Source: Antedon bifida (taxonomy: Eukaryota; Echinodermata; Crinoidea; Comatulida; Antedonidae). From it: a stretch of DNA of 64,000 bases. Position 1 is the stretch's first letter; each line of letters starts with the position of its first letter. Under the pieces are notes generated by a model that was not told where the DNA came from, made no database searches, and saw nothing but the letters and a program-made list of their open reading frames with translations. Location of the stretch: NCBI GenBank assembly GCA_963402885.1, contig OY727094.1, forward strand, positions 27,034,501 to 27,098,500, given 5' to 3'. The position numbers were made by a program, and so were the translations under genes. Below are positions 1 through 64,000 of this stretch, piece by piece.

Positions 1-1500
1 ATTTATTTTCAATTTACAGTTACAGTATATTTTAATTTAGATTGTTTTATTGGATTTGTTGTATTTTTTATCCTTTTTTACATATAAACAATCATCAATT
101 TACACTTTTCCTATGAACCTCATTATTGCATTTGGTACTTTTCGTAGTACCTCATAATTTGGATTTTGTGAATTTTTTGATAAATGATCAAGCCTTCCAT
201 ATCGAAAACCCAACAAATATTTAATGCTAAATTACAATTTCAGCAATAATAAAATACAACATTTTAAATTAAATTAAACCCAAACTATTTGATTGAAATA
301 AAATATATTAGAAATACAATAGAGAATGTCTTCTGTGTTTATAACTCCACAAAATATTTGCCTAAAGGTCTTTAGTTCACACATTATATTATGTGTAGTT
401 TATATCTACATAATTAGATAACCAATCTGGAGAGATTTTGTGTTTATACCAGCACGTTTTTTTAGTTTGCATTCAATTTGAATATTAATGTTTTGTTTAA
501 AAAGCTCTCCGATTCATTGATTATTCTTTGATAAAAAGCCAAACTTTATCATGCATGTTTAATTTAATGATTACTGATTTGTAGTTGTATTGTGTTCTGA
601 TTGGATAATAATAATAATTTATTGGCACTACACAAATTATCAGTGGATACTACAGTATAAATGGTTTCTGAGTGAATTATATAATTTTTTATATCCCATG
701 ACTTTTGCCTTATTTTAGATTTATATAACTTGTTTTTGTGTGGCTTCAGGCTATAAAATCAGATAGCATAATTAAATTAATAAAGGTTATATAACTTATA
801 AGCCTGTCTTTCTAAGATTATTATTGTTTCTGACCATGTTAACAGATTACGTTTGTTGCAGATGATCCATCATGCGAGACCACCATTTAAATCCAGAATA
901 TACCAATAGTGAAACGAAAGGAGTGATAATAGAATACTGTAGCTTAGCTTAATAAAAGCTTTTTAGACTTTTTTTCTAGTATGTCAAATCAAACTTTTGT
1001 TATTCTAGCGCGTGTATGGTTACAGATAACATGATTTCAAACTTTTGAATAACTCCAAATATTCGGTTTGAGTTTATGTATTGTTGTACCCAAAATCATT
1101 GTGTGCTCTCAAGTCGTTAAAAAAGGCAGTAAAGTTAAATATCAAAACTAGGTCAATCAATATAATAGTAAATTGCACAACAATGACTACTGGTCAAATA
1201 GTTTTTAAACAGTGTTTTGAGAATGCCATTTAAAATTTGTCTCACTCCTAATGAAAGGAAATATGGTTAATTTGGTAATACAGAGGCCCAGGGTGTTTAG
1301 TGGTGGGAGTGTTTTAGAGCTTCCTACAAATATAATCAAAGCATGAACAAGTAAAAAATTACTGATATTGTTGTAAAATACATGTTATTAATATTACTTA
1401 TCTACAATTTATACTGTACAAAGATGTTGTTTTGATTCCATGTGAAATTAAGTATACTGTGCTTTATTGAGATCATTTTAAAACAAAATTAGCTAGGTTC
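1..1500. other. AT-rich non-coding sequence (upstream GLUT intron)
   Basis: No exon or RNA gene is recognisable here. The GLUT exons for the N-terminus and TM1-2 were looked for and not found, so this is read as intron belonging to a gene that starts left of the window. Confidence 0.5.
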
Positions 1501-1504
1501 ACAT

Positions 1505-1975
1505 TCAGAAAAGCTAAATGTAACATATCTAAAATCAACATCACACATATCAGAATCGGAAACTCTAATATTGCTCCCTCATCGGTGGGAATCATGCTGG
1601 ATAGTAATCTCACTATGGAAGCACAAATAACAACTGTATCTAAAGCAGCATGTATCGATCAGGGACCTTGGTCGTATTCGCAGTAATTCGCTGTAAAATA
1701 GCTGAATTGATTGTACACTCATTTGTCACTTCTAAAATTGACATTGGTAATGCCTTGTTGTATGGCATCCAAAATCTCAAATAATTTTTCATAGTTTGTC
1801 CTAGAAGTTTTTAAAAAATAAATATCGCTACACTTATTACAAAATAGACTACAAATCTTAGGTACATACGTCGATAATTTAATAATTTCACTTCAAATAT
1901 TGTTAAATGTATAGTGTGGTACAACGCCCTCGTAGTCCCCTCTTCACACACAATTTGATTTTACAATACAATTGA
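1505..1975 (+). mobile_element. LINE reverse-transcriptase fragment (CR1/Jockey-like), decayed
   Basis: Translated stretches match the thumb region of CR1/Jockey-type reverse transcriptases. One reads SSVGIMLDSNLTMEAQI, then RDLGRIRSN, then ELIVHSFVTSKID followed by NALLYG. These are the usual 'GV.LDS.L.M..H', 'R.I..IR..L' and 'LV.AFV.S.LDYCNSLLYG' blocks, in order. At least two frame changes separate the blocks, so this is a dead 5'-truncated copy. The family is assigned from motif memory only. Confidence 0.6.
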
Positions 1976-2019
1976 AGAAGCAGCATGTTAATTCGGTTAC
2001 CAATCGTAGTTGTCCAAAG

Positions 2020-2283
2020 CTGTAGTTTTCCTAGGGGGTAATTGTCCTAGGGGGGTAATTGTCCTAGGGGGGTAATTGTCCTAGGGGGGTAGTTGTCCTA
2101 GGGGGGTAGTTGTCCTAGGGGGGTAGTTGTCCTAGATGGTAGTTGTCCTAGGGGGTAGTTGTCCTAGGGGGTAGTTGTCCTAGAGGGTAGTTGTCCTACT
2201 GCAGGGGGTAATTGTCCTTGTGGGTAATTGTCCTAGGAGGTAGTTGTCCGGGTGGTAGTTGTCCAGGGGGTAGTTGTCCTAGA
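2020..2283. repeat. G-rich minisatellite, ~17-19-bp unit
   Basis: About fourteen head-to-tail copies of a unit close to GTAGTTGTCCTAGGGGG. The first units carry GTAATT and later ones GTAGTT. Unit length varies through the length of the G run, and the array decays at its right end (GTCCGGGT, GTCCAGGGG). It begins about 100 bp left of the hammerhead ribozyme. Confidence 0.9.
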
Positions 2284-2361
2284 CCCTTTACATTGTACTG
2301 TATTTTCATTCAATTTAATGTATTGCAGATTTCACAATACAAACAATAACACAAAATATAT

Positions 2362-2440
2362 TTCATTTCGAAACCTGAGCTGCACTGACGAGATCTAATT
2401 AGATCGAAACAGTACTGTCTGCAGATTGGATATATGTACA
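2362..2440 (+). ncRNA. Hammerhead ribozyme, complete, type I topology
   Basis: A self-cleaving RNA motif with every canonical part. Stem I is CTGCA (2380-2384) with TGCAG (2420-2424), five pairs. The core CTGACGA is at 2385-2391. Stem II is GATCT (2392-2396) with AGATC (2401-2405), capped by AATT. The core GAA is at 2406-2408. Stem III is ACA (2409-2411) with TGT (2416-2418), capped by GTAC. The cleavage triplet GTC ends at 2419. The 10.1-11.1 G-C pair and the A15.1-U16.1 pair are both present. The chain ends open at stem I, which defines type I. In animals such motifs occur in Penelope-like elements and in small non-coding retrozymes that yield circular RNAs. Which host element this copy belongs to is not resolved. 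Confidence 0.88.
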
Positions 2441-2504
2441 GATATATATTTTGTTTTAATAATTGTTAGATTAAAATACTTTTCATAATTCTGTTTTTGT
2501 TTCC

Positions 2505-2768
2505 TTTCCTAGACTATGGGAGCAAATACCAAATGACATAAAAGATTCACAAACAATTTCAATATTTAAGGCTGCTCTAACAAAACACTATATTTCATGT
2601 TATGTATAATTTATTTGTATTTTTCTTGTATATGGTTTTATCTTTAACTGATTGTATTGTATGGAGTGAGTGCAGAATCTGTTTGGGCTTTAGCCTATTC
2701 TCATTCCTGGTTATTTTTACATTGATGACCGAATAAATATTATTATTATTATTATTATTATTAAAAAG
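2505..2768 (+). mobile_element. LINE 3' end with (ATT)n tail
   Basis: The piece begins in the C-terminus of a LINE ORF2 (RLWEQIPNDIKDSQTISIFK, then AALTKHYISCYV and a stop). It continues through a 3' UTR with GAGTGCAGAATCTGTTTGGG and ends in GACCGAATAAATATT followed by ATT repeats. The same 3' UTR occurs at 45,105-45,200, so these are two insertions of one family. The copy is 5'-truncated. Confidence 0.8.
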
Positions 2769-2863
2769 TTAATTACTGAAGCCCACTAGTGATTGTAATT
2801 TGAGAGCTGTTATTGAGTGATGGCTGCCAGATATTTAATGATATATTAATTATGTTTTTACAG

Positions 2864-2988
2864 GAAACGCGGTTTACTGTTGAATAATGTTTTGGCACTG
2901 ATTGGAGCCCTTTTCATGGGGTTCAGCAAACAAGCAAACTCATGTGAAATGCTTATCATTGGACGGTTCGTGATCGGAATTAATTGTG
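2864..2988 (+). CDS. GLUT exon (TM3 region), first in window
   Basis: Acceptor TTTTTACAG and donor GTATGT flank a 125-bp exon read in phase 1. It gives [20 protein letters not shown] and, at its end, [15 protein letters not shown], the GLUT TM3-TM4 start. It lacks the preceding conserved R-x-G-R loop, which belongs to an exon upstream of the window. Confidence 0.93.
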
Positions 2989-5900
2989 GTATGTTTTTCA
3001 TTCATTGAGTAAACTGTGTTAAAACAAGGTTAAAGAAACAATACCCAACAAATATTGTATTAATATTGGTTGAGTGGACACTTTCATTCACAAATCATTC
3101 ACAAACACTGAAAAGTGCACTGTCATGTCTAGTAAAAAACTATTGATAAACACACTATTCAGATTTTCATTTTTAGGAGATGATAGTGCATGTTTGACTT
3201 GTACTACTATTATACCCTTTTCACATCACCAAACAAATCTCTGAAGTTTACATATACCAGCTCGTCAGTACCTCGTTGGTTTTTTTAAAATTTCATACAC
3301 ATCCAACAGCGAACAGGATGGATAAACTATTTTATAATTTATCGTGCTTATAAACTAGGTCTCATTTGAGGCTTAGGGAGTGGAGTTACAACCTTGCCAC
3401 TATGTCAGGATTGAACCCCAGACCTTGGGATTGGAAGGCACTCACGTTAACCACCAAGCTACAGCTCCACTACAATGGTGTGTGGAAAGTCCAGAGATTG
3501 ATAAAAATGGAATAAAACCATTGATCCTTGAACACATAAATACATTAACACAAAAGTTTATCTCAAAATAAATCAAAATGTTGAATGTTAGAACCAATAA
3601 TTATTACCATATAAATCATGTGATGGGTATTACTAACCAATCAAATGGCAAGAATACACCCTGGTGTGTTACAAAACAAAATACCATTATAATAAATAAT
3701 TAATAATAACATTTATAACAAAATAATAGAGTTCTTTTAAATTACTGTAAGAAATGCACAAATTATTTATTATCTTTTGATGAACTGAAAAGTAAGTGGA
3801 TGTGAGCACGTTATGTCAACTGAATTTAACTTGCCATAATTGTAGTATTATCCATGAGTGTATGTTTCAAATGCAAATTCATGCATGTAGAGCTAGACGA
3901 ATACAGTAGAATCTCTTCTTTGGGACACCCTCTATTCAGGGGTCACTTTCCCACGAAACAAGTGGATATATTATATAAGGGGCCAAATGGTTGATTACAG
4001 TACCTAGGCAATGTGTATGGCAGTATGGCTTTCCTTTACACTTTCTATAAAAATAGAAACTGTATTCTTAGCTTTTTTTAGACACAACAGAGCTATGCTT
4101 TTCATAGTTTTCATGATTATCAATGCATGACTATTAAGGTCTTTGCCTTTTTTGCATATAAAATGAAAACTAATTATTTTGCTGTTACTGCTTCTTAAAT
4201 TTTATAATATGTATTATATTTTATTATTGTACTTGGACCAGTGGCCTACATACTATTGAATAAATAATGAATGAATGAAGGTCAAGTCATTTTATTACAC
4301 ACTATTTATTTGGAGTAAATTTGCTTATCTAATAATGTTATCAATATCAGATATCTTGCTTTGTCTTTGTTGTTCATTCAAGTCATTTAATAACGTTCTG
4401 TATTAAAAGCAAAATGAAATCATGATCAAAATGCATTCCATTACTTTTACTAGATTTGTCTAATCAATTGCACAGGAATTTTTGACAGTGTAGCATAGCT
4501 ACAGTAATGCAACCCAATACCACCTTATTGTTATCAAAAATGGTATAGCAAAAAACTCAATACAGAACTATGTTACTCCATATTCAGTTATATGACTAAT
4601 CAAAATGTTTAATGATAATGTTCCCTAGAAGAATAACAACAAAATGCATTATTCATGGGAAAGATAAAATTTGTAGAGAGTGTCATAACGTATTCTTTAA
4701 CGGTATGGTTCGGTAGCGCTACCGAAAATGAAAAGCGTATCAAACCTAAAACCTGTAGTCAAGACCGCATCGTGTATAATTGGATCTGCACAATTGCCTT
4801 TGGAGAACATTTTTTCGGATCGTCTTCTGAAAAAGGCAGTGGCTATCAAAGATGATCAATTTCATCCGGCCTCTAGTATGTTCATGTTGATGCGCAGCGG
4901 TCGGCGATTTCGTTCTATTAAGGCCAATAAGGCACGATTTACAAATAGTTTCTTTCCAGGAGCTATTATAGAGCCTTAAACATCATGTAGACACTTTTTG
5001 TAATGTTTTTGTTTTGAGTTTGTGTTGTGTCCGTTGGATATTGTGCTCCGCCAACAGAGCAAACAGAATTTCTATATTTTTTCTTAAAACAAATGACAAT
5101 AAATGATACTTGTTTTATTATTAAATTATTTTACAGGTATTAATACAGGTATTGTTCCTATGTTCCTGTCAGAAATTTCACCTTTTGATTTAAGAGGCGG
5201 GGTTGGTGTTTTCAACCAGCTAGGAGTAACATTTGGGATACTGATCTCGCAGATCTTTGGTCTCAAGGACCTGCTTGGTAAGCATGAAAAACTGAAGGTT
5301 ATTATATCAATATGATGGAAAACTTTTTTTTTTCTGGACTATTTGACTGTAGTTCACTAGTTCAAATGCTAGTAGCCCACTTAAGCCTGTTTAGTGTTTT
5401 CCAGTTGACGTTGAGTTGCGGCTAGCTGCGTTGAATTGACTGGATTCAACAATTTTACAGGAAAGGGGGTAAAACCGACTGGAAAACAGGATTTAAGTGC
5501 CTGATGACATAAAAAGAATAGCTATGTAATTTTGTAGTCTATTTAACAATAACAATACTTGTTACTATAGTCTACTGGACAACACCAGGTAAGTAATGTA
5601 CTGATGACGAATACATTATTAAAATACTAGTGTACATTCACTAAACTATTGACAGTGTCATTCAATTATTTTAATATGATTTTTTTTTATAACACATGTA
5701 GTGGATTCTAGTCATTTGATTCATTGAACGATGAAAATTGGTTCTATTTAACATTTCAACTTTCACATCATGAAATTATTTGTTACATTGCACTGGTAAA
5801 CATTCATTATTTGTATACCATTAACGGCAGCATCTTCCATTCTGTGAACTGGAACAAGTACGGTATAAATGTAGGTTAACTGTGAATAAAATTTTACTGT

Positions 5901-8900
5901 GTAAACCATCATGTGTGGTCTTCAAACGTGTCAACTTTAATTAAGCTATAATATTGAACTCTTAATAATTATTTGTCCCTCAACAAAGTCAATATTTGTA
6001 TATTACAATCAAGTGTAAACTGCAATGCATGTTAATATTTTAACAAAAACAGTCAGGGGCTAACAGCTATATAGTGCACTAGTTAACATAAAAAAAAACA
6101 AAAAAAAATCATATTAAAATAATTGAATGACACTGTCAATAGTTTAGTGAATGTACACTAGTATTTTAATAATGTATTCGTCATCAGTTATTATTTTTAA
6201 GCAAGTAGGTGGTCTACCATCTGTACTAATCAAATAAAGGGATTGATTTTAATCAATTTAATATTAAATCCTGACATTTTAATGATTTTGCCCATTGAAA
6301 AATATAAATAAATAAAAAAATATTTAACGAGAACCAATCATGTCGATTAATTAATCAATTATAGATTAAATCCAGATGTTGTAATGATTTTGCCATTGAA
6401 AAATAAAAATATAAATAAATAAAAAAATATTGAACGAGAACCAATCATGATTAATTAATCAATTATACATTAAATCCAGATGTTGTAATGATTTTGCCAT
6501 TGAAAAATAAAAATATAAGTAAATAAAAAAATATGTAACGAGAACCAATCATGATTAATTAATCAATTATACATTAAATCAGATGTTGTAATGATTTTGC
6601 CATTGAAAAATATTATTTACCAATAACCAGTTATAATTAATTATTTGATTAAAAAATAAATAAAAAATATTGTTTAAATAACAGAACTGCATGACTATTT
6701 ATAGATTTTTCATCTCTTGATTGCTGGTAATCTAAATCCTATTAACCAATTTACAGGAAAAATAACCATCAATATTTAACATTTTGCTTTAATTTCGTTA
6801 TTACCTCCGCCAGGTTATGTGGTCGATCTCGTGTGTTTGTGTGTGTGTGTTTGTTTCTTTCTATATTTGTGAGTTAGCAGGATTACTCAAAAAGTTATTG
6901 CCCGATTTTCATAAGATTTTTAAGGATGGTTTTATAGCTGTATATGAACACGTCATAAATGTTCATATGCCTAAATGGAGGTTTGCGCTATCTGAGTGCC
7001 CTTCTAGTTATAAAATGAAGTACCGTATATTTCGGTGTATAAGTCGCACTTTTGACACGCAAATTTGACCTCTAAATTAAGGGTGCGTCTTATACACCGA
7101 ACATAAATGCCTCACCACACAGATTGTACATATAGGCCCTATCGTCACCTCGTTGGCTAGGCTAGGCCTGAGTAGTACTAACGTAACGGCAACCTGCTTC
7201 TGCCTAGTTTTCAATGCATTTTAGCGTGATGTTATACTAAATATGAAAAGATTTGTTCATTATGGAGCTGTTTTAGGCGCTCCGTTAAAATGTCATTTGT
7301 AAACGTTTACGATTGGATTGGAATAGTATTTATTTATAGTTTTACGCACGATCGCCGACCGCCGTACCCCCAGCGCAAGCCCTTCTCGGCGGCCACATGG
7401 TGTACGGTATTCGACTGGTATATTCTCCAGTTGATTATAGCATGGACCTAGCGTACACACTTCTCGGATACATAGATACTAATTGAATACGATTGTCCGT
7501 GAAAACGTGCGCCCTCTCGAAATGATCGAGCGAGGCTAGCCCACACACGTGCGTGTTACACACACGGTCATGCACTCGATGTTGCGGGTGCGAAACTCGT
7601 GAATAACAAGTTAGAAAGAACTTGTTGAGACTTGGTGCGGCCGAGCCTAGGTAAGAAAAAACCTAACTAAAGGACGCCGTTGTAGATATAACAAAATATA
7701 TTATTACAATAATATTGATTACAATTTAAAAAAACATTGTTTTGATGAAATATAAAGTGCGTCTTATACATCGACGATATAAAAAATACCGATATTTTAC
7801 TCTCAGTTAGGGGGTGCGTCTTATACACAGGTGCGACTTATACACCGAAATATACGGTATATCATTTCAGGTTTTGTTTAAACATTACCGAATGCAAGGG
7901 TCATTATAAGTTAACTAGTGCACTAAATAACTGTTAGCCCCTGACTGTTTTTTTAAAATATTAACATGCTTTGCAGTTTACACTTGATTGTAATACACAA
8001 ATATTGACTTTGTTGAGGGACAAATTATTATTAAGAGTTCAATAGTATAGCTTAATTAAAGTTGATATGTTTGAAGACCCACACATTTGATTCACAGTTA
8101 ACCTACATTTATACAGTATTTGTTCCAGTTCACAGAATGGAAGAATATGCTGCTGTAAATGATATACAAATAATGAATGTTTATCAGTGCAATGGAACAA
8201 ATAATTTCATGATGTGAAAGTTGAAAGGTTAAATAGAACCAATTTTTATCTTCCACTGAATCAAATGACTAGAATCCGCTAGATGAGTTATAAAAAAATC
8301 ATATTAAAATAGTTGAATGACACTGTCAATAGTTTAGTGAATGTACACTAGTATTTTAATAATGTATTCGTCATCAGTTATTATTTTTAAGCAAGTAGGT
8401 TGTCTACCATCTGTCCTAATTAAATAAAGGGATTGATTTTAATCAATTTAATATTAAATCCTGACATTTTAATGATTTTGCCTTTTTAAAAAAAAATATA
8501 AATAAATAAAAAAATATTTAACGAGAACCAATCATGATTAATTAATCAATTATACATTAAATCCAGATGTTGTAATGATTTTGCGATTGAAAAATATTAT
8601 TTACCAATAACCAGTGATAATTAATTATTTGATTAAACAATAAATAAAAAATATTGTTTACAGAACAGAACTGATACTACTGATGCATGACTATAGATTT
8701 TTAAAGATAGTTTTATATCTGTATATGAACACGTCATAAATGTTCATATGCCCAGATGGAGGTTTGGGCTATCTGAGTGCCCTTCTAGTTATAAAATGAA
8801 GTATATAATTTCAGGTTTTGTTTAAACATTACCGAATGCAAGGGTTCGAGGCCCATTCGCCCCATGGTTCTGTTGGTACTGTAGAACCAGTCTTCTCAGA

Positions 8901-11900
8901 TAAGGGCTATAAACCGTAGGTCCACTCAAAATGCTTGTGTGCACTTCTACCTAGTACATCTATCGAGACAAATAGGGACTTATCCCTGTGTACTAGTTCA
9001 CACATCAACTGTCTTGGACAGACGAATGAGCTCTAGAATTGGCAGCACTGACATGACGTCACCCTTGGGGAGAAGCATGTAGTTGAAAAGTGTAACATCT
9101 AAAGTACACAGCGCCATGAGCAATGATCGTTGGAATGGCGCTATATAAATTGAAAATATTAGATTAATATGAATCAGCGGATTCATAAATAAGTTCATTA
9201 TTAAGAATGTTTTGTATTTGTTGAATGAGCAGAATGTTTTTAACTCAATGAATAAAATCTGATCTGTTCAGATTAAAATTGCAGTCAACCGTTCAACTCA
9301 TGGAAATATTCTCATCATTATTCTTTACCTAAATCTTGTTCTTTAATTTCCGAAAGTCAATTTACTAATTATGTCTGAAGATTCAGTTAAAATTAAACAA
9401 TTATTTATGTTTAATGATTCAATTGTCAAAAATATTTATGTTTAAATGAGAACAATTTATTTGTTAAAATAATACTGATCATAACTGGGTCCTCTGAGAG
9501 ACCAATCTTTGACTGAAGAAGTTACCCAGTAACTATAAATAAATAAATGAATAAGAAATAAGAAATTACAAGAAATTATAACATAAAGAGTTCAATATTA
9601 TTATTATAGCTTAATTAAAGTTGATACGTTTGAAGACCACAAATTTGATTCACAGTTAACCTACATTATACAGTATTTGTTCCAGTTCACAGAATGGAAG
9701 ATGCTGCCTCTAAATGGTATACAAATAATGAATGTTTATCGGTGCAATGGAACAAATAATTTCATGATGTGAAACTTGAAAGGTTTAAATAGAACCAATT
9801 TTCCTCTTTCATGTACCAGTAGGTTAATATTAATGTCTTCGTCATCAGTTATTTTTATGCAAGTAGGTTGTCTACCATCTGTCCTACAGTAATTAAATAA
9901 AGGGATTAATTTTAATCAATTTAATATTAAATCCTGACATTTTAATGATTTTGCCCATTGAAAAATAAAAATATAAATAAATAAAAAATTATTTAACGAG
10001 AACCAATCATGATTAATTAATCAATTATATGTTAAATCCAGATGTTGTAATGATTTTGCCATTGAAAAATAAAAATATAAATAAATAAAAAAATATGTAA
10101 CGAGAACCAATCATGATTAATTAATCAATTATACATTTAAATCCAGATGTTGTAATGATTTTTCCATTGAAAATATTATTTACCAATAACCAGTGATAAT
10201 TAATTATTTGATTAAACAATAAATAAAAAATATTGTTTACAGAACAGAACTCATACTACTGATGCATAACTATTTATAGATTTTTCATCTCTTGATTGTT
10301 GGTAATCTAAATCCTATTAACCAATTACAGGAAAAATAGCCATCAATATTTAACATTTTGCTTTAATTTCGTTATTACCTCCACCAGAGTGGCGAGATGT
10401 TATGTGGTCGATCTCGTGTGTTTGTTTCTTTCTATATATTTGTGAGTTAGCAGGATTACTCAAAAAGTTAATTTCCCGATTTTCATAAGATTTTTAAGGA
10501 TGGTTTTATAGCTGTATATGAACATGTCATAAATGTTCATATGCCTAGATGGAGGTTTGCGCTATCTGAGTGCCCTTCTAGTTATAAAATGAAGTATATA
10601 ATTTCAGGTTTTGTTTAAACATTACCGAATGCAAGGGTTCGAGGCCCATTCGCCCCATGGTTCTGTTGGTACTGTAGAACCAGTCTTCTCAGATAAGGGC
10701 TATAAATCGTAGGTCCACTCAAAATGCTTGTGTGGACTTTAAAAGAACCTAGTACATCTTTCGAGACAAATAGGGACTTATCCCTGTGTACTAGTTCACA
10801 CATCAACTGTCTTGGACAGACGAATGAGCTCTAGAATTGGCAGCACTGACATGACGTCACCCTTGGGGAGAAGCATGTAGTTGAAAAGTGTAACATCTAA
10901 AGTACACAGCGCCATGAGCAATGATCGTTGGAATGGCGCTATATAAATTGAAAATATTATATTAATATGAATCAGCGGATTCATAAATAAGTTCATTATT
11001 AAGAATGTTTTGTATTTGTTGAATGAGCAGAATGTTTTTAACTCAATGAATAAAATCTGATCTGTTCAGATTAAAATTGCAGTCAACCGTTCAACTCATG
11101 GAAATATTCTCATCATTATTCTTTACCTAAATCATGTTCTTTAATTTCCGAAAGTCAATTTACTAATTATGTCTGAAGATTCAGTTAAAATTAAACAATT
11201 ATTTATGTTTAATGATTCAATTGTCAAAAATATTTATGTTTAAATGAGAACAATTTATTTGTTAAAATAATACTGATCATAACTGGGTCCTCTGAGAGAC
11301 CAATCTTTGACTGAAGAAGTTACCCAGTAACTATAAATAAATAAATGAATAAGAAATAAGAAATTACAAGAAATTATAACATAAAGAGTTCAATATTATT
11401 ATTATAGCTTAATTAAAGTTGATACATTTGAAGACCACAAATTTGATTCACAGTTAACCTACATTATACAGTACTAGTTCCAGTTCACAGAATGGAAGAT
11501 GCTGCCTCTAAATGGTATACAAATAATGAATGTTTATCGGTGCAATGGAACAAATAATTTCATGATGTGAAACTTGAAAGGTTTAAATAGAACCAATTTT
11601 CCTCTTTCATGTACAGTAGGTTAATATTAATGTCTTCGTCATCAGTTATTTTTATGCAAGTAGGTTGTCTACCATCTGTCCTACAGTAATTAAATAAAGG
11701 GATTAATTTTAATCAATTTAATATTAAATCCTGACATTTTAATGATTTTGCCCATTGAAAAATAAAAATATAAATAAATAAAAAATTATTTAACGAGAAC
11801 CAATCATGATTAATTAATCAATTATATGTTAAATCCAGATGTTGTAATGATTTTGCCATTGAAAAATAAAAATATAAATAAATAAAAAAATATGTAACGA

Positions 11901-14900
11901 GAACCAATCATGATTAATTAATCAATTATACATTTAAATCCAGATGTTGTAATGATTTTTCCATTGAAAATATTATTTACCAATAACCAGTGATAATTAA
12001 TTATTTGATTAAACAACAAATAAAAAATATTGTTTACAGAACATAACTCATACTACTGATGCATAACTATTTATAGATTTTTCATCTCTTGATTGTTGGT
12101 AATCTAAATCCTATTAACCAATTACAGGAAAAATAGCCATCAATATTTAACATTTTGCTTTAATTTCGTTATTACCTCCACCAGAGTGGCGAGAGGTTAT
12201 GTGGTCGATCTCGTGTGTTTGTGTGTGTTTGTTTCTTTCTATATTTGTGAGTTAGCAGGATTACTCAAAAAGTTATTTCCCGATTTTCATAAGATTTTTA
12301 AGGATGGTTTTATAGCTGTATATGAACATGTCATAAATGTTCATATGCCTATAGATGGAGGTTTGCGCTATCTGAGTGCCCTTCTAGTTATAAAATGAAG
12401 TATATCATTTCAGGTTTTGTTTAAACATTACCGAATGCAAGGGTTCTAGGCTCATTCGCCCCATGGTTCTGGTGATACTGTAGAACAAGTCTTCTCAGAT
12501 AATGGCTATAAATCGTAGGTCCACTCAAAATGCTTGTGTGGACTTTAAAAGAACCTAGTACATCTTTCGAGACAAATAGGGACTTATCCCTGTGTACTAG
12601 TTCACACATCAACTGTCTTGGACAGACGAATGGGCTCTAGAATTGGCAGCACTGACATGACGTCACCCTTGGGGAGAAGCATGTAGTTGAAAAGTGTAAC
12701 ATCTTTAAGTACATAACGTCATGAGCGATGATCGTTGGAATGGCGCTATATAAATTGAAAATATTATATTAATATGAATCAGCGGATTCATAAATAAATT
12801 CATTATTAAGAATGTTTTGTATTTGTTGAATGAGCAGAATATTTAATAATGAATAAAATCTGATCTGTTTGTCCATTTTATATCAGGTCTGTTTAAATTA
12901 TTAAAATTGCAGTCAAATATTCTCATCATTATTCTTTTACCTAAATCTTGTTATGAAAGTTAATCAAACAATTATTTATGTTTAAATGAGAACAATTTCT
13001 TTTTTAAAATAATACTGATCATAACTAGGTCCTCTCTGGGAGACCAGTCCTTGACTGAAGAAGTTACTCAGTATAAATAAATAAATGAATAATAAGAAAT
13101 TATAACTGTGAACAGGTTATTTTATGGTGTTTTTGTTTTGAATAATGCCATGCTAAATTGAATGTCTATTTTTGAACAAGCAATTGAATTACTATAATGA
13201 TTATTATTATTATATTTTTACAGTAAGGCGGAGCCCATGATTGCCTTAATACTAGATTTATGTTATAAATAATGCTGGTGTGTAAGGATTGTACAGTATG
13301 TACTTTTTGCTGGTAGAAAGTTAAATTGATATTCTCGCATTTAACAATACTATTATATTTATTATTAAAACATGGTTATTTAAATTGAATGTCTATTTAT
13401 CTATTTTTGAGCAAGCAATTGAATTACTATTATAATAATAACTAGACATGAAACTCGTCACTTTGACGAGTTAGTTATCCGCACAACGACAAACGCCACG
13501 TGCACGTCATACGTTGGAATATTGCACACAGATAAAGATTATGGCATTATGACAAGAACTGAAGAATATGATATGCTGTTAGTGCTGAATTCTGTCAATT
13601 TGTGTCATATAGTATATACATGCAAAGAGTATAATCTGTATACATATTACATACAGTGTAGAATAGGTGAAATTACGGGACCCGCCATTTATTCCAATTT
13701 TTAACATGGCGACGGTATCAAAATGAAACACTTAAATAGCAATTTCTGGAGGAAATTATCTCAGGAACAACATATTAACGTGTAGAAGAAATTTGAATAC
13801 GTAAAATATAGATGCGCACCCTTTTAAATGTGATGAACTATTACGCAAAATATGAAAATACGACTTTTTTTATTCAACTGGCCATATGATGACGTCACAA
13901 CATCCGATTGGCAAAATGTTTACATGAATTCGTATCTACAATCCAATAGCTTCCAGAAAACGTTTTAATCGTGATTATCACATTTTATTCTTACGAGCTA
14001 TTACAGATTAAAATTTACTGTAAAGATGAAATTAATGACCCACGTAATTAAAATTTTTAGGCATGATGACGTCATAAAAATTAAAATATTTTTATCTCAT
14101 GCTAAAGAAAGTTGATTGACCTACACAATATATAAATTTAGGAGAAAAAGGAATACAGATAAGCGTGATGCGCTCCATTGAATGTGATGAGCAATAACGA
14201 AAGAGACAAAAATCCTAATTTTTACATTCGTGTGGCCATACGATGACGTCACAATGTTTTTTAGCCTTATCGATGCATGATCCGATATCTACAACTCATC
14301 AACTTCTAGATTTTGTAATAAAAATTAACGGTTCACGGTTTACTTTAGAAACTATGACTGTTTAAAAAAAGACATAATTTTGACGATTTTTTAAGCTTTT
14401 TCATAAAAAACGCGCACGAATTGTCTAATTCAACGTGTTCGTATGGCGTTATTTAAACTGGAAAAGGTCTAAATTGTTTTCAAAATTACTAGGAAAGACT
14501 TGAAAAATATAATTCAAGAGAAAAAAATATGTTTTTAACGCTACGTGCGCACCGCGTGCGTAAAAAATTGCGCGCCCGTGGGAATTTTTGACATGCTCAA
14601 AATGACAAGAAACGCATAAAAAGTTGATTAGAAATTAATTTTGCGCATTTTGAAATTTTAAATGCGCGTGCGCGCGTAACTTCTTGTGAAACATGCCATT
14701 TTTAATCCGTAGAAAGTTTGCCCCTGATATGACTTAAATTTTGTCAAAGTGTCAATACTAAATGACTTTTGGTTTTTAATCTATAATCAATCATTGAAAT
14801 TCATAAAATTGCGCGTAAGTCACGTTGCGCAACTATGACGTCATTCAAAAATAGGAGGTGCACAACTTCACGTAAATGCCCATATGTTGTCAAAGTTATG

Positions 14901-17900
14901 AAATGTTATGTTTACACATTTTAGAGAAACGCGACTCACAAAAAGGAAGGAAGGATCCAAGAATAATACAGAAAAAAACTATTGATCCCATACAATAACA
15001 AGGAGTTATCCGCTTGGTATACCAAGCGGATAACTAATTATTATATGTTTACAGTAAGGAGCCCATGATTGCCTTATTACTAGATTTATGTTATAAATAA
15101 TGCTGCTGTGTGAGGTTGTGTGTACTTTTAGCTGGTATTTTACAATACTATTGTATTTATTAAAACATGATTATTTAAATTTTAAAAGATGAATAATTCA
15201 TTATATTATATAATAGTCCGGTGGCAGGAGGGGGGAATCACCACCCGAAAGGGGACAAATTGCCATCCAACTTTTCTAGACCAGAATTTTCCGTAGATTA
15301 CGAATATGGAAGGTAATCGATCAGGATATGAAGCGTTTTCGAGATATAAGGGGTCAAAGTTCAAAATTGACCAATTACAACAATGTATTATGTATATGTA
15401 TTATAACAAATTTATTGAAGCACAATTTGGTCTTTTATTACATTTTTATGATTATAAGTGTCTATTCAATCACCTTATAAAAAAAAAATCCTTTCTAATT
15501 AAGGGTCAAATGTCAATATTGACCAATCATAGAACGTACCTATAAAATCAAATAAAAACTTATATTTAATAAAAATTGTATGTTTTCTCATCCTGTTAAT
15601 CAATCATACGCAATGTAAAAGAGCGAATACATCATTTCATCAGTTGACATAAGGTCAATTTCATCAGTTGACATAAGGTCAAAGGTCAACTTTTTAATAC
15701 ACGTATTAGTTAACAAATAAATGCAAAGATGTCCAAACTATGATATTGATGGTTTTACAAGTAATCAGATTATTTGATTAGTAAAGTTATGTTATTTCAT
15801 TATAATTTTGATTAATATAATTATAATACTGCATATAATCAAATCAGACTTTGATCAGGATAGGAAGCGAATAGGAAGAGATAAGGGGTCAAAGTTCAAA
15901 ATTGACCAATTATAACAATGTATTATATACATATGTATCATAACCAATTTATTGAAGTTCAATTTGGTCTTTTAATACATTTGTATGGTTATATGTATCT
16001 ATTCAGTCGCCTTATAAAACAAATACTTTTCAATTAAAGGTCAAATGTCAAAATTGACCAATCACACAATTTGCATATAAACCCAAATAAAAACTAACAT
16101 TTAAGACAAAATGTTATGTTTTATCATTCTATTAAGACATCTATCAATCATACACAATCAAAAGAGCACATTTATCATTACACAAGTTGACAAAAGGTCA
16201 ACATTTGAAGTGATATACTAAATAATGCAAAGTTATTCAAACTATGAGATCGATGTTCATAAATGTAATCACGTTATTTGATCAGTGAAGTTATGGTATT
16301 TTTATATTTTTTCTAGTGCGCATTATTTTAAATGTATTAATATATAATACTGTAAAATAAATAATAAAATTATTAATATTATTAATATTATGACGGTTAA
16401 AATGTTATGATGTTAAATATTTTTATATTTTTTCTAGTGCGCATTATTTTAAATGTATTAATATATAATACTGTAAGATAAATAATAAAATTATTAATAT
16501 TATTAATATTATGACGGTTAAAATGTTATGATGTTAAATATTTTTATATTTTTTCTAGTGCGCATTATTTTAAATGTATTAATATATAATACTGTAAAAT
16601 AAATAATAAAATTATTAATATTATGACGGTTAAAATGTTATGATGTTAAAATGTTACGCTGACCTTCAATGATTTGCCACTATACAGTTGCATTTATTAG
16701 GGCTACAATATTCGTTTTTGGAAAATAAACTACTATTCATCACGGAACCAGAGAATACCAATTCGTACAGGATAGGGCATAGGCAGATCCAGGTGGCCAA
16801 ACTCAATCCACAACTCACTACACAGACAGACCACAATTTTTATATAGCCACAGATAGTTTGGCCCATACAGGAAAGAGTTTCCTGTACACAAAAGATTCT
16901 AAAATAACCCATATGGATTTGCCCGAATGAACCCTCTAAGGACCCTTTTGGGATCTCTATGTGGTGTGCTACATAAGGCCCTGTATTAGAAATTAATATG
17001 GGGTAAATAGTTCATAGATGAACTATGGAATAAAACTAAAATGTTCACCCTCAATCTTTAAATAACATTTATGGATTTGCCCAAATGAACCCAAGGGCCG
17101 ATTCTTCATGGACCTTTCGGGGTTCTCTATGTGGGTCTACAAGAGACCCTATATTGGAAATACTGTATGTGGGGTGAAAATGTGGGTTCATAGAGATATA
17201 ATAAATATCCCTGTGCACCCTCGATCATCCTTAAGGAACATTTTATGGATTTGCCCAAATTAACCCAAGGGCCGGTCGTTCTCCATGGATGGACATTAAG
17301 CCCCATAATGGAAATATAAGGGGTGACACTGTGAGTTCATATAGACAGGCGCGGCCCATGGAATAAAGCTGCCTGTGCACTCTCGATCCTTAAGGAACAC
17401 TTATGGATTTGCTAAAATTAACCCCCCAAAGGCCGGTCCTCCATGGATGGACATTAAGTCCCATAATGGAAATATAAGGAGTGACAATGTGGGTTTATAT
17501 AGACAGGCACATGGAATAAAGCTGCCTGTGCACTCTCGATCCTTAAGGAACCGATTTGGATTTTGCCTAAAATGAAACAACAGCAGGTCATCTATTTAGA
17601 CCCTTCTGTGTTTCTCTACTGTATGTTCAGTTCTACATTTAGCCCCTGTATCGGATCAATCAATAGATGAGAAAAACAGGTCAAAGGTTAAAATTACAGA
17701 AAAATAGTGTTCCAGTCACTTTTTGAAAAAAAATGTTGCATTATGGCAAGTATAAACATATATATTGTGAACAATTTGATACCAAAATTGGCTCCTTACG
17801 ACAAATATTTATTAATTTATGTTTTTATAACCTTATTCAATTATGTCAAAGGTTAATAACCACACTTCCGGTCATTTTCAAGCAATATCATCTGTTACAC

Positions 17901-20900
17901 TGAATATAAATGTATATCTTGGGAACAATTTGCTCCTATTTTTAATTCTCTCTGACCTGCCGTTACTTAGATATAGCAAAAAGAGGTCAAAGGTCAAAAT
18001 TGCTAAAAATGGGGTTTCCGGTCAATTTTACAAAGAAAGTTATGTTAGAGCTAATATAAACATATATATTGTGAACAATTTGACACCAAAATTATCTCAC
18101 TAGGTCCAGAATTTCTAGAGATATAGCATGTTTTTATATTGGTCAATTTTGAACTTTGACCCCTTATATCTCGAAAACGCTTCCTATCCTGATCGATTAC
18201 CTTCCATATTCGTAATCTACGGAAAATTCTGGTCTAGAAAAGTTGGATGGCAATTTGTCCCCTTTCGGGTGGTGATATCCCCCTCCTGCCACCGGACTAT
18301 AAATTATACATTTTAAATCTGGTTAAATATTGTCATAACTTATATAACTTTTTTTTATTGTTATTAAGTTATGTAATATTTGAAATGTTGTGAAATATAG
18401 GTAATAGTTTATTTCTTACAAGTTATATAATTGATATCATCAGCCTATGAGATTGCCTATCTTTCACCCTGTTTCAACCATTCTGCCTCGCCAACCCCAG
18501 GTATACATATTACGATATCGTGCTTAACTATCAACCAAATATTACAGTATAATCTATTCGTAAACATGCCGTTAAAAAAAAACTTTTTTTAGGCTAGAGA
18601 GTTCAACTGGGAAATCCAAAAGCAGCAAAACATCTTAGCCACATTTTTTATTTCCAATTCATGCTCACCTCTTCTCGGAGGATGGTTGGTTGGAAAATAC
18701 GGAGGTTTTGCGGTTGTGTTGCTTGCTATGATCTCATCATTTACGATGGCACTATTAACTCCGTTTGCTGTTAATACAAGCGTTACTATTGATAGTATTG
18801 TAAGCATTTAGACCACAAAAAATACCACATCTGTATGCATTGTATTTTAAGATTATTTTGCTCATGTAGTGTAAGTGTGTCTGCCAGTGGTGAGACTTGC
18901 ATACAACATGTGCACACAAGATCGAGTTATGGTTGTTTTCAACCATTTAAAAAATTCTTTCATGATTTCATGCAGTGCTATCAACACAATCAAATTTATT
19001 AGATTAATGCTAATAATGGACATTTTGATTTTTAGTTATACAATATTATTTATGTTTGTTTTAGGTACTGAAGACTTGTGGGCGCTTCTACTAGGTTTAA
19101 CCGCGGTACCTGCTATTTTTCAAATTTTAGTTTTGCCATTTTGCCCGGAAAGTCCAAGATATTTGCTTATCAACAAAGATCAACCTAAGGAAGCAGAAAA
19201 AGGTTTGGGTTCTTTAACAACTTGTTTATTTCAATCAGGAAAAACGTTTCTTTTTAAAGTGCCATTTCTAGAGTTTGATTTTTCTTGCCAGCACAGACTA
19301 TCTTTTTGTTTGTTAAAGATGTATTGTCCCCCAGAAAAAATAATTCTTAACACAATTTTTGTTGAATATGCAATTTTAATGTAACACAATAGTTATCCAT
19401 TTTGACCAAAAATTGGATCGAAAAAAAATGTATTTACATGAAAAAACTCTATTTTATTTTATAGCAAAAAAGATTTTGGTTGAATTTACCCATTTATTTT
19501 GCCATTTTATAAGTGAAAAAAATTTTGTTTTTCCGTTTTTTTTGAGTGATTAACTTCCTTAAACTACAAATTAATATTACTATTAATATTACTATTACTT
19601 ATTAATACAAATATTTAAAGTCTGATTTAATTAATCTTAATTTTTCATATTTTTGGGGGACAATACATCTTTAACTGTTTTCCCCCTCAGCATTTTGTCT
19701 CATTCTGAAATTGTTTAGAATAATAATTATGAGATTATGGCATAATATCCAGTAAATTCACTCAAAATAAACAATACCACACTCACCAAACAAAACAAAA
19801 AGATCAGTATCACCTGCCACTTACTCGAACTAGTCTTAAAATGAACACTGGACCTAAACTCTGGAATTCTCTCCCTTTATCTCTTAAAAAATCCCATAAC
19901 TGTGCTTTATTTAAACATCAATTTAAACTATTATTGGTTGAAGGTTCTTTGCAAATTCTTTTATTATTGACATATATATTTGGATATTTTTTAAATAATT
20001 TATATAATCTATTTTTTACTTGTTTTTTAGTTTTAAACATCTTAAACTTATGTGTTAGAGAAATGATATTAGTTAAATTGTTGTTTTTTTGGAGTTTCTA
20101 ATTGTGTTATATTATTTATATTTTATTTTTTTGTTTTGAGGAGCCTAAAAGAAAGCAAAGCTTGTGGTGAATAGGCTCCTCAAAACAAAAAAATAAAATA
20201 TAAATAATATACAGGTAACACAATTTATATTTATATATTTGTAAAGTGAAATAAATAAATGAAATGAAATGAAAAAGCTAAATGAATGAATTACATTTTC
20301 TCCCCAGCTTTGAAGAGGTTGCGAAACTTGGATGATGTGAGCTACGACATCAATGAAATGCAAGCTGAATATGATAACGAACAAAAAGAGGATAAGGTTT
20401 CCGTTAAGCAACTCTTCCAGATGAAGTCCTTGCGGCTTCCTCTTATCATTAGTATAGTCATGCAACTCTCCCAGCAGCTTTCCGGAATCAATGGAGTAAT
20501 GTCAATTTTGTTTTCAAATAAAAGTTTTAAAGGAGTGATATCAGTTAAAACAAACTATTTGTATATTTGTCTATTGGATTATAATTTATAAAAAATAATT
20601 TTATTAAACATTCAAAGTCATTAATTAGTTAATTAGTTTGCAAACTCTAAGTTTTGTGAATAAAATGTCCAAGGTTTGGGAGAATGCATGCCTCTTATAC
20701 CCATTTTACACTGCTGAGCTAAAATAAACTATTTTCAGTATATTTACACTGGCAAGTGGCACATTTTGTGTTTTTATAGTTTATTTTGTATTTACTGTTT
20801 GTATTGTTTGAGGGTCCCTAATGATCAGCTGATGTTGGATGGACCACCCTCATAAAATATTGTTGAAATAAAATAAAATAAATAAATAAATTTCCTTAAA

Positions 20901-23900
20901 TAGGTGTAGTACAGTATTGCTCTCTATCATATAAAGATACATATATTCTTCATTTATATGATGTTTCTACGTGGAAAACGATTGATCCAAATGTGATTTA
21001 GCAGATGAAATTGATATTTAAGTGTTAACAGCATGTTTGTTTTATTGTAGGTACTATATTACTCCACTTCTATATTTGAAGACGCTGGTATTGACCCTGA
21101 TAAGAGCGCTTATGCAACTCTCAGCACTGGCGCTGTAATGGTTATCATGACCATAGTCACTGTAAGGCTTGTTTTTTTTTTACAATTATCTAGAGGAGTT
21201 GGTGGTCAATTTAAAATTAACAATACCTGAACAGTTATTTTGTGTATCCTCTGTCTTTGTCACTAGACCAGCATTAGTGACAAAGGATAAGAAATATTGG
21301 AATATGTAGCACCCTCTATCGTTTGGTGTAGTAGAAACTATTTATTTTTTATATGATCTAAAGATGTTTGCGGTGATAGGAGTATTTGACTGGTCCTTAA
21401 ACCAGACCTCCCAACTCTCCAGATAATGGCGGGAGTCTCCCGATAAAGTGCAATTTCCTCCCAATATTTTAGATAAGTTTATCCCGATATTTCTAATTTC
21501 TTTTATATTACTCTAGATAAAGAAAAATAAATATGCAAAATTTCGGTCCATAAGATGGATATTAAATTCATGTATTGTTAGTTAAGTTAAATAATGAGTT
21601 GGCATCGTATTTTCCGCCTTTGGCACGTCTAACATCCATCCCAGGTTTACTATTATAAATACCAATACCTTTCCATTTTTAAAGGTTTGTGTGTGTATGT
21701 ATTTTAGCAATTTTATAGCACCCTCTATAGCTTGAAAATGATTTTGAAAAAAACCTCCCGATATTTCAGTTTTACAAGTTGGGAGGTCAGCCTTAAACGA
21801 AGCGAAGAGTCAAAAGAGTTATATCTCAAAACAAACGAGTTAATAGATAATAATAAAACCTGAACTATTATTATTTGTGTCACTGTATCTTTTATGAACA
21901 ATGAGCAAGGATAAACTTATATATGAAACCTTTGACACTAGACTGTTGTACCATGCTACTCACAAATAAGAATGATTGTTATAGCACCCTCTGTTGTTTG
22001 GAGTTGTAGAAACTTTTTATATTAGGATAAATCCTATCTTAAGCTCTGTCTACACTATCAAACTTTATTTGACAACGAAAATGTGATGTGCCCATATATG
22101 GACATGATGATGTCATACCACATACTTGGGTATATCCTACCATATTTGTGCACATCACACTTTTTTTGTCAAAATAGTTTGATAGTGTAGACAAAGCTTT
22201 ATAATGTATAAGGTTCTATGAATGTGTTTGTAATAAATTAAAAATTGGCTCACATAATTTTCATTTTAACAATTTGTTTTATTGTAGATTCCTTTAATGG
22301 ACAAGACTGGACGAAGAACCCTTCATTTATGGGGTTTAGGTTTGATGGCATTATGGGCCAGTATTTTAACTGTTTCTTTAGCAACAAAGGTATTGTATTT
22401 TTTTTTTTTTTTTTAAATAAAATCTATTTAATATACTGTATACGGTAAAAAAAGAAATATTGAAAATAATTCTTATAGATAAGTTTCAATGTGGCAGAAT
22501 GTTAAATTTGACCGAATAGGTCAGTTGGGCTGACAAAAGGTGTCGTGGTGGAAAACCTTTTTTGTGTAATCTAACCATGTTCGTTCAGGCTAGGCCAGAG
22601 TTGCCGCTGTTTACCAGGCCTACAAAATAAGCCTACCTAGGCTAGGCCTAAATACCGTCCAGGAGAGGACATTCGACACAAGCTACTTAGGTTTTAAACA
22701 AAAAAAATATAAATCAACGTACAATGAACAAGTAATGTTGTTGATACTGTGATCAAATTTCATATTACTACACTACAAACTTGGTATACCATCTTACAAT
22801 ATTTTGCTGAGTAATTGGAGGACAAAATGTCATCAACTAGACCGAAAAGGAAGAACGTCAAAAGTAAAGTAATTGACGATAATCCGCCTACTAATAACCA
22901 CTCGTGCAAGTCAGCTTCGCCATTAAAAGGGGCAATTACTGACTGATGACCCTCAACTAATCTCTATAGTTGCTACAACTATTAGTAATCACCTTCTTGC
23001 TACGCCTGTATTGTTTGACAAAATTATTAAAGCTGTATGCAGTAATAAGTCGCTAATTTCAACAATTCGTAAAAATATTTTTGAAGGTGTAAGTGACGTT
23101 GTTTACAATGGCGTTGCCATGGATACAGAAACAACAGCGGGCGACATAACTAAATTTAAGGAAAAAAATGAAACACTTGAAGCCAAAAACAGAGTCTTAG
23201 AAGACAAGATTGATGACCTAGAACAATACAGTAGAAGAAACTGTCTTCTATTGCACGGAGTTCCCGAATCGGCCAATGAAGATACCGACAAAGTATCACT
23301 CAGCATTTTGTCTAAAATCTCAGACAATGTTAAAATTGTTGATCTAGATCGCACACACCGGCTAGGTAAAAGAAAAAATCCAGAATCCAGTACAGAATCG
23401 AGAAAGGTCAGACCGATACCAATCATTATAAAATTCTGCTCATACCAGATTCGCTCAGAAATCTTCAGCAACAAAAGGCTACTTAAAAACTCTGGAGTTT
23501 CGATTACAGAAAATCTCACATCTAAACGCCTAAAACTCCTTCAAAAAGCATCTCAACATGAAGCTGTTAAAACTGTGTGGTCTATTGACGGACGAATTAC
23601 CTGCTTGCTAAAAAACAAAAAAAAAATTATCGTTAAATCAGAATATGATCTGCATCATTTGTAAATTAAAAAACTAATTTTGTAGCTTACTTGCAGTATA
23701 AACAAATCCGAAATAAAGGGAGTTACACAATAATTGGCAATTGTATATATTTCAAAGAATTTATATGAATACTAGAGTGCGAACTAGGCCAACCTTTGCT
23801 GATTGCCATGTTTCTTTTTATATACAGAAGTGTCACCATTTTTTGCTGTTTCGGCTGTTTAATCTCAGTTTTATTTGCTGGTTAATCTCATTTCAATAGC

Positions 23901-26900
23901 TCTCGTGAATCTGTTTGATGGTTGTTAAACTCCTTATTCAGTTCTATTTCAGCTGAAATTATTTCCTATACCCCTGTTTATAACGCACGCACAGTAATAA
24001 ATTGTTGTCATTACATTACACTAATTAATGTCTTTTATACTGCATTAATGTTGCAATTCATATTGAAACTGTAAGTTGTTCTATGGTACATTATAAATAT
24101 ACATTCAGTATTTCACTTTCTAACCTAATACAGTTTCCTGGTTTAGATATTGTATTACAAAACACATCAGTAAAAGTTTTTTAAAGTTGCTTTGTTAAAG
24201 TTGGTCCTTCTTCTATAACTTGTCAAAATTGTTGATTTGACAATTTTTCGTAAAAGTATAAAAGGCAATCAATTATTATAGACACGTTTACAGTAGAACT
24301 TTGGTTTATTCAATAAAAGTAATGTAAATTTTTAATTAATTATAACTACAACATTGATTAATAAAAAAAAATCAAGATAATATTTTTTGTATTTGATAAA
24401 TATATCTGTTTACATAACTTTCAGTAAATAATAAGCAGCTTAATGGTCAATCTATACAGATTATATAGTGGAAAACAAAAATCTAGAAACTATGTTATTT
24501 CTTATTAGCATTTACACATAACACGGAGTTGGGCAGAAATCCTGCTCAGGATAGATACAGATTTTACATGGGACAGGCATCCATTTTTTCTGTTTGCCGT
24601 TAACACTTGTCTGTGTAAATTGCACTTAAATATGTTTTACAGTAATATACAAACTGGTTTGTATTTAAAATACACTACTATTAAATTGTTTTTTAATTTG
24701 TGGGGAAAACCCACATTTATTTTAATTGAACTTTCAATTTTACTTATAAAAACTGTATATAAAATTGTTTAATTTCTAAAATAAAAAACATAATTTACAT
24801 ATGAATTTTAAGAGATGTGATTCAATTCAATTTCACCTTTGTAAAATTAGAACAGTATTTCTATCATTAACAAATTTACAAATTCGTTTTTTCATTGATG
24901 TTTTTAAATCAAATTCTCGCATTATTTTTTTTTTATTATATACTTAATAGTCCTCTTTTGAGACGTTTTGTCTAATGGTGTGTTCATATAAAAGCATTCA
25001 TTCATATCAAAGATTGGTTTCTTTGTGGGCCTCATCGGTACATATGTATCGTGTTCAAAGTTTGATACAGCTGCATCGGCAGTGTCCGTAGCACATTCTG
25101 TATCAGAGTATGTATTATAGCTGCTTGTAGAAAAGGTATCATTTGGTAAATGATACACTAGGCTTTCTGGAACCTGATCGGCTGAATCAGTGCCTGTGGA
25201 ATAGCGTTCATTATGGAAATGATAGGTGGGAATGTCTTGAATCTGATCAGCTAAATCGTTGTCTAAGGAATAGGTTTCATTGGGTAAATGATAGACAGGA
25301 CTCTCTTGAACCTCATCAGCTAAATAGCTTTCTTTAGGTACGCTATACACCAAGCCCTCTTCAGGGGACCTGTTTGTACAGAGAAGGTTATCCATAGATG
25401 CACTTGGCAGCATATTGTCCCGTTGCTTATAGTCTGAAGTTAATATGAAGTTTTGCTCCAAACTCTCACTAGATTTGCATTTATCTTTCTTGTGTAGTAT
25501 GTCTTCACTTTTTGATAAATGATTGGACATCTTAGAACGGAAATTAATGCTATCATGGCCGATCATAGGAGTGAGATAAAGGTCTTCAAATTCATGTTCT
25601 TCCACTTTGGTTCCAGATATGTCTAGTGGAGCTGAAGGTTTGTGTACTTCCACGAACACCTGCTTGATGGTCTTTTCATGTTCCTGCCCACATCTTCTTT
25701 CTGAAACGTTGTCATCAGCATTTTGTTTATTATCTTGAATTGCAAGTGGATTTTTCTCCATTTGTAATTTGGTGTCGTCCTTGCGTTTCCCACTGGGATT
25801 AAATGTCGATAAATGTCTTGCGCCGTGTGAAACTCTTCTTTCAGAGAGTTTCATACCAATGTGAATAAAATTTGGGAAGCCAATCCTTCGTAATAAGGAA
25901 TTTGATGGCTTGCGCCCTCTTTCGTTGTCTTCATCTTGCTTTTCTGGAAAATCTGTATCTTTTATGTGCAAGTTGCTTCCACATGTTTCACTGCAGTCGG
26001 ATTCAAAAACCACATTATCACCATGCTCACTGTCATCTGGTACATAATCTATGTACTGTCTTTTAAAGAATTTTTTATAGCACATTGAAAATATTTTATA
26101 CAATAAAGCAGTTCCGATGATGGTTGAAATGACAGCAATAATCAGTTCTTTCGCCATGTTTTAACAAGCAAATACCCAAAAACTTCAAAAACGTTCCCTC
26201 CAAACTAATCCTAGTGTATATTGGCATCCATTTTGTGTTGACATGCAGTATGATTTAGAATTGATGTATTAATATATTTGCTTGCAGACCTCTACTCATT
26301 TTCTGATAATTTTGAACAGTACAGTATTTCTAGTATACTATTCAAGATCTGAAAAAAATAATAAAAGAATAACAAATTGAAAAATAAATCTCAATCACAA
26401 ATTGGTAGGTGGGAAGATTATTTGTTTCTTAAATATTATTAAGCACTCAGAAACTTTGCAAAATGTGAAGATCAACAGAGACATGATGTTTGAGATTACT
26501 AGACGTTTACATAGACATTTTTGGATTGTGCATACCAAAAGGTCTCCTTTATATTGATACTTAAATACTGATTATATTTTGATACAGATATTTATAAATT
26601 TGGCATAGAAGAAATTCTAAGCCCAGTGATATTATAGATATTTACTTATTTTTAAATGATAAAAATTACAATAAAAATTCAAATTTGTCCATCCCTGGAT
26701 TTTTATAATTAATGTTTTGAGTGGTTTTCACTGAAAACCTTTTTAACAATTTTAAAATAATCATTAAAATTATTTTATACTTAATCAACAGAATAATTAG
26801 ATAATATTTGCTTTAAGCTTCATAAGTATAGAATTCTGATATGTTTATGAAATGTAACTTTCAGTTTCATAAAATAATAAGGAACTTAAATGAAATATTG

Positions 26901-29900
26901 CACTTTATACATTTATATGTAGAAATATAATATAGATAAATAAGCATTAGGCATGCACTTACTATTTATAGATTTTAAAAGCAACATTTAAGAATAATTC
27001 AGCAATTTATTTACTTTTGAAAAAAGAAATAGAAAGATGCAAAACAAAGTATTAATTTGTTATCCGCAGTGGGCAGTGATTGTCAGGATCTTTTTTTTTT
27101 TCTGTATTATTTGCCTTTCCTCCAATTTTGTTAAGAACGTTTAAAATTTGTACACAATACATTTTGAATATAGACCTTTATCTGAATTTGTGCATCAGTT
27201 GTATAGATATGAATTTATGTCAAATTTTATGTACTGGATGCTGCGACGTCATCATATATGGCCAGTCAAATCTTTAATATAGAATTTTTTTGTCTTTTGT
27301 ACTACTTAATCAATGTTGTGTGTGTACGGATATTTTAGTGTACTGTCTTAATGTTTGGTACCCCACAAGTTACTGGACATTTTACACATTTTGCTTGTCC
27401 CTAACTTGTCATGTGATTATTGAAATTGGATTTCACCACAAATTGTACCATCAAATTGAACTGTTGCAAGAGGACACACAAAGTCTCTAATAGAAGTAAG
27501 CTGAATATTTTACAGAAGTTATGGCCGTTTTGGCAGTTTTAAATGAATCCTAGCTACCAACCAAAAACCCTTTAACTTGTGCTAAGAAACAAATAAATGT
27601 AAATATCAAATTGAGACAGCTAATATGAGTATTATTTAGACACTTTTTGTATCTATCTTAATAGAATTAAGCATAATTTATATTATAGAAAGTAATGTTT
27701 GTTTGGTTCTATTAAAAAACTCAGTCGATCTTGTGTGTCTGTTTGTTTGTTTGTTAGCAGGATTACTCAAAAAGTTATTGCAAGATCTTTACCAAAATGA
27801 AAATACAGATAGATAGGTGGTCAAGGACCACGCCATAAATTGTGGAGGCAATCCGGACGAAGGTCCCAATTCTGGAACACGGTCCCAATTCTGGACCACT
27901 TTTTAGTATTATTTTCAGACCTGCTAGTGTTAAGATAGGAGAGAATTTTCAAAAGCCGGCGAGCAGTCTTAAAGTAACAAGTAAACTGAAATTGCAAGAG
28001 TTATAATTTTTGATTTGTAATTTTAAAACATAATTTGATTTAATGTACAGGTTTTTTTATACGAGTAGTTTTAAAAAACCTATTTCTTTTCAAATTCACC
28101 CGTTTGGTTTTGGCGTAGCTGTTCTATTGTTAGTTGAAAGGTTGGTTACATAACCATTACACCAAATTCACATACACATATAGTGAAATTAGCCTGATCA
28201 CACACAGCATTAGGCCACAAAAATAAATTTCTGGTGAAATCTTATGTAGAATTTTACAGTAGGCAGAGGTATGCACTCTCGGAGTGGCGTTGTAGCTTAC
28301 AATGTAGAGGTTTATTAAGCAATCACTGTAATAAACAGTGTTTCAACAATTTTTTCAATTGTTATAATAACTGCAGTAGAATTATTTTGACATGGTTCAA
28401 GTATAATTTTTACAGTCAACTAATAATAATTGTACTCACCTAATCTTCACACTATATACATAATGTTACTGTTCAACTGGTTGAAATGAAATGAAACCAA
28501 AATCATTAATAAAAAACTATAATAGCATACTATTGATGTGAAAGTGCCAAGGACCAATCAGACCAGTCAGAATAAAGATATAGTGTTACGTATAACAATT
28601 TTTACAATCTTCTGTATTATTTATGAAAGTAATTGTTATAAGTTTCATATTTATTTTGAAGCCATCAGTTTCATATAGAAAGTTCAACAAACACATTGTG
28701 TTTGTTTATTTCATGTATCTTCAGTTTTTAATGTCTTTCTTTATATATAGAGGCTGGAAAACTATTCTGTTTTGTGATTTGTTAATTTCATATAATAAAA
28801 TAATAAGAAATGTAGTTGAAAATCTAATTCAATTGTGTTGTGTACAATAGTTTTTACTCTTCTACTATCTGTCGGTCGGCTGTGTCTTAAGTGAGCCTAT
28901 CTAGTTTGGTACAGCTTTTTCGATTCATCCTGTCTCTAAGTATATATTCGTTTCGGTATTCCAAAATGTTTCTTTACCTACTTATCTTCCTTTAAAGCTA
29001 GTTTGAGGGTGACGTATCATATCTGGAAATTGGCCGTACCAATTTAGTCTTCTCCTTTACTGCTCCATTTTTCTGGTTCAATATGTCTGGTTTTCTGAAG
29101 AGTCTGGTATTCTGAATGTTTTAAGGGTAAAAAAGAAACATTTCAGGGAAACTGTCCAGTTTTCAGAGAGTATAGTATTGGGAGGGTGTATAATTTGTTA
29201 TATGTACCTTTAACTGTTACAAGCATAGATTCTTAACTGTATAATGTGATTTAAATATTTTTCAGGATTCGTGGGGCTCATCATCATACTTGAGTATTGT
29301 TGCTGTCATAGCTTTTGTTGTTGCTTTCGCACTTGGACCAGGTAAATTTTTATCAATAATGTTTTATTATTTTCTGTTTTATTATAAAAATGTGAGACTC
29401 TCCCAATATACTGTATCATCGGCAGAGGAAGCGATATGTATAAATTTGACTATTTGATGGTTCAGAATATAGACCTGTAATGGATTTTTTATTTATTTTT
29501 TTTTACCTACCATATTTAATGAGGGTGAATCCATCCAGCAATTGCTGATCGTTAGGGACACTCAGAGGTTCACAAGACGAACATATACACAAGATGCTCT
29601 ACATAAACAAAGTCTTATTACAAGTCTTTGGTAGTGGAGTTGTAATTTTGTCCTTGGAAAAAATCCTGACATGTGACGGGGCTTAAACCCAGGACCCTTG
29701 GAGTGGTAGCCAAGCATCATAACCACCAAGCCACAACTCCACTTACAATTTTAGCCTAATTGTGCATAGGCCCTTATAAAAGAACATGACAGGGCTATGA
29801 CTGATACTGATAAATAAATTTAAAATCGTGATTACATGTAGGCCTGTAATATTTTGACATACAGATAGATATATTTGTGTAGGGGATGATTGTCATCAGT

Positions 29901-32051
29901 ACTCTAGGCCACATTCACTAAGTAATTGGTGTAATCTGACTCTTCAAATTGCAGATATTTGATACTCTTCTAGATATTAATTGTTGTTTACAGAGTGTAA
30001 CATTAGTGCCACTATTCTCTGCATTTAGTCGCCTGTCTTGATAATAACAACCAGCCGTGCATATTCAACATGTGTCCGCACTGTGTAAAATTGATCGATA
30101 AGTTTTGTCGTGAGATTGCATGTTTACAAATTGTAAAGTGAAACTTTAAGTGTGAAAGTGTAAATCCAATTTATTGATACTGTACTCTGTTTAGTATTCT
30201 TAACATGCAATGGTGGGATTAACCTGTGACTATGTTTTATGTTTTCCTAGAAAGAAAACTAACTGTCTGCTACGATAGGATTATATTAACCCGTAGCTGT
30301 AGTTGATGATATAGCATTATGGAATTTGTAAATTTTAATGACTTTATTAAGTAATTAAATGTTTTATTCAGTAGTTACTATAATTTGTAAAATTAACATT
30401 ATAGAACTGACTTTTCAATTTGAAAGAACAGAAAAATTAAATCATATGCAGAGATCTGAATGTGTAAAGTTGCCGAAGGATTTCAAAGAGATTAATCAGT
30501 TAGAGGAAATATGGCAAATGTGATCATGTTACAAAACAATATAGATTATCTGATCCTAGAAAGTAGGAAAAAAAACTTTTGCTATTTTTCCCCTGACTGT
30601 AATAAAAAGCTCATGAAAGTTGTCATTCTAAAATAACTGCTTTCAGAAATTAGAAGATGGTCCTTCGAAAATGTTTGTGATAAAAACTAACAATTAAAAA
30701 AATAATAATTGTCAGCATCAGGCTGATATTGTAAATAAGACTAATATTTTGTTTTGGTCTCTTAGGAAAAGCGCTATATAAATCAATATTATAATAATAA
30801 TATTAATAACATGCAATGATGGGATTAAACTGTGACTTTTCTTTTATGTTGTCCTAAAAAGAAAATGTAACTATCTGCAATGGTGGGAATAGAGAAACCC
30901 GTAGCTCTGTTTTGTTTTTGTTTTTTGTTTTTTTCCCCAAAGTTCATTATACAGCAATTTGTAAATTTTAATGGATTTATTAAGTAATTAAATGTTTTAT
31001 TCAGTAGTTGGTATACAATTTGAAAGGATAGACAAATTAAATTGTATGCAGAGATCTGAATGTGTGACACGTAAAGTTGGACAAGAATTACAAAGAGATT
31101 GATATAAAAAGCTCACGTTTGGTAGAAAGTTTCCAAAATTCCAAAATAACCTATATTAATCGCTTTTGGAAACTAGAGGCTGCGAAACTTACAATTAAAA
31201 AGATAATAACTTTCAGCATCACGCAATAATTAGTAGACCAGGTGTAAACAAGAAAGAAAAAATAAAGGATTGTTTGAATAAAATATTGTAATGGCAGCAG
31301 TATTTTTCACAATTTTATCATTTTCTTTTCATATGTATTTATAGGTTCGATTCCCTGGCTTATCGTAGCAGAGTTATTCTCTCAAGGACCAAGAGGAGCT
31401 GCTGTAAGCGTAGCATTCTTCATTAATTGGTCAGCAAATTTCCTAGTTGGATTGACCTTTCCGTTCCTACAGGTATGTGGTGTTGATTTATATATCCAAC
31501 CAAGTACTGTAATGCTTATTCAATGCACCAGAGTTCATTTATCCGCTATATATTTGTTTTTCCCTCTTGTTGTGTTTGTATTGTCCTGTAGCGTAATATT
31601 ATAATTATTTATTTTTTATATTATTATTACAGTTGTCTGATCTTTTTGACTTTATTTATTATTCATTATTAATTTTTTAAACCAGGTTTAAAGCTCCCCT
31701 GAGCTTACTTGATTTTCTGCCAGGCTTTGAATCTAAGTAATTTAATAATTTAAATAATAATCTAAAGTATTAATTTGTTTTATGGATTGCGAAATAAAAA
31801 TGAATGAATGAATGAATATTACGTTATACCTCATTATTATTTATGTCTGTTTCTAGAAATCATTGGATGCATATGTTTTTGTTATCTTCATCATTTTACT
31901 TGTAATCTTTTGGCTGTTCACGTACAAGTTCTTACCTGAAACAAAAAACAAAAGTTTTGAAGAAATATCTGCAATTTTCCGCAAAGAGGCGGGAAAAAAA
32001 GATGAATACGTAAGTATGGCTCCGAATGAGAAACCTGAAAATCAAATATAA
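2864..32051 (+). CDS. Facilitated glucose transporter, class I GLUT-like (SLC2A family), 5'-partial
   Basis: A plasma-membrane facilitative hexose carrier of the major facilitator superfamily. Nine coding exons are present: 2864-2988, 5137-5277, 19065-19202, 20308-20495, 21051-21161, 22288-22389, 29266-29341, 31345-31472 and 31857-32051. All have AG/GT borders, and junction phases agree throughout (1,1,1,0,0,0,1,0). They encode about 401 residues from TM3 to the stop. Family motifs run in order: [39 protein letters not shown] (QLS marks class I glucose carriers), [35 protein letters not shown] and [11 protein letters not shown]. Residues matching the GLUT1 sugar-site glutamines and the TM10 tryptophan are present. 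Exon lengths of 188 and 102 bp match vertebrate GLUT exons as I recall them. Exons for the start and TM1-2 lie outside the window. Class I membership is likely, but the exact orthologue is not decided. No frameshift or stop was seen. Confidence 0.95.
3368..3478 (-). mobile_element. tRNA-derived SINE, - strand
   Basis: Read on the - strand, it has an A-box-like TAGCTTGGTGGTTAACGTG and a B-box-like GGTTCAATCC about 45 bp apart, the internal RNA polymerase III promoter of a tRNA-derived SINE. A second copy with the same GTGGAG-TTGTGGCTTGGTGG head lies at 29,540-29,744, also on the - strand. Confidence 0.75.
3480..4640. other. Intron sequence, no gene seen
   Basis: AT-rich intron. A short LINE-3'-UTR-like stretch ends near 4,280 in GAATAAATAATGAATGAATG. 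Nothing else is supportable. Confidence 0.4.
4655..5108 (+). mobile_element. LINE ORF2 C-terminus and 3' UTR
   Basis: The left part reads [21 protein letters not shown] different frame then continues as [43 protein letters not shown] and [12 protein letters not shown], followed by a stop. This matches the C-terminal tail of non-LTR reverse transcriptases ('F.ES.LTFS...WFG', 'SGRR.RS...R...SFFP.AI'). A ~120-bp 3' UTR follows and ends in ACAATAAATGATA. It is one 5'-truncated copy with a frame change between the two blocks, inserted just before a GLUT exon. Confidence 0.82.
5137..5277 (+). CDS. GLUT exon (TM4-TM5)
   Basis: Acceptor ATTTTACAG and donor GTAAGC flank 141 bp. The first two bases complete a glycine codon. 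It reads [20 protein letters not shown], then [20 protein letters not shown]. It carries the VPMxxxExxP signature and the TM5 glutamine equivalent to GLUT1 Q161. Confidence 0.96.
6240..6615. repeat. AT-rich tandem repeat, ~110-bp unit
   Basis: Just over three units contain GAGAACCAATCATGATTAAT, then ATTAAATCCAGATGTTGTAA and TGATTTTGCC, then an A-rich AAATATAAATAAAT run. The same unit recurs in fewer copies at 8,456-8,600, 9,932-10,175 and 11,731-11,975, inside each 1.8-kb unit. Confidence 0.85.
6805..7018 (+). mobile_element. Short interspersed element with ACCTCCGCC start, copy 1
   Basis: Runs from ACCTCCGCCAGGTTATGTGG to TGAGTGCCCTTCTAGTT. The core is GTGAGTTAGCAGGATTACTC, followed by AAAAAGTTATTGCC. 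Further copies lie at 10,377-10,585 and 12,176-12,392, a partial one at 8,700-8,793, and a divergent one at 27,715-28,290. It is non-coding and probably a non-autonomous DNA element. Its superfamily is not resolved. The right part is followed directly by the TA-flanked MITE. Confidence 0.6.
7021..7859. mobile_element. Tc1/mariner-like MITE with TA target duplication
   Basis: An 835-bp insert (7,023-7,857) has terminal inverted repeats CCGTATATTTCGGTGTATAA at the left and the reverse complement at the right, about 26 bp long. It is flanked by TA on both sides. The empty site is preserved in the paralogous unit at 12,395-12,410 (GAAGTATATCATTTC), which proves the TA duplication. The phrase GTGCGTCTTATACA recurs inside at 7,083, 7,757 and 7,814 as subterminal repeats. 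It has no ORF. Assignment to Tc1/mariner rests only on the TA duplication. Confidence 0.85.
7905..9579. repeat. First, rearranged copy of the 1.8-kb tandem unit
   Basis: Positions 8,820-9,579 are nearly identical to 10,613-11,378. The left half is shortened and carries part of the foldback repeat. It is the oldest and most disturbed of three units. Confidence 0.7.
8842..9170 (+). mobile_element. SINE-like element with GCGCTATATAAAT tail, copy 1
   Basis: Begins near a B-box-like GGGTTCGAGGCCCATTCGCC, passes a CTTCTCAGATAAGGGCTATA body, and ends in TGGCGCTATATAAATTG, a tail typical of many marine-invertebrate SINEs. The A-box half is not recognisable, so the copy is probably 5'-truncated. It is repeated at 10,635-10,965 and 12,437-12,767 because the whole unit was duplicated. 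Confidence 0.6.
10377..10585 (+). mobile_element. ACCTCC element, copy in second unit
   Basis: Same element as at 6,805, with the variant start ACCTCCACCAGAGTGGCGAG. It ends in CCCTTCTAGTT at about 10,582. Confidence 0.6.
10635..10965 (+). mobile_element. SINE-like element, copy in second unit
   Basis: Near-identical to 8,842-9,170. It was carried along by the unit duplication rather than inserted independently. Confidence 0.6.
12176..12392 (+). mobile_element. ACCTCC element, copy in third unit
   Basis: Same element as at 6,805 and 10,377. It is followed by the uninterrupted target GAAGTATATCATTTC, which serves as the empty site for the TA-flanked MITE at 7,021. Confidence 0.6.
12437..12767 (+). 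mobile_element. SINE-like element, copy in third unit
   Basis: Third copy of the element described at 8,842, slightly more diverged (GGGTTCTAGGCTCATTCGCC at its left). Confidence 0.55.
13130..13440. repeat. ~250-bp tandem duplication, later split by an insertion
   Basis: The block AAGCAATTGAATTACTAT .. TTTTTACAGTAAGG .. GATTTATGTTATAAATAATG at 13,175-13,385 recurs as 13,405-13,440 plus 15,036-15,180. The second copy is interrupted by the element at 13,441-15,037, which gives an internal empty-site comparison. Confidence 0.8.
13441..15037. mobile_element. 1.6-kb non-autonomous DNA element with hairpin ends
   Basis: The limits come from comparison with the uninterrupted copy at 13,190-13,240. 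The left end has a hairpin AACTCGTCAC..GTGACGAGTT-like stem followed by AGTTATCCGC. The right end is a perfect 32-bp palindrome containing ATCCGCTTGG and CCAAGCGGAT. The body is unusually rich in GACGTCA and GCGCG-type steps compared with its surroundings. No ORF longer than ~60 codons was seen. A terminal hairpin just before CTAA recalls Helitron-like elements, but the left end does not show the usual TC start, so the class stays open. Confidence 0.6.
15004..15035. repeat. Perfect 32-bp palindrome at element end
   Basis: The half-site AGTTATCCGCTTGGTA is followed immediately by its exact reverse complement with no spacer. As single-stranded DNA or RNA it would form a 14-16-bp hairpin. It marks the right border of the element beginning at 13,441. 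Confidence 0.92.
16291..16655. repeat. 121-bp tandem repeat, three units
   Basis: TTCTAGTGCGCATTATTTTA starts at 16,311, 16,432 and 16,553, exactly 121 bp apart. Each unit ends in GACGGTTAAAATGTTATGAT. The third unit lacks one internal TATTAATAT step. The high identity indicates recent expansion inside the long-TIR element. Confidence 0.93.
16905..17670. repeat. Diverged ~160-bp tandem repeat, five units
   Basis: Successive units start with TATGGATTTGCCCRAAT at about 16,913, 17,068 and 17,243, then with related forms at 17,403 and 17,563. They share CATGGA, GGAAATATAAGGGGTGA and CTCGATCCTTAAGGAAC blocks. The last two full units are the most similar. Simple ORFs across them are repeat artefacts. 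Confidence 0.8.
18593..18799 (+). pseudogene. Orphan SLC17-like transporter exon inside GLUT intron
   Basis: A 207-bp open stretch is flanked by a good acceptor (CTTTTTTTAG) and donor (GTAAGC). In phase 0 it encodes 69 residues: [20 protein letters not shown], then [14 protein letters not shown], then [15 protein letters not shown]. This resembles the TM2-TM3 segment of SLC17 organic-anion transporters ('FNW....QG.ILSSFF', 'GGWLA.K(F/Y)GG', 'LTLLTP.A'). The usual 'YGY..TQ' part is replaced by ISNSCS, so the copy looks degenerate. Included in the GLUT transcript it would give an immediate in-frame TAG, so it is not a GLUT exon. It could be a relic of a duplicated SLC17 gene or a poison exon. 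The family call rests on motif memory. Confidence 0.5.
19065..19202 (+). CDS. GLUT exon (TM6, PESPR loop)
   Basis: Acceptor TTGTTTTAG and donor GTTTGG flank 138 bp. It reads [20 protein letters not shown], then [20 protein letters not shown]. The PESPR motif that follows TM6 in all GLUTs is intact. Read-through past the donor soon meets stops. Confidence 0.95.
19313..19674. mobile_element. piggyBac-like MITE (TTAA target), copy 1
   Basis: Terminal inverted repeats AGATGTATTGTCCCCC and GGGGGACAATACATCT are bounded by TTAA on both sides (19,313-19,316 and 19,671-19,674). TTAA duplication is the piggyBac hallmark. Non-coding, 354 bp between the TTAAs. Family copies lie at 38,373, 42,129 and 47,466. 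Confidence 0.85.
19755..20275 (+). mobile_element. LINE ORF2 C-terminus with hairpin 3' UTR
   Basis: One frame reads [20 protein letters not shown], then [20 protein letters not shown]. This is the conserved C-terminal end of CR1/L2-type reverse transcriptases ('R.....[11 protein letters not shown].....FK..FK'). The 3' UTR holds GAGGAGCCT .. AGGCTCCTC, a stem-loop usual in such LINEs. A GAAATAAATAAATGAAATG tail follows. The copy is 5'-truncated. Confidence 0.82.
20101..20224. repeat. Near-perfect 46-bp inverted repeat
   Basis: The left arm 20,101-20,146 (ATTGTGTTATATTATTTATA .. GAGGAGCCT) pairs with the right arm 20,173-20,224. The only difference seen is a 6-base insertion in the right arm. 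The loop is 26 nt. The inner 9 bp is the LINE 3' stem-loop. The extension to 46 bp is far longer than needed for that. Confidence 0.9.
20308..20495 (+). CDS. GLUT exon (central loop to TM7, QLS motif)
   Basis: Acceptor TTCTCCCCAG and donor GTAATG flank 188 bp. It reads [20 protein letters not shown] through the cytoplasmic loop and ends in [17 protein letters not shown] in TM7 is the class I glucose-selectivity motif, and the QQ pair corresponds to GLUT1 Q282/Q283. Confidence 0.97.
20645..20893 (+). mobile_element. LINE/CR1-like 3' UTR fragment
   Basis: A GAGGGTCC .. GGACCACCCTC stem-loop is followed by AAATATTGTTGAAATAAAAT and an AAAT-rich tail, the usual CR1/L2 3' end. No coding part remains. 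Confidence 0.6.
21051..21161 (+). CDS. GLUT exon (TM7-TM8)
   Basis: Acceptor TTTATTGTAG and donor GTAAGG flank 111 bp in phase 0. It reads [20 protein letters not shown] and continues to [13 protein letters not shown] is identical to vertebrate class I GLUTs. Confidence 0.96.
21395..21798. mobile_element. hAT-like MITE with 8-bp target duplication
   Basis: The insert 21,403-21,790 begins CAGACCTCCCAACT and ends AGTTGGGAGGTCAG. It is flanked by the direct repeat CCTTAAAC at 21,395-21,402 and 21,791-21,798. An 8-bp duplication and CA(G)-starting ends are hAT hallmarks. Non-coding, 388 bp. Confidence 0.87.
22039..22201. mobile_element. PIF/Harbinger-like MITE (TTA target), copy 1
   Basis: Inverted ends AGCTCTGTCTACACTATC and GATAGTGTAGACAAAGCT are flanked by TTA on both sides. 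The interior ATATATGGACATGATGATGT is shared with copies at 40,768-40,919 (TAA flanks) and 39,927-40,043. A 3-bp TWA duplication is typical of PIF/Harbinger. Confidence 0.82.
22288..22389 (+). CDS. GLUT exon (GRRTL loop, TM9 start)
   Basis: Acceptor TTTATTGTAG and donor GTATTG flank 102 bp in phase 0. It reads [20 protein letters not shown], then [14 protein letters not shown]. The D-K-x-G-R-R-T-L loop between TM8 and TM9 is intact. Confidence 0.96.
22500..23700 (+). mobile_element. LINE ORF1 and 5' UTR relic
   Basis: A putative start ATG at 22,828 gives [20 protein letters not shown] and soon meets a stop after a 4-base ACTG duplication. The next frame is then open from about 22,945 to 23,664. 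That frame has a coiled-coil ([20 protein letters not shown]), then [46 protein letters not shown] and VWSIDGRI. This order (coiled-coil, RRM-like domain, C-terminal domain) is that of ORF1 RNA-binding proteins of L1/Tx1/CR1-type LINEs. The upstream 300 bp, with AGGCTAGGCC motifs, is probably 5' UTR. No ORF2 follows, so the element is truncated or deleted on its 3' side. Confidence 0.8.
23700..24920. other. Intron sequence downstream of the LINE relic, 3' flank of the nested gene
   Basis: AT-rich. On the - strand an AATAAA lies near 24,716-24,721 and could serve the nested gene that ends at 24,922. Nothing else is recognisable. Confidence 0.4.
24922..26157 (-). CDS. Nested single-exon membrane protein with repeated tyrosine motifs (adaptor-like)
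   Basis: An intact 411-aa protein not recognised as a named family. The start has a strong context (AAAACATGGC on the - strand). Residues 4-24 form one hydrophobic helix after only a few residues, followed by [10 protein letters not shown] very short outside part and a basic inner flank with a cysteine imply a type III orientation, possibly palmitoylated. The long tail is charged and probably disordered. Residues 266-350 hold four ~22-residue repeats centred on [27 protein letters not shown] and VYHLPNDTF, spaced by ADQ(I/V)Q-type linkers. Other tyrosine sites are YLTPM (194), YVPM (372, a YxxM PI3-kinase SH2-type site) and YMNT (390, a YxN Grb2-type site). The layout resembles transmembrane adaptors such as LAT or LAX, with no claim of homology. 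It lies in the large GLUT intron, antisense. Strong coding retention suggests a real gene. Confidence 0.75.
   Translation of the reverse strand: MAKELIIAVISTIIGTALLYKIFSMCYKKFFKRQYIDYVPDDSEHGDNVVFESDCSETCGSNLHIKDTDFPEKQDEDNERGRKPSNSLLRRIGFPNFIHIGMKLSERRVSHGARHLSTFNPSGKRKDDTKLQMEKNPLAIQDNKQNADDNVSERRCGQEHEKTIKQVFVEVHKPSAPLDISGTKVEEHEFEDLYLTPMIGHDSINFRSKMSNHLSKSEDILHKKDKCKSSESLEQNFILTSDYKQRDNMLPSASMDNLLCTNRSPEEGLVYSVPKESYLADEVQESPVYHLPNETYSLDNDLADQIQDIPTYHFHNERYSTGTDSADQVPESLVYHLPNDTFSTSSYNTYSDTECATDTADAAVSNFEHDTYVPMRPTKKPIFDMNECFYMNTPLDKTSQKRTIKYIIKKK
26160..27710. other. Intron sequence and probable 5' flank of the nested gene
   Basis: AT-rich sequence with no recognisable exon, RNA gene or repeat family. 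The promoter of the nested - strand gene should lie in its left part, but no clear TATA or CCAAT arrangement was picked out. Confidence 0.4.
27715..28295 (+). mobile_element. Divergent copy of the ACCTCC element
   Basis: Contains GTTAGCAGGATTACTCAAAA and AGTTATTGC as at 6,880. At the right it ends with GAGGTATGCACTCTCGGAGTG, the family's usual end block. It is longer than the copies in the 1.8-kb array and may represent a fuller member. It has no ORF. Confidence 0.5.
29266..29341 (+). CDS. GLUT exon (TM9-TM10 start)
   Basis: Acceptor ATTTTTCAG and donor GTAAAT flank 76 bp, starting in phase 0 and ending after one base. It reads [20 protein letters not shown], then FALGPG. It matches 'SYLSIVAI..F...F..GPG' of GLUTs. 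Confidence 0.95.
29540..29744 (-). mobile_element. tRNA-derived SINE, - strand, second copy
   Basis: Read on the - strand it starts GTGGAGTTGTGGCTTGGTGG (A-box region), with GGGTTTAAGCC as the B-box. It continues through GTCACATGTCAGGATTTTTT. It ends near GTAGAGCATCTTGTGTATAT. Same family as 3,368-3,478 and longer. Confidence 0.78.
30205..31225. repeat. ~600-bp imperfect tandem duplication in a GLUT intron
   Basis: GCAATGGTGGGATTAACCTG .. ATGCAGAGATCTGAATGTG at 30,205-30,470 recurs at 30,811-31,065. The AAAAAGCTCA .. AACAATTAAAAA block at 30,605 recurs at 31,108. A short GCGCTATATAAAT SINE tail lies at the junction (30,750-30,812). Non-coding. Confidence 0.75.
31345..31472 (+). CDS. GLUT exon (TM10-TM11)
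   Basis: Acceptor TATTTATAG and donor GTATGT flank 128 bp, with the first two bases completing glycine. It reads [20 protein letters not shown], then [18 protein letters not shown]. The TM10 tryptophan and the ELFSQGPR loop are identical to GLUT1. Confidence 0.97.
31620..31830 (+). mobile_element. LINE-like 3' end with (GAAT)n tail
   Basis: A GGTTTAAAGCTCCCCTGAGC .. CTGCCAGGCTTTGAATC body is followed by AATAAAAATGAATGAATGAA. This is the pattern of a LINE 3' UTR with a simple-repeat tail. No coding part is present. Confidence 0.5.
31857..32051 (+). CDS. GLUT terminal exon (TM12, PETK motif, C-tail)
   Basis: Acceptor CTGTTTCTAG starts the final exon in phase 0. It reads [20 protein letters not shown], then [20 protein letters not shown]. 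It ends with a short hydrophilic tail ...NEKPENQI and TAA at 32,049-32,051. The tail has no PDZ-ligand end like that of GLUT1. Confidence 0.95.
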   Translation, partial: KSLDAYVFVIFIILLVIFWLFTYKFLPETKNKSFEEISAIFRKEAGKKDEYVSMAPNEKPENQI

Positions 32052-35000
32052 CCTTTGATTTCTGCGTGTTTTCGTTGTCTATTGTAGACTATGTTAATTG
32101 CCACTACATTATTTATCCAAACTTAAAAATATCTTATGACACTGACAGTTATATCTTTACTATTACAACAGTATTTGTTACACATACTGTTACAATCATT
32201 CAATCAAAATGACAGGAATTTATTTAGGTGTTATATTATAATAATATATATAATATTAAATATTATAGTATTTTATTTCAAAATACCATTTGAATACTAG
32301 ACTTCATATCATGTGGTCATTTTGTTTCATTCAATGGTAAAGTAATATTAAATAGTTCTATTGAATTGCCAGCTTGTTGGTCATGCGATAGACTCTATAA
32401 ATCAACACCCCTTTCACATTACTATTAAAACTTGTGAGTTTTACACACCGGAACATCAACACCGGTGTTACAGTATGTTTTGTAAAAAAAAAAATCTCTC
32501 CATTCCATACTAGTGAATATATGGTTGTTTAACTTAACAGCTTTGGTAATGTTGATTTTGGCCAAAAACAGTGCCAATACCTACTTTATCATTCATGAAA
32601 CATTTTTGCCAGTGTAGCAATATAGCCAAAAATATCTTATTTCTACATATTCATAAACTGGTGTAGTAAAACAAAACAAAATCAGTACAAAACTAAATTT
32701 CCAAATTCCAATTGAATTTATTGTTACTGGATTTTTTTTAATGAACACGTTTCTTTCCTAATAATCTTTATTTCAACATTAAAAAGTATACTCGAAAAGG
32801 TCATGTTGTAGGTCAGTAAAATACGTTGAATCAAACAAAATGTAGTATTTACACTTAAGAGGTTTCTGAAATGGCTACAGTAAATGAAATGAAAAAAACA
32901 AAACATATCTTGAGCAACCAATTTCAATTTAACCATTCTCATTCTCTACAAACTGAATATATACTACGACGCCGTTTCTAAGAAAAGCAATCAAGTGTTG
33001 GGCTTATTGCAATATAGACGTTCTTTTATCTTTTTCTGTGTAGTTATGATACTGTTTAAAATAAGAAATTAATTAAGAACAACGCACAAACGAATGCAAT
33101 GCAACTAATAATATATATTTATACCAATGATCAATTCTTTCAGTTTTGTAGGTATTAAGTTTACCTAATAAGTCACGGACGAAGAAGTTTAATATTATGA
33201 GGATGAATGTGTTTTGAATAGGTTAAGATATTGTCCCTTAATAATTTAATGAATTATTTACAGAAATATTTTATGGAATAATGACCGTTATTTCAAATGT
33301 TTTAATTTAATGGTGTAGTGATGGCTAAAAGTAGTGGAAACTGTGTCGGCTATCGATTTTTGCGACGATTGGGGACTATGTCATGTTAATTCATTGGGCG
33401 CATGTGGAGATATTGGGATGTGCTTCCTTGCTCCCCACATCTAGGTCCAGACGACGACCGACCCCAAATCAATTGAAAGCTATTTAGTGGTAGTTATAAG
33501 TGTGCGCTTCGGATCGTATTCGGCAATTCTTTAAGATTCTAAAACTATTTGTTAATTTTGTTTTTCTTTTTCTACTTTTTGGTAATGCTTTATATTTTGG
33601 TAATTTTATTTAATATTGTTTTTAAAGTAAGGAAGAATATATTTGAAACTGTAAAAAATAAAATCCAATTCAGCTTTAATATAACGTAAATACATTTGAT
33701 GTATTTCAAAAGTTTATAATTAAAACTTTAATCAAATAAGAACAATAGGTTTATTTATATAAGGTAAAGGTAAATGAATGAAGGGATAGAGGGTAATAGG
33801 TAATAACAACGTAGATATGCATTGGTGCCTAATATAAAGTAGGGAATATTAAGTAAAATAATCTCGCTCTTCCCTGATATTAATTACTATGACTGAAACT
33901 GTTTCGTACAAATGAAATCTAACTATTGGATATTATTATCATTTAATAACTTTGTATTATAGGCTATACACAGAAGATGCAGTGTAAATATTTGATTTAA
34001 TCCCATTGTGTGAGCAAAGATCAATATGATATTATTATAAATATATTTTAATATTATTTAGTGTTTATTTCTGGTATTTATCACTAATAATGCAATCTGA
34101 ATTTAATTGGACACAATTCAGTGGTTATGTTGATAAATTCTCGCACGGAAGGTACCGGTACTAACTGACATCCCTGACCCATTTTTCATCAGTTTTGATG
34201 ACTTATAAAACGACGTCTTGTGGGTGCTGTCACAGATTCATGTTAAATCCTCCTTGGTTGGACCAAGGAAGGATAACAATGATCAGTGTGCCAAAAACGT
34301 ACTTATTATCATTGTATGACAATCGTGTAAAATGACGTCAAATGCATGACTTTCACAAATGCATGATAAATCCTTAATATTTAAGCAGGGAAGATAATGA
34401 GTGCTCAAACATTACATTATTATATTCAATATAATACTACATCTATTATTTACGATGGTCAGTGGATCGATAAACGCACCATTCTCATGGTTGATGTATC
34501 TGAAATCAGATCAAGACATTCATGCCCACTTTAGCGTAAGATAGTTCTGTTGGCTACTCTAAAATACACAATATATCAATTCAATTATCCCTTAAGACAA
34601 AATCACCTTGTTAGAAGATACTGTATATTTATTTTTGGCCTTTCATTTGGTACCTATAATTTCCTGGAACGAGAAATTGTGTATACAGTACTGTACTGCA
34701 TTTTTAGAAAAAAGTCTATCTTATTGTTAGTTGTTTTTTTTTAGTTTTTAAGTTTGCTTTTAATAAAAAATGTGTAAACCATAAAATGAGAAATTAATAT
34801 ACGATTCATAAAGTACTATAAATTTGGGCATTTCCTTTCTTTAAAGGTTGTTTTCCACTACGCGAATTTACGTTATACCGCCAACAGATCGCTAGTGGAA
34901 AACGTGCTTGAAGGTGACTGTTACTATCTAAGTTTTAAAACTGTACTATTTTACTCTACTTTTGTTACACTTATATTTTTGTTACACTTAAAATTAAGTA

Positions 35001-37720
35001 GTAGTGTTAGTACTGTAGTAGTATTACTGAGATCTTTTCAAATCAGTATTGGTGACGTGTATCTCATACTAATTATTACAAAATACACTGTAATAAAAAT
35101 GTTACTTTATGCTTTTTGAATCATTTTTTTAGTAAATGTAGAATTCACCACCAGACAATAAATATATTTTGCACAAATGGTGTTATTTGTGAATTACTGT
35201 TTTACGTTATATATGTAACTACTATGTTGAGAATATTACAATTTTAATGACGTAGAGGCATTATCTTCTGCGCGGTTTATACAAACACGTTTTACGAATT
35301 TATTTATGTATCTATCAATCTATGTAATTGTTTGTATGGCGCCCTACAAATAGCACAGTACCTAACAATAGTAGCATTATTAATTAAAAGAAAAAGTTTT
35401 AAGTTGACGTTTAAATAGAAGTGCCGAATTCTCATTCGCATTCCAGATCCGCGGCCTTATATTAATCGAGTGTGTTGAGAATACAATTGCCACGACGAAG
35501 AGGCATTATCTTCTGCGCGGTAATAATATACAAACACGTGTGCCTGTATTTCTAAATGCGAAACATATCCCCCTAAAGTTTGGTGACGGGCAAATCCCAA
35601 ATTCGTGTTCACGAGTCCAGTTTTCTGGACCAGCTTTTAATTAGCCTACTCATGGAGAAAGTAAAATGTTAAAGCGAAGCTTTGAAGCAAATTTTCCATT
35701 CACTTAGTACTAACTAGTGTACTTTATTTTATACTGTACGAAAGTACAATATGCATGTCAATATCTTAACTGTGTCCCTGTGTTACCTGCAGTAAAATAA
35801 AATATTTATACTAAAAATTGATATTCGTAACTAAAATGTATATGTGAATAAACTATAAATACAGGAAAAAAGAATAGAAAATGTTTGCTTATCAATACCG
35901 TTTGTCGTTAAAATACTTTAAAGAGCAATGTCTAATTTCTTTCTTTTTTTTATTTAAAAATATTTTTAATCAAAACATGTTTAAAGCGCGTGTGGGTATA
36001 ATAATGATGTGTGTAAGTTCTTCTAACAAGTAGTGCATGTTTTTTCCACTGTTGTTTTGCATGGAGGTTTAAAACAAACAAAGTATTGCTTAATTTATTT
36101 CAACGTTTGTCTCATATTTCAGACCCCACTAATAGTGGAAGATTGAAGCTAAAAGGTACTAGAAAACTATTTGTTTTGTCGTTTTATTTATGAAGTGTCT
36201 TTTCGGTCCACTAATATGGCATATGCACATGGCACACTAACTATATTTACTTATTTTTCTCTTTCTGTGTTCAAAAAATGGAAGAGGTTGTTTATTTGAA
36301 TTTTTGTGATTCCAAGTATTAAACATGGTGACGTCATTAAACGGCAACTTTATGTATTAAACATATATTATACATAATAGTAATATATTATTCCGTGTGG
36401 CAAATAAGAGTGGTTCTTTAAAAGAACGAACGCTTCCTATTGGGGGGGGGGGGGGGGGGGAAGTTGAAGGAGGTAGAACTATACTGTATTTAGTTGTCAT
36501 AGACCAAAGTTTATTATATTTCGTATAATAGAATAAAACATACCAAATATTTAGCTGGTCTTGCCTTGTGTGGGCTTTTTGCGGAACTCCTCTTCTGTGC
36601 CGGTAATAAACAGTTTATGTATATAATGTGTATTTAAAAGAAGTTTTTTATTTTTAGTTCATCTTTATTCTGAAGTATACCGTACTTTTATTTGCTTTTG
36701 TTACAATCACAATGTTTTAAATAAGCTAACCTCATTTGTATTAACCTCTCTCAATTTTGTTTGTTCATTTTTGTCTTGTCATTTAACCTCAATTAACCTC
36801 TCTACATATTGATCACACAAATGTTATTTGTTCATTTGTCCTGTAATATTTTATTAAAATAAATAACATTTGTAATTATAATTACTCCCCAAATAATAGT
36901 TCACCGATGATTTCTTTATTGTTTATTTAACGTTTATTATACTGTCACATATGAAACTGATACTGCTTTACTATGATAATACACCCAGGGAATAGTTTAT
37001 AGAAATTGTTCAAATTTCAAATAAAATTTGTATTGAAATTAGTTGGCCATCTGAGATAGATGGTTTTGAAGGAAATATTTGAAAGAAGAGTAAGATGAAG
37101 CATGTCGGATATCTAAAGTTATAACGATAGCGAGTACCTTTTCCTGTAAATCGTTGACGTTTCAATGATTACGTAGAAGATCGTCGATTATTGTTAACGC
37201 TGGCATCGAATAACGTCGACAGAAAAAAAAAGGCTTAAAGAAAAATAATTAAAGAAAGACGGAGCATTAAAGGTAAAAGACTGTTCCAAAAGTTTCAAAG
37301 ATCTGTAGGGTTAAAATCATTGTTTATTCTTGCGTCCATTAGGCCTACAATAGTGGATTTAAATTTATGGATTGGAAATGGTAACTCAAGACTAAGAAAA
37401 TAATATACTAATATTTTCGTGATATGTTGTTCATTTTCTTTAAGCTTAACTTGCATTCAATGTTTATGTAAGGTATTTCAAGCGTCATAATGTCTGCGGC
37501 GGTAACCACTTAAAAATCATCGTTGATTGAAAATATTACACTGACATTTATACGAATCTCACAACATTAATTGTATTAAAATGCTCGACCACTTATGGAA
37601 TTATTATGTTATTGCAATACGGTTCGTCAAAGAAATATCATGACATGGACATTGTTGTAATAACAATAATATAGTAATAATATTAAATATAGTTCATGCT
37701 ATCATAGAGATATTTTAGTG
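32052..37720. other. Intergenic region between GLUT and the GPCR array
   Basis: No exon is recognisable on either strand. Small items seen: a short inverted repeat TTTTCCACTACGCG / CGCTAGTGGAAAA at 34,851-34,902; a ~70-bp direct repeat (GAGGCATTATCTTCTGCGCG) at 35,225-35,293 and 35,471-35,540; and a homopolymer of about 20 G at 36,441-36,460. The GLUT 3' UTR must lie at the left, but no convincing AATAAA was placed. Confidence 0.45.
36441..36460. repeat. Poly-G tract (~20)
   Basis: An uninterrupted G run in otherwise AT-rich DNA. The exact length is likely unreliable in sequencing. Confidence 0.9.
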
Positions 37721-37726
37721 AATATA

Positions 37727-37940
37727 TATATAATATCTATATGATAGTTCACTTGCACTGATGAAGGGCTAGTGTTGCCCGAAAGCTCTGCTAACTTTTC
37801 TGGCTGTTTTACTTTATCGTTTTGATTTAGCTTTTCGCTTTTTTTTATATCTCCATTGCGATCCAGCCACTGATACCCACAGCATGGTCATTTTTCAGTA
37901 TTTTGCCCTTGGATTTATAATATCCATATGATATATATAC
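37727..37940 (+). mobile_element. Penelope-like element fragment with hammerhead-type core
   Basis: The ~170-bp insert holds CTGATGA (37,758-37,764), a GGGC/GCCC stem (37,766-37,769 with 37,777-37,780), GAA (37,781-37,783) and a three-pair stem AGC/GCT (37,784-37,786 with 37,790-37,792) with a TCT loop. These are stems II and III plus the core of a minimal hammerhead as described in Penelope-like elements. A pairing stem I was not found. The sequence then runs TTCTGGCTGTTTTACTTTAT to ATCCAGCCACTGATACCCAC. The near-identical direct repeats TATAATATCTATATGATA and TATAATATCCATATGATA flank the insert and look like a target duplication. Confidence 0.55.
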
Positions 37941-38372
37941 ACTGTAATTTCCCGAACTGGGTTTGGTCAACTATCCGGTTCCTGCTCCAACGAAAGCAGC
38001 ATGCGGAACTCTAAGAAAGTCTTTATGATATGTTAGTTATATAATGGACCGATACGTGGCTAAGTTGATAGAAAATTGAATAGACTTTATTCATCTGTAC
38101 TTGTGACTTACGAGCAGGGACCAAACCATGACAATGACACATTAATTTTACGATCAATCTGGAAATGATTTCATAAAATCTTTCATTTATCTCTTACACT
38201 CTTACCCTGCTTTTCAATTAATATTCATCAGTGAAGAGCCCACCACTTAGAGTTTGTATACGTTTTTCTATTTATTGTTTCCACTAACATTAACTAACGT
38301 CAAAATAATACACTACTTCGTAGTCGTAATTTCGCACAATCATCAATCAAATGACTTTTTAAAATGAGTATG

Positions 38373-38610
38373 TTAAAGATATTATTGTCCCCCTAAACTA
38401 TTTTTTCCAATTTTTATAATATGCCAGTTTAATGTCACATAATAGTTATTCACTTTGACCAAAAACTGGATCGAAAAAAACAAATTATTTGTGAAATTGT
38501 TTTTTTTTTACAGAAGTGAATAACTTTATTAAAACTGCAAAATGGCTTATTTAAAGTCTCATTTTATTATTCTTCATTTTTCTTGTTTTTGGGGGACAAT
38601 ACATCTTTAT
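38373..38610. mobile_element. piggyBac-like MITE, copy 2 (internally deleted)
   Basis: Starts TTAAAGATATTATTGTCCCC and ends GGGGGACAATACATCT before TTAT. The body is related to 19,313-19,674 but shorter (about 238 bp). Confidence 0.75.
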
Positions 38611-39926
38611 TGTCAGCCTATATCGCCTGATTATAATTACTAACTGATTGTTACGCTTGTAACGACCTCTCTGTTAATCAGAAATGGAGGAAATTACTAC
38701 AATTTGACTTGATAGAGAAAGCATTGCCTAACAGTAGGCATAGGATGCTTTTAAAGTACTTTGACATTTGAAATGTCATATTAATATTGAAATTCAATGT
38801 ATACACGTTACCTGAAATTATGACGATAACAAAAATAATAACTTAAATTTCTTATTGAAGATCAAAGAACTTAACTTTAAGTAAAAGCCACAAACTGGAC
38901 AAAAAAACAGGTATGGATGATTTAAAGACTTTCAACAATTTTCGTGCAGTACAATGTTGTTGAACCATTGTACTTATCGTCAATTCATACTAATACTCAA
39001 TATGATAGGCCTACAGTTGTCTTCAACTCTTCTTCAATTGCCGTGTCACTGACGATTGTATTGTTTGGGCAAACGTTAACCGCCATTGCGTATGCGCTTT
39101 AAGCATTTTGCTGCAATATTCATTTAATCTCATTTTTTTCTCACCTCTCTTCATCGGCGGAATGATAGGTTACAAGGACGAACTGACCATTCTCGGGTAC
39201 TAGGCGTATTATATAATAGGCCTAGATAATTATATACCATCCCATGGTAACCTCCACAGAGCACCTCCAGCATTCGTGATGGCTAAAATGCGTAACGGAT
39301 CAATAACAACCAAACTTAAACACAATAACAGATTTCACTTAACGTATATGAATAATAAATGACGATAAATAATGATATTGATCATTAACACGTTATTATT
39401 GTATTTGAAAGAATCAATATTCAATTAAAGTTGGTATGCCGTTGGTTATATTCGCTGTAAATAAATGAATACCATTACATGTGTGTACAGCTACTGACGA
39501 AACGTACAGATTTGGCATATGATTTCGGAAGTGTTTAATGAGTGATGCTATGCCTACTGTACAATAAGCCGCAGTAAACACTGATGTTGATTTAGAAAAT
39601 AAATACAAGAAACATTGTTATCCCGAAATACTCATTGACCCTATATCCATGCAGCTTTAATAGGTAAGTTTTTAGTAAGTTTTTTTAACATCTTAAAAAC
39701 AATATTTACACTTTTTTTTTCTTACCTTTTTTTCATTTATATGGCGCTTTTTACAAAAAAATATTATCAGAGTTAATAAAGTGAATGTCGATAGTTTGAA
39801 TACTATAGCATAGTTAGACCTACCATGACGACGTTTCGTTTTGTCTAGTACTGTATTATACCTTCTATGATAATTGCACCTAGGCTTATTGATGGTCTAG
39901 CTGTGGAAAATAACATACCATTATCT

Positions 39927-40043
39927 ACTTACTACTATCAAACTTTACTTGACAAACAAATGTGATATGCATGATGTCATAACACTACCATTATATAGAC
40001 ACATCACACTTTTTTTTGTCAAACTAACGTAGATAGAGCTTTA
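39927..40043. mobile_element. PIF/Harbinger-like MITE, copy 2 (decayed left end)
   Basis: Shares ACTATCAAACTTTACTTGAC at the left and GATAGAGCT followed by TTA at the right with the copies at 22,039 and 40,768. The left terminal bases are degraded. Confidence 0.6.
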
Positions 40044-40767
40044 GGCTTTCTTTATAAGAAAACATTCACTGTTAGATAGCTTTGGAATTTCTCCTGGAAA
40101 TAATTCGGTGTAGTAGAACCGATTAAATAGTTAGCAACTAATTGAATAGGCTGATATATTCAGTGTCTATTATAACATTGTCTCATCACTAACCAAGTTG
40201 ATTAAAGTTAGCTTTTTTTTAATTTGAAATGAAACGTATGTTAATTAAACGGCTTCTTACATCACATTATTACTTTTTACCAAAATAGAGCAGAACAAAT
40301 CAATACCATCCTACCGCGACATTGATATTAAAGAGGTTGGTCAAACTCACCTATACGCACGTATCTGTGTCACTACACTACACTATACGAATTATCATAT
40401 ATATTATTTAATTTCCATACAAAGACAAAAACGAATATTATAGCTTTTTTTTTTCATCTGGGCAAATAATTTTACCAACATTTGTTACTGTTGTCTTCTT
40501 GAAACATGTTTATACTAAAACTCTGTCTGAATTTTCTTGAATAATTTTGGTGGTAAAATGTGATTTGTGCCAAGTTTAACAACTTAATTTTCGTCAGATA
40601 CAAAAGCGAAAGAAGAGAGACACTAAAAAAACTCTGAAATTTACTCTATTTTACTCTATATTTGTAATCAATTAGTAGTAACGGAGTTGTACACAATTAT
40701 TAGGATTTGTTTTCTCCAAATGATCGTGTCAGTGAATAACCTGACAGAGTAAAATAATGCCAGTGCG

Positions 40768-40919
40768 TAAAGCTCTGTCTATACTATCAAACTTTATGTG
40801 ACAACAAAATATGCTGTGCCCATATATGGACATGATGATGTTATATCAATACTATATTTGGCATACCACTACCATATTTGGGCACATCACACTAGTTTGA
40901 TAGTGTAGACAGAGCTTAA
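40768..40919. mobile_element. PIF/Harbinger-like MITE, copy 3
   Basis: AGCTCTGTCTATACTATC at the left, GATAGTGTAGACAGAGCT at the right, TAA on both sides (40,768-40,770 and 40,917-40,919). The interior CCATATATGGACATGATGAT matches copy 1. Confidence 0.85.
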
Positions 40920-41204
40920 ATCCAGATAAAATAATACAATTAAGCGTAACTCCAAATAAAGAAATGTGTTATGTCTCTTTATTTTGAATTATGATTCAGT
41001 GAATGTTCTGGTAACTGACACAGAGTCGTACGTATTATGAACTATCTGTACAACTTACAATCACTTAAGAGGATTTTCTGTGTTTTTTCTGTGGGCTGCA
41101 TCATCTTTTAACGCCCATATTTTATTGTAAAGGAATTAAATGACGTAGATTCCAACATAAAAGAATTTGGTTAATTCTAAAGTAATAACTAATTATCTGG
41201 AGGT

Positions 41205-41372
41205 ATCAGCCAATCAAATACAAGCCACGCCTTCTGTTAATTAATGTAATACCGTTATAACTATCTGCCTTCAATGGTGTAAAATATTTTACAAACCGAC
41301 GAACTAAGAATATCGGAGTTACTTCAATCGGAATTGTAGCTGTTGCTATTAACATTGAAGAATAAAGGACAG
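41205..41372 (+). promoter_or_regulatory. Candidate promoter and 5' UTR exon of the + strand GPCR
   Basis: A CCAAT box at 41,210-41,214 precedes a stretch ending in a strong donor, GGACAG|GTAAGA, at 41,372/41,373. A matching acceptor (ATTTTTTTAAG) lies seven bases before the GPCR start, implying a ~2.2-kb UTR intron that contains a piggyBac-like MITE. The CCAAT-to-donor distance (~160 bp) is like that of the - strand paralogues (~137 bp). This is inference from spacing and splice signals only. Confidence 0.4.
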
Positions 41373-42128
41373 GTAAGACATTTTTAAGCTATTAAGTATA
41401 CAGTACTTCGTCTTGTGAACTTTTAGAGTTTAATTTTATGAACCGTAATTATTGTTCTCGAATCTCGCTGCCATGCAGGAAAATCCTTCGTCATATTAAC
41501 TACACGTTTGGCTTTTTAGTAAATGTTAATAATGATATTATTCGCAACACATTCTCAAATAAATAAAGTATGTATGTACTATACTATGAAATATACTCAA
41601 AGTATTTTCCTATTGAGGACGAAATAAAGCGATATGATTTGAAATCCCAGGACCGTACCAACTGAGAACAAGTTTGTTGATCATATCAAATGAAAACGTT
41701 GTATCGCAGATACTGCACGCTTTTCCATTATTGATAATAAGAATCCTAGGCGATTCGACCCAAATCGATTTCTGGAGAGAGGTAGAAGGATTAACACATA
41801 ATCAAACATAAAAGTATTATCCAAGACATGATAGTTTTACTTATCTATTACTTTATGATATGTAATAAGGTAATGCGAGAATACCAAATACAAGATTTAT
41901 TCTGTTTTAAAGAAAACACTATAAAGTACAAGTTCAACAACAGTTAAGTCTACACTGTTATTACTGCAGTAATTTTACTGTCTATAGAGTCGTGTCGTTC
42001 TGCAGGATGTTCGTTAAAAATACAGTAATACTAAAACGGGTACCATCAAAACCACTGAAAATGTCCCTTTAGGCCTCTGAACAAAATCTTGTCATGGCCT
42101 TATTATTACAAATCCTTATATACAATAT

Positions 42129-42662
42129 TTAAAGATGTATTGTCCCTTTGACTAATTCCAAAAAAATAAAAGATTTCGAAAAAGGTGGGTCATTTTAAAG
42201 TATCATAATAGTTCTAAGTAATAACTATCACTAAAAATTTGTCGAAAAAAACTTATTTAACTGAAATACAGACGTTTTTTGTTTAAAAAAATAACTTTGA
42301 CTTCCAGTCAAAGTTTTCGATCAAAATATATCCCATAATGAAACGCGCTTGTTTGGCTACTCTGTATGCATAATCATAAAACTTCCTCACGATCTGTGTG
42401 AAAATACCTTCTCAACCGTGGCGAGTTGTAAACAATCCTAATTAGCATATGCATAATGCGTACTCGTGGTTTGAAATCTTTGTTTACTTTCGCTCGCGAC
42501 GATTTTCCAAACGAAATGTAATCAAATTAATTTACCTGTTAATTAAATAAACTTTTTCGACTTAAAGTGAATAATTTTAATATTACTTTGATATGGCCAA
42601 TTTAAATTTAGAATACTTTGACCTTCATTTTTTTTGTGTTTCAATGGACAATACATCTTTAA
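42129..42662. mobile_element. piggyBac-like MITE, copy 3 (longest)
   Basis: TTAA + AGATGTATTGTCCCT at the left and GGACAATACATCT + TTAA at the right (534 bp). The centre carries ~170 bp that the other copies lack, including GCATATGCATAATGCG. It may therefore be the fullest family member in this window. Confidence 0.8.
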
Positions 42663-43572
42663 ACACGGTTATGTAATAATTACAATTGATGCAAAGAAAC
42701 TTTAATAATGATAATAAACAATTATAAATATATATTTTCCCTCTGAATTTAAGTTTTTTTTAATATGTCATTCTAATGTGACATAATAGATATATAAGTT
42801 AAATATTTACCTTTAAAAACTATAATTTAAAGCAAAAAATTGTAAAATTGACTGGAAGTAACTGGGGTTTAAAATGCAGACGTATTTGACTAAAATAGAT
42901 AACACGAGTCGGAAATTGTAATAGAGCAAGTTTGTGTAGAAATAATGATATTTTGATAATGTAGTATATATTGATAGACACATGATTCCGGCTTACGGTA
43001 TTATACGATAATATAATAAATAATATTTATGCAATACATTTAATTTGTTTATTTCACGATTAGCAATCAATTATTATCCGTTATCAATAAATATCTATAG
43101 TAACATAGTGTATTGGCCTAAATAACAAGATATGTGAATAATATGTATCTTTATTACCCTTACTTAGAACACACACGAAAAAAAAGTAATTTAAAAAGTA
43201 TTTTTTTATAATATAAAATTAATATAATAATAAATTTAATAAATACTACATGGACTTTTGTAATGAATAATGAATAATGTCAATCATCATAATCATGTCA
43301 ATTATTCAAAAATAGCTTTTTGTAGATAACCCCTTTTCTCAAAGTAGGGCAGTATACGGTAATTGAATACATACTCCTTATGCAATACATTTCATTTTTT
43401 TATTTCACGATCAACCAATTAAATTAATGTGTCTCATGATAAATGAGTGCCTTTTTATTTTATGGTTAAATTTACCCACATTTTGCTCACTTGTGTAGTT
43501 TGTTTTTATTCTAAGCTTTTTATAGATACCATTTATTTTTTTAACCTTTATTTTATTTTTTTAAGGTGAAAA

Positions 43573-44709
43573 ATGAACAAATCAACGTTTTACACTGATT
43601 CAAATATTGTGAATGAGTCGACGACTGATGTCATAGGAACAGTTGAGGAGACCGATTGGAATGACGTAATCAAATCGTACTCCTATACAACTTCAGATGA
43701 AATTGTTATCTCAATATTTATGCCAATTGTTGTAATTATCGGTATTATTGGGAATCTAATGACAATCACTGTAATAGTGAAACATCCTCGCATGCGCACA
43801 TCAGTCAACGTGTATTTAGCCAACTTGGCGATTGCTGACGTTCTGTTTCTTTGCTTTGCTCCTGATCTGATATGGTCATCCTTTGCGCAAAGTCCATTAC
43901 ACGATGCATTTGACATGAGCATCGGAGAGGATATTCTATGGTTTTGCCACTTGAACTTTTACATCGTGGACACTGCGTTGCAAGTTGCAAGTTTCACAAT
44001 CTTCTGGATGTCTGCTGAACGATACATTGCAATTTGTCACCCTTTGAAATTTCGGAACAGTAAATTTGGAGAACGTTCGAGATCCGTACAAGTCTGCGTT
44101 ATCATGTGGCTGATATCCTTAACATGGCAGGCCCGGAAATTTACTTGGATCGCTATAGTTTCATATGAATTCCCATGGCCTGATATGTATAACGGGGCTC
44201 CAAATTCAACGATAGTATGTACTTACTGTGATCCGAACACCGACAGTTGTGATTTTCAAAATGATCTTTTTGTGATCGATAGTTATTTATCGTTAACCCT
44301 AATAACAATTGTAGTTGGTTTCTATACAATAATCCTGATTACACTCAAAAGATCAACCTTTGCAACAGCCAATTCAACGGGTAGTAAAGCAAGGTCAAAA
44401 TCAGAAAAAAAGGTCTTTATGACGATCTTCCTAACTGTAACTATCTACATATTTTGTATGGCACCATTCTCAATTATGAACCTTGTGTATATCTACCATG
44501 ACATTGACCTTAATGTTATACTTCAGATTGTCAACATATTTCGTGTTGCACTTTATACCAATTCATCCATTAATCCTTTCATATATAATGTTGTAAATGA
44601 AATGTTTAGGAAAGCATTTGTCGATGTTTTCTGCAGACTGCGAAAGAGCAAGAAGACGAGTGGAGTTACAGTAGTTTCACAGACAAACCCCGCTTACGTC
44701 AATGGATGA
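43573..44709 (+). CDS. Rhodopsin-type GPCR, peptide-receptor-like, intact (378 aa)
   Basis: A seven-helix plasma-membrane receptor. The single coding exon has a start at 43,573 and TGA at 44,707-44,709. The N-terminus has N-glycosylation sites at N2 and N14. TM1 includes GIIGNLMTITVIV. TM2 has LANLAIAD with the conserved Asp. C125 can pair with a cysteine in loop 2 (C216 or C219). The DRY motif is ERY (149-151). Loop 2 holds FPWPDMYNGAPNST, the array's signature. TM6 reads CMAP (295-298), so the toggle tryptophan is absent. TM7 ends NPFIY (334-338). Two AATAAA signals follow at 44,859 and 44,897. It is the most diverged member, and the only one on the + strand. Ligand unknown. It fits lineage-expanded orphan rhodopsin receptors of echinoderms, which are candidate chemoreceptors. 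Confidence 0.95.
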   Translation: MNKSTFYTDSNIVNESTTDVIGTVEETDWNDVIKSYSYTTSDEIVISIFMPIVVIIGIIGNLMTITVIVKHPRMRTSVNVYLANLAIADVLFLCFAPDLIWSSFAQSPLHDAFDMSIGEDILWFCHLNFYIVDTALQVASFTIFWMSAERYIAICHPLKFRNSKFGERSRSVQVCVIMWLISLTWQARKFTWIAIVSYEFPWPDMYNGAPNSTIVCTYCDPNTDSCDFQNDLFVIDSYLSLTLITIVVGFYTIILITLKRSTFATANSTGSKARSKSEKKVFMTIFLTVTIYIFCMAPFSIMNLVYIYHDIDLNVILQIVNIFRVALYTNSSINPFIYNVVNEMFRKAFVDVFCRLRKSKKTSGVTVVSQTNPAYVNG

Positions 44710-45059
44710 CCATTTAATATATTTGTTAATATTAAACTGTTTGTCAAATTACATAGAAGATACACATTACTACAGTAGTTTTATTGCACCTTTTCAGTTT
44801 GTAGCCTATGTCTACAGAGCTTAGAGGTTTCACGACATTAGGCGTTATATGAATCCATAATAAATTATATATTATAATTTAAACACTTTTATCTTGAATA
44901 AAATTTCATTTTTTAAATCCCAGTGTTGTTACATTTGTATTTCACGTGAACTCCGTTTGCCGTAGAGGCGAGTATTATGTATACGAGTTACACCATACCT
45001 TCCCACTAAATATGACAAAATGCATTGTACTCTGCCTGCTTCTTAACAAAATTCACACT

Positions 45060-45200
45060 TGAAAGAAAAGAAACATTGAACATAATTCAGAGCCTGGAAT
45101 AGACTGCTATGAGCGAGTGCAGAATATATTTGGGATTTTTAGCCTAATCTCACTCAGTTATTTTTTGGTGACCGAATAAATATTAGTATTACTATTTTCA
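45060..45200 (+). mobile_element. LINE 3' end, second copy of the 2,505 family
   Basis: GAGTGCAGAATATATTTGGG .. TAGCCTAATCTCACTCAG .. GTGACCGAATAAATATTAGT parallels 2,660-2,760. Only the 3' UTR remains. The CCTGGAATAGACTGCTATG just before it may be the end of ORF2. Confidence 0.72.
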
Positions 45201-45227
45201 CCGTAGCGGCTAGTTTTGGTTCTAGAC

Positions 45228-45472
45228 GGCGATTTGGTCTAATTTTCATAAAAGAAAATAGTTGGCATACACGGCGTGCCATAACAACTATACTTCAGCT
45301 GGAAGCTATTTGTTTTACGATAGTTACGCAATGATTCGTTAGAATTCCTATTCTTTAAATAATAACTGCGCATACACCTTAATCACAGCTAGGATCGTGA
45401 AATTTGCATAATTATAATGTTTAAACCATAGAGGGGGCTATATATTGCATCTGAAGATTTCCAAAAAATTAA
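45228..45472. repeat. ~250-bp dispersed repeat, copy 1
   Basis: GGTTCTAGACGGCGATTTGG .. GTTAGAATTCCTATTCT .. GCTAGGATCGTGAAATTTGC is repeated at 46,495-46,755. The first ~90 bp is also present at 55,568 and 59,806 inside the GPCR tandem units. Non-coding, class unknown. Confidence 0.75.
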
Positions 45473-45667
45473 AATGCCCACTGGGGGCGCTAGTTTTAAA
45501 AGAAACACACGGGAAACTTTTTATATCTTCAACTGATTTATTTCTTCAAATGATTTATTTCCAAAATTGCATGTGATTGATAATAGAATAGAAATTTAAT
45601 ATGAAGCAACGCAGTATGAAAAACAAAAATAGCATACTCGTCAATGTGGCTCCCCTTATACATGGCT

Positions 45668-46067
45668 GTAGGCCCCTTTCACACAGAAAGAAAAACTCCG
45701 GAGACACTCCGGCGGTGTTTTAGTGTGAAAGGTAAAATCACTTATTTCAAAAGTCTCAGAAGTCATATAATGTTTTACTGATACTACTTATTTTTTAGAC
45801 CCGCTATATATTTTGTAGAAATAGTATTTTGAAATAAAACCAAATCAATGATTGATCGTGTGAAGATGGCCTTTTAATCTAAAAACTCCAGAGTTTGATG
45901 TTGGTACTTTTCACACCAACACACCGCAGTTCGCCCTCCGGAGAACGTTTAGCTGTTCAACTCCGCTGTTTTGAACTTCGGAGTTTGATTTTACCTTTCA
46001 CACCAAAACACCGAGGCGTCAACTCCGGAGACACTCCGGAGTTTGGCTTTTGATGTGAAATAGGTAT
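45668..46067. mobile_element. MITE with ~55-bp imperfect inverted ends rich in CTCCGGAG
   Basis: The left end CCCCTTTCACACAGAAAG .. AACTCCGGAGACACTCCGG .. GTGTGAAAGGTAAAATCA faces the right end TGATTTTACCTTTCACACC .. CTCCGGAGACACTCCGGAG .. GATGTGAAATAGG. About 400 bp, no ORF. Its target duplication could not be fixed, so the superfamily is open. Confidence 0.7.
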
Positions 46068-46124
46068 TTGTGTTAATATTCAGTAACATAACTGGCTCAT
46101 CCTGTGTGCCAGTTATGTGGTACA

Positions 46125-46205
46125 TATCATTTCAAAACCTGAGCTTCACTGACCAGATCTAATAACATCGAAACAGTACTGTCTGCAGATTAGATAAATA
46201 CATAC
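46125..46205 (+). ncRNA. Decayed hammerhead ribozyme, second copy
   Basis: Same order as the motif at 2,380: stem I region 46,144-46,148 with 46,184-46,188, core at 46,149-46,155, stem II 46,156-46,169, GAAAC from 46,170, stem III with its GTAC loop, and GTC. The shared block, including ATTTC and AACCTGAGCT upstream and TGTCTGCAGATT downstream, is about 80 bp. The catalytic core and two stems carry substitutions, so activity is not expected. It is a fossil of the same element family. Confidence 0.75.
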
Positions 46206-46494
46206 ATAGAAAAAGAACTATAAAAGTTTAATATAAAATGAAATAATATATTTGTTGTATTGATGTTTAAAAATATTACAAGTAAGATCAGTGTAAAACA
46301 TAGGCCTATCTTTCTTCTCAAAATAATATCAATTATTATAAATCTGTTTAAATATTATTGGACAAGCACGGCAGATATCTTTTACAGAATTTCTTCATAA
46401 GATCCACATTCGCGAAACAAGAATGAACTCGTCGTTCAAAAATTAATATTGAATAACCCACAAATAGAGTAATTCAAATTTGTCCAAAAGGTTC

Positions 46495-46755
46495 TGGTTC
46501 TAGACGGTGGTTTGGTCTAATTTTCATAAAAAGAAAATATTTTGGCATATACGGCGTTCCATAATAACTATACTTTACTGGAAGCTAGACTATTTTTTTT
46601 ATTTAGAGTTACGCAAATTAGTTCGTTAGAATTCCTATTCTGTAAATATAACTGCGCATGCACATTCATCGCACGCTAGGATCGTGAAATGTGCATAATT
46701 CTAATTTATAGATAGACTATAGAGGGAGCTATGTCGTATGAAGATTTTCATCCTA
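46495..46755. repeat. ~250-bp dispersed repeat, copy 2
   Basis: Second copy of 45,228-45,472 in the same orientation, about 85-90% similar by eye. Confidence 0.75.
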
Positions 46756-47329
46756 ATTTTTCTCATTGGCCGAATGGCTATTGTTCAGTAAATATCTGAA
46801 AAGCTGTATAAAAAACTCATTTATGTCATTAGATTCTTTATTTTCAGTTGATAGATTATTTGCATGTATAAAAAAACAATACTAGTCAAAAATAAACTGA
46901 CACGTGATCCATTTTATGTAGTGCCCTCTACCAATTGTTATAGAACCCTTTTTTGCTTGGTCACATTTTCCATTGCGCGAAATCAAATTACCGACAAAAA
47001 GAATTAACATTCCTATATTTTCACTTGTTGACAGATTCGAGGCCTACCACGCATCTTAATTGTTTTCACACATAATCACCCAATTAATCTTGACTTTCCT
47101 CCTTCAGAGATACGGCCTGTGAGTTTCTTTTAAACGCACCAACGATCTGGCGATGGTTTTATTATTAGACATTATAGAATAGTTTGATACCGTGCGTACG
47201 TGCGTGTAATAAATGCGTCAGATAATGCGTCAGATGTTAGCTGAGGGCGTTCAAACTCAACGCGAGACTCATGAGTGCTCCCTCTAATCCTCTATTATGC
47301 AAATCAAGAACTATACTTTTCGGATTGGT

Positions 47330-47465
47330 GCTGATTGGCAATGATGAGTTATATTTTAATTAAATTATAATATCAAATCCTAATTTCTCATGTTTATATA
47401 ATTTAATTTGTATGTTATTAATGTCATCGTTTGCATAAAGAATACCGTATAATAATAGGCATAAA
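47330..47465. repeat. GPCR 3' flank block, duplicated
   Basis: GTGCTGATTGGCAATGATGA .. TTTATATAATTTAATTTGTA .. CATCGTTTGCATAAAGAAT matches 52,235-52,370. It marks an ancient unit border of the GPCR array, here split from its gene by a MITE. Confidence 0.65.
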
Positions 47466-47805
47466 TTAAAGATGTATTGTTCTTCTGAAAAAATAATTCC
47501 TAACAACATTTTTGTTGAATATGCCATTTTAATGTAACATAATAGTTATCCACTTTGACCAAAAATTGGATTGAAAAAAAAATGTATTTACCTTAAAAAA
47601 CTGTAATTTAAAGCAAAAAATGGTCAAATTGGCTGCCAGCCAATGGGTTTTTGGTTGAATTTTACCATTTATTTTGTCATTTTATAAGTGAAAACATTAT
47701 TCTTCGGAAGCGATTAACTTTGTTAAAACTACAAAATAAAATATTCAAAATCTGATTTAATTATTCTGAATTTTTCATATTTTTGGGGGGACAATACATC
47801 TTTAA
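47466..47805. mobile_element. piggyBac-like MITE, copy 4
   Basis: TTAA + AGATGTATTGTTCTTC at the left and GGGACAATACATCT + TTAA at the right (340 bp). The interior is close to copy 1 (TAACATAATAGTTATCCACT, TTGACCAAAAATTGGAT). Confidence 0.83.
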
Positions 47806-47829
47806 ATATATATCTTTGAGTATTCTCTA

Positions 47830-48065
47830 CAAGTGAAACAAGACTAACTGCGTGTGGTTATTGGCGAGTGTGTTTTTGCGAACAAAATGTATTTAGAAAA
47901 GCTTTTCTAAACCCGTCATTTACAGCATTATAATATATCATATAATTGAATTTACCGACGAATTTATATATGCAGCAGAGTTGAGTGTTGAAATAATATG
48001 AGTTAGACTAGAATTTAGGTTGTAATTGAAAGTAGTATTTGTACTGATATAGTATAGAAACGTTT
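47830..48065 (-). pseudogene. GPCR TM7/C-tail relic
   Basis: On the - strand it reads LNSAAYINSSVNSIIYDIL, then remnants of FRKAFLNTF. This equals the TM7 end of the array receptors, with NPxxY changed to NSIIY and frame changes after it. Only the last ~70 codons remain. A similar relic lies at 51,735-51,905, and both share the upstream block ending GATATAGTATAGAAACG. Confidence 0.75.
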
Positions 48066-48069
48066 GAAA

Positions 48070-49090
48070 ATTCCGCGAAAATTTGTTGTCAGTTGTACGC
48101 TCCAGCAGCTGTTGCTCGCTTGTAGTTAGTACTGCATGAGTAACCATCAAACAATGACGGAATAGCGTGTTCTTATTAGATGCCATTGTTTTAAGTGACG
48201 TCACATTCACAAACAATACATTTTTAAATGGGGCCAAAAACAGATAAAGAAACAATTTCGGTTTAAATTTAATAATGAATGACGAGTGATAGGAAATCTC
48301 CCCTCCTGCAATGTTTAGCCCCGTGTGAAACAAGAGACCGGGACTTCTTATGAATTCTAAAGTTTTTTTTTACATAACATAATTTATTCATTGTTTCGCC
48401 ATTGTCTTTGTTTGCTGCGCATGCGTCGATCTTTAGATCTATATAAAACGTTCAATTTCGACTAGAACGCGGCCTTCTAGCATTCAGCTATGACCGTGTT
48501 TCCGCAGCAAAAGAAACCACTAAAAAAACCGATTAAACTTAAAAGTTTTTTTATTAAACTTTCTTGGGTTATCCTCAGTTCATTCAGTTAATACTGTTTT
48601 CTTGTACCTTTTCTTTTTTGTCTAAATCTGTATCTGTACGTAAATTTGAATGAACTGAAATAAAATGAAAAGAAAATATCTAGTCCATAGAAAGTGAAAT
48701 TAAATATGATAAACAAGACTGTACTAATACTACTACACATCTCAGGATGGCATTCCACTTGGAGAGCATCTGTGACTTATTTAAGACGTTGCCTATAATT
48801 AATCGTTGAGTCTAAAATTATTTCATTTAAATTGAGTCTACACATCAGGCCCTATACCGTATCGATTTTCTTACAAATTCATAAAAAAAAGGAATTCTAC
48901 ATTCCGTAAACATAAGGCTGGCACTAAAAATGTTAAGGCCTTTGAAACATTCTTAACCCATTATTGTAGCATACCTGGAGAAATCGCAAGGCACAATAAT
49001 GTAGCACAATACATTTACACAATATGATTTAATAAAACACATTTCACATCGACAGAACACATGCTAAATAATAATAGGCGCAATGTATAA
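48070..49090. other. Spacer with GPCR 3' flank of the frameshifted copy
   Basis: Positions 48,640-49,090 (AACAAGACTGTACTAATACT, CATCTCAGGATGGCATTCCA) are duplicated at 52,545-52,990 below the intact receptor. The left part contains CGTGTTTCCGCAGCAAAAGA, also present near 51,976. No other gene is seen. Confidence 0.5.
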
Positions 49091-49095
49091 ATTAA

Positions 49096-50174
49096 TTATG
49101 TGTCTTTGAGTATCCTACAAGTAACTACATGGTCATTGGCGAGTGTGGTTTTTGTGTACTTACAATAATTATTGCAACAAAGTGTATTTAGAAAAGCTTT
49201 CCTAAATCTGTCATTTAAAACATTATATATAATTGGATTTACTGACGAATTTATATATGCAGCAACACGTAATATATTAACTGTATTATTGTTATAATTA
49301 ACATTTCCATAGATTATAATAAAATTGAAAATCCCAAATGGTGCAGTACATACAATGTAGACGGTGACGGTCAGAAACACAGTCAGGAAAACTGTCTTCT
49401 CGGATTTAGATCTGAATTTGTTAACTGAATTGATTGCCATAAAGGAAGTTTTTTTAAGCGTGATTAACATTACCCTATAAAAGCTAGCAACAACTAAAAT
49501 AAGTGTCCATGATAAAGAAATATCGAACACATGAAGATAACGATGGATTTTACAGTATAATTCATCATCACAATAAACACATGTTGTTGTCGAATTTGGA
49601 ACTCCATTATACATGTCAGGCCAAGGAAATTTAATTGCGACCATTTCTACTCAAACAAGTTTCCTCGACTGCCATGCAAAAGTTATACACCATAAAAAGT
49701 TCTAGAAACCGATCCTGAATTATTGATCCGAAATTTAATAGGATAACAGATTGCCCGATATCGGTCGATGGACATTGCGAAGATTATGAAAATTGCCACT
49801 TGAAACATAGTATCAACAACGTAGAAATTGAACTTGCAAATCCATGTTTTTTCACCACCGACATTATAATCATCGCGTAGTGGGCCATCAACAATAGAAG
49901 TCCATGTCCATAATGATAAAACAGGTGCCAACGCAAGATACAACGTATCCGCAATCGCCAAGTTGGCTAAATACACGTTTACAGAAGTGTGCATGCGCTG
50001 ATTTCGCACTATCACAACGATAGTCATTATATTTCCGATTATACCAACAATAACTACAATCGGCATAAATACGACAATAACAATTTTGTCCACTAATGAA
50101 TATGAAATCAATTCAATAAGGTCATCCCAGTCGCTCCAATCATAATAATAACTGCTGTTGATATTGTCCATCAT
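49096..50174 (-). pseudogene. GPCR copy with frameshift at TM4 (array member b)
   Basis: Full-length relative of the intact receptor at 53,000-54,082. The 5' half (50,174-49,683) reads MMDNINSSYYYDWSDWDDLI through TM1-TM3, with IDRYRAICYP, to SVSRT. There a deletion of about 17-20 bp, compared with the intact paralogues, shifts the frame. The 3' half (49,644-49,096) resumes with FPWPDMYNGVPNSTTTC, TM5-TM7 (CTAP, NPIIY) and a tail ending CRILKDT. The N-terminus is nine residues shorter and the C-tail longer than in the intact copy. Apart from the deletion the reading frames are well kept, so inactivation looks recent. Confidence 0.85.
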
Positions 50175-50391
50175 CTAAAGAAATAAAATAAACTCAATAA
50201 ATGAATGATTAATGATTACCATTACAATAAACAGTACACATTCACAACTTATACGAACATGTCATGCTACAGCAATAAATACGTACAATTTTGCTGAATT
50301 TCAGTGTTTCTAACGATGTATCTATTGTAGGTACGAGTTGTGACCAACATGAAACCGATTACTGTGCAATGTGAATGAATACGTACTGTAC

Positions 50392-50764
50392 CACCCGATT
50401 CTGCTACTGTCCCTATGTGGTATCTGTAAAACTATAGCAAGTCATACACGTTGCTGTCTGCATAAAATGCTGTACTTTTAACACACGGTACACTGTCTGT
50501 AGCACAGTGTATGTTGACAATTTACAATGATGTACAACCATTGGCAGGTTTTCGTACTGCCATGCAAGAATGGATAGGTGTTTTCCGCCGCTTTTAGGCC
50601 TTCTAGTCAATTATTGTTATTGATTATACGAATTACGTAATTTAGTTTAGTAGCTCATCTACCTTTTTAGCAGAGCATAATGAATATTGTCGCTAGGCTA
50701 GGCCTACTAGTCTAGCCGGAAATAAACCAATTATTTCACCTAGGGACAGTAGCAGAATCGGGTG
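50392..50764. mobile_element. MITE with ~28-bp inverted ends, CACCCGATTCTG
   Basis: The left end CACCCGATTCTGCTACTGTC and the right end GACAGTAGCAGAATCGGGTG are perfect inverted repeats over at least 24 bp. The element is absent from the equivalent place (~54,300) of the next unit, so it inserted after the duplication. 373 bp, non-coding. Target duplication not resolved. Confidence 0.83.
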
Positions 50765-51010
50765 AAACAACGTATCCGCAATCGCCAAGCTTTTTTAATA
50801 CACGTTGACAGAAGTCCGCATGCGTTTATATCTAACAATCACAGTAATAGTCATTATCTTTCCAATTATGTCAAAAATAACTACAATCGGCATAAATATG
50901 GTGATTACGATTTTATCCACCATTGTATATGAAATCGATTGAATCTAGTCATCCCAATAATTTATATACATTGAAGAGTAGCCGGTCCATATTTCATAAC
51001 AATAGTCTGA
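50764..51010 (-). pseudogene. GPCR N-terminus/TM1-TM2 relic 1
   Basis: On the - strand it keeps YEIWTGYSSMYINYW, VDKIVITIFMPIVVIFDIIG and parts of TM2 (RYKRMRTSVNVY-like, LAIADTLF), with frame breaks and a truncated TM2. It resembles the N-terminal part of the 62,193-63,272 gene more than members b, c and d. Its start codon is gone. Confidence 0.75.
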
Positions 51011-51134
51011 TCTACTATATAGATATCGTAACTCGCCAGTAAGAGAGATAGTGTTATAGAAGGCTGAGTTTCTCCAGATAATTTTAATAGTATAATATGA
51101 ACATGTTAATTGTAAAGTTTCACAATATACATAC

Positions 51135-51300
51135 CATTTGTTATTTTCAGATGTTTGTAAAAACAGTCATGAGTTGATCACCTCTATTGACTGCAAAGAA
51201 AATTAAATGTAACTGCTCACTTAATTACCTGATGCATGACTTAAATAGACACTTTTTATAGTTCGGCCAATAAAACATGATGATTATGTACGTCATATTG
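51135..51300 (-). promoter_or_regulatory. Conserved promoter and 5' UTR exon block 1
   Basis: On the - strand it shows an inverted CCAAT (ATTGG, 51,267-51,271), then CTATAAAAAG (TATA at 51,252-51,260), then a UTR exon that ends AACAAATG|GTATGT. The block recurs at 55,001-55,125, 59,211-59,335 and 63,383-63,525. The donor is kept in all four. Confidence 0.55.
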
Positions 51301-51734
51301 TAAACACTAGCAACCTGTAAATGTCCGTAAATTTTGATTACCAAATGTCGTCTCTATACTTGGAAAATTATACGCGTGATCCGATGTGTTGATGAGGTAA
51401 GAGTGACACTGTCATAAAAGATAATAAAAATATTATTCTCTCAGGTATATTGGTAAAGAAACCCAATAGTACCAGTATATTCACAACAACTGCGACAGGA
51501 AGGCGACTTAGGTATATAGATGATGGAGGTACGGTATTAGTTTGTCACACTCCGTCCTCACTCAGAACAAAAAAAAAACAAAAAAACAAAAAAGAATGCA
51601 ATGGAAACGTATTATTAAGGATGCATATATTTTCAAATGTGATGATAATAATGAGTTAGTTAAGACCAAATATGAGATTAATACTACCAAACTTATATAC
51701 TCATGGTTTGTTAAAGAATATTTCATTATTCCAT

Positions 51735-51905
51735 AGCTTTTCTAAACCTGTCATTTACAGCATTATATAATTGGATTTACCGACGAATTTATATATGCAG
51801 TTAGAGTTAAGTAGAGTCTTGTGCGAGTTGAAATAATATGAGTTAAACTAGAATTTAGGTTGTAATTGAAAGTAATATTCGTACTGATATAGTATAGAAA
51901 CGCAT
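51735..51905 (-). pseudogene. GPCR TM7 relic 2
   Basis: Close copy of 47,908-48,065: YINSSVNPII.., FRKAM, with the upstream TACGAATATTACTTTCAATT. Only TM7 and the start of helix 8 survive. Confidence 0.7.
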
Positions 51906-52999
51906 GCGTCGCCTGAAGCGATATCCGGAAACGTTAAATTGCACGCCCTATAACCTTCAGCTATTCTATTTCTATGGCCATGTTTCCGCAGCAAAAAAAG
52001 AAAAAAAAAACGATTAAACCTAACCGATAATGTTCCAGTGGAAACGGGGTTTAACCGATTTCCCTCGAGAAAAATTAACCGATAAATATCTCATTAAATC
52101 ATATAATTATGCGATAATTTCTAAACTTTGACCTGAGGACACATTGTTGCGTTGTGATTGAGTTGAAAACCGTGGTAAGTTAAAACCTAAATTTTGCCTG
52201 TAAATTTCATCCAACATGTCTTTACGCTGGTGTTTCACACAGTGCTGATTGGAAATAATAAGTTATATTTTAATTACATTATAATATCAACTCCTAATTT
52301 CTAATGTTTATATAATTTAATTTGTATGTTATTAATGGCATCGTTTGCACAAAGAATAATGTATAAAAATAAGCACGTGTCTTTGAGTATGCTAGAAGTT
52401 AAACAGGAATAACTGCATTAATAAACTAAAGCATAATTACTAATTTAATTTGTATGTTATTAATGTCATCTTTTAGAAAAAATACCGTATAGTAATTCAT
52501 TTTCATTCAATCTTTTATTTTGGATATCTGGTTCATAGAAACTAAAATTAGATTTTAAATTAATTAAAAATAAACAAGACTGTACTAATTACTACTAAAC
52601 ATCTCAGGATGGCATTCCATGGAGAGCATATTTGACTTATATAAGGCGTTGCCTATAATCATTGAGACTAAAACAGTTTTACTTGAATTGAGTCTACACA
52701 TCAGGCCATATATCGAATTCTACATTCCGAAAACATGAGCCTGGCACTACAATGTTGAGGCCTTTGCAACAACATTTTTAACCCATTATTGTAGCATACC
52801 TGGAGAGATTGCAAGGTACCTTGATTATAGTTACACCATGATGTAGCACAATACATATTTACACATTTACAATTAAATATTTGTTCTAAATAAAATATAT
52901 TTCACATCGACAGAACATATGCTAAACATAATAGGCATACTGTATAAATAAATTATGTGTCTTCGAGTATGCTACAAGAAAAACAGGATAACCACATGG
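51906..52999. other. Spacer / 3' flank of member c
   Basis: Holds duplicates of 47,330-47,465 (at 52,235) and 48,640-49,090 (at 52,545). A GATTAAACC..GGTTTAACCGAT inverted element lies at about 52,010-52,090. No gene is seen. Confidence 0.5.
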
Positions 53000-54082
53000 T
53001 TATTGGCGAGTGTGTATTTTTTGTGTGTACTTACAATAATTATTACAACAAAATGTATTTAGAAAGGCTTTTCTAAACCTTTCATTTACAGCATTATATA
53101 TAATTGGATTTACTGACGAATTTATATACAGTGCAACACGTAATACATTAATGGTATTAACTATATTTTTATAATTAACATATTCATAGAGATAAATTAA
53201 TTTGAAAATCCCAAATGGTGCAGTACATACAATGTAGACGGTGACGGTCAGAAACACAGTCAGAAAAACTTTCTTCTCGGATTTAGATCTGGATTTGTTA
53301 ACTGAATTGATTGCCATAAAAGGAGATGTTTTAAGCGTGATTAACATTGCCGTATACAAAATAGCAACAACTAAAATAAGTGTCAACGATAAACATGTAT
53401 CAAACGTATAAAGATAACGATAGATTCTACAGTCTAATTCATCAACACAATAAGTACATACTGTTGTCGAATTAGGAACTCCATTATACATGTCAGGCCA
53501 AGGAAATTGAAATGGGACCAAGTCTACGCTAACAAGTTTTCTCGACTGCCATGCTAAAGCTATACACCATATAATGCAACATATCTTTATGGTTCTAGAA
53601 ACCGATCCTGAATTATTGATCCGAAATTTAATAGGATAACAGATTGCCCGATATCGGTCGATTGACATTGCGAAGATTATGAAAATTGCCACTTGAGACA
53701 TAGTATCGACAACGTAGCAGTTGAACTTGCAAATCCATGTTTTTTCAACACCAATATTAAAGTCGCTACGTAGTGGGCCATCAAAAAAAGAAGTCCATAT
53801 TAAATCAGGTACCAACGCAAGATACAACGTATCCGCAATCGCCAAGTTGGCTAAATACACGTTAACAGAAGTGTGCATGCGCTGCGTTCGCACTATCACA
53901 AAGATAGTCATTATATTTCCAATTATACCAAAAATAACTACAATTGGCATAAATATAACAATAACAATTTTGTCCACTAATGAATATGAAATCAATTCAA
54001 TAAAGTTATCCCAGCCGTACATGTCCGTCGAAGAATAGTCGCTCCAATCATAAGAATAACTGCTGTTGACATTGTCCATCAT
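53000..54082 (-). CDS. Rhodopsin-type GPCR, intact (array member c, 360 aa)
   Basis: The start ATG at 54,082-54,080 directly follows an acceptor (TTTCTTTAG). The N-terminus has NSS (5-7) and a Tyr/Asp-rich stretch. Helices lie at about 37-62, 72-95, 115-145, 166-184, 223-249, 270-296 and 311-332. Key sites: N56 and D84, C118 paired with a loop 2 cysteine near 209-212, DRY 142-144, PWPDMYNGVPNST 194-206 (glycosylatable), CTAP 286-289 without the toggle Trp, NPIIY 325-329, helix 8 FRKAF, and a Cys-rich CCNNYCK (345-351) likely palmitoylated. It is nearly identical to member d up to loop 2 and closest to b after TM5. Function: an orphan, probably ligand-gated G-protein receptor. Family-level peptide-receptor resemblance only. 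Confidence 0.95.
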   Translation of the reverse strand: MMDNVNSSYSYDWSDYSSTDMYGWDNFIELISYSLVDKIVIVIFMPIVVIFGIIGNIMTIFVIVRTQRMHTSVNVYLANLAIADTLYLALVPDLIWTSFFDGPLRSDFNIGVEKTWICKFNCYVVDTMSQVAIFIIFAMSIDRYRAICYPIKFRINNSGSVSRTIKICCIIWCIALAWQSRKLVSVDLVPFQFPWPDMYNGVPNSTTVCTYCVDELDCRIYRYLYTFDTCLSLTLILVVAILYTAMLITLKTSPFMAINSVNKSRSKSEKKVFLTVFLTVTVYIVCTAPFGIFKLIYLYEYVNYKNIVNTINVLRVALYINSSVNPIIYNAVNERFRKAFLNTFCCNNYCKYTQKIHTRQ

Positions 54083-55000
54083 CTAAAGAAATAAAATAAA
54101 CTCAATAAATGTATGATTATGATTACGATTCAACAATAAACAGTACACATTCACAACTTATACGAACATGTCATGCTACAGCAATACATTTACGTCGTAC
54201 AATTTTGCTAAATTTCAGTGTGTCTAACGATGTATCAATAAGTAGTACGAGTTGTGATCAACATGAAGCCGATTACTGTGCAATGTGAATGAATACGTAC
54301 TGTAAGCAACATTTTAAAATTAAAATTCTATTATTAAATCCACGTGATTTAATTATTATTTTAAAAAACACTGGTTTTCCAGAGGGCGACATTCAAGGCA
54401 ATAATTATAAGTTGTGACCAAAATAGTGTAAAGTGATTTTGTTATAATATGAGAGAGAAGGATCTGAAGTAGGGGACCTAAACGGTAGCCAATTACTGGG
54501 CTCATAATTAAATTAAATTATGTTTTTGAAATATAAAACCTTGACACATGTTACTCAATAGAGCAATCAGCCAATGTCTGATGGATTTTGTCCAAAATAG
54601 AGACATTGCGTAGTGGGCCATCAACAAAAAGAAGCCCATATTAGGTGCGAATACAAGAAACAACGTATCAGCAATCGCCAAGTTAAATAAACGTTTAATA
54701 TACATGCGCATATCTAACAATCACAGAAATAGTCATTATCTTTCCAAAATAACGACAATCGGCATAAATATGGTGATTACGATTGTATCCACCATTGTAT
54801 ATGAAATCGATTGAATCTAGTCATCCCAATAATTTATATACATTGAAGAGTAGCCGGTCCATATTTCATAAAAATTGTCTGATCTACTATTTAGATATCG
54901 TAACTCGCCAGTAAGAGAGATAGTGTTATAACATGCTCAGTTTCTCCAGATAATTTTAATAGTATATTAACATAATTGTAAAGCTTCACAATATACATAC
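54083..55000 (-). other. Candidate 5' UTR intron of member c (918 bp)
   Basis: The acceptor lies at the start codon of member c and the donor GTATGT ends at 55,000. The interval contains the dead TM1-2 relic at 54,575-54,900, which has lost its own acceptor. A nearer, weaker donor-like AATT|GTACGA lies near 54,198. Confidence 0.4.
54575..54900 (-). pseudogene. GPCR N-terminus/TM1-TM3 relic 2
   Basis: Keeps YEIWTGYSSMYINYW, TMVDTIVITIFMPIV, FNLAIADTLFLVFAPNMGFF and PLRNVSIL-like pieces, broken by several frame changes. Orthologous in position to 50,764-51,010 and 58,795-59,100. Confidence 0.75.
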
Positions 55001-55125
55001 GATTTGTTATCTTCAGATGTTTGTAAAAACAGTCATGAGTTGAGCACCTCTATTGACTGCAAAGAAAAATAAATGTAACCTGATGCATGACTTAAATAGA
55101 CACTTTTTATAGTTCGGCCAATAAA
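55001..55125 (-). promoter_or_regulatory. Conserved promoter and 5' UTR exon block 2
   Basis: CCAAT (inverted) at 55,118-55,122, TATAAAAAG at 55,103-55,111, donor AACAAATC|GTATGT at 55,001/55,000. See the block at 51,135. Confidence 0.55.
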
Positions 55126-57224
55126 AAACATGATGATTATGTACGTCATTGTAAACACCAGCAACCTGTAAATGTCCGTAAATTTTAATTACCAAATGTC
55201 GTCTCTGTACCTGGAACAATGTACACATCATCCGATGTGTTAATGTTAATAAGAATGAGATTGTCAGGAAAGATATTATTAATTTTATTCTCCCAGGTAT
55301 ATTGATAAAGAAACCCAATATAATCACAACTGCGACAGGAAGGCGACTTAGTATATTGATGATGGAAATATTAGTTTAAATTTCATACTTCGGAAGAACA
55401 TAAAAACAAACAAAAAAGAATGCTTGTTATTTTAAACAAATACAATGCGACGCAGATACGTATTCATTTAGTTTTAATAATGTAATACATTTTTAAATAA
55501 CAAAAATGTTATATACAGAACGGTTTTGCCAATAACATAGCTTATTATAGTATTGATCTGTAGTATAGGTTCTAGACGGAAATGTGGATTAATATCTAAA
55601 AGAAAACATTTGACATAATGACGTGTCATAACTATACTTGAGTTCGAGGGGAAAAATTCCTCCCGGTCCATAAAAGAAATACTATATACTTGTGGCAAAT
55701 CAAACTTCATGGTTAGGATTCCATTTCAGATTTCATTTAGTATCTTATCCAACTGAAACAAGCTATACAACTTTATTATTGCTATATAGTTTTCACATAT
55801 TTAAGGTATAATTACACTGTTGAAGTTAAAGGCCAGATGCAGCTAAAAATATATTACTATAATTATACAGTATTTTACATTCCAACTAAGATTCACCTAT
55901 GTTTGTTAATGTTTTTAAGCAAAATAAGCATTCACCAGATGACATCATCATTTGAAAAAAGTCTGGTTTTTACAGCAGATTGTTGACACATTCTGTTGTT
56001 GACAATTTAAGAGAAGTTCACATAATTCAGAAATAAGGTGGTTCAATTTCCCTTTTGTAAATATACAATCTTACCCCTTATATATGATTTTTTTAACTGG
56101 TGGTCATGACTTAAAGTTGTTCGCAAATTATTTTGACCTCCATCTGCACATTTGTGATGTTTTTATGTTTATTGTAATTTTTAAGTTTTGTGTCTATCTT
56201 ATTCGTAATTTGTAATTATTTTTTTTAATTTTAAAATGTGTGGAAAAACCAATAAAACAAACAAACAAACAATTGGATTTATATATTGTAAACCATGCAT
56301 TATGTTAGTATTAGTAAGTGAGTATTGAACACACAATACAACTTAATTATTTCTAAATAATTTACACATACATTAGGTATAACATTGTTAGTGTGAAAGA
56401 CCAGGTGCAGCCAAAGTGTTACATTCCAATAATGATCGATCTATAGATTCCCCTATGTTTCATAATGTTTTTTACAGGATTTGTCGGAAAATAAGCACTT
56501 TCATAATAAGTGGACAGTTCAAATTGCCCTGAAAAATCCATATTCCGTTGTATACAAATGTTGTAATACAAAGGTATATTTTAAATTATGAAAAATAAAC
56601 GGTGTTATGAGATCACTATTTTATAATAGATTTTACAATTTTTATCACCGTACACCCACAAACTTGAAGTAACATGAAAACAAAATTGGAAGTCATCTGA
56701 TAACATGAAAACTATACTGAAAAGGGGTTTTTACAGCAGAATTTTGACAAATTCTGTATTAAACAATTTAAAGAGAAGTGTATTTATTTTTATTTAAAAA
56801 AATATTTTTACAGGAAAACATAATTCAGAAATAAGGTGGTACAATTGTCCTTTTTGTAAATATGAAAATAACCATAAAATGAGACGCTAAGCTACAGTGA
56901 AATGAAGTTGAAATATCAATATACTGTAGAAAATAAAATATATACAATTTGTTTGTAATTTAATTTGAAAGTTGAGAATATGATCACATTGTTGTATTTT
57001 AACAGGTATTATATCCCAGGCATTTTAGGTGTTGAAAGATGGATTTAGCAAATTTCGTAAAATGTCCATGTTCGGTCGTAAACCATTTCAATGTTGTTGA
57101 ATATGTTTTTCACCCGTAATTTCTGTAACATAGTTTTAATTGTTGTACATTTAACAGATATATCTGAAACTATCTGATACCTATGGCTGAGCTATTGTGT
57201 ACCTGTCGTTGAGTGTTATGCACA
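55126..57224. repeat. GPCR tandem-unit spacer, copy A
   Basis: Nearly identical to 59,335-61,470 at an offset of about 4,240 bp (for example CGACGCAGATACGTATTCAT at 55,450 and 59,688). It includes the 90-bp TTCTAGACGG repeat (55,568) and an AAATAAAACAAACAAACAAA tract near 56,255. The match shows a recent duplication of the whole receptor unit. No gene seen. Confidence 0.85.
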
Positions 57225-58304
57225 TTAAACAGTTAGTGTACGGTTAGTGTTTCCACGATTCTTACAATAAAACATATCTAGAAAAGCTTGTCTAAATTCA
57301 TTATTTACAGCATTATATATGATTGGATTTACCGAAGAATTTATGTATAATAAAACACGCACTATATTAATACTTTTGAGTGAAGTTTTAAAATCAACAT
57401 AGCTATAAACGACGATAATATTCAGAAGACCAAATGGCGCAGTACAAACAATGTAGACGGTGACGGTCAGGAACACAGTCAAGAAAACTTTCTTCTCGGA
57501 TTTTGATCTGCATTTGTTCCCTGTCGAATTAGCTGCAGTGAATTTCGATCTTCTGAGGGTTACCAACATTGCCGTATACAGACCAAACACAACTAAAATA
57601 AGTGTCAACGATAAACATGTATCAAACGTATAAAGATAATGATGGATTTTACAGTCTAATTCATCAGCACAATAATTACATGATGTTGTCGAATTTGGAA
57701 CTCCATTATACATGTCAGGCCATGGAATATGAAATGGGACCATGTCTATCAAAACAAGTTTTCTCGACTGCCATGCTAAAGCTATACACCATATAATGCA
57801 ACATATCTTTAGGGTTCTAGAAACCGATCCTGAATTATTGATCCGAAATTTAATAGGATAACAGATTGCCCGATATCGGTCGATTGACATTGCGAAGATT
57901 ATGAAAATTGCCACTTGAAACATAGTATCGACAACGTAGAAGTTGAACTTGCAAATCCATGTTTTTTCAACACCGATATTAAAGACGCTGCGTAGTGGGC
58001 CATCAACAAAAGAAGTCCAAACTAAATCAGGTGCCAACGCAAGATACAACGTATCCGCAATCGCCAAGTTGGCTAAATACACGTTAACAGAAGTTTGCAT
58101 GCGCTGAGTTCGCACTATCACAACGATAGTCATTATATTTCCAATTATACCAAAAATAACTACAATCGGCATAAATATGACAATAACAATTTTGTCCACT
58201 AATGAATATGAATACATTTCAATAACGTCATCCCAACCGTACATGTCATTTGAAGAATAGTCGCTCCAATCATAAGAATACCTGCTGTTGACATTGTCCA
58301 TCAT
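57225..58304 (-). CDS. Rhodopsin-type GPCR, intact (array member d, 359 aa)
   Basis: Start at 58,304 with the same adjacent acceptor as member c. The N-terminus MMDNVNSRYSYDWSDYSSND, TM1-TM4, DRY and the PWPDMYNGVPNSTT loop are almost the same as in c. From the end of TM5 on it changes to the type of the 62,193-63,272 gene: RRSKFTAANSTGNK, CTAPFG in TM6, NPIIYNAVNNEFRQAFLDMF and the tail GNTNRTLTV. It therefore looks like a mosaic of two receptor types joined near the end of TM5. The toggle Trp is absent and NPIIY is present. All conserved class A cysteines are present. No stop or frameshift. Confidence 0.95.
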   Translation of the reverse strand: MMDNVNSRYSYDWSDYSSNDMYGWDDVIEMYSYSLVDKIVIVIFMPIVVIFGIIGNIMTIVVIVRTQRMQTSVNVYLANLAIADTLYLALAPDLVWTSFVDGPLRSVFNIGVEKTWICKFNFYVVDTMFQVAIFIIFAMSIDRYRAICYPIKFRINNSGSVSRTLKICCIIWCIALAWQSRKLVLIDMVPFHIPWPDMYNGVPNSTTSCNYCADELDCKIHHYLYTFDTCLSLTLILVVFGLYTAMLVTLRRSKFTAANSTGNKCRSKSEKKVFLTVFLTVTVYIVCTAPFGLLNIIVVYSYVDFKTSLKSINIVRVLLYINSSVNPIIYNAVNNEFRQAFLDMFYCKNRGNTNRTLTV

Positions 58305-59210
58305 CTAAAGAAATAAAATAAACTCAATAAATGTATGATTAATGATTACGATTACAATAAACAGTACACATTCACAACTTATACAAACATGTCATGCTAC
58401 AGTAATAAATACGTACAATTTTGCTGAATTCCAGTGTGTCTAACGATGTATCTATTGTAGTAAGAGTTGTGACCAACATGAAGCCGATTATTTTGCAATG
58501 TGAGTGAATACGTACTGTACGAAACATTTTAAATTAAAATTCTATTAATAAATCCACGTGATTTAATTATTATTTTTAAAAATCACTGGTTTTCCAGAGG
58601 GCGACATTCAAGGCAATATTATAAGTTGTGACCAAAATGGTGTAAGGTGATTTTGTTATATGAGATAGAAGGATCTGACGTAGGGGACATTAAACAGTAG
58701 CCAATTATCGGGCTCATAATTAAATTTATATAAATTAGGTTTTTGAGAAATAAAACCTTGACACATGTTACTCAATAGAGCAATCAGTCAATGTCTGATG
58801 GATCTTGTCCAAAATAAAGACATTGCGTAGTGGGTCATCAACAAAAGAAGTCCAAATTAAATCAGGTACGAATACAAGAAACAACGTATCCGCAATCGCC
58901 AAGTTTGTTTAATACACGTTGACGCATGCGTTGATATCTAAAAATCACAGTAATAGTCATTATCTTTCCAATTATGTAAAAAAAAACTGCAATCGGCATA
59001 AATATGGTGATTACGATTTTATCCACCATTGTATCGAAATCGATTGATTCCAATAATTTCTATACATTGAAGAGTAGCCGGTCCATATTTCATAAAAATA
59101 GTCTGATCGTAACTATCTAGATATCGTAATTCGCCAGTAAGAGAGATAGTGTTATAAAAGGCTCAGTTTCTCCAGATAATTTTAATAGTAAAGCTTCACA
59201 ATATACATAC
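58305..59210 (-). other. Candidate 5' UTR intron of member d (906 bp)
   Basis: Bounded by the TTTCTTTAG acceptor next to the ATG and the GTATGTATATTG donor. It contains the relic at 58,795-59,100. Same arrangement as members b and c. Confidence 0.4.
58795..59100 (-). pseudogene. GPCR N-terminus/TM1-TM3 relic 3
   Basis: Reads MVDKIVITIFMPIAVFFYII, then GKIMTITVIFRYQRM, then broken LANLAIADTLFLVF and LIWTSFVDDPLRNV. The TM1 Asn-Gly of the motif GN is lost to GK. Several frame breaks. Part of the second ~4.24-kb unit. Confidence 0.78.
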
Positions 59211-59335
59211 CATTTGTTATCTTCAGATGTTTGTAAAAATAGTCATGAGTTTACCACCTCTATTAACTGTAAAGAAAAATAAATATAACTGCTCACTTAA
59301 TTACTTGACAAACACTTTTTAAAGTTCGGCCAATA
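59211..59335 (-). promoter_or_regulatory. Conserved promoter and 5' UTR exon block 3
   Basis: Inverted CCAAT at 59,330-59,334. The TATA position reads TTTAAAAAG here, a weaker form. Donor AACAAATG|GTATGT at 59,211/59,210. Confidence 0.5.
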
Positions 59336-61479
59336 AAAAACATGATGATTATGTACGTCATTGTAAACACCAGCAACCTGTAAATTAAATGTCCGTAAAT
59401 TTTAATTACCAAATGTCATCTCTATACCTGGAACATTATACACATGATCCGATGTGTTAATGAGGTAAGAGTGAGACTGTCAGGAAAGATAATAGTAATT
59501 TTATTCCCCCAGGTATATTGGTAAAGAAACCTAATAGTACCAATATAATCACAACAACTGCGACAGGAAGGCGACTTAGGTATATTGATGATGGAAATAT
59601 TAGTTTAAATTTCATACTTCGGAAGAACATAAAAACAAACAAAAAAGAATGCTTGTTATTTTAAACAAATACAATACGACGCAGATACGTATTCATTTAG
59701 TTTTAATAATGTAATACATTTTTAAATAACAAAAATGTTATATACAGAACGGTTTTGCCAATAACATAGCTTATTATAGTATTGATCTGTAGTCTAGGTT
59801 CTAGACGGAAATGTGGATTAATATCTAAAAGAAAACATTTGACGTATGACGTGTCATAACTATACTTGAGTTCGAGGGGAAAAATTCCTCCCGGTCCATA
59901 AAAGAAATACTATATACTTGTGGCAAATCAAACTTCATGGTTAGGATTCCATTTCAGATTTCATTTAGTATCTTATCCAACTGAACCAAGCTATACAACT
60001 TTATTATTGCTATATAGTTTTCACATATTTAAGGTATAATTACAATGTTGAAGTTAAAGACCAGATGCAGCTAAAAATATATTACTATAATTATACAGTA
60101 TTTTACATTCCAATAAGGATTGAACTAAGATTCACCTATGTTTGTTAATGTTTTTAAGCAAAATAAGCATTCACCAGATGACATCATCATTTGAAAAAAG
60201 TCTGGTTTTTACAGCAGATTGTTGACACATTCTGTTGTTGACAATTTAAGAGAAGTTCACATAATTCAGAAATAAGGTGGTTCAATTTCCCTTTTGTAAA
60301 TATACAATCTTACCCCTTATATATGATTTTTTTAAGTTGTTCGCAAATTATTTTGACCTCCATCTGCACATTTGTGATGTTTTTATGTTTATTGTAATTT
60401 TTAAGTTTTGTGTCTATCTTATTCGTAATTTGTAATTATTTTTTTTAATTTTAAAATGTGTGGAAAAACCAATAAAACAAACAAACAAACAAACAATTGG
60501 ATTTATATATTGTAAACCATGCATTATGTTAGTATGAGTAAGTGAGTATTGAACACACAGTACACCTTAATTATTTCTAAATAATTTACACATAAATTAG
60601 GTATAACATTGTTAGTGTGAAAGACCAGATGCAGCCAAAGTGTTACATTCCAATAATGATCGATCTATAGATTCCCCTGTTTCATAATGTTTTTACACGA
60701 TTTGTCGTAAAATAAGCACTTTCATAATAAGTGGACAGTTCAAATTGCCCTGAAAAATCCATATTCCGTTGTATACAAATGTTGTAATACAAAGGTATAT
60801 TTTAAATTATGAAAAATAAACGGTGTTATGAGATCACTATTTTATAATAGATTTTACAATTTTTATCACCGTACACCCACAAACTTGAAGTAACATGAAA
60901 ACAAAATTGGAAGTCATCTGATAACATGAAAACTATACTGAAAAGGGGTTTTTACAGCAGAATTTTGACAAATTCTGTATTAAACAATTTAAAGAGAAGT
61001 GTATTTATTTTTATATAAAAAAATAGTTTTACAGAATAACATAATTCAGAAATAAGGTGGTGCAATTGTCCTTTTTGTAAATATAAAGTTAACCATAAAA
61101 TAAGACGCTAAGATACAGTGCAATGAAGTTGAAATATCAATATACTGTAGAAAGTAAAAATATATACAATTTGTTTGTAATTTAATTTAAAAGTTTAAAT
61201 ATGATCACATTGTGGTATATTAACAGGTATTATATCCAAGGCATTTTTGCCTGCAATACATAATAAGGCAGTTAGGTGTTGGAAGAATAACGTAGGGATG
61301 GATTTGGCAAATGTCGTAAAATGTCCATGTTCGGTCGTAAACCATTTCAATGTTGTTGCATATGTTTTCCCCCCGTAATTTCTGTAACATAGTAATTGTT
61401 GTACATTTAACAGATATTATATCTGAAATTCATACCTGTGGCTGAGCTAGTGTGTACCTGTCGTTGAGTGCTATGCACA
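59336..61479. repeat. GPCR tandem-unit spacer, copy B
   Basis: Second copy of 55,126-57,224, with small indels (for example a deletion of TGGTGGTCATGACTTAA near 60,334). It ends at the 3'-half receptor duplicate. Confidence 0.85.
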
Positions 61480-62061
61480 TTAAACAGTTAATGTACGGTT
61501 AGTGTTGGCACACGTTGGCTCGGCCTTTCCACGATCTAGAAAAGCTTGTCTAAATTCATTATTTACAGCATTATATATGATTGCATTTACTGAAGAATTT
61601 ATATATAGTAAGCCAACCATTTTATAAATATGTGTGAGTGCAATGTTTATATCAACATAGCTAGAATAATGGATGATAAAATAGTAAAGACTACTTGGCG
61701 CAACACAAACAATGTAGACGATGACAGTCAAAAACCCAGTCAGGAAAACATTCTTCTCGGATTTAGATCTTGAGTTGCTACCTGTAGAATTAGCTACAGT
61801 GAATGGAGATCTTCTAAGGGTAATCATTGCCGTATACAGACAAACTACAACTAAAATAAGTGTAAACGATAAACAAATATCAAACACATACAGATAATCA
61901 TCAATTTTACAGCCTGATTCATCATCACTTGCACAAGGAAAACACATTGTTGTTGAATTTGGAACTCCATTATACATGTCAGGCCATGCCAATTTATCTG
62001 TGACCACGTCTACCCAAACAAGTTTCCTTGACTGCCATGCTAAAGTTATGCACCGTTTCAA
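61480..62061 (-). pseudogene. GPCR 3'-half duplicate (TM4 to C-tail, member e)
   Basis: Open for 193 codons from TM4 (ITLAWQSRKLVWVD) through loop 2 (AWPDMYNGVPNST), TM5, TM6 (CVAP) and TM7 to the tail CANTNRTLTV. TM1-TM3 are missing. At 62,050 the sequence switches abruptly to 3'-flank DNA of the next gene (TTTCAATGTTGCTGCATATG). NPxxY is NAIIY and helix 8 is altered (FLDRGKAEPT). About 715 bp of flank plus gene is tandemly repeated as 61,340-62,050 and 62,055-62,770, so it arose by a short unequal exchange. Not expected to fold as a receptor. Confidence 0.85.
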
Positions 62062-62192
62062 TGTTGCTGCATATGTTTTCCCCGTAATTGCTGTAACATA
62101 GTTTTAATTGTTGTACATTTAACAGATATTATTATCTGAAATTCATACCTGTGGCTGAGCTATTGTGTACCTGTCGTTGAGTGTTATGCACA

Positions 62193-63272
62193 TTAAACAG
62201 TTAGTGTACGGTTAGTGTTTCCACGATTCTTACAATAAAACATATCTAGAAAAGCTTGTCTAAATTCATTATTTACAGCATTATATATGATTGGATTTAC
62301 TGAAGAATTTATATATAGTAAAAGAAGCAATATATAAATATTAATGTTTATATCAACATAGCTAGAATAACGGCGGATTAAATAGTCAATACCAAATGGT
62401 GCAACACAAACAATGTAGACGATAACAGTCAAAAACACAGTCAAAAAAACTTTCTTCTCGGATTTTGAACTTGAGTTGTTACCTGTGGAATTAGCTGCAG
62501 TGAATGGAGATCGTTTAAGCGTGACCAACATTGCCGTATACAGACCAATTACAACTAAAAATAGTGTCAACGACAAAAAAATATCAACCGCATAAAGGTA
62601 AACATCAATTTTACAGTCTAATTCATCAGAACGTGCACACTAAACACAAAGTGTTGCTGAATTTGGAACTCCATTATACATGTCAGGCCATGTAGGCCAA
62701 TATTTATATGTGACCACGTCTACCAAAACAAGTTTTCTGGACTGCCATGCTAAAGTTATACACCATACAAAGCAACACCTCTTTATGATTCTAGAAACCG
62801 ATCCTGAATTATTGATACGAAATTTAATGGGATGACAGATTGCCCGATATCGGCCGATGGACATCGCAAAAATTGTGAAAGTTGCCACTTGAAATGTAGT
62901 ATCAAATGCATATAAATTGAACTTACAAATCCATGGGTTTGAAATACCATTATTAAAACGTAGTGGGCTATTAACAAAAGAAGTCCATGTTAAAACAGGT
63001 GCCGATATAAGAAACAACGTATCCGCAATCGCCAAGTTGGCTAAATACACGTTAACAGAAGTGTGCATGCGCTGATTTCTAGCTATTACAGTAATAGTCG
63101 TTATATTCCCAATTATACCAAAAATAACGACAATCGGCATAAATACGGTGATGATGATTTTATCCACCATTGTATATGAGATTGATTGAATTAAGTAATC
63201 CCAGTAGTCGGTCATAAACGTTGGTTCATATACATATTCTCTGCTACTATTGTAGACTTCGTAACTATCCAT
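62193..63272 (-). pseudogene. Full-length GPCR with one in-frame stop in loop 2 (member f)
   Basis: In one continuous frame of 360 codons it reads MDSYEVYNSSREYVYEPTFM, TM1-TM4 with a GRY form of DRY (IGRYRAICHP), WPDMYNGVPNSATLCV, then TAG at 62,640-62,642, then CARSDELDCK, TM5, TM6 (CVAPFG), TM7 (NPIIY) and GNTNRTLTV. In the paralogues the stop position is a tyrosine (TYC or NYC). No other lesion is visible, so this is either a very young pseudogene, a segregating null allele or a sequencing error. The 5' UTR exon, a 110-bp intron and the acceptor are all intact, which makes it the reference architecture for the array. Confidence 0.85.
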
Positions 63273-63382
63273 CTAAAGAAATAATAAAATACAACACATG
63301 CATGATAGTAGCCTATTAAAAAAGACAATTGTAAGCATAAATAAATAGAGGTATGTCAATTTTAAAGCTTCATGGTACATAC
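63273..63382 (-). other. Short 5' UTR intron of member f (110 bp)
   Basis: The donor is AACG|GTATGT at 63,383/63,382. The acceptor ATTTCTTTAG sits right before the ATG at 63,272. In the three relic-containing units the same signals lie 906-960 bp apart. Confidence 0.55.
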
Positions 63383-63525
63383 CGTTTGTTGTATTTCGAT
63401 GTCTGTAAAACAGTACGTGTGTTAATCTGTAAGTTTAGCAGCCCTATTGTAAGGTAACTAACCATTTGATTATCTGATGCAAATTAATTTACATAAATAA
63501 CTAATCGCCAAGTTCGACCAATCGC
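63383..63525 (-). promoter_or_regulatory. Promoter and 5' UTR exon of member f (block 4)
   Basis: Inverted CCAAT at 63,518-63,522 (GATTGGTCGAACTTGG). The TATA position is diverged. The UTR exon ends at 63,383. Homologous to the blocks at 51,135, 55,001 and 59,211. Confidence 0.5.
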
Positions 63526-63828
63526 AAACACGATGATATGTCACATTTACTTGTAAACACAAACTTTTTTACTAACTAAATATCAATTGCGGTCTCTGGA
63601 ACATTATACACAGTATCCAATGTATTTTTAGGTAAGAGTGAGATTGCCAGGTACTATAATAAGTAAGTTTATACTTCCAGGTAAATTATTAAGAAACAAA
63701 ATACTACCAGTATACGGTAATAAAAACAAATATTGAGTAATTAAGAACATTAATTGTACGTTTTAAGTTATCAAATCATAACCTATTAATTGAAAGGTGA
63801 CGCTATTGAAAATTCCAAATAAAAATAG

Positions 63829-63951
63829 AATAGAATTTGTTTATTTTGTGACTTAAATATTATTGAAGATGAATATCATTTTTTATTTCACTGCCCGTTC
63901 TATAAAAAATATAAGAAAAGAATATATACCCAACTTGAATGTACATAAGCT
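63829..63951 (+). mobile_element. LINE ORF2 C-terminal zinc-knuckle fragment
   Basis: Reads NRICLFCDLNIIEDEYHFLF, then HCPFYKKYKKRIYTQLECT and a stop. This is the 'R.C..C....EDE.HFLF.CP.Y...R' CCHC motif at the C-terminus of many LINE reverse transcriptases. It is short, in frame and 5'-truncated. It may extend past the window edge. Confidence 0.75.
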
Positions 63952-64000
63952 TAGAAATATTTTGTTTCAAATAATTACATCAAATTCGTTTTTTGCATTA

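Follow-up and report, generated by a model that had tools for sequence, protein, structure and literature searches.

A hammerhead motif in a GLUT intron of the crinoid Antedon bifida: a probable retrozyme fragment and a candidate Penelope-like mobiliser

Results

The GLUT locus

The window analysed here is a stretch of 64,000 nucleotides from the genome of Antedon bifida (contig OY727094.1, positions 27,034,501 to 27,098,500). Near its start lies part of a GLUT gene, and an intron of this gene carries a hammerhead motif within a short repeated block. The initial annotation had placed the motif on the sense strand of a GLUT intron, and this holds: GLUT exons run on the + strand from 2864, the intron being deduced with its preceding exon outside the window. 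Since tblastn gave no matches in the window to the part of GLUT before residue ~90, the exon preceding this intron should lie upstream of the window. The features needed for what follows are listed below.

2357-2433 (+): very probable 5'-truncated retrozyme copy, unit positions 206-282 of 282, 97% identity to the unit at locus L007
2374-2429 (+): type I hammerhead ribozyme motif (outer helix I, CC/GG; internal loop, TGAG/ATT), from the sequence, a descriptor scan and a below-threshold Rfam match
2380-2384 and 2420-2424 (+): stem I, CTGCA/TGCAG, read from the sequence
2385-2391 (+): catalytic core CTGACGA, read from the sequence and mostly retained across the family
2392-2405 (+): stem-loop II, GATCT-AATT-AGATC (GATCT 2392-2396, AGATC 2401-2405); the family loop is AATA
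2406-2408 (+): core GAA, followed by A15.1 at 2409, read from the sequence
2409-2418 (+): stem-loop III, ACA-GTAC-TGT (ACA 2409-2411, TGT 2416-2418), that is ACAGTACTGT, read from the sequence
2419-2420 (+): predicted cleavage site C17|T, with C17 at 2419, from hammerhead geometry
2428-2433 (+): GGATAT, the fixed 3' end of the family, 14 nt beyond the cleavage site, found in 41 of 46 distinct copies
2864-2988 (+): GLUT exon downstream of the copy-bearing intron, from tblastn with human GLUT1, splice sites by eye
37748-37923 (+): solo 3'-region piece of a putative Penelope-like element, with a minimal hammerhead motif, CTGATGA, at 37758-37764 and the tail CCCTTGGATTTATA
46087-46197 (+): second, decayed retrozyme copy with C in place of core G8 and a disrupted stem II, 82.4 bits with the family model R1, outside that model

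A minisatellite of a 16-bp G-rich repeat (GTAGTTGTCCTAGGGG) at 2006-2282 adjoins the retrozyme copy. The initial annotation had noted it next to the ribozyme; it was not seen alongside 29 other copies, and its position here looks accidental. Just downstream of the copy, 2512-2765 (LWEQIPNDIKDS...) carries a (TTA)n tail and resembles, by eye, a non-LTR retrotransposon 3' end. Elsewhere in the window a ~104-bp tandem repeat forms three short arrays (6298-6612, 9912-10173 and 11709-11970), and a cluster of related neuropeptide-type GPCR frames and fragments occupies 43570-63272. One receptor gene tested from this cluster has its best matches in the crinoids Antedon mediterranea (75%) and Anneissia japonica (58%).

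The hammerhead motif

All the core bases and the three stems claimed by the initial annotation were located, at 2374-2429 on the + strand. The motif has the bases and pairs of the type I core (C3 U4 G5 A6 N7 G8 A9, G12 A13 A14 A15, U16 H17 and the closing pairs), with the rules taken from the accessible part of PMC3088659. The outer helix (CC/GG, 2374-2375/2428-2429) is set off from stem I by the internal loop. For a possible contact between loops I and II the family offers the internal loop TGAG/ATT together with AATA, and the window copy has AATT instead. Of 58 sampled copies, 55 have A as the last base of loop II, and T is found solely in the window copy; presumably this base is a tertiary-contact position in the loop-loop contact.

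The ten bases of stem-loop III form a perfect palindrome, so that two ribozymes could pair as a dimer. Since a short or palindromic stem III is tied to dimeric action in the accessible parts of PMC7229834 and PMC3088659, a lone ribozyme copy may cut poorly. With its 3-bp stem III and altered loop II, the lone ribozyme of the window appears to be a poor candidate for strong cutting.

A descriptor scan of both strands of the 64-kb window, with stems of at least 3, 3 and 2 pairs, found exactly one hammerhead motif. Of 11,757 dinucleotide-shuffled windows, 591 have a motif within these loose limits and 3 have one whose stems reach 5, 5 and 3 pairs or more, as in the window copy; about one chance motif of this stem length is expected over 315.6 Mb.

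No Rfam family reaches its curated gathering threshold over the window. In a relaxed search of a 201-base stretch, HH9 (RF02275) aligned to 2368-2441 with 27.5 bits against a gathering threshold of 52 (E 3.5e-5 for that stretch), the RAGATH-1 hammerhead scored 16.1 of 56.3 bits, and three unrelated families matched weakly. Copies at four other loci scored 26.7-32.5 bits with HH9, also below 52, the highest being the copy in L007. We take HH9 to be the C10orf118 intron hammerhead of amniotes. It is the best Rfam match of the window copy and is like it in type I architecture and in having an internal loop in stem I, whereas stems II and III differ in sequence and the crinoid motif occurs as repeated mobile copies, not in one conserved intron. 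The initial annotation had named a below-threshold covariance score as grounds for rejecting the motif, and the Rfam scores do fall below threshold; this is outweighed by the family evidence given below.

Energy minimisation of the window copy and of the family sequence alike favours a competing structure over the hammerhead fold, by ~4 kcal/mol. Of 200 shuffles of the 76-base window stretch, 57 are as stable as the original. Within the family, no pair changed on both sides in 16 chosen copies, a set too uniform to reveal covariation. Taken alone, the motif in the window is a good candidate, short of proof.

A dispersed family with a 282-nt unit

We searched the genome (315,563,634 bases, 27 contigs) for a 40-nt core with up to 3 mismatches. 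There are 135 matches, 63 forward and 72 reverse, of which at least 53, among the matches listed, are exact. The reversed-pattern control gave 0 in the forward and 0 in the reverse orientation. Because about one chance motif is expected genome-wide, the 135 matches against none in the control are the decisive evidence, and because the Rfam families all stay below threshold, the identity of the motif as a hammerhead rests on these family copies. That the motif arose by chance would agree with the rare shuffled windows that reach its stem lengths and with the low Rfam scores, but the 135 core matches refute it, and we give it practically no probability. A pattern scan of viral contigs returned no matches.

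Two longer searches gave the shape of the family: a 151-base query had at least 42 matches (the best 40 of 225 candidates scored), and a longer query had at least 50 (the best 40 of 233). The core-to-core distance in the tandem copy of L007 is 282 nt. Two-unit or partial arrays are present in L007/L044, L032, L033, L038 and L041, and L016 has three ribozyme pieces. The unit has a GC content of 41%, and folded as a circle it reaches -76.5 kcal/mol against -58.3 (sd 4.7) for its shuffles, 0 of 300 being as stable. The ribozyme is mostly kept: 46 copies span all 77 positions, five with indels were left unscored, and in the remaining 41 the core is kept in 37, all 13 pairs of the three stems in 33, and both in 30.

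Metazoan non-LTR retrozymes carry type I hammerheads in low-GC tandem repeats of 150-450 bp and give circular RNAs of ~170-400 nt, as described for coral, mussel and axolotl in the accessible part of Cervera and de la Pena 2020 (PMC7229834). Because of the 282-nt unit, the tandem dimers, the GC content and the stable circular fold, we assign the crinoid family to these elements and hold with high confidence that the window block is a fragment of one. The initial annotation had suggested a small retrozyme-type element and tandem dimers of ~200-400 bp. The tandem units of 282 nt fall within this range and the family stands, but the window block itself is a 5'-truncated fragment and not a dimeric copy.

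The longer copies have in common a sequence upstream of the ribozyme that is missing from the window copy. Similarity to the family ends at both borders of the window copy and begins at 2357, just upstream of the ribozyme, so that the window holds unit positions 206-282 only. The length of the copy is ~73-77 nt, since the initial four bases, TATA, may be target sequence. It differs from the L007 unit at two of 77 positions, namely position 3, which may belong to the target, and the last base of loop II. It scores 109.8 bits with the R1 model, being itself among the 16 model sequences. Two other candidate units or ends at this locus were rejected. The 8-bp repeat TGCAGATT, found twice 96 nt apart, would define a 96-nt unit, but its upstream half lies outside the shared block; the inverted repeat 2339-2364/2441-2466 was dropped as element ends because family similarity starts at 2357.

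A domesticated ribozyme would be a different matter. Intronic hammerheads such as those of amniote RECK and C10orf118 are thought to descend from such mobile elements (PMC6155905 and PMC3088659, accessible parts), and a ribozyme selected to cut or delay the GLUT pre-mRNA would account for the sense orientation in the intron, the intact core and stems, and the best Rfam match to HH9. However, the window copy is one of many dispersed similar copies, so its intactness is explained by youth. Moreover, one of its two differences from the unit falls on the last loop II base, and the HH9 score is below threshold. We therefore regard domestication as very unlikely. No signs of selection on the copy are indicated; it is young, single and 5'-truncated. 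We infer that it is a passenger in the GLUT intron with at most weak self-cleavage, although cutting of the GLUT pre-mRNA is possible. The window locus itself is ordinary, with one young intronic passenger among many copies.

Ends and targets of the copies

To describe the ends, the longest match per locus was taken at 60 loci and repeats were dropped, leaving 46 copies. Because the surveyed loci are the best-scoring matches and not a random sample, the length distribution is biased. In 41 of the 46 copies the 3' end falls 14 nt downstream of the cut site, at unit position 281-282 or 2 bases further. The 5' ends are spread over unit positions 9-279, and the copies are 77-569 nt long. Some clustering of 5' ends at 229-234 (4 of 46) involves too few copies for use. 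TATA or ATAT occurs within 6 nt of the 5' flank in 27 of the 46 copies, against a background of 5.5%, and exact junctions of the ribozyme end with TA sequence (CTGCAGATTGGATATATATA) number 60 genome-wide, with 0 in the control. Where metazoan retrozymes have target-site duplications, these exceed 4 bp; in the TA-rich flanks seen here, such duplications are indistinguishable from repeats (46 copies).

Had the ribozyme cleaved its own template, the copies should end at the cut site, whereas they end 14 nt past it. The copies were therefore probably not made from a cleaved linear monomer, and a circular template or an uncut multimer is the likely alternative.

A Penelope-like element in the same genome

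Many flanks of retrozyme copies contain a second repeat with the motif CTGATGA...GAAA. At L059 and L061 this repeat follows a frame that matches GIY-YIG with 18.9 of 22.6 bits, below the cut-off. For a sister fragment from L062, Pfam returned no families, and its best database relative (72%) carries PF01541. L064 has an open frame of 821 aa in which both RVT_1 (37.9 bits) and GIY-YIG (29.6 bits) score above the Pfam cut-offs, and the CTGATGA...GAAA repeat is situated after the stop codon of this frame. Because of these two domains and the repeat that follows the stop, we classify the element by sequence as Penelope-like, and the assignment rests on L064. An endonuclease query gave at least 150 matches (the best 150 of 360 candidates scored). 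In nine of ten 3' flanks (L065-L074) the element ends with CCTTTGGATTTATA (CAGTAATTTGCCTTTGGATTTATA), beyond which TA-rich sequence begins or the flank is soon reached; L074 is the exception. From our reading of the motif, the element appears to carry a minimal hammerhead; Rfam gave no matches to one in L064 up to E 1.

Since the genome carries solo fragments of this element, including window 37748-37923, one could take the intronic motif for a pseudo-LTR fragment, a remnant minimal hammerhead of the Penelope-like element. But the hammerhead motif of the Penelope-like element is of a different, minimal type with a different sequence, and the 282-nt unit has no blastn match (E 1e-6) in L064, so that we find this origin extremely improbable. 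The retrozyme unit also differs from Penelope-like elements in being, at 282 nt, too short for a reverse transcriptase and an endonuclease and in having a full three-stem hammerhead.

Association of the retrozyme with the Penelope-like element

A 3'-region piece of the Penelope-like element lies within 100 bp of 12 of 47 distinct retrozyme copies, some of these copies being in one array. Near the copies there are 14 hits in 9.4 kb against 0.89 expected, an expectation derived from 13 farther hits in 137.8 kb of flank and not from TA tracts. The pieces near the copies are in both orientations, not always tail-first. L053 has the order Penelope-retrozyme-Penelope in a single orientation with gaps of up to 7 bp, L060 has a retrozyme joined directly to Penelope, and L013 has Penelope joined directly to a retrozyme. 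Both elements have the terminal bases TTGGAT before TA; random ends would share at least six bases with a chance of 0.0015, in a post hoc test. The ten Penelope 3' flanks L065-L074, followed for ~230-350 bp beyond the 3' region, contain no retrozyme. Adjacent insertions could also arise without a shared enzyme, if both elements simply favour TA tracts.

Truncation at the 5' end with a fixed 3' end is a pattern of LINEs and SINEs too. A LINE in place of the Penelope-like element could therefore move the family, and LINE-like frames do occur in the loci (e.g. L026, L063), as does the LINE-like end at window 2512-2765 noted above by eye. However, no poly-A tail was seen at the 46 junctions, and the TTGGAT end common with the Penelope-like element, the TA-rich targets and the close junctions all speak against a LINE, which we think unlikely. 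We favor the Penelope-like element as the engine of the retrozyme, a preference that these sequence patterns make somewhat more probable than its opposite.

Discussion

The family described here is like the metazoan non-LTR retrozymes of PMC7229834, as far as the accessible part of that paper goes, in its type I hammerhead, a low-GC unit in the ~170-400-nt range, its dispersed and tandem copies, a strongly self-paired circle (here a predicted fold), and the presence of Penelope-like elements in the same genome. It is unlike them in having a crinoid host, and the window copy is a fragment without a second ribozyme. In addition, many copies here are 5'-truncated, have TA-rich targets and share a fixed 3' end 14 nt beyond the cut site, whereas the same source describes tandem copies, and a fixed end goes unmentioned in its accessible text. 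In the open papers searched we found no report of crinoid retrozymes or echinoderm hammerheads, and we do not claim a first report.

For the reinsertion of animal retrozymes, LINEs or Penelope-like elements are named in the accessible part of PMC7229834, the latter as a strong candidate. Poseidon of Anolis, a Penelope-like element with minimal hammerheads, encodes an enzyme that cleaves AT-rich targets and initiates synthesis at fixed internal sites; its genomic tails match the start sites of the reverse transcriptase, and partial tandems occur (PMC11167929, accessible part). The crinoid Penelope-like element fits Poseidon in its domains and fixed tail, and the copying habit reported in the accessible text for Poseidon resembles the pattern that the retrozyme copies appear to follow here. 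Our data support the published idea that Penelope-like elements mobilise retrozymes, without proving it.

We suggest the following route. The hammerhead would release monomers from transcripts of tandem units, and ligation would close these into circles, as in published retrozymes. With TA-rich genomic DNA as the priming site, a reverse transcriptase would begin at one set position shortly after the ribozyme (TGCAGATTGGAT) and would copy round the circle or along an uncleaved multimer. Because copying would halt at varied points, the copies would share one 3' end and range from a quarter unit to two units in length, as observed. The enzyme would most likely be that of the Penelope-like element of this genome, with its similar insertion habit and partly shared 3' tail. 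Taken as a whole, the explanation that the window holds a young 5'-truncated retrozyme insertion, copied from a circle or multimer by a Penelope-like enzyme, seems to us very likely.

A third repeat occupies the same TA tracts as the retrozyme. This is a tandem element of ~364 bp that carries a tRNA-Asp(ATC)-like gene (L018 987-1422, L061 2719-3837, L027 983-1359 and others). Counting repeats, 19 of the 60 retrozyme loci contain it, as do 3 of the 10 Penelope 3' flanks. Against RF00005, five of its tRNA genes in L018 and L061 score 55.7-57.9 bits and one degraded gene 25.8. It has TA-tract neighbours and a fixed 3' end (TTCTTTGCCT..TTTATATATA), and it shares TTTGCCT and TTTATATA with the Penelope tail. 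A search for a hammerhead in it found only CTGAGGA, without GAAA after it. This element could be a third client, or a sign that the tracts are generally attractive.

We hypothesize that one Penelope-like element carries a set of small parasites, each imitating part of its 3' tail, namely the retrozyme (TTGGAT before TATA) and the ~364-bp tRNA element (TTTGCCT...TTTATATA), and that copying of the retrozyme takes circular RNA as its template and begins at a single fixed site beyond the ribozyme. Circular RNA copied from one fixed site would give genomic 5' ends all around the circle. We regard this hypothesis as evenly poised between true and false; if true, it would provide genomic evidence for the mobiliser of animal retrozymes and for rolling copying of the circle. 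This compact genome holds a young retrozyme and a Penelope-like family in which at least one member has an 821-aa open frame; the 3' tail of that family is mapped, the two elements meet in close junctions, and the retrozyme copies have a fixed 3' end. Since these are combined in one genome, the question of mobilisation can be reduced to a simple in vitro test.

Two further arrangements were seen in the retrozyme loci. At L019 1475-1669 a retrozyme copy is followed by an inverted piece of its own 282-nt unit (160-222); inverted arrangements are known for Penelope elements (PMC3846280, accessible part). At L018 1742-1793, on the - strand and upstream of the retrozyme copy, there is a different type I hammerhead with stem I ATTCAC/GTGAAT and stem III ACA/TGT, which scores 26.6 bits with RF00163 (cut-off 34). 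The genome may therefore hold further hammerhead families.
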